Positions 1 to 64,000 of a stretch of DNA of 64,000 nucleotides are shown here, one piece after another. This DNA is from Liolophura sinensis. Taxonomy: Eukaryota > Mollusca > Polyplacophora > Chitonida > Chitonidae. The notes under the pieces are model-generated. The model searched no databases. It saw nothing but the letters and a program-made list of their open reading frames with translations, and had not been told where the DNA came from. Made by a program: the position numbers and the translations under genes. The DNA lies in NCBI RefSeq assembly GCF_032854445.1, contig NC_088301.1, positions 4,141,703 to 4,205,702 on the forward strand, given 5' to 3'. Every line of letters starts with the position of its first letter. The stretch's first letter is position 1.

Positions 1-415
1 TGGTAACATGCACGAGAACCCGGTTATAAATTATCACGTCAGTTACAAAATTCAGTGGGAAATTTTGTCACAGAAAAACCATGTTGATGTAAAGAATAAG
101 GATGCTCAGAGTGCCCAGGAATCAGGGCAACTAGGAAAACAGCTTGCAAGGGTTCCTGAAAGCTGTTAATTAGCCAGTTTTAACTAGTTTAATACTTTCT
201 TTTTGATTAGCCGCCAAATCTTGCCAATTATTTAAGTCGAATAAATTAGAAAATACCAAGAAACTCGAGTTATTTTTGCTGGTAACATTGTTCTTCCTTT
301 TCTGTAACGGTATAATTTGTTACTTAACGGTTAAGATGGAAGGTGCTGTAATTCTTGGCCGTCGATAATTAAACATTTATATTTTACACCCTAGCCACGT
401 GACGTTTATAGGTGT
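1..415. repeat. Direct repeat D1, copy 1
   Basis: Shares AACATGCACGAGAA, CAGGAATCAGGGCAACTA, TTTAATACTTTCTT and ATTTTACACCCTA, in the same order, with 1,155-1,535. Moderately diverged. It may continue beyond the left edge of the window. Confidence 0.85.
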
Positions 416-1154
416 ACACACTGGCAAAAATCATCTCTACTGCGAAAAAAAAACGATATTAAATTTGTGAATATCGAGACTAATTGATATCAATGAATAA
501 CAACCCATTTATTCAGCAAGTTCGAGTTCAAGAACGAATATTCCAAGATTAAAAGGCAATTTGTTTCTTTCACCCATATTAGTCAGAGAGTGCCGCCTGG
601 ATGTGCCAGCACGCTGTACCATTGACCGACTCATTACCTACTCATTATGTCATTATGTTATACCGAAAGTATCGGAAGTAGCGTAAATAAGGTATCCAGG
701 TCAAGCTACCACGATAAAAACAGTCTATAACCATGGAATGTTATGCGAATGAGCCTTAGCTTATGTGTATTGAAAACTAACAGTGAAGCTCATTTTAATG
801 ATGTGTCATTGTAGAAATTTATACAATTTTGCTCTACCATTATGGTGTCGAGCTTGTGTGACACCTACAAAAACCATATAAAAGGTCTCAATCCCTCAAG
901 TCCTAAAGGTAAATATGTAATCTTTTGGATGCTTTGGTTTATTCGCCAGTGTGAAATACATCAGTATGTTGAATATATAAATATGGAATACTCCAGCGTG
1001 AGACTAAAGTCGTCAAGTCAGACATTCGTATGCCACCCGTAAACCATGAATCGGGTTTATAAATCCATGATCACAAGACCCATTCCCAAACAAGCTGAAC
1101 AGAAGTTGCCAGTGGAATATGTTACAAGTAATTAGGTAAATACTTAGTTAAGCC

Positions 1155-1535
1155 TGTAACATGCACGAGAATCCGGGTATGATTTCCAGATCGATCACAA
1201 AATTGTATATCTATATGAATATGGATGCTTACAGAGTTCCCAGGAATCAGGGCAACTAAGAAAACATATTACAAGGCGTCCCGAAAGCTAGTAATCAGCT
1301 ATTTATATCTGGTTTAATACTTTCTTGATTCGCAGCCAAACCTCGTCAGTTTTTTACGTCCAATGACCGAAAAATATCATGATCACGAGCTGTTGTTTGT
1401 TACATTGTCCTTCTTTTTCTTCAACATCATTTGTTCCTTTGCTTTTAATTGTGAAGCTGTTGTAAATCTTGTCTTTAGATAATTTGATGTATTTTACACC
1501 CTATTCAAATGAGGTTTATGGGATGGTGTAAATGT
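1155..1535. repeat. Direct repeat D1, copy 2
   Basis: Second copy of the sequence at 1-415, 1.15 kb away in the same direction. No coding frame is common to the two copies, so it looks like a dispersed or locally duplicated repeat. Confidence 0.85.
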
Positions 1536-3284
1536 GTGATAGGAAATAAAATAGGTGATCGCATTGGGAAAATTCGCTTCCTATATTCCAGTAAGTTATA
1601 AGTTGAATGCATGGTATTTGTGGCCAGTATATGGTTATGCAATTCAGCTAGCATTATATATATAAGAAAAAACAAAGGAAATGTTCTCAGATTTATACAT
1701 GGTTGTATTGTATATGTGATACACTATCCCTGATGATAACGAAAGTTCGAAACTGCAAATGGAATACAATGATGTAGAAACTGGAGGTTGCCTTTGTTTT
1801 TTTCTTATACCTTTTTTCTTATACCTTTTTTTATTCACCATCAGAACAATTAACATTATATACATACACCCCTCCACATTTTTGTTTCATTTTATAAGCT
1901 ATACATTTATGCTTTGCATTCATTGATAAATTTCTTTGTTAAATGCAGATATTTTACCCACGGAACTAACGCTTTGTTGGTACCTATTCCATTATTTTCT
2001 TTTCTGTTGTACTGAATTTTTCTAAATGAAACGTTTCTATGTGCATGATTTTTACTTCATCTTGTTAATCAGCTTGTTATTAATATATATGAAATAGAAG
2101 CCATATGATAAACTGTTCCGTGATTTACCAGGTTTCATATGATTCAATACATAACACTCCAGAAATATTTTTAATTTGATATTTGTTGTTCATTTTAGTA
2201 CAGTAAATGTCCAAAAATTCTCATTTTATAATGAAAACGCGCATATATGCCAGATTAGAATATCAGCCAACCAAGTTTAAAAAAGATTCATGAACCGTGA
2301 TTTTTTATACTTCATTTTTTGTTTAGGACATGTTTTCAACTCGGATAATGTTAAACTTGTAATGTGGAAAACGTTAGAGTGTTTCATCATACACTACCAT
2401 TCCATGCTGTTATGAAACTGTACATTGTATTGTAATATACATGTTTATTGTGAACATCATGCACCCTATTGTTTTCGTAGAAATTATAATTGTTGTTTTC
2501 AACAATCTCCGAGTACTGGGAGTAGAATATACTCACATTAACTCTTTAGGGGTATAAATTTGTCGGGCCTCTGAAATCACTGTTTATGCATCATCGAGAA
2601 TGGAAATGACGACCACAATGACGACACCATAAGTCGCGTAAGCCGCATGTGGTGCAAAAGTTCGTTTTGGCCATGGTTTTCCCTATATTCACATAAGTAC
2701 TACAGTCATTTTGCTAGTTCCGGTGCACCTACCACCAGGATAATAAAAAAATAATTTCTACCAGGTAAGCAGGTAAACATACTTATTGCTGTTTTTAGCA
2801 CAGCAACAGACATAACCATTTCCGAATTTGCTTTTCAATTCCCGGTCACGCAAAGTAAGCGATGAGGATTGATTATCAATGTATGCAAACTTTCAACTGT
2901 TAACATACTAAAATTAAGGAATGGGTATCTCTACAGTGTAATGAGGTATGATAATGATCGAGAAACAAATAGTATTTGTTACCGCAAGTATGCTTTTTTT
3001 CTGAGATGACTTGTGACAGCAGCATAACATGTCGTGAGCGAATCACAGCTGGGCAAACAGAAGCGGTGGAAAGCGTAAAATTTGGGGGTCTGAAGCAGAG
3101 GAACTGCTATCCAAGTCATATAGGCAAAGGTCCAGAGATTTCAGATTTCAGATAGCCAGAGATGTGTTTCGGACGATTTTTGCATATATATAGTATATAC
3201 TTTTATAGATTTGCCAGAACGCGTTAAGCAGTGGCTGTGTCAAACTGAAGCATGGAGAGGTACTGTCGTTTTACTTTTCATGTC
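1536..3284. other. Intergenic, nothing recognised
   Basis: AT-rich DNA with scattered short frames under 80 codons, none resembling a protein. There are no clear tandem repeats. Confidence 0.6.
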
Positions 3285-3625
3285 ACTTTTCGAGATATCT
3301 CGAATTAAATCATCGACGTCCTAAATTAAATCTGTAAATGATTTAAGATGACTTAAAATATATAAGTTTAAGATATCATAAATTAATTCCTGATATCATC
3401 CATTCACTTACTGATATATTGGTGCCTTAGGAAGATATCATGAAATCCTTTATACATATCAGAAAAAAAATTAAACACATCTAGAGCAGAATTAAAGATA
3501 TCAATAAGCACTGTAGGTTTTTTTCATCGTCAGATCATTTCTAGATGTCAGGTATTCATTTCAGCATATCACCATATCAATTCGTGATATCACAACTTCA
3601 TTTCAGGATATCATTAAAAATGGTG
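3285..3625. repeat. GATATC-rich, AT-rich degenerate repeat
   Basis: GATATC occurs at least seven times in ~330 bases, often as TGATATCAT or AGATATCAT, together with ATTAAAT and ATTTCAG words at irregular spacing. No clear period and no open frame. Confidence 0.6.
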
Positions 3626-6600
3626 GACTATGAACATAAATGTCCTATGATTCGTAGTAAAGAACATTCCTATAGGCATGTGGCTGAATTGTATTCTATA
3701 CAAGTTGTTTGACAACAGGCTACAGATAGTTCTGAAATATAAGAATATTAAATTGGAAAATGCAGAAAAATCTAGAAATGCACAAAAATCTAGAAAAAAT
3801 GACACTCAAGTAAAGATTACTGATTACACAGGACGACTGAAATGGCGCCAAATGCCAATAGAACTGTACTAATATTCATTGTATTTGTAATAGGCTTTTA
3901 CAAATGCAGACAGTTGGTTGTTCTAGGGCTGTTTTCTTGCATTTTTGCATTGCCCACTAAAGTGAGGGAGGGAGTGTCTCAATTCCGCAGCCTGTATAAG
4001 GAAGAGACCCAGGTTTCTGCGAAATGATGTAAGATAAATTTTTCACATGGTATAACTCTTTAAACAGCAAATTGTTTCAAGCAGCTTACAACACAAATTA
4101 GACAACCCATTCCGAGTGTGTGAGGTTGAAATCTACGAGTGTGCACGAGATGGCGGGAAACGAGTGTCGGTTATTATGGATGGCCAACTCCGCTCTTTGC
4201 CAACAAGATTTAATAAACAGATCACATTAACAAAAATAATAAAATTTATTGCTCGCTCAATTTTAACACGTGCTTCGGTGGCGCACACTGAAGCAGAAGT
4301 ATCTCGGAACTGGTACAATCCGGAAACTGATAAACGACTGTATCGTAGTTGACCACATGTACCTATATGTTTGACGTTTCTGCTCTAAGCATGTATATAT
4401 TTGCTTCCCTTCGTTCACCATCTATTTACCGTGATATTTTCACGTGTAATTTATATTTTACCATGCACACATTGTAATGCTTGGTGGCCTTTTTTAATGC
4501 CAGAGGCGTTTATATCTACCTTTACCACTGAGGCACACAAAATAGTACATTACATTTTATTCCTGACTTTTCCTGAATGCTGTCTCTGAGGTTTTCATGT
4601 ATACAGATATGATGATGTTACTTTACTTCTGTTCCTTTACCGACACCCTGAAATCTGTTGTACTTGTGCTTGATGTTTTCAGAATTTGTGGTTTAACATT
4701 GTTATTATTTTATGGATATAAATTCTACTCGATGCACTATGGCGAGATGTGACATGAAGGGAGCAGTACACGGCGATTAACATATTGTGTACCATTCTTG
4801 AATGCCTTGGTGGTCCTGAACCTACTCATGTGTACGATTTTGATGCTTATTTATACGGTATTCTATTTATGTTATTATATACCTTTTCTATCAAAGGTTT
4901 GTGCAACACAACGTCTAAAGGAGATGAAAACATAAAAATAATGCCAAAATCAGATGAAAGGGTTTGAAAACTTATTTCGAAATATGGTCTTTAATATTGT
5001 TTTCGATTTTTTCTTTCTAGAGAAAATGGTATTTGAAAATATTTTTGTGTGGGGGTTTCTGGGGCCACCTCTTTGTACATATCGTCTTTGCGTAATAATG
5101 TTCATAATAAGAATGTGATTTATGTCTATTTGAATGTAAATTTCTTGTTTATATCCAAACACATGCATTTTACGAAGATATTACGAAAATATATGATCAA
5201 AATCCAGGTTGAACACATTTATTAGATCAAATTCTGGTGCAAATAAGTTTCTTAAACATGTGTTAAATCCTCACTGATGACATTATTACCCAAAGGCTAT
5301 ATATACCAACAGGTTGTCCCTATTAACCATTTTTTTAAAGAAAAATCGAAAAAAACATTAAAGATCACATTTACAACTAACTTTCTGAACTTGATATAAT
5401 ATTATGTTTTCCCTTCCTTTAACAAATACGCCATTCAAAATACAGATAAAAACGGTTATTTTATGTTGAGGCAGGAAACTGGTAAAGATGTGCAGATTTA
5501 TACCTCTACTGTTGCCACAACAACCATTTATTTGCTTCACCTTCCCTACTCTCCTGTCGTCAACCGTTTAGATTTGCTTAATTAAAAGACTTGTGCCCGG
5601 CTAAATCTTAATGTTTGAGAAAGTAAAATATGGTTTTGGATGCACAGGTCATATATTAAACCATGTTAATGTTACCGTTAAGTTCAATATACACATATAC
5701 TTATGAAAATACAATATGTTTACCGGGTCGGCGTTTGATCTGCGCTTGTGTTAGAGTACATTTATCCACATCGATCTTTCTGGATGCTCACGGTCAATGT
5801 ATACGCTTTCTCTTTATAGTAAATAGATCGTCCCTTCGAGAATCAGCTACTATATTAAACATGTTTACTATATTGTTATTTCTTTCCTTCGAAACTAGGG
5901 GATTATAATATATTGTTCGAGGATATACACAGTCCCGCTAGCAAGGCTTAATTTGCAGTCTAACTCGTCAGTTTCACCTGTCGGGGAAGTCCATTTTGCG
6001 ATGTTGGGCATTTTTGTTATCTGACAGCTCTTGAGCATTCGCACCAGTTGACGCTGTCATTAAAGCTCTGCTTTTACTGTGCGATAACACATCGAGAGAA
6101 TGTTTCATCGCCCACTATCTTTGTGTTTGAGACTTTTGTTCTGAGCTTATATTGCTCTTCGTCTTTATGTGCTGTGACGTAGATTGACCCCAATTGACCC
6201 CAGGTGGCTTTTCTCTAGAGATCCCTTTGTGTCAAATATAATTAACGACGTACAGCACAGAGGGTCAAGGTCAGAGGACTTTGGACAGCTACCAAGGGAA
6301 GATTGTGACTCGCATTCATTAGTCGGTGTATTATGCTTACGACTGATTGCCACCCGAATGCCAGTGTTATCCGTCACTTGAGGAATTCAGGAGGAGATGT
6401 GGATTTACCTATTTCAGTAGACTGAGACTTGCCATGTAGTCAGTGTCTTTTGAACGGAATTGTGACTGCTGCAATTTCCGTAAGAAACGGTTCATCTTGT
6501 TGTTTATTTACATTATTGTGTACAGGGGCCTACTATGTATTTGTTGTACTATTTAGTTTCAGTTATTCAATTCTAAGTATTGAATTTATGTAAGCGTGTT

Positions 6601-7756
6601 TGTGTTTCTTGTGTTAGGGTTATCATTGTCTGGGAGTTGAACAAACCATTTCTTTTCACTTTCACTAGTGAGAATTCCAGATTAAAACGGGATTCATGGA
6701 GTTACCAGGCACGTCAGAGTAAAATCGTTGAGGTCATTTACGTCTGTTTTCCTCTTCCGAAATAACCGCAATATTCTTTGTTGTCTTTTCGTTAAAGTGA
6801 AATGCTACAAGGTGAGATATGTACACGCCATATCAAGGACCTTACGGTGTACTGTTGTCCAAGTAAGGATAATGTACAATGTCAAAATTGAAACTATACC
6901 TCTTGTCGTAGTATGCGAATGAGGAAACCGTTTTTGGGGTTAGTTCAAATATATGTACAGTTGCACAAGAGTACCTTTTCCAAAAATTTTTGAGATAATA
7001 GCCCTTAAACATCACACTTCGAGTAACGTTTTTATTAAATTTCGTATTTTCAGTGAGCTGTCATAGGTCAGGTGAAGTATATAGGATATTCATTTTACCC
7101 GGTTAATACATTTTGGTTCATGGTCATTTGTGCAAGAAAGCCTGACCACTTCAGAGTTTTAAGAGTGGAGATTTCATACATACAATTGCTATATCAAAAC
7201 TAGAAACAGTAAATTGGGAACTTTGGGAAGAATGTGTTAAACAGTCGCTTAATCGGATTTTACATGGTTTTCTTTGAATACCTTGATTCGCCCTATGATA
7301 TAAATGAGACACCGGAATGAAAATTGGCCTTAGTGCTGAGAAACCGTTTAGTGACTCGCCCTGTTAGTCACGAGCATACCGTCTCATCAGGCTTTTATTC
7401 ATGGTCTAATAAGAATTTTATCTGGCACACATACGAGAAAATACGAAGAGCTCATTATCACATTCTCGCTAGCAACTCACACGCATTCAGCACCACAGCT
7501 TAAGCAGAGTAAAGAAATGTCAGTTGAAATTTAGAAAACCCCACGGTCTAAAATCACATATAATACACAATCATATGAAAGCAGTCTAAAGGGATCAAAT
7601 CCCGGGGATGCTTAATCCACGATCAGAGCCTTGGTTTTATAGACTATAGCAAAGAGAGTAAAACCGGAGCAGTGGCAACAGTGTGGTAGGTGACATATGG
7701 TCAAGTAACCAGTGAAATCTGGCCTGCTGTTGATTTTACCGCATTCGGGGTGGGGT
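3626..7756. other. Intergenic apart from repeat D2
   Basis: Only repeat D2 at 4.9-5.3 kb is recognised. The open frames (60-81 codons) have no family features and the two strands overlap at random. Confidence 0.55.
4915..5260. repeat. Dispersed repeat D2, copy 1
   Basis: Words AAAACATAAAAATAATGCCA, AAATATGGTCTT, TAATGTTCATAATAAGAA and ATGATCAAAATCCAGGTTGA recur at 8,790-9,060 and 20,770-20,965, in the same direction. Confidence 0.75.
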
Positions 7757-8187
7757 ATGGAAGCCGATAGCGGCCATGCCCGCTTTCGATCTATCTACTG
7801 ATTATTTAGACAAGGCAACAACTGCGAAATGACGATACAACGAAACGACGAGGCAAAAGTGCTAGGCAAAACTACGATTGGACGAAAACAACGAGGTTTG
7901 GTGGAATTTCGCAGATTCGTTTTTTTTATAGGAAGGAAAACTCGAAAGTACACAAGGACGAAACAAAACTGCGAAAGGCCGAGGCGAAATGCAAAAGGGC
8001 GAGGGGGCAAAACCTCGTTGTTTTGTTTCCCACTTTTGTATTTTCTCCTTGCCCTTTCGTACTTTTGTGTCGTCCTTTCGTAGTTTTGGCTCACACTTTT
8101 GCCTCGTCCTTTCGTTGTTTCCTTTCGCAGTTATTTTCAGGTCTACATAATCAGTAGAAAGCACGCATGGCCGCTATCGGCTTCCAT
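7757..8187. mobile_element. Foldback/MITE-like element with ~100-base inverted ends
   Basis: ATGGAAGCCGATAGCGGCCA (to TGC, 7,757-7,779) is the exact inverse of 8,165-8,187 over 23 bases. The inverted match continues inward imperfectly (CTACTGATTATxTAGAC, AACTGCGAAA, GACGAGGCAAAAGT) for about 100 bases. The middle is rich in CGAAA/TTTCG words. No transposase frame and no certain target-site duplication. Confidence 0.8.
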
Positions 8188-8427
8188 GGTTAGGGCTTTT
8201 CGAACTCTTGTATTATCGAAGACAATTGTGTGTAATTCACCACCGTCAATGTTTAATATGTTAAGAGAACTGCTGTGTGAGGGGAGATAACTCAACTGCT
8301 CATCAATTTTCACGTACTCGTCAATGCTGTAACAACACGGTGGCTCAGATCTGTTATGGCTAATACAGGTGAAAATAAAAAATTTAGAATAGGTAAGTTG
8401 AGTAATTCTACACTATCATAAAGCTCG

Positions 8428-8495
8428 GCATACACGAGAGCTTAAGAACCAACTCAACTGGATTGTCGAATCGGGTTCCTAGCGCTCGTGTATGC
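8428..8495. repeat. 68-base inverted repeat (hairpin)
   Basis: GCATACACGAGAGCTTAAGA faces TAGCGCTCGTGTATGC, pairing over about 20 bases with a few mismatches. Function unknown; possibly a very short foldback element. Confidence 0.65.
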
Positions 8496-8789
8496 TAAAT
8501 AACGACTCAAATGAGGTTGTGCTCCAGTTGTTACCGGTTTGCCAGTGAATACAAAGTCGTATGGCCATGATGTGTATCCAGGGCTTAAAAGACTACAGCA
8601 TACAAATAAAACCAATTTAGCAACGACGGCAGTGTAAAATTAGGAAATAGGTCACGCGTGACCAGTGAAATATGGACTCTTCTCAATTTAAGTCAGAATT
8701 TTATTCTGTTAATTCAATTGTTTAAAAAGAAACAACTTATACTCCCCTATATAACAGCTTGGTTTAAGCAAGCCTAATTCTTGTTCTGC

Positions 8790-9060
8790 TTAAAAGTGGA
8801 AAACATAAAAATAATGCAAAATTTTTTGTAAATATGGTCTTCCACACTTTTTCGATGTTTCTTGAAGGAGAAAAGGGCATTTGGAAATAGTTTTTGTTTG
8901 ATAGGTGTTTGGGAATATCTCTTGGAATATGCCATTTTTGCACAATCATGTTCTAAATAAGAACGTAACGCATGTGAAATAAAATTTATTCGGGCTTGAA
9001 TTTAGTTTTTCTCATGACAAATGTGCTTAACTTGATTTTAATCATATTTATGTTTTGAAG
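8790..9060. repeat. Dispersed repeat D2, copy 2
   Basis: GAAAACATAAAAATAATGCA, AAATATGGTCTTCCACAC and CATGTTCTAAATAAGAACG correspond to copy 1 at 4.9 kb; more diverged toward its end. Confidence 0.7.
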
Positions 9061-9554
9061 GCTTTCCATCAAACACCTTTACTCTGTTTCAGTTTCACAA
9101 TGAATACATAAATATGGACAGAGCGTTCAGAATCTCTGGCGCTCTGCTTCATGACTGTGTCTAATTCCCCATAAACCGGGACTAGGAGTCATGTATCCAT
9201 TGTGTTGAAATCCAATATCATTGAAAACTATTGACTAAAACTCTTTCCATGATTCCATCCTATTTTCGTACTTCATATATTTTTTCAGTTCTTAGTAGTT
9301 TGTGTTAACGTCGTTTTGGGAATTGGCCTCGCGATTGTTGACCTGGAACGTCCATCTTGGTTGACGGCTATACGGGTAAACGAATGGCTCTTTCTACACA
9401 TAGATTCATATCAACTATTACAGAGGAAGATACGTGAAAAGTACCATATCAGCTATTAAGGGGAAGAACAGTGGATGCCAGCTTGAAAAAAAATTCCTAG
9501 TGCTGACAAACACGGACATTGTAACCATCAGAAATCAAATATGCGTACGAACGA

Positions 9555-9675
9555 AGATCTTCCAGCAACCTGCTGTGGTATTCTCCCACCATTATGCTGG
9601 CCGCCGTTGTATAAGCGAAATATTCTAAGTACATGGCATAAATCACCTATCAAATAAATAAAGGAAATAAATAAA
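9555..9675. mobile_element. Foldback element F1, right-end remnant
   Basis: Contains ATTATGCTGGCCGCCGTTGT and ATAAGCGAAATATTCT, ending in AATAAATA-type sequence: the inverse of the F1 left end. Confidence 0.7.
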
Positions 9676-10339
9676 TCAATCAAATGTGATGTGAAAAGGA
9701 AAATGTGCACATATTATCTTAAACACTGAACATTTACAATCATCATTTACCGGTTACGTTTCACAAATCCTTTATATACTGTACTATTCTTTCAGTAATT
9801 CGTACATCTAGCACAATACATGTATTGAGTTTACGTACAAAAAGTGTGTTTTTGAGACGGTTTCTGGTGATTATAGCCAACTGTTTAGAAATGACCTTTT
9901 ACTGCCTTTGATTTATGGAGAATTACAGTTCTGCCATACATTTATAATGTACCGGTAACAGTATAAATGGATGGTCTTCAAAAGGTCAGGTTAATGTTAT
10001 TTCCAGTATGAATGCGTGGGAAAATACTCAGTAAAACTAACAACTAAAAGCACGATGGTTTAAGGTCAACTGGTCCGCTATAATAATGAGATGTTTCTGA
10101 TGGGAAAGAAAATGACTAAAAAGTAGAGCGTGAAGTTACTGTACGACACTGTTCAGTCTTTTCCATGAATGGTTAACGTAAAATACAGTATTACGATGTC
10201 AGATATGTGCATACCTACCTTCAATAGTGATTCTTTTATTATATAAAAGCTTAGACAAAAAATTTAATTCCTCTAACTGGCACGAAGAATCATCAGCTTG
10301 GTAACGATTCATGTCGATTTTTTGTCTCAATGTACGGTC
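9676..10339. other. Intergenic, nothing recognised
   Basis: Unique AT-rich DNA between an F1 remnant and the 79-bp array. Confidence 0.55.
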
Positions 10340-11815
10340 GAGGACTACAACTGTAACGTAGCTCTCGTGTATTAAAGGAGAACAGTGGTCACTCCATCTC
10401 TGCCTACATGTAAGGTCGCGGACTACAACTGGTAACTGAGTATTCGTGTATTAAAGGAGAACAGTGGTCACTCCATCTCTGCCTACATGTAAGGTCGCTG
10501 ACAACAACTGGTAACTGAGTATTCGTGTATTATAGGAGAACAGTGGTCACTCCATCTCTGCCTACATGTAAGGTCGCGGACTACAACTGGTAACTGAGTA
10601 TTCGTGTATTATAGGAGAACAGCGATCACTCCATCTGTGCCTACATGTAAGGTCGCTGACAACAACTGGTAACTGAGTATTCGTGTATTACAGGAGAACA
10701 GTGGTCACTCCATCTCTGCCTACATGTAAGGTCGCTGAATACAACTGGTAACTGAGTATTCGTGTATTACAGGAGAACAGTGCTCACTCAATCTCTGCCT
10801 ACATGTAAGGTCGCTGACTACAACTGGTAACTGAGTATTCGTGTATTATAGCAGAACAGTGGTCACTCCATCTCTGCCTACATGTAAGGTCGAAGACTAC
10901 AACTGGTAACTGAGTATTCGTGTATTATAGGAGAACAGTGGTCACTCCATCTGTGCCTACATGTAAGGTCGCTGACAACAACTGGTAACTGAGTATTCGT
11001 GTATTACAGGAGAACAGTGATCACTCCATCTTTACCTACATGTAAGGTCGCGGACCACAACTGGTAACTGAGTATTCGTGTATTATAGGAGAACAGTGGT
11101 CACTCCATCTCTGCCTACATGTAAGGTTGCTGACAACAACTGGTAACTGAGTATTCGTGTATTACAGGAGAACAGTGGTCACTCCATCTCTGCCTTCATG
11201 TAAGGTCGCTGACATCAACTGGTAACTGAGTATTCGTGTATTACAGGAGAACAGTGGTCACTCCATCTCTGCCGACATGCAAGGTCGCTGACAACAACTG
11301 GCAACTGAGTATTCGTGTATTACAGGAGAACAGTGGTCACTCCATCTCTGCCTACATGTAAGGTCGCGGTCTACAACTGGTAACTGAGTATTCGTGTATT
11401 ACAGGAGAACAATGGTCAATCCATCTCTGCCTACATGTAAGGTTGCTGACTACAACTGGTAACTGAGTATTCGTGTATTACAGGAGAACAGTGGTCACTC
11501 CATCTCTGCCTACATGTAAGGTCGCGGACCTCAACTGGTAACTGAGTATTCGTGTATTACAGGAGAACAGTGGTCACTCCATCTCTGCCTACATGTAAGG
11601 TCGCTGAATACAACTGGTAACTGAGTATTCGTGTATTACAGGAGAACAGTGGTCACTCCATCTGTGCTTACATGTAAGGTCGCGGACTACAACTGGTAAC
11701 TGAGTATTCGTGTATTACAGGAGAACAGTGGTCACTCCATCTGTGCCTACATGTAAGGTCGCGGACTACAACTGGTAACTGAGTATTCGTGTATTACAGG
11801 AGAACAGTGGTCACT
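10340..11815. repeat. Minisatellite, 79-bp unit, about 19 copies
   Basis: Unit starts GGAGAACAGTGGTCACTCCA and contains CCTACATGTAAGGTCG and TGAGTATTCGTGTATTA. Consecutive AACAGTGG words lie 79 bases apart (10,381, 10,460, 10,539...). Units differ by a few substitutions. Sequence after the array (from 11,810) begins the segmental duplication. Confidence 0.95.
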
Positions 11816-12539
11816 CCTGCTCTGCCTGTTCGTATGTTCGCGGATTAACAATGGTCATTCCTGCTTTAACCTGAGTCATCACCGACACGATGCAGTCTCC
11901 GTTACATCATCTTAGTTTATACGTATTTCTTAACAAAAAATATTTCACAAACCCACAAAACTCTTTCCTAACCTGTTCAATAGTATTTATTGTCAATTTC
12001 TTATATTATAGGGACTAACTCCGTGTGATAAAAAACGTACTCAAGTTTCATTACAAAAGTTTTCACAAATTCGAAAATTCATGTTCACTGTATTAGTGGC
12101 CCACGCGGGACCCGTCTTGAAATCATTTGGATTATTGGGATCTAATACCCTAGCAGGACATATCTAACATCAATGAGGAACGTATGATGCAACTTTTGAG
12201 GTTATGCGCTGTGTTACCAGTCACGTGATTTACTGGCCATTTTGAAATTTATTTATGAGCTAAACATCTTCTTCTCCAAAACGGCTAAACCTATCGAGAT
12301 AAGATTTTCGTCTTTCATCCTCGGCAATCAGCAGAAGATCAAAGCTGCCTATTATCTATGTTAGTCTTCAGTAAATGATCAATTGTAAATGATGCCTGGC
12401 AGTCAAGGGTTCAAATCCAGAACATTCGTTTCCATTTTTTTTCGTGTTTTTTCCCATTATCATGAACTTCATAGACATCAGGCTACCAGAACTGGTAAAA
12501 GGATAGTAGAGTGGACCTCGGCAACGCTGTTGGATAAGA

Positions 12540-12690
12540 GCTTTAATTTATTTATTTGATTTTTCTTTAACGCCAACAGGCATTGTTCACTTATGCACTG
12601 GTTAGAGGAAACCGGAATATCCGGAGCACTGACATTCGGCAAGTTACAGACGAACTTTCCCACATGTGATGTACAGAAAAGCACACCATA
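12540..12690. repeat. Dispersed repeat D4 (also 15,785-15,900, 21,060-21,140, 27,560-27,730)
   Basis: Core words AGGAAACCGG, GGCAAGTTACAGACGAACTT and CCCACATGTGATGTAC, preceded by TTATTTATTTGATTTTTC. The 27.6-kb copy has GGAAAACCACCGACGTTTGG and CAAGTTACTCACACATGTAC; the 21.1-kb copy is inverted. Confidence 0.65.
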
Positions 12691-12982
12691 CTGATGGAAG
12701 ACAAGTGATCTTTAGCGAACGTTAGACCTTGCATTTTCGAAATAAGGCATTATCTTGCACACAATAATGCAGCATTGTACTATGTCATAGTCAGGAGTAT
12801 TAAATGGAAAGCGATGACGTGAACATCAACAACACAGTATTTTCTGTGGAATCAGCCAGTGACTAGAGAATGTTAAAGTAAACACCTCATAACAATAATA
12901 TAATACTGACATACAGCGAGCAAACTGGCTTCATTTTTCGGAACAACACTACATGTACTTGTGTTTCACATTAAAGTGATCA

Positions 12983-13150
12983 GTGAACCTAACCTTGTAT
13001 ACAATGCAGTTTAAACATGCAGTGCAGTTAAGGTTTGCAATAGAAATTAGGCATGCAGTACAGTTTAGGTCTGCAGCAGAGTTTAGATGTGCAGTGCAAT
13101 TTAGGTTCAGTACAGTTTATGTGTGCAGTACGTGCACATTACACATGGAG
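12983..13150. repeat. Degenerate 69-bp-type array (copy 1)
   Basis: Diverged words such as GCAGTTTAGGTxTGCAG and AGATGTGCAGTGCAATTTAG. It is the counterpart of the cleaner array at 16,203-16,765 and sits at the same place in the duplication, but shorter. Confidence 0.8.
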
Positions 13151-13474
13151 TTCAGAGTAGGTCCATGATATATGACGTCATTATCTCTCTGGATACTGCA
13201 TGAGTGACAGCCAAGATTGATGATACATCTCGTATTGGCATTTCTGGATTGTCTTGCGTGGAATTTTTGATGTTAGGTGGTGTGATTTTTTCTAGAACAT
13301 TCTCGGTAGTATCTATATAGCAGGGCTACCTATAATGCAAATGAGGCAGTGAAATGCAAACTAATTACACGAGTGCCGAAGAAAACCTCTTGATTTCCTG
13401 GAAGTGAATTTATTTCTTATGTGTCTTGATATTAAGGTCACAGAGCCGTCAGTTTCAGGGGTGGAAGAAGGGAG

Positions 13475-13565
13475 ACTGACTGGAGTAAGTATATGTATGT
13501 ATGGTTGGGGTTTTACGTGGTACTTAGCAAGTTTTCAGTCATGTGACAACGATGTGTGTGCGTCT
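13475..13565 (-). mobile_element. SINE tail fragment (duplicated at 17,990-18,070)
   Basis: Plus-strand TTTTACGTGGTACTTAGCAA and TTTCAGTCATGTGACAACGA are the inverse of the SINE tail. Present in both copies of the segmental duplication, so inserted before it. Confidence 0.55.
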
Positions 13566-13819
13566 GTCCGGAGTAAATCACTGACCTAAGGCAAATAACT
13601 TCTCTATATGTGAGTGACGGAGTTTGACTAGCAGATGGATATGAATGTCATATTCTTGATAGCAAGTGATCTCCAACGGACTTAAATGAGATCAGCTAGA
13701 CGGCCCTGCCGCCGCTGAGGACAGTTTAGTGTCCACAGGATTTCGAAAAGAGAAGAGGAAGTAGAATCTAGGAAATACCTTGTCCAAGTCTGGGAAAGTT
13801 TCGTGTGATTTAAGACTAA

Positions 13820-14620
13820 ACTTTTCTCATATACACATGTCACCTTGGATGAACCTTTCCTCATACACACACGTTACCTATGACTAGTTTAAACCTTTCA
13901 TTATACGCATGTTACTTGCGACAAACCTTTCTTCATACACACGTTACCTATGACTTGGTTAAACCTTTCCTCATACACACATGTTACCTGCGACGAGCCT
14001 TTCGTCATATACACATGTTACCTGTGACTAGTTTAAACCTTTCCTCATTCCTCATACGCATGTTACCTGCGACGAACCTTTTCCTCATATACGCATGTTA
14101 CCTACGACAAACCTTTGCTAATACCTATCACTAGTATAAACCTTTCATCATACACACATGTTACCTGCGACGAACCTTTCCTCATATGCGCATGTTACCT
14201 ATGACTTGTTTAAATCTTTCCTCATACAAACATGTTAGCCGCGACGAACCTTTCCTCATATACACATGTTACCTGCGACGAACCTTTCTTCATACACGCA
14301 TGTTACCTGCGACGAACCTTTCCTCATACACACACGTTACCTATGACTAGTTTAAACATTTCCTCATACCCATGTTACCTACGTTACCTATGACTTGATT
14401 AAACCTTTCCTCATACGCATGTTACCTGCGACGAACCTTTCCTCATACACACATTTTGCCTAAAACGAACCTTTCTTCATACATGCATGTTACCTAAGAC
14501 GAACCTTTCCTCATACAGGCATGTTACCTACGACTAACGTTTCCTCGTATACGCATGTTACCTATGACTAATGCTTCCTCAGATGATCCTGTTACTGATG
14601 ACTAGTCTTTCCTCATATAA
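13820..14620. repeat. Minisatellite derived from SULT exon 4 end (copy 1)
   Basis: Plus-strand words CCTTTCCTCATACACACATG and TTACCTGCGACGAA repeat at about 33-36 bases, with some double-length units containing GACTAGTTTAAA. On the minus strand each unit reads TATGAGGAAAGGTTCGTC, matching the end of gene A exon 4 and its donor. It abuts the broken exon 4 copy at 14,608. Confidence 0.9.
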
Positions 14621-14692
14621 GCAGGCACTCCACCACGCCAGTAGTTTTTCTCTTCCCCATCAAAACACGTGTCTTTAGCTGCTTTCAGGTTA
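14608..14692 (-). pseudogene. Partial copy of SULT gene A exon 4
   Basis: The minus strand codes for NLKAAKDTCFDGEEKNYWRG and on to AYMRK, nearly identical to the second half of gene A exon 4. The match stops at about 14,692 where unrelated dispersed-repeat sequence begins. The splice donor is lost (AAAG followed by ACTAGT rather than GTTAGT). It belongs to the duplicated segment 11.8-14.7 kb and has no exon 5 downstream, so it is a dead fragment. Confidence 0.85.
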
Positions 14693-14694
14693 CT

Positions 14695-15500
14695 TGGAAA
14701 AAGTTCTCAGAATTGCAGATAAAATATTTTTCTATTTTGAAATAGTTATTCCTCTAGTTATCCTAGTGAATGTAAAGCTAGAATGTATTGAATTTTCAAG
14801 GTGTAAAGCAGAGTCTCGCCACGGTACATGTATATGCTTATGACATAGTAAAGATTGTCATGCATGTTAATATATGATCAGTGCTCTTTAAGACTTTCAT
14901 CTCCTCCCTACGCCCTAACATCCCTAACATCCCCCTACCTCAACCCCCCCCCCCCCCCCCCACTTCCCCAACACCTCTCAACCTCGTCCCATAAACGGAA
15001 TATTGTGGTCTTGAGGTAATAATCCTGTGTTTTTGATGAGGACAGAACCTGGACCTGACAGGATTCCCGGAAACAGTCCATCTGCATCTTCACCGGAAAT
15101 GACCCATTCATATCTGGGGTTGTGACCCTCTTAAATGGCTGATTAGATTGCGCAAGTGGCCCGGGAATCGGCCCATTCTGAATACACCAGGCCTGGCTGT
15201 CACACGATTGATCAGCCTGTGCGCCTTATGAAGACTCTCTTCTCAGTTTTTCTTCGCGGAATTAGGTCAATGATAGCCAAGACGCTTGGCCCCACTGACA
15301 TGTTGATAGTACTTTGGGGAAATATCAATGACAGGAATGATGCAGCACGTAGCCCCAAAATTTATTCGGGGTTATCTGGGGAAAAAAGACTGAAACATGA
15401 ACCACATGTTGGAAGCACACAGGAATATCCTAGCTGACTAACTGTCCGCGAAGAGTGTGGATCACGGGAGATAACTCCTGTCACACTGGGGTTCACTCTG
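14695..15500. repeat. Dispersed repeat D3, copy 1
   Basis: Matches 32,150-33,200: AAAAAGTTCTCAGAATTGCA, ATTCCTCTAGTTATCCTAGT, GAGGACAGAACCTGGACCTG, TGGCTGATTAGATTGCGCAA, CTGTCACACGATTGATCAGC. It includes a C run (from 14,945). The 93-codon open frame at 15,156-15,437 is broken in the other copy. Confidence 0.88.
14945..14963. repeat. Poly-C tract (about 18 bases)
   Basis: A run of C broken by nothing, followed by CACTTCCCC. Such tracts are weak spots for assembly; its length should be treated as approximate. Confidence 0.9.
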
Positions 15501-16202
15501 TATACGGGACGATGTTTCCGGCGTGTATTAAAGAAGAATAATGGCCAATCCGGCTTGAACCTGAGTCACCATCGACACGATATAGTACCCGTTACATCAC
15601 CTTAGCTGATACATATTTCTAACAATAAACTATTTAACATAAAACATAAAACTCTTTCACAATCTGTTCAACGACATTTATTGTCTATTTTTTGTGTTAC
15701 ATGGACCTGATCGGTCAGCTTTTGTCTGGTAAAAAAGTACTCAACTTTCGTTACAAAAGTTTTACAAATTCGAAAATGCATTTTATTTTATTTATTTGCT
15801 TGTTTTTTGCTAAACACCAACAGGAAATGTTTACTTATACTCTGTAAAACACTGATCTTTGGCAAGTTACAGACGAACTTTCTCACATGTGATGTACAGA
15901 AAAGCACACCATACTGATGGAAGACAAGTGATCTTTAGCGAACGTTAGACCTTGCATTTTCGAAATAAGACATTATCTTGCACACAATAATGCAGCATTG
16001 TACTATGTCATAGTCAGGAGTATTAAATGGAAAGCGATGACGTGAACATCAACAACACAGTATTTTCTGTGGAATCAGCCAGTGACTAGAGAATGTTAAA
16101 GTAAACACCTCATAACAATAATATAATACTGACATACAGCGAGCAAACTGGCTTCATTTTTCGGAACAACACTACATGTACTTGTGTTTCACATTAAAGT
16201 GA

Positions 16203-16765
16203 TTTAGTTTAGGTATGCAGAAGAGTTAGATGTGCAGTGCAATTTAGGTTCAGTACAGTTTAGTTATACACTACAGTTTAGGTCTGCAGAAGAGTTTAGA
16301 TGTGCAATGTAATTTAGATTCAGTACAGTTTAGTTATACACTACAGTTTAGGTCTGCAGAAGAGTTAGATGTGCAATATAATTTAGATTCAGTACAGTTT
16401 AGTTATACACTACAGTTTAGGTATGCAGAAGAGTTAGATGTGCAGTGCAATTTAGGTTCAGTACAGTTTAGTTATACACTACAGTTTAGGTATGCAGAAG
16501 AGTTAGATGTGCAGTGCAATTTAGGTTCAGTACAGTTTAGTTATGCACTACAGTTTAGGTATGCAGAAGAGTTAGATGTGCAGTGCAATTTAGGTTCAGT
16601 ACAGTTTAGTTATACACTACAGTTTAGGTATGCAGAAGAGTTAGATGTGCAGTGCAATTTAGGTTCAGTACAGTTTAGTTATACACTACAGTTTAGGTAT
16701 GCAGAAGAGTTAGATGTGCAGTGCAATTTAGGTTCAGTACAGTTTAGTTATACAGTACATACAGA
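16203..16765. repeat. Minisatellite, 69-bp unit, about 8 copies
   Basis: Unit starts CAGTTTAGTTATACACTACA and contains TATGCAGAAGAGTTAGATG. Because 69 is divisible by three, one plus-strand frame (16,302-16,784) stays open with a 23-residue repeat. It lies downstream of the stop codon of gene A. Confidence 0.95.
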
Positions 16766-17406
16766 GTTCAGAGTAGGTACTTGATATATGACGTCATTAT
16801 CTGTATGGACACTTCTGTATGTGTGACAGCCAAGACTGGTGATACATCTCGTACATACAGCGACATCAAGCTTGCTGAATACCGGTATATCCTAAAATGA
16901 AACTTTAGAACTTATAATGTGACATTTCAGCTTATAACAAATATTGCCATCCAGCCTTTCAAACAGCTTGGTAGACTACATGTATAAAGTAAGATGTCGG
17001 CCCACGAGACATCTTATCAGCCAAGTAATGATAGGGTTTTAATGTAGCTTTCTGGTAAAAAAATGTAGCTTTTCATGTCAAAATGCTGAGCCTTAACGGT
17101 AAATACAATGTAGCATGCCAGTTTATGGTGTACACCTTCCCCGCAGCCGATAACGTAGCCTCTGACTTTCAATGAAGCCCCCTATAGCCTTAACAACTTA
17201 TATACATGTACATGCGTACATACAGAGACAGAAGCTCACATTTCTACCTAATTTTTCACCCATTTGTGAAAAAAACCATCTGGTTATATAAACAACATCG
17301 ATTTTCAGTTTTCCTGAAGGAAGCGGATACGTGCACTCGGACCTGTTTTCAGCACAGAGAATGTTACTTTAACATTTCCACGTGAAATCAAGGTGGCCTC
17401 TCCAAA

Positions 17407-17525
17407 TCAGCTGTCAAAGTCATATTTGAAGGTTATCTGGACATCTCGTAATTCAGAGGTAATTTTCTTGTCCCATTCTTCATTTTGCTGCACGGTAAAT
17501 GTGTTTTTCCAATCCCCAATGGTAC
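17407..17525 (-). CDS. SULT gene A coding exon 5 (C-terminus)
   Basis: Starts at acceptor TTGTAG|GTACC and ends at TGA. It codes for GTIGDWKNTFTV and the tail ending FKYDFDS. It contains the GDWKN PAPS-binding segment and an intact K...TV...E dimer motif. The matching exon is missing from the duplicated segment at 11.8-14.7 kb. Confidence 0.9.
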
Positions 17526-20500
17526 CTACAACCAAGAATTGTCCCAGTAATTTGGAATGATTCTTGATTTCACTAATTACCATAAGAAAAAGTGTATGCG
17601 GAGGAAAGAGAAGCTTTAATGATAGCATGCGTCTAGGCTGGGCCTTATTTACGCTAAATTACGAGAGTTACTGATGGGTCTCTACACTAGTTTTTACTTA
17701 AAATTGTCATTTCGCGATTGTCTTGCGTGAAATTCTTGAACTTCTATGATGTTAGGTGGAGTGTTTGTTTTCTAGAATATTCTCGGTAGTATCTATATAG
17801 TAGGCCTACCTAATATGCAAATGAGACAGTGAAATTCAAACTAAATACACGAGTGGCGAACACCCCCTTGATTTCCTAGAAGTGAATTTATTTCTTATGT
17901 GTCTTGATATTAACGTCACAGACAAATATTTGATTAATACCACCCAGGGCCATCAGTTTCATGGGTGGAAGAAGGGAGACTGACTGGAGTAAGTATATGT
18001 ATGTATGGTTGGGGTTTTACGTGGTACTTAGCAAGTTTTCAGTCATGTGACAACGATGTGTGTGCGTCTGTCCGGAGTAAATCACTGACCTAAGGCAAGT
18101 GACGGAGTTTGACTAGCAGATGGATATGAATGTCATATTCTAGATAGCAAGTGATCTCCAACGGACTTAAATGAGATCAGCTAAACGGCCCTGCCGCCGC
18201 TGAGGACAGTTTAGTGTCCACAAGATTTCGAAAACAGGGGAAGAAGTGGAATCTACAAAATACCATGTCCAAGTCTGGGAATGTTTCGTGTGATTTATGA
18301 CTAAACTCTTCTCATATACACATGTTACCTTCGACGAACCTTTCCTCATACACACGTTACCTTCGACGAACTTTCCTCGTACACACGTTACCTGCGACGA
18401 ACCTTTCCTTATATACACATGTTACCTATGACTAGTTTAAATCTTTCCTCATATACGCATGTTACTTATGACTAATGTTTCCTCATATACACATGTTGCT
18501 TATGAATAACGTTTCCTAATATACGCATGTTACTTATGACTAACGTTTCCTCATATACGCATGTTATCTTTGACTAACGTTTCCTCCTATGCGCATGTCA
18601 CTTATGACTAACGTTTCCTCATATATACGTGTTACCTATGACTAATGCTTCCTCATATGATCCTATTACTAATTACTAACCTTTTCTCATATAAGCAGGC
18701 ACTCCACCACGCCAGTAGCTTTTCTCTTCCTCATCAAAACACGTGTCTTTAGCTGCTTTCAGGTTTTTAAAGTTACATTTACGCTCTACTTCTTCATAAA
18801 ACTCATCCTTGTGGCTGACTCCGAGAAACTGAGCGAGGCGACGTACCTGGTGAGAGAAATCCTGGGAAAAAGAGACAAAAGAACAACTCAGCGAGGAATA
18901 AATGAAAAGTAAAGGAGAGAAAAGCTCACAACAATGATAAAAAACGAGAGAGAAACAATCAGTAAATGAGACCGCTACAGGAATATCAAACAATGAAGAG
19001 GCTACAGCAAAACCAAAAGTCAGACGAGGAAGATCGAAATACATGACAGACATATGATATGAAAGCGACAGACAAATAATAAGCAAAGCAATAATTAAGT
19101 GACAAATAAACGATAATCAGATAATATGAACAGACGCTAAACACGATAAAGAAAACAACAGATAAAGAATTAAGAAAACGACAGACACATTAAGCTTCCA
19201 TTCGTGATATTTCTTCGTTGTTTTGTTGGGATTTATATGTAATGATTATGCATTGAACAGGTATCGAATGCACTTGCGCTATTTTGAGGGTTGTAACGGT
19301 AAATGTCACATTCCAATTGGTACCTTGATTGCCAGGGGTAGTGTATGTAGAGAAAAGATTCACATGTTGTAAAGATACCTAGATGCATGCATTTAACAGC
19401 TCCTAATTGTATTTAGGCCTACCTTGCGGCTATCGAGAGCTTAGGTAGTCATTCAAACGGCAGAAATAGCCGCAGAATACCGGTACTGACAATGTGGAAG
19501 TTATCAGACGGCGGATACGCCATTTGACTTTGACCCTTTCGATCTCCGCAACCGCGTAAGTGCCAACAGGCTTATTATATCAAGTTTGTCATGGAATTTT
19601 GTGGAATGTGCTCTTAATAACATTTGCTATGTGATGGACATTTGGAGATAATTCTGAAAAAGATCGAAAAAATTTGACAGATTAGCTTGTTGTGAGTGTG
19701 TTTTGTTCAACTCATTTTCCCATTGCTTAAGCCTTTGGTGTCCGCAGCGTTGGCCAATCACTGCGAAACATTCACGTGATCGTTGAACCTCGCGGGTATT
19801 CTGTCCAGTAGGTAATGTTATTTGTCTGCGTGATAGGATCAGGTCATGATGAAATTAAAGTTTTACCAGGGCCAGTAGTTGTTGAGAAAAGCGTACAATG
19901 TAAGTGGTGGGAAGATTTGATTGTTAAAGTTTACATTAACAGTTGTATATAAATTAAGTGTTATGACGAACTAACATTGTTTGTATTAGGCGTAATGTTA
20001 CTTCGAAAACCTTTAGCTTTTGACACACGTACGTGTGGCCATAGCCTTGACAAACTCACAGTTCGAAAGTGAAACAGACACGTTCAAGATGGCGGATAGC
20101 CCTCGAAGTCGAGATGACATGCATTTTTACGTTTTCACTGCAATTCTGTACTTTAAGTTCGATACACATAAGTGAGATATCATGCTTGCAGACGACGAAC
20201 ACTGTAATGTTTTCCTTCCTTTACGAGCCAGAGCGATGTGTGTTTCAGAACCAGGTTTCAAGATGGCGGACTCGGATGTTTTTTCTTTTAGTTTGAAGCC
20301 AGGATTTCGTGTGGAGGACCAGTATCTATGATGTGGTGGTTCACGCTCCTTTTTCACAATTATAGATTTAGTACTCTGATGATCAACATTGAAACGATGG
20401 TTGAATATAATCTGTGATAAACATGCTTTTTTTAGTTTCTCTTCCGAATCTTTTCTAGGTGTTATCTCCCTTGATTAAAGTGTTGCACTCAATAGACCAA

Positions 20501-23500
20501 AGGTAGAAAGCAGTAAGCTGTTCCTAGGAAAAAAAGCGATGATGAAGACTTATTGATGACTAATTTTACGTTATCTTTAAATAGTCAGCATTTTTATTTC
20601 ATCTTATGCCAGAAAGTTTCAACATCTTGTTTTCCGCTGGGTTCTTGTTCATTTATATCAGCCTTTGTTTTGTTTTATGTTCTTGCTTACACGAATTTTT
20701 TTCTTACTGTTAAAAGTTAGAAGAAGAACAATAGACCCATTTCACAGCCTTTGTACTCTAGTTTTTATAGATTTTTTTTCAGGAGAATTTGGGATCACCT
20801 CTTGGTATATATCGTATTTGCATAATGATGTTCAGACTAAAGGCATGCATTTAGTTTGAATTATAATAATATTTATGAAGATATTAAAAATATAAATATG
20901 ATCAAAATCCAAGCTGAACACATTTTTAAATGAAAAGACAAAATTACAGAGCAAATATATTTCTTTAACATATTGATTTTATGTGACTTTTATGTTTTCT
21001 CCACCTTTGAATAAACTTGTCAATGACTCTTTTCAAGACATGACAAACTGACCAGATGTGTTCATCTCACCATCATCAAAGGTTCCTGAGTAACTTGCCA
21101 AAGATTGAAGGTTTATCCAGGTCAACCCAGTTTCCTTAAACCATAAAACTGTCCGTCACCGTAAAAGTGAAAAATTCCTGTGTGTGTCCTTAACCAACAA
21201 TGAAATAAAATAAAAAAATAAATCAACTGCACGACATGTGGATAAGGGGACATCGATGCGATAAGGGTTGAATTGTGAAACGACATGTTCCTTTATGCCC
21301 TAATGTCTGGTGTCATGAAAGACAGCTGAGCATTTCTAATACACGGAGATCTCAACTCCAAGATACATTTAATGACGCTGCCCCTTAAACCCCTCCATCC
21401 CCTAAAGATTTCAGTGTACCATGCAGTTAACTCACTATTTTTAGATCCTCAAATCGAAGATGGAAGATTTGGAGGTCATTTCGGCTCTGAATAAGCTTGT
21501 CCCACCTTTTAATGTTCTCAAACCAACTGCCGTACATCACTGAAACACAAACCCAATAGCCATATTATTACATAAAATAATTACATTATTAAACGGGGAA
21601 AACTTGCGCACGTCTCATATCATACGTCACACAAGAGTTGAACTTCAGACCTGTCTTTACTGACCAAGATTTGGGTGAATTATTTACATTATCATCTACA
21701 CAATTAAAACTGAGAAGTAGATAATTGTTTTCAGTTTACGAACATGATATGCCAGAGAACACCACAAGGAGTAAATACTTGTAATAACTGCAGATAAAAG
21801 TATTGACAGATACATCCATGTACCGGACTGACCTTTACAAAGGTCTACAAAGATATGCAAGTCTACACCTGTTATAAATGCATGGACCGAAATCTATAGA
21901 ACAGTTTAACTACTCGTGTATATTACGTGGCCACTTTATTCAACACAATGCTCGTTTTGTCTTTTGATGAGAAAGACTGAATCTACGTATAAACATGAAG
22001 ACATGCAGGTGGTACAAAATACAACAAGGGTTTGGAGAATTTGTTAACAAAACGCGATATTTTATAGTGCGTTTCCCACAAAACAGGGGGAAAAGGAGAA
22101 ATACAATATTTCAATGCAAAACAATAAATGAATAAATAAATAAATAAAAAAGATAAAAGAAGAAAACAAACAAAATAACAAGAAATAATGGGGTGACAAG
22201 GCCGTCCCGCCATACAGCTGCTCGTGGCAACTAAAAAACATATTTGAATGGTATCATAGAGATAAATGTGGAAATAAATATTCCGACGACAAAGACGATA
22301 AAAGACACCATTTGCCACTTTATTATACCTGTAATGTGCTAATCACTTGTGACAAAAAAGAAAAATACAAATCTAGGTGATAGCGTTTTCCTTATTAAAA
22401 GGGCAGCTGTTACAACAATATCTGATTTTTGGGGAGATGCAATGTGGCGGTCGGGGTTAGGGAGTTGGAGGGGGAGGGGAGGCAGAAAAAGGGGAGATAA
22501 CCTGGTGCCAAATCATGCTATGAATATGGAAAACACGGCATTACCGAGGATTTCCATTCCAAGTATCAGACTTGACATCTGATCAACTATGCATGGGGAT
22601 GGTCGATGCTCGAAAGCTGCTTGGATCGAAGGAACAATCTGAACCCTTAATTGGGATGGCGAACAGGGCAAGTCAAGGCGATGGTTTCCATGATTAAAGC
22701 TTAAAGAAGAATCACACAGATACAAGCAAATTTCAGGATTGAGCGCTTGAAATGGCCATCACGACGGTGGGGCTTGGAGGACCGAAGTATTAGCAGAATA
22801 CTGGCTGTTACAACCACGTATTACAAGTGCACAAAAGCCACACTAACGGGATGCTATCGCAGCTCTGATGTGATAACAAGACTATTAAAGGGCTTACTTG
22901 TATTACTTTTGTTCTGATTGTCTTTATTTATTTATTTGATTGGCGCCGTACACAAGAATATTACACTTATACGACGGCGTCCAGTTTTATGGTGGGAGAA
23001 CACCCGTCACAGCAAGGGGTAAACCCACGACCATCCGCAGGTTGCGACAGACCTTCCTACGTACCGCCGGAGAGGAAGCCAGCATGAGCTGGCTATGCTT
23101 GTCTGTAATGAAGTCCAATTTATTGCAGGCTGCCGTCGTATAAGTGAAATATTCTTGTGTATGGCGTAAAACACCAATCAAATAAATAAGTAAATATTCA
23201 GAATGCCTGACATAACAGAAACAGATTATCTGCACAATGGAAATGGCGAAGGAACTGGATCTAGTTCCGTGAGAAAACTTCTAACTATGACGTGCACATG
23301 CTAGGCACGGGTTCAGTACCGGCAGTGGAGTGGGCATTTTTACGCTTCCCCACTCTCATTGGTCATGGGGGCATTGTTGACCATTAACAGCTGTCCAGAA
23401 GCTTGCGCAGTCTTGGGTTTGCTGACGACTATTTTTCTTCCACGAATATGCTGTAGAAGTCTCAAAATCACACGTGAGAGCGTTTGCCAGTGATCTCCCT

Positions 23501-26500
23501 AGCTTCCACATCAGAGAACTTTTAAAACTCACTTTGCCAATCAGCGTAACATGAGACCTAGTAAACCTTACTGTAACCGTATTACCGCGAGATCTTGTAA
23601 AGCTTACTACAAAACCAGTAAAGTCCGGTTCAGTGTCATTTTTCCTCAGTTAGGTTTTTCTATACTTAAATTGCAGCACTTTAGAAGCTCCCTCGATCCA
23701 CTGTTTAAGCAGAATTAGGTAGATACTTAAAATTTTGCGCTGTGATCACCTTTAACATACAATGAGAACAGAACATTGCTACAAGGATTAAACCTCGGGG
23801 ATGATAGTCCACCAGCGGAATCCTGGTTTATGAAGGAATAAAATATAAAGGATCTTGTGAAAGCTTGTAATGCTCCCGTAACACGGGATCAAATAAAACT
23901 TACTTTGTTACCAAAACGTAAGATCTTATAAAGTTTAAAGTGACGATGTCCTTGAAACATGAAACATTATAAACCTTACTCTGTCCACATAGCATGAGAT
24001 TTTGTAAAACTTACTTTCTCCCCACAACATGAGATCTTGTAAAACTGACCTTCTCCCAGTAACATGAGATCTTGTAAAACTGACAATCTCCCAGTAACAT
24101 GAGATCTTGTAAAACTCACCTTCTCCCAGTAACATGAGATCTTGTAAAACTCACCTTCTTCCCACAACATGAGATCTTGGAAAACTGACCTTCTCCCAGT
24201 AACATGAGATCTTGTAAAACTCGCCTTCTCCCAATAACATGAGATCTTGTAAAACTCACCTTCTCTCCGTAACATGAGATCTTGTAAGACTCACCTTCTA
24301 CTCGTAACATTAGATCTTGTAAAACTCACCTTCTCCCAATAACATGACGTCTTGAAAAACTTACCTTCTACCCGTAACATGAGATCTTGTAAGTCTTACC
24401 TTCTTCACGTAGAATCAGATCTTGTAAGACTGACCTTTTCCCCGTGGGATGAGATGTTGTGAAACTCACCTTCTTCCCGTAACATAAGGTCTTGCAAAAA
24501 CTTAAGTAACTACGTCCCCGTAACATGAAACATTATAAACCTTACTCTGTCCACATAGCATGAGATTTTGTAAAACTTACTTTCTCCCCGTAACATGAGA
24601 TCTTGAAAGCCGTCCCAGCTTCCCTGGTAATCGGAAAGCAGGTCGCTGCTGACGAAATGAAACATGGAGACGGCCACATCTTTCGGGTTTCGGGAGAGGT
24701 AAAGCATCTTACAGCCCTTTTCCACAAACCCCTGGGGGAGATGCTCCAGATCCAGGTGCGTGTTAAGGACCCGGGGGGACGGGAGTTGATTCAGGTGGGT
24801 CAAATCCCGATATTCCAACATAAACTCGATCTTAGCCTGTTTGGAATTCTCGGCGAGCCCCGTCAGCAGCATGGTAACAACCTCCCATACCCAGTTCGTG
24901 CCTGAAATAATATACATCATCAGAAAACACTCACTGGAATACCTGAAATGATTTGCCCTTTCTGAAATACCAGAACGACTCTCATGACGGTGTTTTGTAC
25001 TCCGGTGTTAAGTGATAGGATCGTGCACGTTCCTCAGTATGGGAGGAAACAAATTTAACGAGAAAGAATTAAGCAAACTTCTGTGACAAAATACAGCCAG
25101 AGAATTTCTGGGTAAGTCTGGTGTAAGCCGATATAAGCTGTTCCGATAACAACACTTTCATGAATAACTACCAGGCTAATTATCATAGACTTGATAAGGA
25201 AACACTAAAAATAAACCCAGCCAGTATGAAATTAGAATCACTAAAACGATATAAACAGATAAAATTCACCAGAGTTGATTTTCTCCGAATAAAGCTCTAG
25301 TTAAAATACCACGTTTTGCTTCTGTGGTAAACACTATACGCGACAGAGGTAAACGAAACAGCTGGTCTAAAATGTCTTTACATAAGTCTTTACATGATCT
25401 AAATACATTAAACAGATACGGAATCTCTGAATATTTCACTAAATTATTGGTGGTCAGTTTTGAAAAGCGGTCGGAGTGAAAAAAAGCCCTTGCCCCCCTA
25501 AACCATTGACCTTTGGCAAGTAGGTGACGAATATTACCACGTATGACACTCACGTTTTTACGCGCAGAGCGAGTTCAAGGCGGGTTCCATATGATAGGTA
25601 GGCACTGAACTTCATATAAGACCATATATACGGCTTGACAATCGCTGACGGCCACAGAGCTAAACCCGAGAACAGGAATTTCCCTGCCCAAGGCTAGGAT
25701 TGAACCAACGCCACATGTATCCTAGGCTTGACCACAACCCATCTCGTATATGGTATAGATGAATCTCGTACATGGTATAGATGAATCTCGTACATAGTAT
25801 GGATAAATCTCGTACATGGTATAGATGAATCTCGTACATGGTATAGATGAATTCGTACATGGTACAGATGAATCTCGTACATGGTATAGGTGAATCTCGT
25901 ACATGGTATGAATAAATCTCGTACATGTTATAGAAGAATAACTAACAGTAATGTTTTGCAATCTGCGGATGGTCGTGGGCTGGCCGCCGTCGTATAAGTG
26001 AAATAATCTTGAGTACGCCGTAAAAGACCAATGAGATAAATAAATATTAGGGAAAAGGGGACTTGTGGAAAAGGACTAGGGGTAAGGGGCCTTGTGGATA
26101 AAGATTATAGAGTAAAGGCACTTTGTGGATAAAGACTAGGGGTAGGGACCCTTAATTGTGGATAAAGACTAGGGGTAAGGATCCTTAATTCTGGATAAGG
26201 GCTAGGGGTAAGGGGCCTTGTGCATAAAGACTAGGGGTAGCGACCCTAAATTGTGGATAAAGGCTAGGGGTAGAGACCCTTAATTGTGGATAAGGCCTAG
26301 GGGTAAGGGGCCTTGTGCATGAAGACTAGGTGTGGTTAAGAGACCTACCTGACCTCGGGTATCCACATATCAGAACGTCATCGGAGCGGACCTCTAGATC
26401 GTGCAGACGGCTAACTTTCTCGGCGATGTCCGGCACATAGGGCAGGTACTCCCCCTTGTATTCCACCACCCTTAGGTTGGCCCCATGTTTATCAGCTAGC

Positions 26501-26514
26501 CTCTTCTCAGCCAT
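17407..26514 (-). CDS. SULT gene A: cytosolic sulfotransferase, five coding exons, intact
   Basis: Predicted PAPS-dependent cytosolic sulfotransferase (Sulfotransfer_1 family), which moves a sulfonate group from PAPS to a hydroxyl or amine of a small molecule; the substrate cannot be predicted. Exons on the minus strand: 26514-26349, 24901-24581, 21539-21436, 18861-18681 and 17525-17407. They total 891 bases, or 296 codons plus TGA, close to the usual ~295 residues, and the exon phases agree at every junction. Visible motifs: PAPS loop GYPRSGTNW (residues 51-59), catalytic His in SPRVLNTHL (His104), 3'-phosphate motif SRNPKDVAVS (Arg126, Ser134), RKGTIGDWKN (256-265) and the dimer motif K...TV...E (Lys264 to Glu273). 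The loop Lys is replaced by Arg54. No signal peptide or membrane segment is seen, as expected for a cytosolic SULT. Introns 1, 2 and 4 begin with minisatellites. It is the most downstream member of a cluster of three genes in the same direction. Confidence 0.9.
18300..18665. repeat. Minisatellite, 34-bp unit, derived from the exon 4/intron 4 junction of gene A
   Basis: About 11 units; on the minus strand TATATGAGGAAACGTTAGTC is the common core. Compare exon 4's end: TATATGAGAAAAG|GTTAGT. The array begins at the donor itself and runs into intron 4. Confidence 0.92.
18681..18861 (-). CDS. SULT gene A coding exon 4
   Basis: A 181-base exon from acceptor TTTCCCAG|GATTTC to donor GAAAAG|GTTAGT. 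It codes for the helical region starting DFSHQVRRLAQFLGV and ending YWRGGVPAYMRK. The exon end (TATATGAGAAAAG plus the donor) is the seed of the minisatellite at 18,300-18,665. A damaged second copy of this exon lies at 14,608-14,692. Confidence 0.9.
20080..20275 (+). promoter_or_regulatory. Two CAAGATGGCGGA motifs (YY1-like) in intron 3 of gene A
   Basis: TTCAAGATGGCGGATAGC near 20,085 and TTTCAAGATGGCGGACTC near 20,258 match the AAGATGGCGG form of YY1 sites often seen just downstream of start sites. No first exon is recognised nearby, so a role as promoter is speculative. Confidence 0.25.
20770..20965. repeat. Dispersed repeat D2, copy 3
   Basis: GGATCACCTCTTGGTATATA, GCATAATGATGTTCAGA and ATGATCAAAATCCAAGCTGA match the second half of copy 1. 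In intron 3 of gene A. Confidence 0.72.
21436..21539 (-). CDS. SULT gene A coding exon 3
   Basis: A 104-base exon from acceptor TGTTTCAG|TGATG to donor AAAATA|GTGAGT. It codes for MYGSWFENIKRW and, near its end, FHLRFEDLKI, matching the YGSW...GW and YYE(D/S)LK segments of the family. Its length is identical to exon 3 of gene B. Together with the single leftover base of exon 2 it gives exactly 35 codons. Confidence 0.87.
22453..22478 (+). other. G-quadruplex-like motif in intron 2 of gene A
   Basis: Four G runs: GGGG, GGG, GGGGG and GGGG, separated by TTA, AGTTGGA and A, fitting G3+N1-7. On the template strand of gene A transcription. Formation is not shown by sequence alone. Confidence 0.5.
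22925..23197. mobile_element. Foldback element, family F1, complete copy
   Basis: Starts TTTATTTGATTGGCGCCGTA and continues ACACTTATACGACGGCG; ends with the inverse (GCCGTCGTATAAGTGAAATA ... CACCAATCAAATAAATA). The ~60-base terminal inverted repeats flank a core with CCACGACCATCCGCAGGTTG and GGAGAGGAAGCCAGCATGAG. It lies in intron 2 of gene A. No coding capacity. Confidence 0.82.
23470..24610. repeat. Minisatellite, 35-bp unit, derived from the exon 2/intron 2 junction of gene A
   Basis: The clean part is 23,985-24,605 (about 17 units); decayed units reach back to 23,470. On the minus strand a unit contains GGGAGAAGGTGAGTTTTAC and AAGATCTCATGTTACT. The true exon end reads AAGATCTCATGTTACGGGGA then GAAA|GTAAGT. 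About ten units keep a GTGAG or GTAAG donor. The segment 23,945-24,030 is nearly the same as 24,520-24,605, showing a larger-scale duplication within the array. Confidence 0.93.
24581..24901 (-). CDS. SULT gene A coding exon 2
   Basis: Runs from acceptor ATTTCAG|GCACG to donor GAGAAA|GTAAGT, 321 bases, phase 1 at both ends. It codes for the second half of the PAPS loop (GTNWVWE), the catalytic His104 and the SRNPKDVAVS 3'-phosphate site. Its last ~20 coding bases and the donor are the source sequence of the adjoining 35-bp minisatellite, so the exact donor used is uncertain. Confidence 0.88.
24902..25737 (-). other. Intron 1 of SULT gene A, non-array part
   Basis: Unique sequence with a D4-like fragment near 25,500 (ACCTTTGGCAAGTAGGTGAC). 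A 95-codon minus-strand frame (25,553-25,266) has no recognisable motif. Confidence 0.65.
25738..25935. repeat. Minisatellite, 22-bp unit, 9 copies, in intron 1 of gene A
   Basis: Unit GAATCTCGTACATGGTATAG plus AT, with small changes. Several short minus-strand open frames reading MYEIHLYHVRD come only from this array. Confidence 0.95.
25965..26045. mobile_element. Foldback element F1, right-end remnant in intron 1 of gene A
   Basis: GCGGATGGTCGTGGGCTGGC, then CGTCGTATAAGTGAAATAAT and CCGTAAAAGACCAATGAGAT, ending in ATAAATA. It stands between the 22-bp and ~30-bp arrays. Confidence 0.72.
26050..26345. repeat. Minisatellite, ~30-bp unit, abutting the exon 1 donor of gene A
   Basis: Plus-strand words AAAGACTAGGGGTAAGG and CCTTGTGGAT or CCTTAATTGTGGAT, nine or so units of slightly variable length. 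The last unit ends at the donor GTAGGT (26,343-26,348), and the minus-strand GGTCTCT...CCTAG of the intron start recurs in the units. Confidence 0.85.
26349..26514 (-). CDS. SULT gene A coding exon 1
   Basis: Codes for residues 1-55 plus the first base of Gly56, starting MAEKRLADKHGANLRV and ending CGYPRS. The donor is TCAG|GTAGGT. An upstream ATG at 26,598 is in frame, but the chosen ATG fits the N-terminus position of gene B. A weak acceptor-like TTGAAG lies 8 bases before the ATG, so this may be the second exon of the transcript. Confidence 0.85.
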
Positions 26515-27254
26515 GACTCGATCTTCAAGTGTAAGTGATAGAGTGTCAACACAAACCTGTACCAGCTCTTCAGTGTGTTTGTAAGGGTTTATGTACACTT
26601 GTATACCGCAGTCACCTATGACCTTTTACCTGTATAAAATCTAACCTACATCTAGTGCAATGACATGATAGAGTGAAATGCAGCATGATACTATATATCG
26701 GCAAGCCGGCACAGCTAGACTATTCAGTGACATGACATCGTCAATATCTCGATCGCTATACATAGATATACACTTCAACACATACCGCTAGTCCAGATTC
26801 TGTCCAAACACCTATGAGTTTAATCTATTTGGTAAGACATATAACTGTAAAGGCAGGAATTTTTGTGTGCATACACTGAGGAAACGCTGTGAAATGACTA
26901 CTACATGTAAGAGACATAACATTTACACCGTGCAAATCCCATCACGCCAACAAATATGAATTTTTTCTCAGCGAGCACCGCACAAGCTGTCATAAAATGT
27001 CACAGATGTACATCAGAAGGGTTCACTTAAACATACAAAAACTTCCAAAACATGTTATATACCCACGGCAATTTGACGATGGACGCATAAGGTAGGACGG
27101 TTTACGAATTCCATCGGCTGTCAGTGTATACAATTGTATGTGACGGTGTCAGGATAACAGCATTCATCGTTGATTTTAAGTATGAATTACCTCCTAATCC
27201 GACAAAATGAACGATCGTAAATTTCTAAACTGTTAACTGTTATTCGTGATTTTT

Positions 27255-27545
27255 TCCATTGCGTCAGTTCTTATACAAGATTCCTCCCATTACGTTGGCA
27301 GTTTTTCGAAATTCCTCCCATTACGTCAGCTTTTATACAGGATCCTTCCCATTACGTCGGCTATAATACACCATTCCTAACAATTCCGTCAGTTGTTATA
27401 CATGATTCCCCCCAATTACGTTAGCTGTTATACACGATTCCTCCCATTACGCCAGCTGTTATACACCATTCCACCCATTAGTCAACTGTTATACACCATT
27501 CCGCCCATTAGTCAGCTGTTATACACGATTCCTCTCATTACGTCG
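27255..27545. repeat. Degenerate minisatellite, ~32-bp unit, upstream of gene A
   Basis: Words GATTCCTCCCATTACGTCAG and TGTTATACACGATTCC repeat about nine times with substitutions and short deletions. Confidence 0.88.
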
Positions 27546-28137
27546 AATCAGAGTTACATGTTTGAAGCTAGGTGGCGATTTATGGGTGGAGGAAACCAAG
27601 GTTCCCGGGGAAAACCACCGACGTTTGGCAAGTTACTCACACATGTACCCCGGGCAACTTAGTGATAAGCACACTATATTGGTGGAAGACGTGGTTACAC
27701 GAGCGTCGCAGACATTATCGTCACCAAGGCTCCAAAAACAGCGAAGGCAGGGAATCTATAAATTCTCTATCCAAGATTTTAGCCAACACCGTGCGGCACT
27801 AACTGGATACCATGGCTATTATCTTCGCCATAAGATCATGCATACATGCAACTCAAAGCAAGCCTCCCCCCCACCCGAAATAAAACAGTACTCCCCACCA
27901 CAAAAAAATATTCAGCAAAGTTAAACCAATCCCTAGATTCGAACATGCGGCCAAGATCACACAGCGGCACGCAAAGAGGCGTCAATGTCTGCGGGCGCAG
28001 ATTCCTTCTTTCCGCCAACACCTCTGCATATGTGTCCCGCGGAACAATTAGAACCAAGTCATTCGGACTATCTTAACGGTTAGCATATGTATATTAAATT
28101 CAAGCATAGAACGTGATTATTACTTACCTTCAATGCA

Positions 28138-28420
28138 CTTCAAGCGTCGGATAGACGGGTGTTGTGGTTGTCGGCTGGCTCCAGGGGTCAGCACAGATCG
28201 CGCTGTACCCAGGCGACGCCGGTGGAGTTGGTTCGCGAACTAAGTACAGCCTTGCCGTGTAGTTCAGGAAATCGCTATGTCGTTGAACTGCCGTGTGCGT
28301 TCTGCTACGGACCATGTGGGCCGATTACGTACCCGTCAACCCGAGCCGTGATAGACATCAACACCGAGCGTCTTTTAACATCGGCTGGCGAGCAGGAAAT
28401 GTAGGTTAGCGGCACAGTCG
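28138..28420 (-). promoter_or_regulatory. Candidate 5' exon / promoter zone of SULT gene A, CpG-rich
   Basis: Minus-strand TTGAAG|GTAAGTAAT at 28,138 is a consensus donor 1.6 kb before the gene A coding start. The adjoining 280 bases are richer in G+C and CpG than their surroundings, as at many animal promoters. A 61-codon open frame (28,315-28,130) crosses it but resembles nothing I know. Confidence 0.33.
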
Positions 28421-28682
28421 ATTTTCTCATGTAAGTGGCTGACAACTGGGAAAATCAATATGGCATGTTGTTATGTGGAACAGAACACCCAGATTTCATC
28501 CCACTGTCTCAAACTTATTAGAATATTTATGGGGTTTTTGCTTGACGATCGAGATTGTCTTTGTAACCAATGCATTCATGATTCATGAGTCTGAGTTAAC
28601 CACATGCTGTGTTATAAGATTCAATGCTTCATTTGTCTGTAGCATTATGTATGAGCATGACACCAGCTTTACCAAAGTCCCG

Positions 28683-28892
28683 GGACCGATTCCACAAAGC
28701 CGGTTTTTGCTTGAGTCAAAATTTGAAATACGATTTTTAAACTTATTTTTGGGCCCAGTGAATTAAAATTTTTACCACCTCATCAATGTTCTCATACGAC
28801 AAATGTGCCAAAATGAACTTCCATTGCCTAAAACTAAGTATTGTGTTTGAAATATTGACTGAAGTCATGACTGTCTTTGTGGAATTGGCCCC
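28683..28892. mobile_element. MITE-like element, 210 bases, with inverted ends
   Basis: GGACCGATTCCACAAAG (28,683-28,699) is inverse to CTTTGTGGAATTGGCCCC (28,875-28,892), and inner words (GAGTCAAAATTTGAAATAC / TTTGAAATATTGACT) extend the match. No coding capacity. Confidence 0.7.
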
Positions 28893-29699
28893 AGTTTACG
28901 GATGGAAGATATTTCTCCCTTCAATATACGACGGCGATCAAGTACAAATTAAAATCCCTAATTAACCCACCAACCTGACCGGATACAGGTTAAACCGTCC
29001 AGAAGCAAAGTAGCCCAAGACAAATCGTCCAAGAAAATTGGCCAGATCGACCAAAACATGATCATTTAGTCTAAGACTTATAGTTCTAGTAGAATATATT
29101 CATGGTTATTTTTTTTGGCCGTCTGTTATCGAAAAATCTACCTATATGTATGTGACGTCCATGTATCATGGCGCGTGTATATATACTCGGTTTAGCATCC
29201 AGTACAATACAAATCTTCGGTAAATTCCAACTGGATGTTTCTCAGATCTCCATCTGTGGGTTAATTCATTATAACGATGTTAGGTGAGTTAGTGCATGTC
29301 GCCTAAAACAAATGCTCGACCCACTTGGACTTATCCTTTTGATAGAAATTTGTTTCTGGTAACCTATTGCTCCGGATTAATGGGTTAGTAATCGAATGAT
29401 TAGCATTGAGTAATGTTCTTTCTTAAAACTTGTCGAGTCGGAGTCATGATAACGGCGGTCTCCAGGTCGGGCAAGTCTACACAGTCTTCAGTGGGTAAAC
29501 TAAAAAAACCACGGTGTCCATAGCACTTACCAAAAATACTACACAGCAGCTTTTCAAAGTCAATCAAGCTGGTTGGTTGTAATTTTGAGTCTGAGATTTG
29601 GCAAGGAGTCATGGATTGTCTTTCTTCCTGTTAACGTTCAGGGCCCAGCTGTCCGAGAGTGTATTAGATTATACTTGTATTAAGTCACTTCTTATATTT

Positions 29700-29870
29700 A
29701 AATTTTACACAAATTCAGCAGCCAACGCAGTTGTCTGAAGTCAAAGCATAACGGCAGCTGATTTATAGCTCATTAATTCATATAATGCTAAGCAATTATT
29801 TTTGAGCTAAATACTAAACTGAAGACTTGCCTAAAGTTAAATCTGGAATTAAATCTTAAAACAGTTTTGT
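29700..29870. repeat. Dispersed repeat D5 (also 46,185-46,320)
   Basis: CTGAAGACTTGCCTAAAGTT and AAATCTGGAATTAA correspond to CTGCTTAAAGTTAAATCTGG at 46.3 kb, with earlier words (AACGCAGTTGTCTGAAGTCA / TATGCAGTTACCCAAAATCA) also matching. Confidence 0.6.
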
Positions 29871-30040
29871 TAATTTAAATATTTGATTGGTGTTTTACGC
29901 CGCACTCAAGAGTATTTCACTTATACGATGGGGGCCAGAAAAGCGGACAGAGCCCGGGAGAAACCTACAACCATCCGCCGGCTGCTAGCAGACCTTCCCA
30001 CGTACGACCGAAGAGAAAGTCAGCATTAGCTGGACTTAAG
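29870..30040. mobile_element. Foldback element F1, left half
   Basis: ATTTGATTGGTGTTTTACGC, then CACTTATACGATGGGGGCC, then the core words CAGAGCCCGGGAGAAACC and CAGACCTTCCCACGTACG. The right inverted end is missing. Confidence 0.8.
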
Positions 30041-31609
30041 ACACTTTTGAACAAGCGAGCTCAGAGATTTTAGTGCAGATCTATCAGAGAACTTGCCTGT
30101 TGATAAAAACTACATTTGTTTTCGCGTCTAAATTGGCGAATTAAGGCGATAACCCTATAATACTGAACCCTCTAATTTACTCCATTCTGGGGTTTTTCGT
30201 TTACACAACTGTCATTGAGTGCCAAAAGTACAATTTGAAAACTCGATAATAGCATTATATGATATTTTCCCTTTGGCGTATTCCGACATGGGATATTTGA
30301 GTTGTAGTTAAACGGTAGATTGACCCGCGGTCTATAAATATACATGAGGACAGAAAATACGTGGATTATCGCCCATGGGTCAGAACTCTCTAATTATACT
30401 TTACGTGAACAGGTCGGGTCCAAGTACTCCAAACAGGAAATATACTCTTTTTTAAATAATACACAGACCAAATCTTTTAATGGCCTTTACCTTTAAACTG
30501 AAATATGTGTTGTTGTTTTTGGAAAAGAGCGCCATTGATTGATTTGATGAAAAAGTCAGTTTACCCTGAATGCATATTTGTGAGCTGTTTATATTTAGTG
30601 TTATAGGATAGAAGTTCCATAATAAGGTTTCCTGTGTCACTTTTCTTAGTAGCTGTATGCTCAATATATTAAGACATTTAAGGCCTGCACTGATGATATG
30701 TTGGATGATTTGTCTTGGACGATTTCGCTCTTGATTTAATCGTACCCCGTGATAACGAATACCAGCTAATCCACACTCACTGCTATAGCATATTCATCGT
30801 AAACACACTACGGTCAACAAAACTCAGTGAGTGGCTCGAAGGAGCTGAAAGTTTTAGGAAGCCATTGCATTATGATGATACGTACTATGGTACACATATA
30901 TATTGTTTTGGCGACAAGCCATTTTTAGCCTGTTTGAGGAACTACACGAAAGCGGGTCGATAGAGGACCTTTCGTTTCTTAGCTACCTATCTACCGCCGT
31001 ACCTTTCTGCCTAGTTACCTCTCTTCCTTGCTACTACTCTGCCACGCTGCCTCTCCGCCACGCTGCCTCTCCGTCACGCTACCTCAGCGCCACACTAACT
31101 CTCTGCCTTGTTAGGCTATTTATAACAAAGATCGAGATCACGAGGTAGCCAAAGGTCATCTTTCGGCTTTCATATACACAACAAATTCTTTCTCTTCTTT
31201 TTTCCACAATACTACCATAGGTTAGTTTTGTTCAGTCTGTACCTTTGGTGTACTAGTATGACTTCATCTACAGAACTATGCTGTCTTACCCCTCATCGTA
31301 TCATACTGATATCATACTACACAAACTAGCGCGTGTGGCGAAGAAGTTTTCGCCAAGTCACAGCCCTTGTGGTATAACAACCAAGTACTTGTTCCCGTCG
31401 TCACAGTGTGACACACAGTCGGATGAGCAGTCCGAGTAAGTCGGTGTGAGGCGTTTTAAGTCTTACAAGTATGTAAATCTGAAATAGAATGTTTCCTTTA
31501 CGATATTGCGTTGCTTTGGAAGCGTAGGCTTTGAACCAGTCATAAAGATCTTTTCTGGTCCTTTTGTTCGATTTAATCACCATAAATCTGCAGTATTAGG
31601 TGTATGTAT
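30041..31609. other. Intergenic, nothing recognised
   Basis: An 82-codon plus-strand frame (30,715-30,963) and an 81-codon one overlapping it show no family features. 31,020-31,090 has a short CACGCTGCCTCTCCG-type repeat. Confidence 0.5.
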
Positions 31610-31970
31610 ATATGTGTGCTTGAGATTTAATGTCATAATTAACAATTGTTCAGTCGTATGACGACGAGGAGTCGTTAGGCGAGTGTACCTATAGTGTTTG
31701 CTTGTGGCAGGGCGAATCCATATTAGCCACAACTGAAGTATAATACCGAAGACACCAGATATGACAACTTGCCCAGCCACATTTATACCGACACTTGGCC
31801 AACCAGTCCTGTTCCTTTGCTCTAATCTCTAGTACTGTGCACAAAACGAGACATCTACAAGTAGGCCTACCGTTTTTAAAGTCTTTGCTAAGACCCGTCA
31901 CTGGTTTAATCCTGGGTCTCCCAGTTTCCAGGCGGACGCTCTAACCATTGGTCCGGCCACCGAAGCGTCC
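31610..31970 (-). mobile_element. tRNA-headed SINE
   Basis: Minus strand: head TGGTTAGAGCGTCCGCCTGG (box A), then GACCCAGGATTAAACCAGTG (box B-like), and tail CTCGTCGTCATACGACTGAA. Same 3' region as the SINE at 48.4 kb. Confidence 0.75.
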
Positions 31971-32097
31971 CTAAATCCGCAAAAGAACCAAACTGGTAGA
32001 AAACGGATTGCGAAAAGAAGAAAAAGGATTTATGTACGGAAGCCAGAGAACAGTTCGCTGTCTCGTTATCTCCGCCTTTGTGATAATATATAGAATA

Positions 32098-33200
32098 GAT
32101 ACTTCGTCCTCTGACAAGGTTGGGTGGCGCTCAAATGCATGTTGTCTTTCCTTGCAAAAAGCTCTCAGAATTGCAGATTTTCTATTTTGAAATAGTTATT
32201 CCTCTAGTTATCCTAGTGAATGTAAAGCTAGAATGTATTTAATGATGAAGATGTAAAGCAGAGTCTCGCCAGGTACATATATATGCTTATGACATATACT
32301 TCGTCCTCTGACAAGGTTGGGTGACGCTCAAATGCATGTCGTTTTTACTGGAAAAAGTTCTCAGAATTGCAGATAAAATATTTTCCTCGTTATTTCTCTA
32401 GTTATCCTAGTGAATTATTAATGAATTATCAATGTATGAAGCAGAATCTCGCCATGTACATGTGTGTACTTATGACATTCTAAAGCCTCTCGTGTATGGT
32501 CATCTATGCTCTGTAGGACTTTGATCTCCTCCCTAACCCCTAACCTTCCCCTTCCCCCTCCCTTTCCCACCGTCCACCCCACCTCCTACACAAAATGTTG
32601 TGTCTTGTAGTAATATTCCCTGTATCTTTGATGAGGACAGAACCTGGACCTGACAGGCTTCCCGTAAACAGTCCATCTGCTTCTTCACCGGAAAAGACCC
32701 CTTCACAATGGGTTTGTGACCCTCTTAAATGGCTGATTAGATTGCGCAAGTGGCCCGTGAATCGACCCATTCTGATTACACCAGGTTTGGCTGTCACACG
32801 ATTGATCAGCCTGTGCTGCTAATGACAACTCTCTTCTCAGTTTTCTCAGGAATTTGGACCCTATACAGTTGACTGATAAAAATCAGTGACATCCCAGACG
32901 CTTGGACCGATTGACATGTTGTTGGAACTTTGGGGATATATCAATGACAAGAAGCATGCAGAACATAGCCCCCAAAATCTTTGACGAATTCAGGAAAAAT
33001 TTACTTGGGTGTACTTGAAAAATGCGAAGGAATAGAGACATGAGCCACATGCTGGAAGTACATAGAGATGTCCCCACAGACTGGCCGCCCGTTGAGAATG
33101 CGGATCACTCCAGAAAATTGTGTCGCACTCGGATTCACACTGTGTTTAGGCAGTGATGTTAACTGCGTGTTAAGTTCGTGGATATGTTATGGACTTTGCT
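32098..33200. repeat. Dispersed repeat D3, copy 2, with internal duplication
   Basis: Same block order as 14,695-15,500. Its first part is tandemly doubled: ATACTTCGTCCTCTGACAAG occurs at 32,098 and 32,287, about 190 bases apart. It has lost the frame of copy 1. Confidence 0.88.
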
Positions 33201-34083
33201 TAGTGCTTCGTCTGGATCATTTGTTTGTTTCAAATAAATGTGTATAATAAGATCGGTTTATTAGGAGTCCACACCATCTTAGCGGGATTATTGCTTTTCA
33301 TTAATTTCAAACTTCAATATTTCCAATACTTTTACGTGTGGTTTTTGCAGCCATTTTAAATTTTGCAGAAAACGTTAAATCTTCTTCTCAAAAAAAATCC
33401 AAAGAGGCGATCATGCAGTAATTTGGCATATAGTTACTATTTGAGTAGGCGTACGCTAATTTGGCTTTTGTAGCTATATTTAACCTTTCTTAGGTATATG
33501 AGCAGATTTGAGTTCCGACCAGTAGTTCTTTTTTATAGAATTGAAAACTGAATCCTGGAAACTGCGTATCTTACATGGAATGCTATTTTGCTCTCTCTCA
33601 TTTACTACTATGGGCTTCCCACTACAGTACACAGCAGATCAACACGAAACAAATTTGCAGCCATGGTCCTTTTTACTAGACTATCAGCAGTAACTATCAA
33701 CAACTGAAAACAATGAATACACTATTTTAAGTGATTTTTAGTGCAAGGTTCATAGCACACACCAATTAGCAATCAAATCTAGTTGATCCCTGCTCATTCT
33801 TAGCATTCTCTTTTCCTTTTCTTTCGTCATTACTATAAGCCCAATTTAAAAACGTGGACGTCGGAATTGCTGTTGGTTAACCACTTTCATTAGGCTTCGA
33901 ATCTGTCACATTTTGGTTAAAATACATGAATGTTAATCATTTTCACACCTACGCCATCATTAATCCAAAGGTTGGATTGTGACCTTTTATATTGACCATG
34001 ACCAAATCTTCCTGCACATGGGACACGTTGTTTCCCTTTGTCCTACATGCACGATTTCTTCTCTACAGCACAGTAGTTATCCT

Positions 34084-34088
<5 letters not shown>

Positions 34089-34114
<26 letters not shown>
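34089..34114. repeat. (CT)n microsatellite
   Basis: About 13 uninterrupted CT units in otherwise unique intergenic DNA. Confidence 0.95.
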
Positions 34115-34120
<6 letters not shown>

Positions 34121-34624
34121 GCAAAGGAATTGATGGAACACCATCCAATACTCTACCAAAGGATCCGGCGGGGCATCAAGTGGGAGAGCTGTTATCTTGA
34201 GGTTAAGTCACACATGTCCCCCCTCCCCCCTCCTCCTCCCTTAGCGGCTGTATTGCCAGTATTTACGCACAGTCTTGGTCAGATCGAGTCTTTGGCTGAA
34301 ATGTCTATGAATGATAAGAGCCTCATCTCGTGTGAATTTACATGAACCCTGTATCCCACGGGAGACTGTTTAAAGGGTTTATCTGCTTTTTGGGAACTGT
34401 ATCTAGACAAAATGTCTTCAAATAGAGAAGTCGTCGGAAACCAGTGGTATATTTTCGTTCTGGTTCTCTTGACAATGTACCTATCAAAACACACTAAATG
34501 CAGAAAAAATGGAAGCAACAGCACAAAGCACTTAAGGGCGTGACGGTGATAACTGCATTTCTTTAACGAGGATATCTCTCAGCCAACCATGTGATAAAGA
34601 CTTTCCTTTATATGTACGCGTTGG

Positions 34625-34925
34625 GTTTGCGTAGTGCTTAACAATTTTTCAGACACATGACGACGATCAGTCATTAGGTGTATGTATATTTACTGTGTCC
34701 TCTTGTGCAGAGCGAGTACATGCCCCAAAAGTGCTGCCACGACTGAAGTTTCATGCCGAAGACTCCAGATGTGACACCCCACCCAGTCACATTATACTAA
34801 CACCGGGCCACCCATTTCTATTTCCTTTCTCCAGGCTCTCAGTGCTAATTATCAAGCGAGGCAGCAACAAGTGCCATTTTTAAAGCCTTTGGTGCGACCC
34901 TACCGGGGTGTGGATCCTCGCCGGT
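34625..34925 (-). mobile_element. SINE remnant, head missing
   Basis: Shares body words with the 31.6-kb SINE (plus-strand ACTGAAGTTTCATGCCGAAG; compare ACTGAAGTATAATACCGAAG) and a diverged tail (TTTTTCAGACACATGACGAC). Confidence 0.7.
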
Positions 34926-34969
34926 AAACATATACTTAAACAAGATAATTGTCAGCCCACAGGCTGTGC

Positions 34970-35066
34970 CGGGTTTCTTCCCATCATAATGGTGGCCATA
35001 ATGCTATAAGTGAAATTTTCGAGTATGGCGTAAAAGACCAATCAAATAAATAAATGAATAAATATT
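34970..35066. mobile_element. Foldback element F1, right-end remnant
   Basis: CATCATAATGGTGGCCATAA, then TAAGTGAAATTTTCGAGTAT and CCAATCAAATAAATAAATG. It directly follows a SINE remnant. Confidence 0.72.
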
Positions 35067-36639
35067 TGTCAGTGCCGCAACCATCGTCAGTTTGATAAAT
35101 CATTTTCTCTGTTGTGTATATACAGCTAAAAGTGTGTCTATCTTCAAAGAGGAACAGTACATATGGCGAACTTAAATATAGTGAGGGTATACAATTCGTG
35201 ACATATTGTATCAATTTTATTAAACGAGTGTTGCAATTTTCAATTACATCGCGATTTTAATAAATTTGATATAATGGGTCACGAATTCCACATCCCATTT
35301 ATCCCATAATTTATTTTGGACGGCTTTAGGTGGTTGGTAGAGAAGACAACGTGTTTCTACGACGACGAGTATGTAGATGAGATGGGTACTGATATTGATA
35401 TATGTGAAACGGTTGGAACCGAACCACACATTTAACTAAATATAGTTCCAGAAAACATGGGGGAAATATATGATTTTTATGAAAAGAAAACATAACACAG
35501 TCCATTGGAGTGATATAAGACGACGAGCTCTGATTTTTTGGGAAAATATCAGCATTCATAACGGTTCATTTATCGAAACAGTTGGCTCCAAATCTGTGAC
35601 TTAAATCTAGGTCATATCTCTATGACGTCACGCGATCACTTGCAGGGTGCGGGAAGCGGTGACTTTGAAAATCACATTGAACGAAATATTCAAATATAGG
35701 ATTTTAATGCGAACAGTTCGCCTCAAAACTTATTTGCTGGTCTTACTAACCGTCATGGAGCTTGAAGAATGTAACAAACCTGTCAGCTATGTTTCGAAGG
35801 GCATGATTTTTTTCTGTTTTGGACTTTCCGTGTGATGGTAGACGTGATGTTGAATCCAAAAGTCACAGTGGGACCAATCATCGTGTTCATTGTGGCAAAT
35901 AGAATGGACTAGATCTAAGAATAATCTTGAGGTACATCAGTTCCAGACCAGTTCATACACACAACACGACACTTTGGTCCTCTACAAAGTAGTATGTTAA
36001 ATTTGTAGGTTTTTAATTTAGCGAAAATATGATACCGAAGCATGCTGCTGTCGTTGATGGTTGAACATCATTTCACCGTTTCTGAATATTGGTACCTTGT
36101 TTAGGCTTACAGCGTCAAGCGCTTCATTTCCGTTCACCAATTTTTGCTATTTTTCACATTTTATGAAGATACATTTCATGCCTATCCATTGTGCCCAAAA
36201 CGTTTGGTACGTGGTACCGTTTGGTACCACGAAACTGCTGTCCCGGTACAATAAGTGATCGTTAGCCTTTTTCCCCACGGCAACAAACAATACAAACAGT
36301 TGTACTTTTCACCGGATAAACTTGTCAGTGAATGTTAGGTGGCCGATCAAAAGTTCGGGTTATTTATATCACGTGTGGAATATTGGAAATTTACATCACT
36401 GTCGTTATATTGCTGACACGGGCAAACTATGGGATAATGAATGATACTCTGTGAATGAGATTAAAAAGAGGTCCTCGTTATTTCGCCTAATAAAATCTAC
36501 TGCCACACGAATAAATCACACGAATGGTTCTGAATAAAAAACGACTTTTTATTGATTTGCCGATATATCAACATAATACACTTATATGACTTACCATCGA
36601 TGCCCATGGTATGTTTAGACAACATGGACAAAGAAAATA

Positions 36640-38860
36640 CGTGTACAAATCATCATTACTGATCATGGCACTGTAGGACTAAATAAATTGATAAAACAGT
36701 TATGTGAACTATCATCACTGGTCATGACACTGCTAGACTAAATGATTGATAGAACAGTTATGTGAATTATCATTACCCTCGATAATCATTACTCTCCATG
36801 ACACTGCTAGACTAAATGAATTGATAAAACAGTTATGTGAATTATCACCACTGGTCATGACACTGCTAGACTAAATGAATTGATAAAACAGTTATGTGAA
36901 TTATAATCACTGGTCATGACACTGCTAGACTAAATGAATTTCTAAAACAGTTATGTGAATTATAGTCACTGGTCATGACACTGCTAGACTATATGAATTG
37001 ATAAAACAGTTATGCGAACTATCATCACTGGTCACTGCTAGGCTAAATGAATTTATAAAACAGTTATGTGAATTATAATCACTGGCCATGACACTGCTAG
37101 ACTAAATGAATTTATAAAACAGTTATGTGAATTATAATCACTTTTCATTACACTGCTAGACTAAATAAATTTATAAAACAGTTATGTGAATTATCATCAC
37201 TGGTCATGACACTGCTAGACTAAATAAATTTATAAAACAGTTATGTGAATTATCATCACTGGTCATGACACTGCTAGACTAAATGAATTTATAAACAGTA
37301 ATGTGAATTATCATCACTGGTCATGACACTGCTAGGCTAAATGAACTGATAAAACAGTTATGTGAATTATAATCACTGGTCATGACACTGCTAGACTAAA
37401 TGAATTGATAAAACAGTTATGTGAATTATAATCAAGGCCATGACACTGCTAGGCTAAATGAATTGATAAAACAGTTATGTGAATTATAATCACTGGCCAT
37501 GACACTGCTAGTCTAAATGAATTGATAAAACAGTTATGTGAATTATAATTACTGGTCATGACACTGCTAGACTAAATAAATTTATAAAACAGTTATGTAA
37601 ATTATAATCACTGGTCATGACACTGCTAGACTAAATGAATTGATAAAACAGTTATGTGAATTATAATCACGGCCATGACACTGCTAGGCTAAATGAATTG
37701 ATAAAACAGTTATGTGAATTATAATTACTGGTCATGACACTGCTAGACTAAATGAATTGATAAAACAGTTATGTGAATTATCATCACTGGTCATGACACT
37801 GCTAGACTAAATGAATTGATAAAACAGTTATGTGAATTATCATCACTGGTCATGACACTGCTAGACTAAATGAATTGATAAAACAGTTATGTGAACTATC
37901 ATCACTGGTCACTGCTAGGCTAAATGAATTTATAAAACAGTTATGTGAATTATAATCACTGGTCATGACACTGCTAGACTAAATGAATTGATAAAACAGT
38001 TATGTGAATTATCACCACTGGTCATGACACTGCTAGACTAAATGAATTGATAAAACAGTTATGTGAATTATAATCACGGCCATGACACTGCTAGACTAAA
38101 TGAATTGATAAAACAGTTATGTGAACTATCATCACTGGTCACTGCTAGGCTAAATGAATTTATAAAACAGTTATGTGAATTATAATCACTGGTCATGACA
38201 CTGCTAGACTAAATGAATTGATAAAACAGTTATGTGAATTATCACCACTGGTCATGACACTGCTAGACTAAATGAATTTCTAAAACAGTTATGTGAATTA
38301 TAATCACTGGTCATGACACTGCTAGACTAAATGAATTGATAAAACAGTTATGTGAATTATAGTCACTGGTCATGACACTGCTAGACTACATGAATTGATA
38401 AAACAGTTATGTGAATTATAATCACTGGTCATGACACTGCTAGACCAAATAAATTTATACAACAGTTATGTGAATTATCATCACTGGTCACTGCTAGACT
38501 AAATGAATTGATAAAAAAGTTATGTGAATTATCATCACTGTCATGACACTGCTAGACTAAATGAATTTATAAACAGTAATGTGAATTATCATCACTGGTC
38601 ATGACACTGCTAGGCTAAATGAATTTCTAAAACAGTTATGTGAATTATCACCACTGGTCATGACACTGCTGGACTAAATGAATTGATAAAACAGTTATGT
38701 GAATTCTCATCACTGGTCATGACACTGCTGGACTAAATGAATTGATAAAACAGTTATGTGAATTCTCATCACTGGTCATGACACTGCTAGGCTAAATGAA
38801 TTGATAAAACAGTTATGTGAATTCTCATCACTGGTCATGACACTGCTAGGCTACTCTCCC
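36640..38860. repeat. Minisatellite, 59-bp unit, about 37 copies
   Basis: Unit starts CTGCTAGACTAAATGAATTG and contains AAACAGTTATGTGAATTAT and CACTGGTCATGACA. The period is 59 (for example 37,801 and 37,860). Runs of several units are themselves repeated, for example around 37,900 and 38,140. It lies between the end of gene B and the 5' side of gene A. Confidence 0.95.
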
Positions 38861-38865
38861 ACAGT

Positions 38866-39018
38866 TCAAACACTGTCCAATTCTCACAATACAAATACTG
38901 TCCAATTCTCACAATACAAATACTGTCCAGTTCTCACAAAACAAACACTGTCCAATTCTCACAATACAAACACTGTCCAATTCTCACAATACAAACACTG
39001 TCCAATTCTCACAGTAGT
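38866..39018. repeat. Minisatellite, 25-bp unit, 6 copies, in the 3' UTR of gene B
   Basis: Unit ACAAACACTGTCCAATTCTC plus ACAAT. Starts at 38,941, 38,966 and 38,991 show the 25-base period. It adjoins the 59-bp array directly on one side and the stop codon of gene B on the other. Confidence 0.94.
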
Positions 39019-39028
39019 GTCGATCTTC

Positions 39029-39138
39029 TTACTCAAAAACAATGTGCATCTTACTGTCTTTCATTTCCTTCTCGTATACTTTATCAAACCGTTTATTTTG
39101 ATCTGTGGTGAAATGATTTTTCCAGTCGCCGATCACAC
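39029..39138 (-). CDS. SULT gene B coding exon 5 (C-terminus)
   Basis: Acceptor CATTTCAG|GTGTG; codes for GVIGDWKNHFTTDQNKRF and ends MHIVFE followed by TAA. A 25-bp tandem repeat starts about 10 bases after the stop, so the 3' UTR is made of minisatellite. Confidence 0.88.
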
Positions 39139-42100
39139 CTGAAATGATGACAAGCCAAACAATTCATTGATAAGAGATTCGTTGATATTGATATACATGT
39201 ACACGCAATATGAAGGCACGTACTATGAAGGCACGTACTATGAAGACACGTACTATGAAGACACGCAATGTGAAGACACGCAATGTGAAGACATGCAAAG
39301 GCGTCAACAAACAGCATTTTAATATTTTATGTATTGCCCATAGATGACCACATTTTAAGAAATTCGACTTTTAAGTTTGGTAGGCCTGCAGAAATTAGCC
39401 CCGAGGCGTGCATTTTTGTAATTTGTGGTAGGTGTGAACATTCTGTGCCTATACAGCATTTTGCTATCTCATCGTGCATCCGTACGTCAACAGCATACAC
39501 TCAAACAACTGTATAGGATCAGCGGACACTTTCACAAAACCTCGTTAATCAATCTTTCGTAACTTTTCTCGAAGATGACGTCGCCTTATGGTACTTTAAC
39601 CTGGACAACGTCTTTTACGAAAAAAGTTACGCAGAATGTGACTGACGAAGTTTTGTGAAAGTGAACCCAGCCTTTTTGTTGCTCACATCGCTCTATTTGA
39701 CATAACGGTAGAAAGTTATTTGTTAACGGCGCATTAAGCTCATTCTTGATGGTAGTAATTTTTGGTAACGTTGGTACCTTATTTGTTATTGATAGCAGGC
39801 TAATTGATCTTCGTTTTTGTGCCTTTTGTATTTGTCACTGATTTTACTCTAGTTGGTGATTTTTCCGATATTTGATAGTTGCACCGCTTTTAATGGATGT
39901 ATCATATTTGCATTCAGCGGTAGTCCGTTGGTTTGTGGCGATATCATATTTTACTCCTGTGGTGCCCATTTGTCATTGGCGGTACCCCACTCGTTAAAGG
40001 CTACCTCACTTGTTATTGAAGTACTTCATCCGTTATAGGTTACTTCACCTGGTACTGGTGGTACTTCACTCGTTATAGGCTACCTCATCTGGTATTGGCC
40101 ATATCCCACTCGTTATAGGCTACTTCACGGGGTATTGGCGGTAATTTATTCGTTATAGGCTACTTCAAGGGGTATTGGCGATACTTTACTCGTTAAAGGC
40201 TACTTCACCTGGTATTGGCGATACTTAACTCGTTAAAGGCTACTTCACCTGGTATTGGCGGTACTTTATTCGTTATAGCTTACCTGGTATTGGCGGTACT
40301 TCACTCGTTATATGCTACCTCACCTGGTATTAGCGGTACCCCACTTGTTAAAGGCCACTTCACCCGGTATTGGCGGTACTTCATTCGTTATAGGCTATTT
40401 CACTAGGTATTGGCGGTACTTCATTGGTTATAGGTTACTTCGCCTGGTATTGGCGATACTTCACTCGTTATAGGCTATTTCACTAGGTATTGGCGGTACC
40501 CCACTCGTTAAAGGCCACTTCACCTGGTATTGCCGGTACTTTATTCGTTATAAGTTACTTCACCTGGTATTGGCGGTACCCCACTCGTTATAGGCTACCT
40601 CACTTGTTATTGAAGTACTTCATTCTTTATAGGTTACTTCACCTGGTACTGGTGGTACTTCACTCGTTATAGGCTACCTCATCTGGTATTGGCGATATCC
40701 CACTCGTTATAGGCTACTTCACGGGGTATTGGCGGTACTTCATTCGTTATAGGCTTTTTCACTAGGTATTGGCAGTACTTCATTCGCTGTAAGCCACTTC
40801 ACCTGGTATTGGCGGTACTTCATTCGTTATAGGCTATTTCACTAGGTATTGGCGGTACTTCATTCGTTATAGGCCACTTCACCTGGTATTAGCGGTACTT
40901 CATTCGTTATAGGTTACTTCACCTGGTATTGGCGGTACTTCACTCGTTATAGGCTATTTCACTAGGTATTGGCGGTACTTCATTCGTTATAGGCCACTTC
41001 ACCTGGTATTGCTGGTACTTTATTCGTTATAAGTTACTTCACCTGGTATTGGCGGTACCCCACTCGTTATAGGCTACCTCACTTGTTATTGAAGTACTCC
41101 ATTCTTTATAGGTTACTTCACCTGGTACTGGTGGTACTTCACTCGTTATAGGCTACCTCATCTGGTATTGGCGATATCCCACTCGTTATAGGCTACTTCA
41201 CGGGCTATTGGAGGTACTTTACTCGTTATAAGCTACTTCAAGGGGTATTGGCGATACTTTACTCGTTATAGGCTACTTCACCTGGTATTGGCGATACTTA
41301 ACTCGTTAAAGGCTACTTCACCTGGTATTGGCGGTACTTTATTCGTTATAGGTTACCTGGTATTGGTGGTACCTCACTCGTTATATGCTACTTCATCTGG
41401 TATTAGCTGTACCCCACTCGTTATAGGCCACTTCACCTGGTTTTGGCGGTACTTCATTCGTTATAGGCTATTTCACTAGGTATTGGCGGTACTTCATTTG
41501 TTATAGGCCACTTCATCTGGTATTGGCGGTACTTCATTCGTTATAGGTTACTTCACCTGGTATTGGCGATACTTAACTCGGTAACCTGGTATTGGTGGTA
41601 CTTTATTCGTTATAGGTTACCTGGTATTGGCGGTACTTCACTCGTTATATGCTACCTTACCTGGTATTAGCGGTACCCCACTCGTTATAGGCCACTTCAC
41701 GTGATATTGGCGGTACTTCATTCGTTATAGGTTACTTCACCTGGTATTGGCGGTACTTTATTCGTTATAGGCCACTTCACCTGGTATTGGCGGTACTTCA
41801 CTCGTTATATGCTACCTCACCTGGTATTGGCGGTGCTTCACTTGTTATAGGCCACTTACATGCTACCTCACCTGGTATTAGTGGTACTTCACTCGTTATG
41901 CGGCACTTCGCCTGGTATTGGTGGTACTTCACTTGTTATAGGCTACTTCACTTGGTATTGGTGGTACTTCACTTTTTATGGGCTACTTCACTTGTTATAG
42001 GCCACTTCACCTGGTATTGGTGGTACTTCGCTCGTTACACGGTACTTCTCCTGGTATTGGTGATACTTCACTTGTTATAGGCTACTTCACTTGATATTGG

Positions 42101-45100
42101 TGGTACTTCACTTGTTATAGGCTACTTCACTTGATATTGGTGGTACTTCACTTTTTATGGGCTACTTCACTTGGTTTTGGTGACACTTCACCTGGTATTG
42201 GTGGTACTCCACTCGTTATAGGCTACTTCACTTGATATTGGTGGTACTTCACTTGTTACAGGGTATTTCACTTGGTATTGGTGGTACTTCACTTGTTACG
42301 GGCTACTTCACTTGTTATAGGCCACTTCACCTGGTATTGGTGGTACTTCACTCGTTACACGGTACTTCTCCTGGTATTAGTGATACTTCACTTGTTATAG
42401 GCTACTTTACTTGATATTGGTGGTATTTCACTTGTTATAGGGTACTTCACCTGGTATTGGTGGTACTTCACTTTTTATGGGCTACTTCACTTGGTTTTGG
42501 TGACACTTCACCTGGTATTGGTGGTACTCCACTCGTTAAAGGCTACTTCACTTGATATTGGTGGTACTTCACATGTTATAGGGTACTTCACTTGGTATTG
42601 GTGGTACTTCACTTGTTACGGGCTACTTCACTTGTTATAGGCCACTTCACCTGGTATTGGTGGTACTTCACTTGTTATACGCTACTTCACTTGGTATTGG
42701 CGGTACTTCACTCGTTATAGGCTACCTCACCTGGTATTGGTGGTACTCCACTTTTTATGGGTTACTTCACCTGGTATTGCCAGTACTCTACTCGTTATAG
42801 GCTACCTCACCTGGTATTGGCGGTACTTCACTCGTTATAGGCTACTTCACCTGGTATTGGCGTTGCTTCACTCGTTATAGTCTATTTCACGTGGTATTGG
42901 CGGTACTTCACTCGTTATAGGCTACTTCACCTGGTTTTGACGGTACTTCACTCGTTACACGCTACCTCACCTTGTATGGATGATACTTCACTTGTTATAG
43001 GCTACTTCGCCTGGTATTGGTGTTACTTCTCTCGTTATAGGCTACTTCACCTGGTATTGGCGGTACTTAACTCGTTATAGGTTACTTCACCTGGTATTGG
43101 TGTTGCTTCACTCGCTATAGGCTACTTCACCTTGTATTGGCGGTACTTCACTCGTTATAGGCTACTTCACCCGGTATTGGCGGTACTCCACTCATTATAG
43201 GTTACTTCACCTGGTATTGGCCTTGTTTCACTCGTTATGGGCTACTTCACCTGGTATTGGCGGTACTTCACTCGTTATAGGCTACTTCACCTGGTATTGG
43301 CGGTACTTCACTCGTTATAGGCTACTTCACCTGGTATTGGCGGTACTTCACTCGTTATAGGCTACTTCACCTGGTATTGGCGGTACTTCACTCGTTACAC
43401 GCTACCTCACCTGGTATGGATGATACTCCACTTGTTATAGGTTACTTCACCTGGTATTGGTGTTGCTTCACTCGTTATGGGCTACTTCACCTGGTTTTGA
43501 CGGTACTTAACTCGTTATAGGTTACTTCACCTGGTATTGGTGTTGCTTCACTCGTTATAGGCTACTTCACCTGGTTTTGACGGTACTTCACTCGTTATAG
43601 GTTACTTCACCTGGTATTGGTGTTGCTTCACTCGTTATAGGCTACTTCACCTGGTTTTGACGGTACTTCACTCGTTATACGCTATCTCACCTGATATGGA
43701 TGATACTCCACAAGTTACAGGCTACTTCACCTGGTATTGGCAGTACTCTACTTGTTGTAGGCTACTTCACCTGTTATTGGCAGTACTCCACTCGTTATAG
43801 GCTACTTCACCTGGTATTGGCGGTACTTCACTCGTTATACGCTATCTCACCTGGTATGGATGATACTCCACTCGTTATAAGCTACCTCACTTGTTACTGG
43901 CGGTCCCTCACTCGTTATAGGCTACTTCACCTGGTATTGGCGGTACTTCACTCGTTATAAGCTACCTCACCTGGTATGGATGATACTTTACAGGCTACTT
44001 CAGCTGGTATTGGCAGTACTTCACTCGCTATAGGCTGCTTCACCTGGTATTGGCGGTATTTCACTCGTTATACGCTATCTCACCTGGTATGGATGATACT
44101 CCACAAGTTACAGGCTACTTCACCTGGTTTTGGCAGTACTCTACTTGTTGTAGGCTACTTCACCTGTTATTGGCAGTACTCCACTCGTTATAGGCTACTT
44201 CACCTGGTATTGGCTGTACTTCACTCGTTATACGCTATCTCACCTGGTATGGATGATACTCCACACGTTACAGGCTACTTCACCTGGTATTGGCAGTACT
44301 CTACTTGTTGTAGGCTACTTCACCTGTTATTGGCAGTACTCCACTCGTTATAAGCTACCTCACCTGGTATTGCCAGTACTCTACTCGTTATAAGCTATCT
44401 CACTCGCTATTGGCGATAACCTGTTTGTTGATGGCTGTGCCACAACTGTTTACTGTTGTTACCATATTTATTAATGATGTACTCTTTTTGTTAGCACAGT
44501 ATCATATTTGTTTAGGGCAGTAAGCAATTTATAAATAGCGGCACCACATTTGTACACCAAATTGTTATGAGCGGCACCTCACTTGTTTTTGACGGCATTT
44601 TATTTACTAGTGGCTGTGCCCTAATTCTTGAAAGGAAGGACAATTCAGACCAAATGTATATGAATACATCGAAAAAATACCCAACATAAAGTATAAAAAG
44701 AATAACTCTTTTTTTTGTAATGCTCGAAACCACCGCCATGTCATCAATTGCAACCAATCATGCGCGAGTTATTTTTATAACCCAAGAGCGCACGTGTTTC
44801 CGCTGACACACAGCTTTGCTTTTTGACCATATGAGCGTGTGGTAAAAGTGACGTCACGTCGTGTTTCCGGTTTCTCTAGCAAGGCGTATCCCATGACGTA
44901 GTAAGAATTCCAAATTAAAAGCTGATTTACATCAAACACGCCAGAACAAAATGGATGTGGTCGTTTTGGTTTGTTTCCACCCCTCTTCTAGAGTAAATAC
45001 GTTATACTGTTTGTTGTTTTTTCTTTTCATGGTAGCACCTTATTTTTGTTTTAATTCCGATACCAAATTTTTAACGACTGTAACATATTTAATAACAACT

Positions 45101-48100
45101 TCTGTTGTCTCCCACCTTTCCTTAAAAACCCGATTTCTCCGTTCCGCCATTGTTGTCTTTCTTCTTCCGAGTATCCGACCTTGGTCTTGCCTTTTTTCAT
45201 GGCGGCAAAGTCACACTTTTCGGACAAACGCTTGAAAAACGGTTCATTACGCGGCAAGCAAAGAAATTCAGCAAGCCTGTGTACTTCGGAATCGAAATTC
45301 TGGAAGCAGAAAAAATAGTACCATTTCAACATTTATGAATATCATGTATACATCTTCATTGTCTTTAACATATCGACCTCTGTCATTTTACACACATTTT
45401 GTTCTCTTTAACACCCAGAGGATTTCCTGTATGCTTTCTTCCTGGTGTCCTCTCGTCTTCTCTTCTGGGCGTTATTTCCTATTATCTTCCGGGTGTTCTC
45501 TAGTCCTCTCTTTCAGGTGTTTTCTCGTCTTATCTTCCCTGTGTTCTCTAGAGCCCACTTGGCTTTCACCAGTATCACATTGAGAAAAGTTCGCTAATAT
45601 ATATATATACAATTTGCCAAATGTCGGTGGTTTGATCCGGTCGGTAATGTACACGTGTTGAGTTCTTCAGTTTTGTGTAAAAACAATAAAAACATATTTT
45701 GTCGTGATATCTTCTGGTCGTCAAATAAAACTAAAGCGACATACCAGTGAAGGAAGTGACCTTTAAACAGCTTTTTACCGTGTTTTTAAAAATCCTAATT
45801 CTGTTACTTCGTCCACATACCCTTTTCAAACTTTCATAATAAATAACATGTATAGGAGCAGTTGGATGTTCTTTAATCCCTCTTTCCCATCCCTTCACAT
45901 GAGTTGACCACTTGCCATAGTCCGCTGAAAAACACACAAAAAGTTCATTATTAAGAACACAAGGGATAGAGGGAATGTACTGGAAACTCTACCACCCTAC
46001 GAAAGTAATCTGTCTGTTAAATGGGCATCTGGGAAGACATATGATACCCAACGAAAATGTTAGGCTCGTTGTTTGAAAGAGTTGGGTTATAGCGTTGTGA
46101 GTCCCAGTTATCTCCCCTGCTGATTGGGACTAAGTAGTTCGACAGCGTGTAAGGTACACAGGAATAACGTCATATTTTATTTTGAAGACTTGAGCCAAAT
46201 TTAGCGGCCTATGCAGTTACCCAAAATCAGAGTAGAACAACTGGAGATTCATTTTTGGGCAAAGTAGAAAACTGAAGGCCCTGCTTAAAGTTAAATCTGG
46301 CATTGAAGGCAATGAACACTCTAGCATGAAGTACATGTCAGATGAAAGACCAATAAATAATGTCGGCGAAAATAGATTGACTTATTCTGTAGAATATTTT
46401 TGACTTAGTAAAATGTATTTAAATCTTTGGATTCTACTGTGACCTTTTCTGACCATATTTCGACCAGGGGTGTCACTTCAGCTTTTTGCCACTTGACAAA
46501 CAGATTCCTACATTTCATCATTCACAGTGCATCTATATTTAGAGCCATGAATGCATTAAACAAATGGGCCTTGAAACAAACTATTTCAAGCCAAAAATAC
46601 TGCTGTGACGTCACTGATACGCGCAAAATAGAAGTGTAGAGACATGTTTTGGAGATGATGTAAACGAGTACGAATGCAATGTTAAATGGACAATTATCAT
46701 CTATTTTTGTATAAAAAAACCATTCTTATAGAAAATACAGTGTACAAGTCGTAAGTGGGTTAACGTCGTGAGATTAAGTTGTAAGTGGGTTTTCGTCGTT
46801 AGGCTGAGTCGTGAGCAATTTTCGTCGTGAGGATGAGTCGTAAGTGGTTATCGTCGTGAGGTTGAGTCGTAAGTGGTTATCGTCGTGAGGTTGAGTCGTA
46901 AGCGGGCTATCGTCCTGAGGTTGTCGTAAGGGCATTATCGCCGATGGTCTGAAAGTCTCTAATGTTCCGTTGATACATTATAGGATTGGCTTTGCACACG
47001 GTCGTGCGTAGAACACAATCAAAATTACATATTGTGCAAGCTATATTTTGATGTGTTTTCATTCTTCCAAATGACTGGTGAGTTTTGTGTACATGATTTG
47101 ACATATGCAAAATAACAACATTATTCCACAAGGATTTCACGAATGGAATATCTCCACAACCTTAAAACTTGAAAAACCACATAAGGCCTCTGTGTCATCC
47201 GGAATATTGAAAAGTAGCACAACATGATAAAAACTGTAAACTGAACCAACTGTTAACATGGTACTTTCGAAACCTTACGCCACAGCCTTTCAGCACAGTT
47301 TGATTCACTGATTAAAAAACTGATTAGCTTTGGTAATGATACATTGAATGATTCGTTGACTGATTGGCTCATTGCCGTATTGTTTGGTTGCTGGATTGAT
47401 TCACGGACTTAACTAAACTGTATTCATCGCAAATAAACACTATGAAATAAGCATAAATAAGGGTTTCCATGAGATACCTTTGCCTTCTAACCACATCTCA
47501 AAGTAGTCCGGCCAGATGCCATGATAATCATACACCCCAACCAGTCCCTTGTGGTGATGGTAATGAGAGACGCAGACATCTTTCGGATTCCTTAAAATGT
47601 ATACCATCTTGGATCCCTTCCTGAACACATCCGGTGGAATGTCTTCAAACTGTAAGTGATGACTCAGACATCTTGGTGACCTCATTTTATCGAAATGTTC
47701 TTGATCACAAAAATCCAGCATAGCCAACATCTTATTTCCTTTGACGTATTCGGTATTTCCGATCAGCAACATGTTGCAGATTTCCCAGAGCCAATTTCCG
47801 CCTGTTGTGTGGAACAAAGAAAAAGTATACATAGATGAAATACGGTGCTAAACACACAAGGAAAGTACGAAATACAGGAACCTCATCTAGGCCTCACGAT
47901 CCGTGAATTACCATAGGCCCCTGCTTAGTCCCTCATTATGCTGGGCAGAGGAAAGACGCCCAGAAGCATGTGGCCCACGCGGCTAAGTCTGACAGTTTTT
48001 GAAGTAGGCCTACATTTATACCTGGTGTTAGAATGGTGAGCAAGGAATCGCTGACGTAACGTCCAACGTACAAGATACGTGTATTGTGAAGCCCGACTCG

Positions 48101-50039
48101 GTTGGTTTATTTACGACCAGGGCCTCTCTACCTGAATGCATGATGACGTAAATATCACGTGGACGGAGTCAAAATGGTGGTTCCCTGCGAATTTGTTTTG
48201 ATTACATTACTCATGTGGCTTACCATGTGATAGTGTCAAGACAAATAATAACAATACGTGTAAACATGGTTTTACATAAATATGCGAGTCAGTTCGCACA
48301 AAGAGATCGTAGCTACAATCGCTTGTAAACCATACCCTGAGTTAACAACTGATTGTAAAAATAAGTTACGCCGCTTGCACAAAGGAATTGTAAAGTGAAT
48401 ATAACTTTAAGAGTTCTTGCCTTCATTTTCATAAGAGTTCTACTTCATAATGACCCTGATAACACAGTTGGTAGAGCGCCCGCTTCGGGAGCGGTAGATC
48501 CAGGGTCAGTCCTGGGTCGAGTCACACTTAAGACTTTAAAAGAGGAAATAATTTCCTCGCTTGGCGTTCAGCATGAAGGGTAAAGTGCAACGACTGGTTG
48601 ACCCGTATCAGTATAATGGCTCGGGCGGGGCGTCTTACTTGCCTTCGGTAAGGCATCTCAGTGAAGCAGCATTAGATAAAAGAGCGGTGGAAATCTGTCC
48701 TGCAGTGAGGAGTCACATTACTTACACTCTAAGGATTCCTTCGTCGTCATATGACTGAAAAATTGTTAAGCACGACGTTAAACCCTAAGCACTCACTCAC
48801 TCATAATGACTCTACTGCTGACAACAACAACATGTGAAAAAATTTCTGGTAACATAATTTTAAGACGATTACATAGCACATCTTTACAAACCCAGTCGAA
48901 AAGTACTAACTAACGGTCTACCCAAGGCAAGTATTTATGCATAACATTCATTCTGGGGCGAATGTAAAATATACCACATAGTCAACCGGGTTTTGTCATA
49001 TGACTGTATCTTACGACTATCTTAGTTGCAACATGGTGTAGATTGTAAGTTAAGGCTACCATCGTGAATTAGTGAATTACAAACAACTTAGCGTTACGAT
49101 CCCTTGTACAAGCGTCCTCTGAACAATTTGACCACTTTCTTTTTTGACAACTTTGGGAAATGTCAAAGAGGGCGGCTTTTGCGCGGGGGGGGGGGGGGGG
49201 GGGGGGCGAAACATGAATGTGCGACCCACCCTTGAGCTTTGCAGAGCGCGGTGCTTTCTTTCTTTTTCTTTCGTTATTATTACTTAATTACTTAATTAAC
49301 TAAATTAATGTTTTTGCACAATATGTAAAACAGTAAAGCAAGGGGCAAAGTATTCCAGAAAGTTTGACCAGTAGCAACATAAAAGAATGATTCCCAACTG
49401 GTACTAAATTATCCTATATTGAACATTTGGGAAAATGATTAGCAAACTGCATCAGTTGTAGATCTGCGATGCGAAACAGGCTATTTTGTGCCTTGAAAGT
49501 TAAGTAACGTCACAGTTCCATCGAAGTTCATTGTTTATTTGCTTCTGTGGGCCTGATTATAGAGGTAAGTGGCACTCTTTGTAGTTTTAAGCTCATCTTC
49601 ATTAGGTTTGAAGTCCCTGGCCTTGCAATCTGAGCTAAGTTTGCAGCTAAGAAGAGCACACACAGTGTCATTGGCCAAGTCAGTTCTGTTTTCTGTGACA
49701 ATCTTGCGGACCATGGAGAAAGTTCTTTCTTGAGGGATGCACAGAAGACATTTCATCAACTTGCTGATGTTGCTGTACGCTACAGTGATATTAATTAGGT
49801 CAGTTAGAAAATTCAGTTGGTTCTTTTGATCAGTCGACAGTGTGATACTAACCTGACTTGGGATATCCACACACGTACACGTCCTCCTGGCGAGCGGTGA
49901 ATTCGCTCATCCGTCTGAGTCTCAATCCCATGTCGCCAGGAAATTTCGGCATCGGTTGTCCTCGGTAACTGAAGAATTTTATCTTATTTCCTCCAGCGTC
50001 CTCAAAATAGACGATCTTTGCCTCATCATCTTGACTCAT
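39029..50039 (-). CDS. SULT gene B: cytosolic sulfotransferase, five coding exons, intact
   Basis: Predicted PAPS-dependent cytosolic sulfotransferase, paralogue of gene A. Exons: 50039-49853, 47801-47478, 45924-45821, 45299-45116 and 39138-39029. They total 909 bases, 302 codons plus TAA, with phases equal to gene A at each junction. Motifs: PAPS loop GYPKSGGNW (58-66; Lys61 present, first Thr replaced by Gly64), SPRCLSHHL with His111 in the catalytic position, RNPKDVCVS (Arg133, Ser141) and RKGVIGDWKN (from 265). The dimer motif is degenerate (TT for TV, Lys for Glu). A strong acceptor (TTCTTTTCCAG) stands 5 bases before the ATG, so the transcript should begin with a non-coding exon further upstream. 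Intron 1 contains a hAT fragment and intron 4 a 4.4-kb satellite-like array. Substrate unknown. Confidence 0.9.
39527..39664. mobile_element. Short MITE-like hairpin element in intron 4 of gene B
   Basis: CACTTTCACAAAAC (39,527-39,540) is the exact inverse of GTTTTGTGAAAGTG (39,650-39,663). Inner parts (CGTAACTTTTCTCG / CGAAAAAAGTTACG) also pair imperfectly. Confidence 0.7.
39985..44410. repeat. Satellite-like array, 40-bp unit, about 110 copies, in intron 4 of gene B
   Basis: Unit TATTGGCGGTACTTCACTCG plus TTATAGGCTACTTCACCTGG, exactly 40 bases. Variants (TGGTGGTACTTCACTTG, GGATGATACTCCACAAG) cluster by position, and blocks of several units recur (for example near 43,700 and 44,100), giving higher-order structure. 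The minus-strand unit contains CCAGGTGAAGT, a donor-like word. Confidence 0.96.
45116..45299 (-). CDS. SULT gene B coding exon 4
   Basis: 184 bases from GCTTCCAG|AATTTC to GGAAAG|GTGGGA. It codes for NFDSEVHRLAEFL and ends NGEIGFLRK. Gene C has an exon of exactly the same length. Confidence 0.88.
45821..45924 (-). CDS. SULT gene B coding exon 3
   Basis: 104 bases from GTTTTTCAG|CGGAC to AAAAGG|GTATGT. It codes for ADYGKWSTHVKGWERGIKE and then PIHVIYYESLKR, the YGKW...GW and YYESLK segments of the family. Confidence 0.88.
46740..46930. repeat. Minisatellite, 29-bp unit, about 6 copies, in intron 2 of gene B
   Basis: Unit GTTGAGTCGTAAGTGGTTAT plus CGTCGTGAG; two adjacent copies start at 46,861 and 46,890. 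The outer units are more diverged. Confidence 0.92.
47478..47801 (-). CDS. SULT gene B coding exon 2
   Basis: 324 bases between CACAACAG|GCGGA and GCAAAG|GTATCT. It codes for GGNWLWEICNMLL, the catalytic His111 and VYILRNPKDVCVSHYHHHKG, ending with DYFEMWLEGK. It is three bases longer than the same exon in gene A, which keeps the frame. Confidence 0.9.
48440..48805 (+). mobile_element. tRNA-headed SINE, full length
   Basis: The head has box A-like GTTGGTAGAGCGCCCGC and box B-like GGGTCGAGTCAC, a ~200-base body (TCGCTTGGCGTTCAGCATGA), then TCGTCATATGACTGAAAAAT and the tail ACGTTAAACCCTAAGCACTC with CACTCACTC. Not a real tRNA gene: the acceptor stem does not pair. It lies in intron 1 of gene B, in opposite direction. 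Confidence 0.82.
49185..49206. repeat. Poly-G tract (about 21 bases) in intron 1 of gene B
   Basis: Run of G starting after TTTTGCGC. A likely place of length polymorphism or sequencing error. Confidence 0.9.
49535..49815 (-). pseudogene. hAT-type transposase C-terminal fragment
   Basis: Minus-strand frame with LMKCLLCIPQERTFSMVRKI and TDLANDTVCALLSCKLSSDC, the form of the C-terminal dimerisation region of hAT-related transposases (usually ...P..NADSERxFSxVRKI...). The NADS part is deleted and the N-terminal catalytic region is absent. It lies in intron 1 of SULT gene B within ~40 bases of the exon 1 donor, in the same direction as the gene. No terminal inverted repeats were found. Confidence 0.6.
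49853..50039 (-). CDS. SULT gene B coding exon 1
   Basis: 187 bases, from MSQDDEAKIVYFEDAGGNK to VYVCGYPKS plus one base of Gly63, with donor TCAG|GTTAGT. The acceptor TCCAG|AGACAATG fixes the exon start at 50,044. Exon 1 of gene C is clearly homologous but frameshifted. Confidence 0.88.
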
Positions 50040-50044
50040 TGTCT

Positions 50045-51164
50045 CTGGAAAAGAACAGTCAGACGTTTCATTCGGTTCATCAAACAATAAAAATAACACT
50101 CACACACTTTAGAATCGAAATAAAAAAATACCCTGCCATACGGCCCATTTTCTGAGCTATGGAGTCGATCTATACCTTTCACACAAGCACGATGACACAG
50201 TATAATCTAACAAGCCATTTTGTATGCAACGCGAAATCGACGTGGGATCACTAAAGTTTATTGAAGAGCACTTACATGGCTTGACAGTGTGCTTAAGATG
50301 TGTTTCTGTCAAAACTATCGGACCCAGTCCGTGCGAGTTCATTTCCTGCCTAGGGTAGGGACAGCGAATTTGCACTCTTTATTTTGCGTTGAGACGTTTA
50401 GGTAGCCTGTTTGACAAGCTGTACACAGATGTTCAACAGAATTGTATGACCTTGAGTGGTGCATTTATCATGAGATCATCAACTTCCAAAAATCAAGGCA
50501 TGAAAATGCACGCTATGAAACAAGACAAACATTTACCGTCAACTCTTCAATCAGTATTACTGATTACACCAGGTGTGCGTATAGACTTTAACTTGGACTG
50601 GGCGAATAGTTGTACTTAACACGTGGAAAAATTTACGTGCCAATACAATTCCGCCGTATACACCTGTAATCTAACGGGCATCGCATCTGTCACTGTACTG
50701 CGTTAAACAACAATTAATTGTGGAATTAATGAATAATGAATTTTGAACATATGACCTTTTTTCGTAGATGGACCCAGAAGGCAACTTATACTTACATTAG
50801 CGTGAAAACACATAAAGGAAAGTTTACCAAATTGCGTTTAGTGCTCTTTGCCTGAGGTAATATGTAACGGGACCCAATGCATACAGCATATACTATCTTG
50901 AGGTATGCGTAAGCATATGGAATGGAGAACACGAAATGTGTTGAGAGAGATAGGGTTGTGCATGCACTCTGCAGAGCTCCTCACTTCGCTTCCCATGAGG
51001 GGCTACGAACAAAGAAGATTACTGTAGGTCTGATTCATGACATTAAGCAGTAGACGTCATTTGTTTTAAGCCAAGAGCTGTAATACTGTGTAATGCACAC
51101 AGTAATTCATCAGTATCGAGATGTGGCGTTTTCACAGGTCATATTACATAGGCCTAAATCAACC
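50045..51164 (-). other. Probable first (5' UTR) intron of SULT gene B
   Basis: Directly upstream of the acceptor TTCTTTTCCAG. Unique sequence with no recognised element before the SINE remnant at 51.2 kb. Confidence 0.45.
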
Positions 51165-51410
51165 TTTCCAGAAATGTACCAAAGACTTTAAAAACTTGTT
51201 GCAGCCTCCCTTGGGTCTCAGCAATGAGATCGAGGAGATCTGGTTGGCCGGGTTTCGGCAAAATGTGTCTGGATGTGGTGTCATGTGTGGTGTCCTCGGC
51301 ATGATACTTCAGTGGCGGCTCCATCTGGCATCACACACTCGCTTTGTCACAAGAAGACCTCGTCGTCATATGACCGAAAAATATCTGAGTACGACGTAAA
51401 AACTCAAGTG
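51165..51410 (+). mobile_element. SINE remnant, 5' truncated
   Basis: Body TTAAAAACTTGTTGCAGCCT and GGTGTCCTCGGCATGATACT, tail CGTCGTCATATGACCGAAAA then TACGACGTAAAAACTCAAG. Same family as the 31.6-kb copy, opposite strand. Confidence 0.72.
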
Positions 51411-52184
51411 CATGCATTCCAGGCTTACGCAAAGGTTCGCCTGAGCCGTGGGTTGGGGGTCAATGTGTAAAAAGCAAAATGCAACATGAGTGAATTGTCA
51501 GTGAATTGTCAGAAGACGTTTGCTATACTTCTTCGGCCCTCTATACATTTTCTACAGAGCTCATGACATGAACATGACGTGAATTTCTGAGGACTCCACA
51601 AACATGCCAAATGATTCCTCTGGTAGGCATAATATTAGGTTTCAGTCGATGGGAATATCTTTCAGTTCCACGCAATGACCGAGAGCGGTTAACGCTCCAA
51701 ATTATCTTACACTCATCTTCAATGCTATCCCTGTGTCTCACGTTCCAACCAGAAAAACAAGTAAAGGTTAGATCATGGTAAACGAGGGCTACACAACATT
51801 TGCATCGAGGCGAAGCTTATTTAGCACGTACTTATTTAGCAAGTTTCGCCGTTTTCGAGGAACAAAAAATCAAAATAAACTACGGAAAATAAAATGTTCA
51901 CAGATTATATGCATGGGTACTAGTTTTTTTATTGGTTGAGCTAGACGAGGGAAAAGACGTTATGTGCTAGTATAGAGTTTCGTTGACCTTGTGATGAACA
52001 TACCATGTACAAGATTTCATTTCGGACGCCACAGAGCGTGCACAATTGTAGGGTTTATATAAGACACATTCCTGTTATAGCATACTTTGTGTTTTTACTT
52101 AGGTAGTAGTTTTTGCGTCAACCTTAAATGTGATCAGTGCTTAAAAGTAATAATTCCCATATGTGTAAAACCAAATTGTCTTAC

Positions 52185-52440
52185 CTTTCGAAATTGTCGG
52201 CCCCTGTGTTTATGAAAGGATAACCCAGACATCTACCCTCTGTGCTTACGGCGGCTGACGTGACGCTCGAACACATCCAATTAGCATATGCCCTCCTTTT
52301 TCTCGTTGCGGTGTTTATGTCTCGTGTAAGTTTCTTTCCCCTCGGTGGATAAAACCATATGAAATGTAGCAGGTTATGCACTGTTAGTCACAACAATATA
52401 TAACCCAAGAAGACAGCATATACCTAATGACCCCTCGTCG
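52185..52440 (-). promoter_or_regulatory. Candidate 5' non-coding exon and promoter zone of SULT gene B
   Basis: Minus-strand CGAAAG|GTAAGAC at 52,185 is a strong splice donor 2.1 kb before the coding start. The acceptor five bases before the ATG of gene B requires such an exon. The 5' limit is not visible; 52,440 is only a guess. Other donors in the interval cannot be excluded. Confidence 0.35.
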
Positions 52441-52599
52441 TCATTGTAATGTTGTCATCCTACAGATTACGATTTTATATGCAACCGACACTTGCAACAA
52501 TATAGATCTACCAATCGAGTCATTCTGTGTTGTGTTCCTGTCCATAATTAGAACCCACAACATTATAGTCATATGGCCGGAAAACTGTAAAGTACCACT

Positions 52600-52660
52600 A
52601 TATTTATTTATTTTATTTTGATTGGTGTTTTACGACGTACTCAAGAATATTTCACTTATT
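52600..52660. mobile_element. Foldback element F1, left-end remnant
   Basis: TTTTGATTGGTGTTTTACGA, then CGTACTCAAGAATATTTCAC. It is cut off where the 33-bp repeats of the 11-residue open frame begin, so that array may have grown inside the element. Confidence 0.75.
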
Positions 52661-52968
52661 GGACATTACGGGCATTACGCGAAATGACTAAAAATCATGG
52701 TCAGGCATTACGTGAAATGGTTAAAGAGCATGGTCAGGCATTACGCGAAATGACTAAAAATCATGGTCAGGCATTACGTGAAATGATTAAAAAGCATGGT
52801 CAGGCATTACGCAAAATGACTAAAAATCATGGTCAGGCATTACGTGAAATGATTAAAAAGCATGGTCAGGCATTACGCAAAATGACTAAAAATCATGGTC
52901 AGGCATTACGTGAAATGACTAAAGGCTATAAAACATTAGTTGAATATAAAGAGTTTATTGACGATTGA
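52618..52968 (+). CDS. Open frame of 11-residue repeats (hypothetical)
   Basis: A 116-codon frame. Positions 52,660-52,925 are eight copies of a 33-bp unit coding for ALREMTKNHGQ / ALREMIKKHGQ. The last unit is followed by a non-repeated tail (GYKTLVEYKEFIDD) and a stop. The 11-residue period with hydrophobic residues at fixed places suggests a hendecad coiled coil or an amphipathic helix. The first ~14 codons are read from a foldback-element end (52,605-52,660), so the stated start is probably not genuine. No promoter or splice site is evident. A minisatellite kept open by a unit divisible by three is the alternative. Confidence 0.3.
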   Translation: MIGVLRRTQEYFTYWTLRALREMTKNHGQALREMVKEHGQALREMTKNHGQALREMIKKHGQALRKMTKNHGQALREMIKKHGQALRKMTKNHGQALREMTKGYKTLVEYKEFIDD

Positions 52969-53093
52969 TCATGATTAAGTAAAGTCAAAAGCAGAAAATG
53001 AAGTCATACATCACAGTTAAAATCATACGCAATGAAAGTCTTACAGTCAGTTCACTTTATAAAAGGCTACATGTAGTTGGTTAATATTACGAG

Positions 53094-54597
53094 TCATTTA
53101 TTTTTGCACATTAGGCTGCTGTGACACCGGCTGGAGCATTTTATTTTATTTTTAAAACACTTGCACCTATTGGTTCCACATCTCTTGGAGCCTGCACAAT
53201 TGCACCGTACATATCCCTGACGACCACAGCTTGATTCCATATGTACAGGCTGTCGTAGAGTTACCCTTTTTGTACAGTCTACATCAGAGTCAGTAAGTCA
53301 ATGTTGGGGACACATATCAGACTGATCGCGTGAAAACTTGCCTTTCAGAATCCCAGCTTTAACACAAATTGTGTACATGCTATTCTCATCACGGTCCATT
53401 ATCATTCCCAGAATATTACGTGAATCACCACGTCCCCTCTCCACAAGAGGAATAGGTACAGCCACATTGTTTCCCACCTTACCACTGGCTAGTTCCACAC
53501 GACTCCTCTTGACCATACGCTGAGCTTGTGTCATCTGGGCAGAGCTGGCACCCTTTCTCTCATTTGAAATGTTTTGTAAGCGGTCACTTAATAAATCTGA
53601 GGATACGACAGCTGGATCATTGTCACTGCTCATTTGATCAACTGGCAGACTAGCTGGAGGTGGAAAGCCCATATCAGTAGTTTGTGTCAGTTCCTGAGTG
53701 GTGGTTTGTGTTGGTTCCTGGGCGGTAGTTGGTGTCAGTTCCTGGGTGGTAGTTGGTGTCGGTTCTTGACTGGTTGTTGGTGGCTCAAGATTAGTATATG
53801 CTAACACAAGATCATCTTCACTTTGCATTCGTTCAACAACCTCATTCGGCAAAGATGACGATGTTAGGCCAACTTTAGCTTCACACCCAAACATAGCGGC
53901 ATATTGTGATCGCTGGATTCCAATATGCAAACTGGAATTTTTCTGAAACTGCACAACTTTGATGCCTACAGACCAATCATATGTGTTATTATCTCCCATC
54001 CAAGCAACAAGCATATCCTTAATGTCACCATTTGCTCTTTCAACAGAGCCTTGGGTGTCGACCTTTACCATGTACCATGATAAGTCTTGGCCAAACTAGT
54101 TTCAGTTCAGAGATTACTTCAGCAGTAAATTCACTTCCATTTCAACAGAGCCTTGACCTTGAGGGTGTCGAGGTTTACCATGTACCATGATAAGTCTTGG
54201 CCAAACTAGTTTCAGTTCAGAGATTCCTTCAGCAGTAAATTCACTTCCATTGTCGCTCTGAAGGATGGATGGAACACCAATAAGAAGAAAGATATCCAGT
54301 AGCTGATGGGCAACCTCAGCAGCAGGTTTTGAAGTTAATGCTCTCAGTATAACAAACTTGGTCAAGTGGTCCTGATAGACCATGATCCACTTGAATGAAT
54401 TTTGGGCCATAGACTGCATATTAATAAGGTCAATCTGTGCACGTGAGCCGAATTCCTTCGTGAGAATGGGACGTACTACTACACCTTTGGTCCTTGGGCG
54501 CTTGCGCTTCTTCTGACATTCCTGGCAGTAAGACTTGAAAATTTCAACAGCCTCGCGAGTGATGCTGGCTTGAGCACAGCAGGTGTGAGTTCAGCCC
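53094..54597 (-). pseudogene. Retroelement-type integrase with Cys-rich tail (KRBA2-like), broken
   Basis: The open frame after a stop at 54,597 codes for a zinc-finger end (SYCQECQKKRKRP), then an integrase core with Asp in SRAQIDLINMQS, Asp in ILQSDNGSEFTAEG and Glu in HPQGQGSVE: the DDE triad. A ~105-base tandem duplication at 54,039-54,250 breaks the frame right after that Glu. The frame resumes (53,298-54,071) through VERANGDIKDMLVAWMGDN, a PT/Q-rich linker and a basic domain. An in-frame TGA at 53,298-53,300 follows, after which the same frame continues to a Cys-rich tail (CNCAGSKRCGTNRCKCFKNK), ending at 53,094. This architecture matches the KRAB-A-domain-containing-2-like integrase genes common in invertebrates, derived from Ty3/gypsy-type elements. 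The N-terminal part before the zinc finger is missing, and I see no LTRs. Confidence 0.8.
54039..54250. repeat. ~105-bp tandem duplication inside the integrase pseudogene
   Basis: 54,039-54,140 and 54,141-54,250 share CAACAGAGCCTTG, ACCATGTACCATGATAAGTC and AGCAGTAAATTCACTTCCAT, with few differences and an 8-base insertion in the second. Close similarity points to a recent event. Confidence 0.95.
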
Positions 54598-55224
54598 CCA
54601 ACCTTGGGCTCCAGTCTCTCACAGTTCGTGGATCTCGGTAAAAATATAATCGGTCGGTGACATTCGATGTGAATCCAGAATTTTGCCGGAGTTCATAGGT
54701 GAGAAGTCTTCTTTCATATCAATTTTGTTTACAACAGAGTATAGTAATCTTAGGGCCACAATTTTTGAAACTTTTATTCGTGATAGATTTATTCATAAAA
54801 AAACATGCGATGTCAGTATTTTGTCAACCTTGAAAAGGACCTGGAAGTATGGCACTTTAAAAGCTTCTTCATTTTAAACTTCATTTGGGGTTCAAAGGAT
54901 CGGTGTGCCCCTTGGTGATATTCTTTTCCCTCCACTGTTCAGTATTAACATTAACAGCTAACTGGAAAATTTTTCACCTGTCACAGTGGGTTTCTTAAAG
55001 GCTGATATTTTTCCAATACCCTATCGTACTAAAAATGAATATAACATCGAAAGACACATGCGCACATCTCAAATGTATCCATAAGAGTGCAGTTGAATTG
55101 AGAAAATTATCCACTTCTACAAAAAAAGTATATGATCGAGGCGAATACGGGCGTGCGAGGCCAAGACGTAAATGGACGTACATGACCCCAACGTTTCCAG
55201 GCATGCGTAGATATAGAAACATAA
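54598..55224. other. Spacer between integrase pseudogene and 43-bp array
   Basis: The first ~170 bases on the minus strand may hold decayed N-terminal integrase sequence (LYFYRDPRTVRDWSP in another frame). The rest is unassigned. Confidence 0.4.
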
Positions 55225-55690
55225 AAACGTACATAACACGTGCGTAGATATAGATGCATACAAACGTACATGACACGCAGGTGTGTGTAGATATAGGTGC
55301 ATACAAACGTACACGACACGCAGGTGTGCGTAGATATAGATGCATACAAACGTACATGACAAGCAGGTGTGTGTAGATATAGGTGCATACAAACGTACAT
55401 GACAAGTAGATGTGCGTAGATATAAATGTATGCAAACGTACATGACACGCAGGTGTGCGTAGATATAAATGTATACATACGTACATGACACGCAGGTGTG
55501 CGTAGATATAGATGCATACAAACCTACATGACACGCAGGTGTGCGTAGATATAGATACATACAAACGTACATGACACGCAGGTGTGTGTAGATATAGGTG
55601 CATACAAACGTACATGACACGCAGGTGTGTGTAGATATAGGTGCATACAAACGTACATGACACGCAGGTGTACGTAGACATAGATGTATG
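55225..55690. repeat. Minisatellite, 43-bp unit, about 11 copies, downstream of gene C
   Basis: Unit contains CGTAGATATAGATGCATAC and AAACGTACATGACACGCAGG. Period 43 (55,261 and 55,304). The long minus-strand open frames here (up to 228 codons, repeats of LYLHTPACHVR) come from the array. Confidence 0.94.
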
Positions 55691-56284
55691 GATGCGTACA
55701 TGACCAAGAGATTATTGGTTTACTCTTAGGGATAAAAATGCCCTAATGCTCTTTAACTACAACTACCGATATGTTATAAAGACCCGTGGTCCTTCATACA
55801 TTTATAAAAGTGACAAATACGACATTAATCGATTCCTTATGCACATTTTTCGAGATTAAGATCGCGTGTCGCATCGATTTCCTGTCCGGTATGTCAGGTA
55901 AGACTCGAACACAAATTCAGTCTCACTGCCCCTCAGTTCTTTTTCTAATACAGCGCCAAACCGTTCATTTTGCGCCATGGTGAAATGATTTTTCCAGTCT
56001 CCAATCATACCTGAAAAGTAAAAAGCAAGAATAACGTTTCAAGTGAGGAATTGTTGTGTAGATTTAAGCTTGTCATGGTGAATGGAAATTAGAGTACTCT
56101 GAGTAAACCAAGGACCTGCAAAATCCGGATTAAAACTACACAAGGAAACAGCGAGCAAAAATGCAGTAATGTTAATAGCACTATTAGACGTCACCGGTCT
56201 TTAATTACAAAAAATGCGGTGTAGTCATCAAATTTAATAAAACATAACATGAAAACAATGACCGTGGAGACTTTTCCACCAGTA

Positions 56285-56645
56285 TGGACATTCTTAGTCC
56301 AAGAGCAGACCAGACCACAAGGGTTCTCATTCCACCAGCAGATCAGACCGCGAGGGTTCTCAGTTCACCAGCAGATCAGACCGCGAGGGTTCTCAGCCCA
56401 CCAGCAGATCAGACCGCGAGGGTTTTCAGTCGACCAGCAGACCATACCGCGAGGGTTCTTATTCCATCAGGAGACCAGACCGCGAGGGTTCTTATTCCAC
56501 CAGGAGGCCAGACTGCGAGGGTTATCAGTCCACCAGCAGATCAGACCGCGAGGGTTCTCAGTCCGCCAGCTTATCAGACCGCGAGGGTTCTCAGCCCATC
56601 AGCAGATCAGACCGCGCAAGGGTCTGGTCCACCAGCAGAAGCCAT
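56285..56645. repeat. Minisatellite, 33-bp unit, about 10 copies, in intron 4 of gene C
   Basis: Unit CCACCAGCAGATCAGACCGC plus GAGGGTTCTCAGT. The unit length keeps two plus-strand frames open (56,249-56,748), which I take as by-products. Confidence 0.95.
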
Positions 56646-56824
56646 TCTTACGATTGTTAAAGACAGCTTTGCTTACTTTGACCGCCATGTACATGTGACA
56701 AGTATGGCGATAATCAACATTAATCAATCAATCAATCATGAATATTAAGGATACTTTGCACTTGGGATTATCAACGAACACGCAGGCAATCAAGGCTGCA
56801 AGAGGAAGGGACTTAACCAGGGTT

Positions 56825-57985
56825 CAGAAGATTAATACCGTCACTGGTTAGCTTGTCAATACATCTATACCGTTACTAGTTCGGATGTCAGAGTATTATT
56901 ACCATGGCAGATTGGGTTGTCAGTATATTAATATCGTGACTGGTTAGCTTGTCAGTACATCTGTACCGTCACTGGTTTGGATGCCAGCACATTAATACCA
57001 TGGCTGATTGGTTTGTCAGTATATTAATACCGTCACTGGTGAAGTTGTCAATACATCTATACCGTTACTGGTTCGGTTGTCAGTACACTAATACTATGGC
57101 TGATTGGGTTGTCATTATGTTAATACCGTGACTTGTTAGGTTGTCAACAGACCTATACCTTCACTGGTTCGGGTGTCAGCACATTAATACCATGGCTGAT
57201 TGCGTTGTCAGTATATTAACACTGTGACTGGTTATGTTGTCACTACATCTATACCGTGACTGGTTCGGTTGTCAGTACACTAATGCTATGACTGATTGGG
57301 TTGTCATTATATTAATACCGTCACTAGTTAGCTTGTCAATACCTCTGTACCGTCACTGGTTCGGTTGTCAGCACACTAATACTATGGCTGATTGGATTGT
57401 CAGTATATTAATACCGTCACTGGTTATGTTGTCAATACCTCTTTACCGTTACTGGTTTGGTTGTCAGTACATTAATACTATGGCTGATTGGAATGTCAGT
57501 ATAATAATACCGTGACTGGTTAGCTTGTCAATACCTCTGTACCGTCACTGGTTCGGTTGTCACCACATTAATACTATGTCTGATTGGTTTTTCAGTATAT
57601 TAATACCGTCACTGGTTAAGTTGTCAATACATCTATACCGTTACTGGTTCGGTTGTCAGTACACTAATACTATGGCTGATTGGGTTGTCATTATATTAAT
57701 ACCGTGACTAGTTAGGTTGTCAATAGACCTACACCTTCACTGGTTCGGGTGTCAGCACATTAATGCCATGGTTGATTGGTTTTTCAGTATATTAATACCG
57801 TCACTGGTTATGTTGTCAATACATCTATACCGTTACTGGTTCGGTTGTCAGTACACTAATACTATGGCTGATTGGGTTGTCATTATATTAATACCGTGAC
57901 TAGTTAGGTTGTCAATTGACCTATACCTTCACTGGTTCGGGTGTCAGCACATTAATACCATGGCTGATTGGGTTGTCAGTAAGCC
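56825..57985. repeat. Array with 96-bp higher-order unit (3 x ~32 bp), in intron 4 of gene C
   Basis: Each 96-base unit has three related ~32-base parts: TTGTCAATACATCTATACCG, TTGTCAGTACACTAATACTA and TTGTCATTATATTAATACCG, each followed by a GACTGGTT-like link. Twelve or so units. Confidence 0.92.
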
Positions 57986-58745
57986 GCCACTGGTTGGGTT
58001 TTCAGTGCACTGGTGCCGTGCCTGCTTGATTTTTCAGTGGTTGGCTTGTTAGTATATCAACAACGTGACTGGGTGGGATGTCTGTACATAAATACCGTGA
58101 CTTGTTGGGATGTAAGTACAATCAGGCCGTGGCTGTTTGGGGTGCCAGGACATTCATGCCGTGACTGGGTGGGATGTCAGTACATTCATGCCGTGACTGG
58201 GTGGGATGTCAGTACATTCACGCCGTGACTGGGTGGGATGTCAGTATATTCACGCCGAGACTGGCTTGGATGCCAAGACATTCATGTCGTGACTGGGTGG
58301 GATGTCAGTACATTCATGTCGTGACTGGGTGGGATGCCAGTACATTCACGCCGTGACTGGGTGGGATGCCAGGACATTCATGCCGTGACTGGGTGGGATG
58401 CCAGGACATTCATGTCGTGACTGGGTGGGATGCCAGGACATTCATGTCGTGACTGGGTGGGATGCCAAGACATTCATGTCGTGACTGGGTGTGATGCCAG
58501 GACATTCATGTCGTTACTGGCTGGGATGCCAGGACATTCATGTCGTGACTGGGTGGGATGCCAGGACATTCATGTCGTGACTGGCTGGGATGCCAAGACA
58601 TTCATGTCGTGACTGGCTGGGATGCCAGGACATTCATGTCGTGACTGGGTGGGATGTCAGTACATTCACGCCGTGACTGGGTGGGATGTGAGTACATTTA
58701 CGCCATGGAAGGTCGGGTTGTCATTACATTAATACCGTGACTTGG
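57985..58745. repeat. Minisatellite, 32-bp unit, about 23 copies, in intron 4 of gene C
   Basis: Unit CATTCATGTCGTGACTGGGT plus GGGATGCCAGGA. It continues the preceding 96-bp array without a gap and its unit resembles one third of it, so both likely share an origin. Confidence 0.94.
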
Positions 58746-59429
58746 GCATGAGATTTGTGTTATCTTTGATGTGATGTTTCTTCGAGACAGAGTTCGCCTA
58801 CGATTACAAAAGCAAACCAAACCAGCGACAACAGTGTGATAGTTGGCAAATGGTCACATGCAACTTTTTAAAACCGGCGTCTTGTCAGTTAGGATTTTAT
58901 TTTTACTAAATTAAAATGCTTAAAGCAAACGATTACTAAAATGTGAAGTAAGGCTCATCGTACGAGGAGAAAACCATGTGTAAAAATACCTTCGCTTATT
59001 TTTTCAGATTTTGTTACGAGTGTTGAAAGGCACTGAAATATTTAAATGCTATGTTTGGCCTTATGAGCCACACTGAGGCTGACGTCACATCACCTTTTTT
59101 CCAGATGTTCACCAGAATTAAGGAATTTTGGGGAACTTTATTTCAGTAAACTTTTACTCACCGGTAAAAAGATTTATTCCAACATTCAGTGTCGTTATTA
59201 GAGTTGAACATACTTTCTGTGACTTCAGAGCTCCTAACCTCTGATAGAATGATCTATAAAGCTCATCTTAGAATTCAAATGTTTGAGCACCTTTAACTCT
59301 TTTCACAAAAATCTAAAAAATAATAAAAGTACATTTATGCATAGTTTAGTCTTCCTCTTTAAATACATGTAGTAACAATTTATTACAATAACTCGTCTAG
59401 AAATACCCCAAAAGTCTATATTTCCTTAC

Positions 59430-59613
59430 CTTTCCTCAGGAACTTAACCTCTCCGTTCCTCCATACCGCCTTTTGGTTTTCAGAATAACCCTTCTTACTT
59501 CTCTCTTTTTTCATGGCTTCAAAGTCACACTTTTTCGACAGTTTTTGGAAAAATTCCTCACTTCGTTTTATACCGAGAAATGCAGCAAGCTTTCGAATTT
59601 CTCTATCAAAGTT
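59430..59613 (-). pseudogene. SULT gene C exon 4 (open reading frame kept)
   Basis: 184 bases from TATTTAG|AACTTT to GGAAAG|GTAAGG. It codes for NFDREIRKLAAFLGIKRSEE and ends NGEVKFLRK. Both splice sites look usable, unlike those around exons 1 and 2 of this gene. Confidence 0.8.
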
Positions 59614-60276
59614 CTAAATACACAGCAAAAGGAAGAGATAAAAAAGTTCATATTATTTCATTTCAAATTCCTACGTACGATTGGAGAGAAAGTAGTTCTA
59701 CCTGTAAGTTACATCAAAGGATGTTCTATATCTTCCTTGACAAAACAAAAGTTTGGACGACCAGTTTTCACACGAAGCTCCAAATATCACGAATATAGCA
59801 AAATGTGTTGGAGGATTGTGAACTGTAGAAATCGTAAAGCTACAAAGTTAAGAGTGTTAGTAAGCACACATATTTACCGTCAATCTAACAGCCAACATAC
59901 CATTTTTAAATTCTCATAGTACAGAACGTATATGGGGGCATTAGATATTCCTTGATCCCTTTCTCCCATCCCTTCAAGAACTTTGTCCATTTGCCATAAT
60001 CCACTGAAATAATAGTCTTTATATGACATGGCACCAATCAGCAAAACCAAATGCACTGCTTCTTTAAAAATCTGCACATGTACAAAATATATTCAACTAG
60101 CTTTCAAAATGGGCTACATACACGGATACAAGAAAATTCCGAAAAGTATTGAATTAGTTTTTCTTCTAATCATAACACTGTTCTCAAAATACACCCTAAG
60201 TGCATAGTTTATGGTTTAGGCATATTCTTTTCTTATATAATAGAGCTTAGACTTCAGTAGCAGACGTACATGTAAC

Positions 60277-60610
60277 TTTTCCATCTAGCCACATCTCAAA
60301 GTAGTCTGGCCAGTTGCCATGATAACCATACACACCAACCAGCCCGTTGTAATGGTGGTAATGGGAGACGCAGACATCTTTCGGATTCCTCAAAGGGTGT
60401 ACCATCTTAGACCCCTTCCTGAAAACATCCTTGGGGGGGGGGGGGGGGTGTAGTCAAAGTGGAAATGGTGGCTCAAACATCTTGGTGAACTCATACTATT
60501 GAAATGCTCTTGATCAACAAATTCCAACATAGCCATCATCTTATTTCCGTTGCAGTATTCAGTACTTCCGGCCAGCAGCATGTGACATATTTCCCACGTC
60601 CAGTTTCCTC
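60277..60610 (-). pseudogene. SULT gene C exon 2 (frameshifted by a C run)
   Basis: Codes for GGNWTWEICHMLLAGSTEYC and a catalytic-site segment SPRCLSHHF, then runs into the C homopolymer; the rest (FRKGSKMV, RNPKDVCVSHYHH, DYFEMWLDGK) continues in another frame. The G-G-N-W form of the PAPS loop is shared with gene B, which places these two as sister copies. Confidence 0.82.
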
Positions 60611-61180
60611 CTGTTTGAGAAGATGTATTGAGTACTGATTCGAAAAGGTTGATTTATTCAGAATTATTCAACTATGACTCATTAGTAATAATTAACATAT
60701 CATAACTTACGTCCAAAATGTATGATATCCCGTGCGCTTGATGGAGTTTGAATGTATAGGTGTTAGCCATCATTTCTATATGGACAACGGAAGATATAGG
60801 TAAAACTCGGTGACATAGATAAACGCTTAAATAGTTCTAAATAAGAAAAGGTCAAATTTGCGAGTAGGCCTATTTGCCACGTTCAGTAGGCCTAGGATAG
60901 TAGGCCTATTTGCCACGTATAGAAAGTGCTATAAGTTAACAATGTAAAATACTGGGAATATAATTGTAAGATAATGTGTGTAAAAACCTGACTTAGAATA
61001 TCCACAGACCTACACGTCACCCTCACGTGAGGGGAATTCCATCATCTGCCTTAACCTCAGTTCCTGGTCGCCCGAAAACGCCGGCATCGGCTGTCCTCGG
61101 AAACTGAAGAATTTTATCTTATTTCCTCCAGCATCCTCAAAATAGACGATTTTTGCCTCATCTTCCTGGATTCATTGTCT

Positions 61181-63224
61181 CTGAGGGATAAAAGGTAATT
61201 GTTGATAATTTTAATTGTTCATAACAGGTTACACAAGATTTGTGCAGTTTGTTCATCAAAACGGGTGAATGAAACCGCGAACAGTTTATTTGTCTTCCCC
61301 CGCCCCCACCTATTCTAGTCATGTAGGAGGAAAAAGTGAGACTATCCGCGGAGTACAATTGTGATTACGAGGCGCATATCTCATAGTAATGGAGATCGTA
61401 AAGTCCAGTTCTAATGACTAATGTCCATATCCTCCGTCTCTCCTTCTGTGACACCACTGTACTGCAAGTAATCCCAGTCATGCAGGCATCCATATTACCA
61501 GTCATGTAACCATGCATAATCATGTGGTCACGTCATGTTCATTTAACGCTGGACATCAGGCTGTTCCGTATGACCATGTGCTGGGATGATGGGAATAAGA
61601 GAAATCACATTGTTTATAGTGGCCATAGATCGCCATGAAAGAAACTGCCTTCGCTTACTTTTATTTCAGAGTTTTTGTCAGTGAATTACATAAACAGACA
61701 ACAGAGAGGTGAAAAGAGACCTTAACGGTCACAGACATTTTTTTATGACGTTCTGGGTACCTCTATAAATCAACTTATAATAGGGAATTCCATTTGGGCC
61801 ATTTGATGAATCATGTTAGAGCAACCAGAGAGACGATGTCGTGTCACTCAAACCACATGCGCATATGTTTAAAGGGCAAAACAGTCTTCGTGTTACGTGA
61901 CTGAAAACAGACGCGTCCTCGGGTTGTAGAAGTGACTGTGATTGGATAAAACTGATACCACACCGACACTTTCGAATTTTCAATTATGCACACTATTATA
62001 AACGACTTCAATGAGGATAATTTAGATTTAAGATTTGAAAGCCAGCTGTTCCATAGCTGTTCCATAGCTTAGGGCCTCACCTGTGGATAGTTTATGGATA
62101 AAAGAGATAAATCAGAACGACAATTTACTGCAATTCTTCAACCTTTTCGCTTGTTTGCAATGTGTTTATTCAAGCATATTCTTCAGGAATTCTTCTGTAT
62201 TTAACTGATAAACCATACATTTTGTGAAGCCTTGAGTCTGGCCAATCTAAACAGTGTAATTCTGTCTCCAAAATCAAAATACAAATATGCATAAATTACA
62301 TTCAAGTTTGCTCTTTCATGTGCGAAAAGGTTGGGGAATTTGGGTATACGCTAAAGATTTAACATTGATTACCTTGTGGGATCTCAGTGAACTTTATGAA
62401 GCAGGAGTGAAAAGTTATGGGAAGGAAAGTGGGGTTTAAATTCTACAGAGAGTGGTGACGTACACTGAAAAAGCAAATGTTTATCATAACACATTTCTGC
62501 AAAAGAATTACAGTGATCAACAAATTAATGCCTTTCAGTAAATATCGGATTCATACATATACTATTTAGAACGTTAAAATGATTCCAAAGTTTCAAAAAG
62601 TTATAATTTGATCCGTTTTATACATTTTAGGATATTCATAAACTATTTTGAACGGTTACACGTGCACACACTATAATAAATGTTTACTTTTATCATGTTC
62701 ATTGTGTCTTTATTTTTCAAATAAACGTGTATGTGTCATAAATATATTGATTTATTTTATAAATACATGCAGTGTGTTACACATTTACATTCTCGCATTT
62801 ATAGTCTAAATGCAATAACTTATGAAGTAAACTGAATGGGTTTATTGCTAAAACGGAGTGATATAAAGTTTTCAGTGAGTATGAGCAACATTAGGAAGTG
62901 ATCTATCAGTTGATGGATAAACATGTTTAATTGTTGAAGTATTAAACATGTTACAATTAAACATTAAGCATGTTCATTATATGTTTCAAAGCGATGTTTA
63001 GATGTTAAATGTTTATTTTTTCAGTGTATGGTCGAGTTTTCAGCTAATCAGTCTAATTGTTTGTTTTTTTTGTAAGACTTGTAGTGGATACTACGCCTGG
63101 AACAATATGCGACTGCTTTTTAAAACAGGGATCAGAGCTCTGCTCTAACGTCAAAGTTGCGACACATTGTCACACATTTGTTGCCTAGTAATCGTTCGCC
63201 TCGAAGAGATTCAACGCTGATCAG
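61181..63224. other. Upstream region / probable 5' UTR intron of gene C
   Basis: AT-rich DNA with repeated AACATGTT/ACATTT words near 62,900-63,000. No protein-like frame and no tandem array. Confidence 0.45.
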
Positions 63225-63335
63225 ATCATGCCAAAGACTCTTAAAGTGATACTTGCTGCTCCCTCGCTTGGCGCTCAGCACCGAGATGTTAGAGAAATGA
63301 AACAGAACTGGTTGGTTGGTATAAGTAATTCTATA
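63225..63335 (+). mobile_element. SINE body fragment
   Basis: CCAAAGACTCTTAAAGTGAT and CCCTCGCTTGGCGCTCAGCA match the central part of the SINEs at 48.4 and 51.2 kb. Head and tail are not seen. Confidence 0.6.
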
Positions 63336-63485
63336 CCATTGAATGCAATAAGGGGATTTCTTTCCTTAACCACTGCACATGTGAGTCAATAGATCAGTTG
63401 TTTTAATGCATCTGCGCATATTAAATGCATATAAAACAATTTAAATCAATGAACGCTATCATTAAAGCCCATTTAAGTTTCTTAC

Positions 63486-63600
63486 CGTACACAGCGGAAT
63501 GACCTCCGAAGAAAACATTGTCTCTTTGTGCGATTAGGTACATTTCTTCCCAGTTTACATTTCCGAGGAGTGAAACATACGTCACCGGCTCGGCATCACA
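63486..63600 (-). promoter_or_regulatory. Candidate 5' non-coding exon of SULT gene C
   Basis: Minus-strand TGTACG|GTAAGAAA at 63,486 is a good donor 2.3 kb before the gene C coding start, whose first coding exon is preceded by acceptor CCCTCAG|AGACAATG. The position parallels the candidates for genes A and B. The upstream end is unknown. Confidence 0.3.
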
Positions 63601-64000
63601 GATGCTACTGTCAACCCGTATGCTCTGAGATTTGTCAGTTTGTCATTTATCGGAGCTGTCATCCTTCGATTGGAGAGTGCCTCTTAACTGTGGACTCCAA
63701 ATTTACGTGGACTGACTCGCCTTGGGAAACCGAAATATTCTATCCCGATTTAGACGCTATGATCACTAAGAGACCATACATTTTTATAATTTTTTTTGTA
63801 ATGTTTTTTATTTTATTGTCAGTTTTAGTATTTGTTTGATTTTTGGGGGGTTAGAATATATGTATTGAGCTCATTCAAACGTCTTCTTGTTTCTTTGTTT
63901 GATCTTGTGTAAGGTCTATCGTTGATCTGAGAGATCAACAGGCCAAGTTGTCTCTCATCTTTATTCTCCAATAGTGGTTATCTTACACTGATACCATGGC

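Follow-up and report, generated by a model that had tools for sequence, protein, structure and literature searches.

A mirage minisatellite at a 5' splice site of a chiton sulfotransferase gene

A sulfotransferase gene with a minisatellite in intron 2

The window analysed here is a 64,000-nucleotide stretch of the Liolophura sinensis genome, and all coordinates of gene A are positions within it. Gene A is an intact sulfotransferase (SULT) gene on the minus strand, whose exons, when joined, give a coding sequence that is open in frame. Its intron 2 opens with a 35-bp minisatellite, in which the end of exon 2 forms one copy and is followed by 19 aligned units. The features of the locus are:

26349..26625, minus: exon 1, open portion only, taken from the joined coding sequence; ends in ..GYPRSG
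24581..24901, minus: exon 2, with borders tttcag/GC..GAGAAA/gtaagt; its final 25 nt are the putative founding copy of the array
24579..24580, minus: authentic 5' splice site of intron 2 (AAA/GTAAGT), as judged from phase and open frame
23851..24605, minus: 35-bp minisatellite, consisting of the exon copy, 19 aligned units and 1-2 poorer units (TRF and wraparound alignments)
24119..24469, minus: stretch with eight decoy donors, stronger by predicted U1 duplex energies
23514..23608, minus: detached degenerate units beyond the array (repeat families D3 and D4)
21436..21539, minus: exon 3, the partner of exon 2, with border tttcag/TGATGTACG
18681..18861, minus: exon 4, ending TATATGAGAAAAG/GTTAGT; its last 13 nt are probably the seed of a second donor array
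18296..18693, minus: second minisatellite, probably donor-born, with 11.7 copies of a 34-bp unit; the array overlaps the exon 4 end
17407..17525, minus: last coding exon, with stop (RKG/TIGDWKN..)
13234..14691, minus: partial duplicate covering intron 4 and the exon 4 end, and carrying a longer array of its own (blastn, TRF)

Exon 2 matches the sulfotransferase profile PF00685 with an E-value of 1.1e-20 over residues 4-116 of the 117 submitted, the initial ones of which precede the acceptor. The match of exon 4 to profile positions 167-225 (E 2.7e-4) is slightly below the cut-off. Of 18 SULT loci retrieved, 17 show a phase-1 GT at the equivalent position when read by eye, as does gene B. From phase, open frame and homology, we infer that exon 2 is spliced at the first donor.

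Each unit of the array corresponds to 25 nt of the exon 2 end and 10 nt of intron, including the donor. TRF reports 17.3 copies with a period of 35 and 79% matches at 23993-24605, while wraparound alignment places 19 units after the exon copy (24605-24581, with the donor GT at 24580), starting from 24570 down to 23928. A laxer wraparound alignment extends the array to about 23851, and the detached degenerate units lie further on, at 23581-23608, 23545-23572 and 23514-23535. An earlier note on this DNA had placed the array at 23470-24610; its right edge is correct, but its left edge is generous. The same note had described a row of decoy donors in intron 2, with about ten of some 17 units retaining one. 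This agrees well with the donor column of the 19 units, which reads GT in 17, GTRAG in 12 and MAGGTRAGT in 7. The form AAA/GTAAGT occurs at both array ends (24580; 24014 and 23903) and AAG/GTGAGT in the centre; the edges of the array appear to be old and its centre homogenised.

The repeat unit derives from the end of exon 2

Positions -25 to -4 of the exon are identical to the TRF consensus at 22/22 sites, whereas the best of 278 upstream windows reaches 11/22. A slightly different TRF consensus gives 21/22, and individual units match the 22 exonic nucleotides at 14 to 21 positions. The proposal that the array arose from the end of exon 2 and its donor, for which a fall of this similarity to chance had been named beforehand as a refutation, is thus upheld. 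Searching the whole genome for the exon-end 24-mer with up to three mismatches returned 12 matches, all inside this array, and its backwards control returned none. The array as a DNA query, in a search that skips very common words, matched only itself. As these genome searches revealed no other locus, a dispersed repeat was ruled out as the source of the unit. Because exon 2 fits the SULT profile and its junction has the same phase as in the paralogs, the exon is the source of the array. At the 19 other SULT exon-2 junctions read, no TRF array begins in the first 100 nt after the exon, and array birth is therefore rare per junction.

Strength and coding outcome of the decoy donors

Eight decoys (at 24469, 24399, 24364, 24329, 24294, 24259, 24154 and 24119) have predicted U1 pairing energies of -9.5 to -10.7 kcal/mol, compared to -5.6 kcal/mol for the weaker authentic donor. 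The array (731 nt) holds 12 GT sites at or below -6 kcal/mol and the remaining intron (2309 nt) holds 8, so sites stronger than the native donor also occur outside the array. The array unit leaves a remainder of 2 when divided by three, and frame shifts had been predicted from decoy use. Indeed, all 15 decoys tested, a set that leaves out five further donor-column sites, end prematurely at codon 119 or 130, with codons numbered from exon 2; none of them yields an open alternative isoform of the kind described for human IFI6.

Of 15 arrays of this genome, 11 show higher conservation in the nine donor columns than elsewhere in the unit, and 8 do so for GT alone, but 12 of the 15 had been selected for their intact donors. 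Not selected in this way were L044 and the two arrays of gene A; in the two of gene A, the donor columns are slightly less conserved than the rest (0.830 versus 0.858 and 0.867 versus 0.872). Among the long arrays, the G of GT is frequently the base that has changed, in 19/45 units of L024, 17/67 of L026, 25/93 of L027 and 14/67 of L028. The native donors of the RPC1, GH31 and ABCC-like exons are also weaker than those of their own arrays, which had been selected for perfect donors. The effect of the exon 2 array is likely an occasional waste product.

Exon 4 and its probable donor-born array

Exon 4 and the unit of the second array are identical at 9/10 exonic positions, and the best upstream window at 8/10. 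This match is barely above that of the upstream windows and far weaker than in the case of exon 2. The partial duplicate aligns by blastn with 80% identity over 17703-18697 and 81% over 18303-18765, and the TRF rows of its array lie between 13814 and 14623. Array length differs between the duplicates (398 bp at 18296 versus about 810 bp at 13814), a comparison of copy number that concerns the partial duplicates of the exon 4 array only. Gene A probably carries two donor-born arrays, at exons 2 and 4.

Donor-motif arrays across the genome

Triplets of the donor motif occur 970 times in the genome, compared to 190 for the reversed motif. Per 1000 single motifs, there are 29.0 triplet runs for the donor, 7.8 for the reversed donor, 3.8 for the acceptor and 2.4 for the reversed acceptor, although triplets are not independent of each other. 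When distinct arrays are counted on C1:0-26.4 Mb, the donor motif has 13 and its reverse 3 (p 0.047).

The exon that runs into the first donor is supported by homology (E<1e-3) in 11 of 26 sampled arrays, and these exons include RPC1, OGDH, BMS1 and ABCC. No such exon was found in the other 15 (L020-L025, L028, L029, L050-L054, L056 and L057), eight of which were judged by eye with no reading frame submitted (L022, L023, L024, L029, L051, L053, L054 and L056). Among these 15, L021 resembles polycystin-2 with an E-value of 0.05 only, L051 has no qualifying TRF row, and L052 and L053 represent a single locus in two inverted copies. The L027 array, with up to 94.5 copies, follows an iron-hydrogenase-like exon, and 67 copies equal the native site in predicted U1 pairing. 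The single acceptor-side case, L041, is located at an Ig exon, while L044 (matrixin) came from the reversed-motif control set and turned out to be donor-side. In L044 (12/23 against 14/23 upstream) and in L026 (4/10 against 8/10 upstream), the unit fails to match the exonic portion. In L049, the first unit rotation gives 8/13 against 9/13 upstream, and a longer rotation 44/59 against 23/59 for the next best. The idea of a constant exon to intron share in the units, inspected by eye, was dropped, as the cases had been chosen for exon match. Exon 4 of gene A and other genes of this genome probably acquired their arrays by the same process as exon 2.

Evolution of the exon 2 array

We are confident that the exon 2 array is a mirage minisatellite, which arose by tandem duplication across a 5' splice site and was tolerated, expanded and homogenised. 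As its anatomy suggests, duplication of the 25 nt exon end and about 10 nt of intron would have added another exon end and donor downstream of the original ones, and this duplicate would be tolerated because the first donor still gives the correct mRNA. Slippage or unequal exchange may then have expanded the array into the intron, with purifying selection holding the exon copy fixed, the middle homogenising to the better-donor variant AAG/GTGAGT and the far end decaying. The spliceosome would have to choose the exon-proximal, weaker donor; the tested decoys truncate the frame.

The near identity of exon and units by itself gives no direction, and an unrelated minisatellite could have invaded the exon or converted its end. 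We regard this as very improbable, since the exon end is ordinary SULT sequence and the unit was not found elsewhere in the genome. It is also improbable, though less so, that the array serves regulated poison splicing, in which strong decoys competing with a weak authentic donor would set the amount of productive SULT mRNA via premature stops and NMD, with array length as the tuner. The energies of the eight decoys, the stops at all 15 donors tested and the better conserved donor columns in 11 of 15 arrays, most of them picked for intact donors, would fit such a role. However, the donor columns are not better conserved in the two arrays of gene A, and the weaker native donors of the RPC1, GH31 and ABCC-like exons are expected from drift, in arrays picked for perfect donors. 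In amphioxus, moreover, mirages reportedly leave regular splicing undisturbed (PMC3087553).

A further explanation, compatible with the mirage origin, concerns why donors are involved: donor motifs may be mutational hot spots for array birth, driven by sequence or linked to transcription or splicing. The triplet rate is highest at donors, and mere survival of tolerated arrays should stay at or below the neutral baseline. On the other hand, the triplets are non-independent, and distinct arrays on C1:0-26.4 Mb number 13 versus 3; the array richness of genic regions may suffice, and a permanent exon copy may prolong the recognisability of an array. We consider such hot spots possible but rather unlikely. 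Only slightly less tentative is the suggestion that minisatellites of this chiton arise preferentially at 5' splice sites, several-fold per motif over a composition-matched control or acceptors, and that many of its genes, essential ones included, are correctly spliced past tens of equal or stronger copies. If so, donor choice would depend on position or exon definition and not on site strength.

Comparison with known systems

The exon 2 array is of an already known kind, described as mirage minisatellites in amphioxus (Adh3, globins, TnC and PGBD5; PMC3087553, PMC3902484) and found also in human IFI6. The earlier view that minisatellites rarely arise exactly from a coding exon end is not supported, as they form a described class and recur in this genome. 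A molluscan or genome-wide precedent was not found in the literature among the matches listed; the probable second array at exon 4 and the genome-wide recurrence of donor-motif arrays are new.

In human IFI6 (6-16), a repeat at the exon 2 donor likewise offers several donors, and two downstream units serve as such, resulting in three mRNAs (PMC4526556, citing Turri 1995), whereas the tested decoys of gene A lead to stops. Human segmental duplicates contain minisatellite-like internal tandem repeats at exon-intron boundaries, as in gene A, with units of 30 bp on average, and these can create introns (PMC2812944), while the intron of gene A is old and common to its paralogs. A new intron according to the Rogers model, in which tandem duplication of AG/GT creates the intron (as named in PMC3087553), does not fit, given the phase-1 GT read by eye in gene B and in 17 of the 18 SULT loci.

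As in amphioxus, the unit of gene A spans an exon-intron boundary. Its units of 35 and 34 bp lie within the 10-72 bp reported for Adh3 in PMC3087553, many but not all of them keep splice signals, and the Ig exon of L041 shows that both 5' and 3' boundaries are affected in this genome. Exon ends at such loci may be mis-set in gene annotation, and every array offers a natural experiment on how the 5' splice site is chosen when a native site competes with downstream copies of equal or stronger predicted U1 pairing. Unlike the amphioxus cases, those described here have a mollusc host, up to 94.5 copies, probably two arrays in one gene, a motif-based recurrence across the genome and an authentic donor weaker than its copies. 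Mirage minisatellites, described in lancelets, are thereby reported from a mollusc, in which they seem to be frequent.

Gene A and the array at the start of intron 2

Gene A, in the window at C7:4141703-4205702 of the genome, is a sulfotransferase (SULT) gene on the minus strand, with five exons and a minisatellite at the start of its second intron:

26625-26349, minus, exon 1 (open part used in the joined frame; 5' limit provisional)
24901-24581, minus, exon 2 (PF00685, E 1.1e-20, residues 4-116 of 117)
21539-21436, minus, exon 3
18861-18681, minus, exon 4 (PF00685, E 2.7e-4, just below the cut-off)
17525-17407, minus, exon 5, the last, with the terminal stop
23993-24605, minus, intron 2 minisatellite (TRF: period 35, 17.3 copies)

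The frame joined from these exons is open as far as the terminal stop and contains ..YPRSG|TNW.. and ..RKG|TIGDWKN.., which we take to be sulfotransferase motifs. A PF00685 profile search of the genome (632 contigs, 609,464,459 nt in total) gave 85 matches, counted exon by exon.

In a wraparound alignment, the exon copy (24605-24571) is followed by 19 units whose first bases lie from 24570 to 23928; a laxer alignment extends the array to about 23851, and degenerate stray units occur as far as 23514. The 35-bp unit comprises the last 25 nt of exon 2 and 10 nt of intron. Exon 2 positions -25 to -4 match it at 22/22, against a top value of 11/22 among 278 upstream windows. This similarity, far above that of chance windows, bears out the proposal of the earlier note that the unit combines the exon 2 end with its donor. 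Individual units share 14 to 21 of those 22 positions, and the donor motif MAGGTRAGT is intact in 7 of the 19. Genome-wide, with up to three mismatches, a 24-mer of the exon end had 12 matches, all inside the array, the same 24-mer read backwards had none, and the array as query recovered only its own locus, the reach of these searches being limited by runs of N and skipped words.

Predicted pairing energies with the U1 5' end are -5.6 kcal/mol for the native donor AAA|GTAAGT and -9.5 to -10.7 kcal/mol for eight array donors. GT sites at -6 or better number 12 in the 731 nt of the array versus 8 in the remaining 2309 nt of the intron; because eight such sites also lie outside the array, the native donor is weak in any case. 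When exon 2 was extended to each of 15 array donors (five other donor-column sites were left out) and joined to exon 3, all 15 frames ran into a premature stop, at codon 130 in 14 and codon 119 in one. Use of different decoy donors would shift the frame, as had been anticipated.

Origin of the array

The end of exon 2 is ordinary SULT sequence. By eye, a phase-1 GT stands at the equivalent place in gene B, another SULT gene of the window; of the 18 SULT loci that were fetched, 17 have it too, the exception being L006. None of these 19 other junctions shows the start of a TRF array less than 100 nt from its exon end. Taken together, these comparisons indicate that the array is confined to gene A among the SULT junctions read, and that it is derived from the exon, not the reverse. 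It would have been born by tandem duplication, with splicing at the first donor, and it may have no role. The native donor form also occurs near the far end (24014 and 23903) and the centre has AAG|GTGAGT; this stronger form probably arose within the array and then spread.

Other arrays in gene A and the window

A 34-bp array starts at the end of exon 4, which reads TATATGAGAAAAG|GTTAGT. The exonic match to the array unit is 9/10, with upstream windows reaching 8/10; this is probably a second donor-born array of gene A, the case being mainly one of position and register. A partial duplicate (13234-14691) is 80-81% identical, and its similar exon end and longer array suggest that the array was already present before the duplication and later changed in length. 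The TRF row of an intron 1 minisatellite (26063-26330, minus) starts about 18 nt past the donor at 26348, and its unit contains neither exon end nor donor. Arrays at the donor or within 20 nt of it are thus present in three of the gene's four introns. The whole window (1-64000) is very rich in minisatellites, with 61 TRF rows, overlapping rows representing the same arrays. At 16206-16759, a 69-bp (23-codon) array falls in a 178-aa open frame (16248-16784, plus) that may be coding. Further repeats are:

36797-38853, 59/407-bp array, 2 kb
39975-44415, array, 4.4 kb
22922-23004, 23124-23196, 25979-26046, 29873-29938, 35005-35060, 52600-52659, 9577-9669, short dispersed element, both orientations

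The dispersed element resembles a molluscan SINE; its copies at 22922 and 23124 are both in intron 2 and mutually inverted.

Recurrence of donor arrays in the genome

Triplets of MAGGTRAGT (the motif three times at set gaps) numbered 970 at gaps 6-36 and 1472 at gaps 41-71 genome-wide, versus 190 and 343 for the backwards motif, with singles at 33,494 versus 24,251. For the acceptor motif TTTTYCAGR there were 208 triplets versus 63 and 55,200 singles versus 25,796. As triplet matches within one array are not independent, distinct arrays were counted by eye on C1:0-26.4 Mb: 13 carry the donor motif, 3 the reversed motif and 1 the acceptor motif (given single-motif counts, p 0.047 for donor versus reversed and 2.9e-5 for donor versus acceptor). 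Array birth may show a preference for donors. Acceptor-motif arrays at G000:C4:4385579, C4:4844224, C6:1758260 and C9:4586444 start TTTTCCAGGY(C/A)CAA or similar and are perhaps related to each other. L052 and L053 (C1:49.74 and 49.78 Mb) are inverted copies of one stretch, about 38 kb apart, with a 26-bp donor-motif array.

We sampled 26 donor arrays, all on C1: the 13 (L019-L031) seen among the first 100 listed matches of the gap 6-36 set, and the 13 further arrays (L045-L057) seen among the first 100 of the gap 41-71 set. For 18, reading frames were run through profile or structure-sequence searches, the other eight being judged without a worthwhile frame. In 11 of the 26, an exon running into the first donor had support at E<1e-3, a limit not corrected for multiple searches.

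Exons running into the first donor of sampled arrays
L019, ankyrin, E 7e-18
L026, fucosidase, E 2.7e-4, below cut-off
L027, iron-hydrogenase-like, E 3.1e-13
L030, RPC1, E 2.4e-8
L031, GH31, E 2.5e-13
L045, DUF3535, E 7e-6, just below cut-off
L046, OGDH, E 1.8e-19
L047, ABCC, E 3.1e-16
L048, choline transporter, E 1.1e-13
L049, BMS1, E 2.1e-27
L055, xylosidase-like, E 2.7e-4, far below cut-off

In eight of them (L019, L027, L030, L031 and L045-L048), the unit agrees clearly better with the exonic part than with upstream windows. In L049, where the TRF row begins 139 nt past the donor, the short exonic part reaches 8/13 versus 9/13 upstream, and a re-rotated unit 44/59; L055 gives 36/53, a value without control windows, and in L026 the exonic part does not match the unit. 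The reversed-motif control (13 arrays, L032-L044, both sides and strands scanned, frames submitted from L032, L041, L043 and L044) gave one donor-side case (matrixin, E 7.8e-20) and one acceptor-side case (I-set, E 1.9e-6); as this control and the donor set were handled differently, their fractions are not closely comparable. L041 (about 1340-1700, plus) is an acceptor-side counterpart: ..TATTCAG|TC.. is present in its units, the last of which continues into an Ig-domain exon.

The iron-hydrogenase-like (CIAO3-like) exon of L027 (C1:5469000-5475500) is followed by a 3.8-kb array in which exon end and donor are repeated about 94 times; downstream, 67 GT sites have the same U1 energy as the native donor. 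The long donor arrays L024, L026, L027 and L028 often have a changed G in GT, with neighbouring donor bases mostly fixed; a single disarmed variant may have spread, or decoys may have been selected against.

Comparison with known systems

Among the papers listed in literature searches, which left most subscription journals outside, there was no molluscan or genome-wide report of such arrays. The earlier note had held that minisatellites rarely arise exactly from a coding exon end, a view that is not supported, as such cases are already described. Amphioxus "mirages" are tandem repeats across exon-intron boundaries (PMC3087553; PMC3902484); their units are 10-72 bp in Adh3, and no apparent interference with splicing is reported (PMC3087553). 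Human IFI6 is a repeat case with multiple donors (PMC4526556). Minisatellites that span the exon-intron boundary, as in gene A, are therefore of a kind already known.
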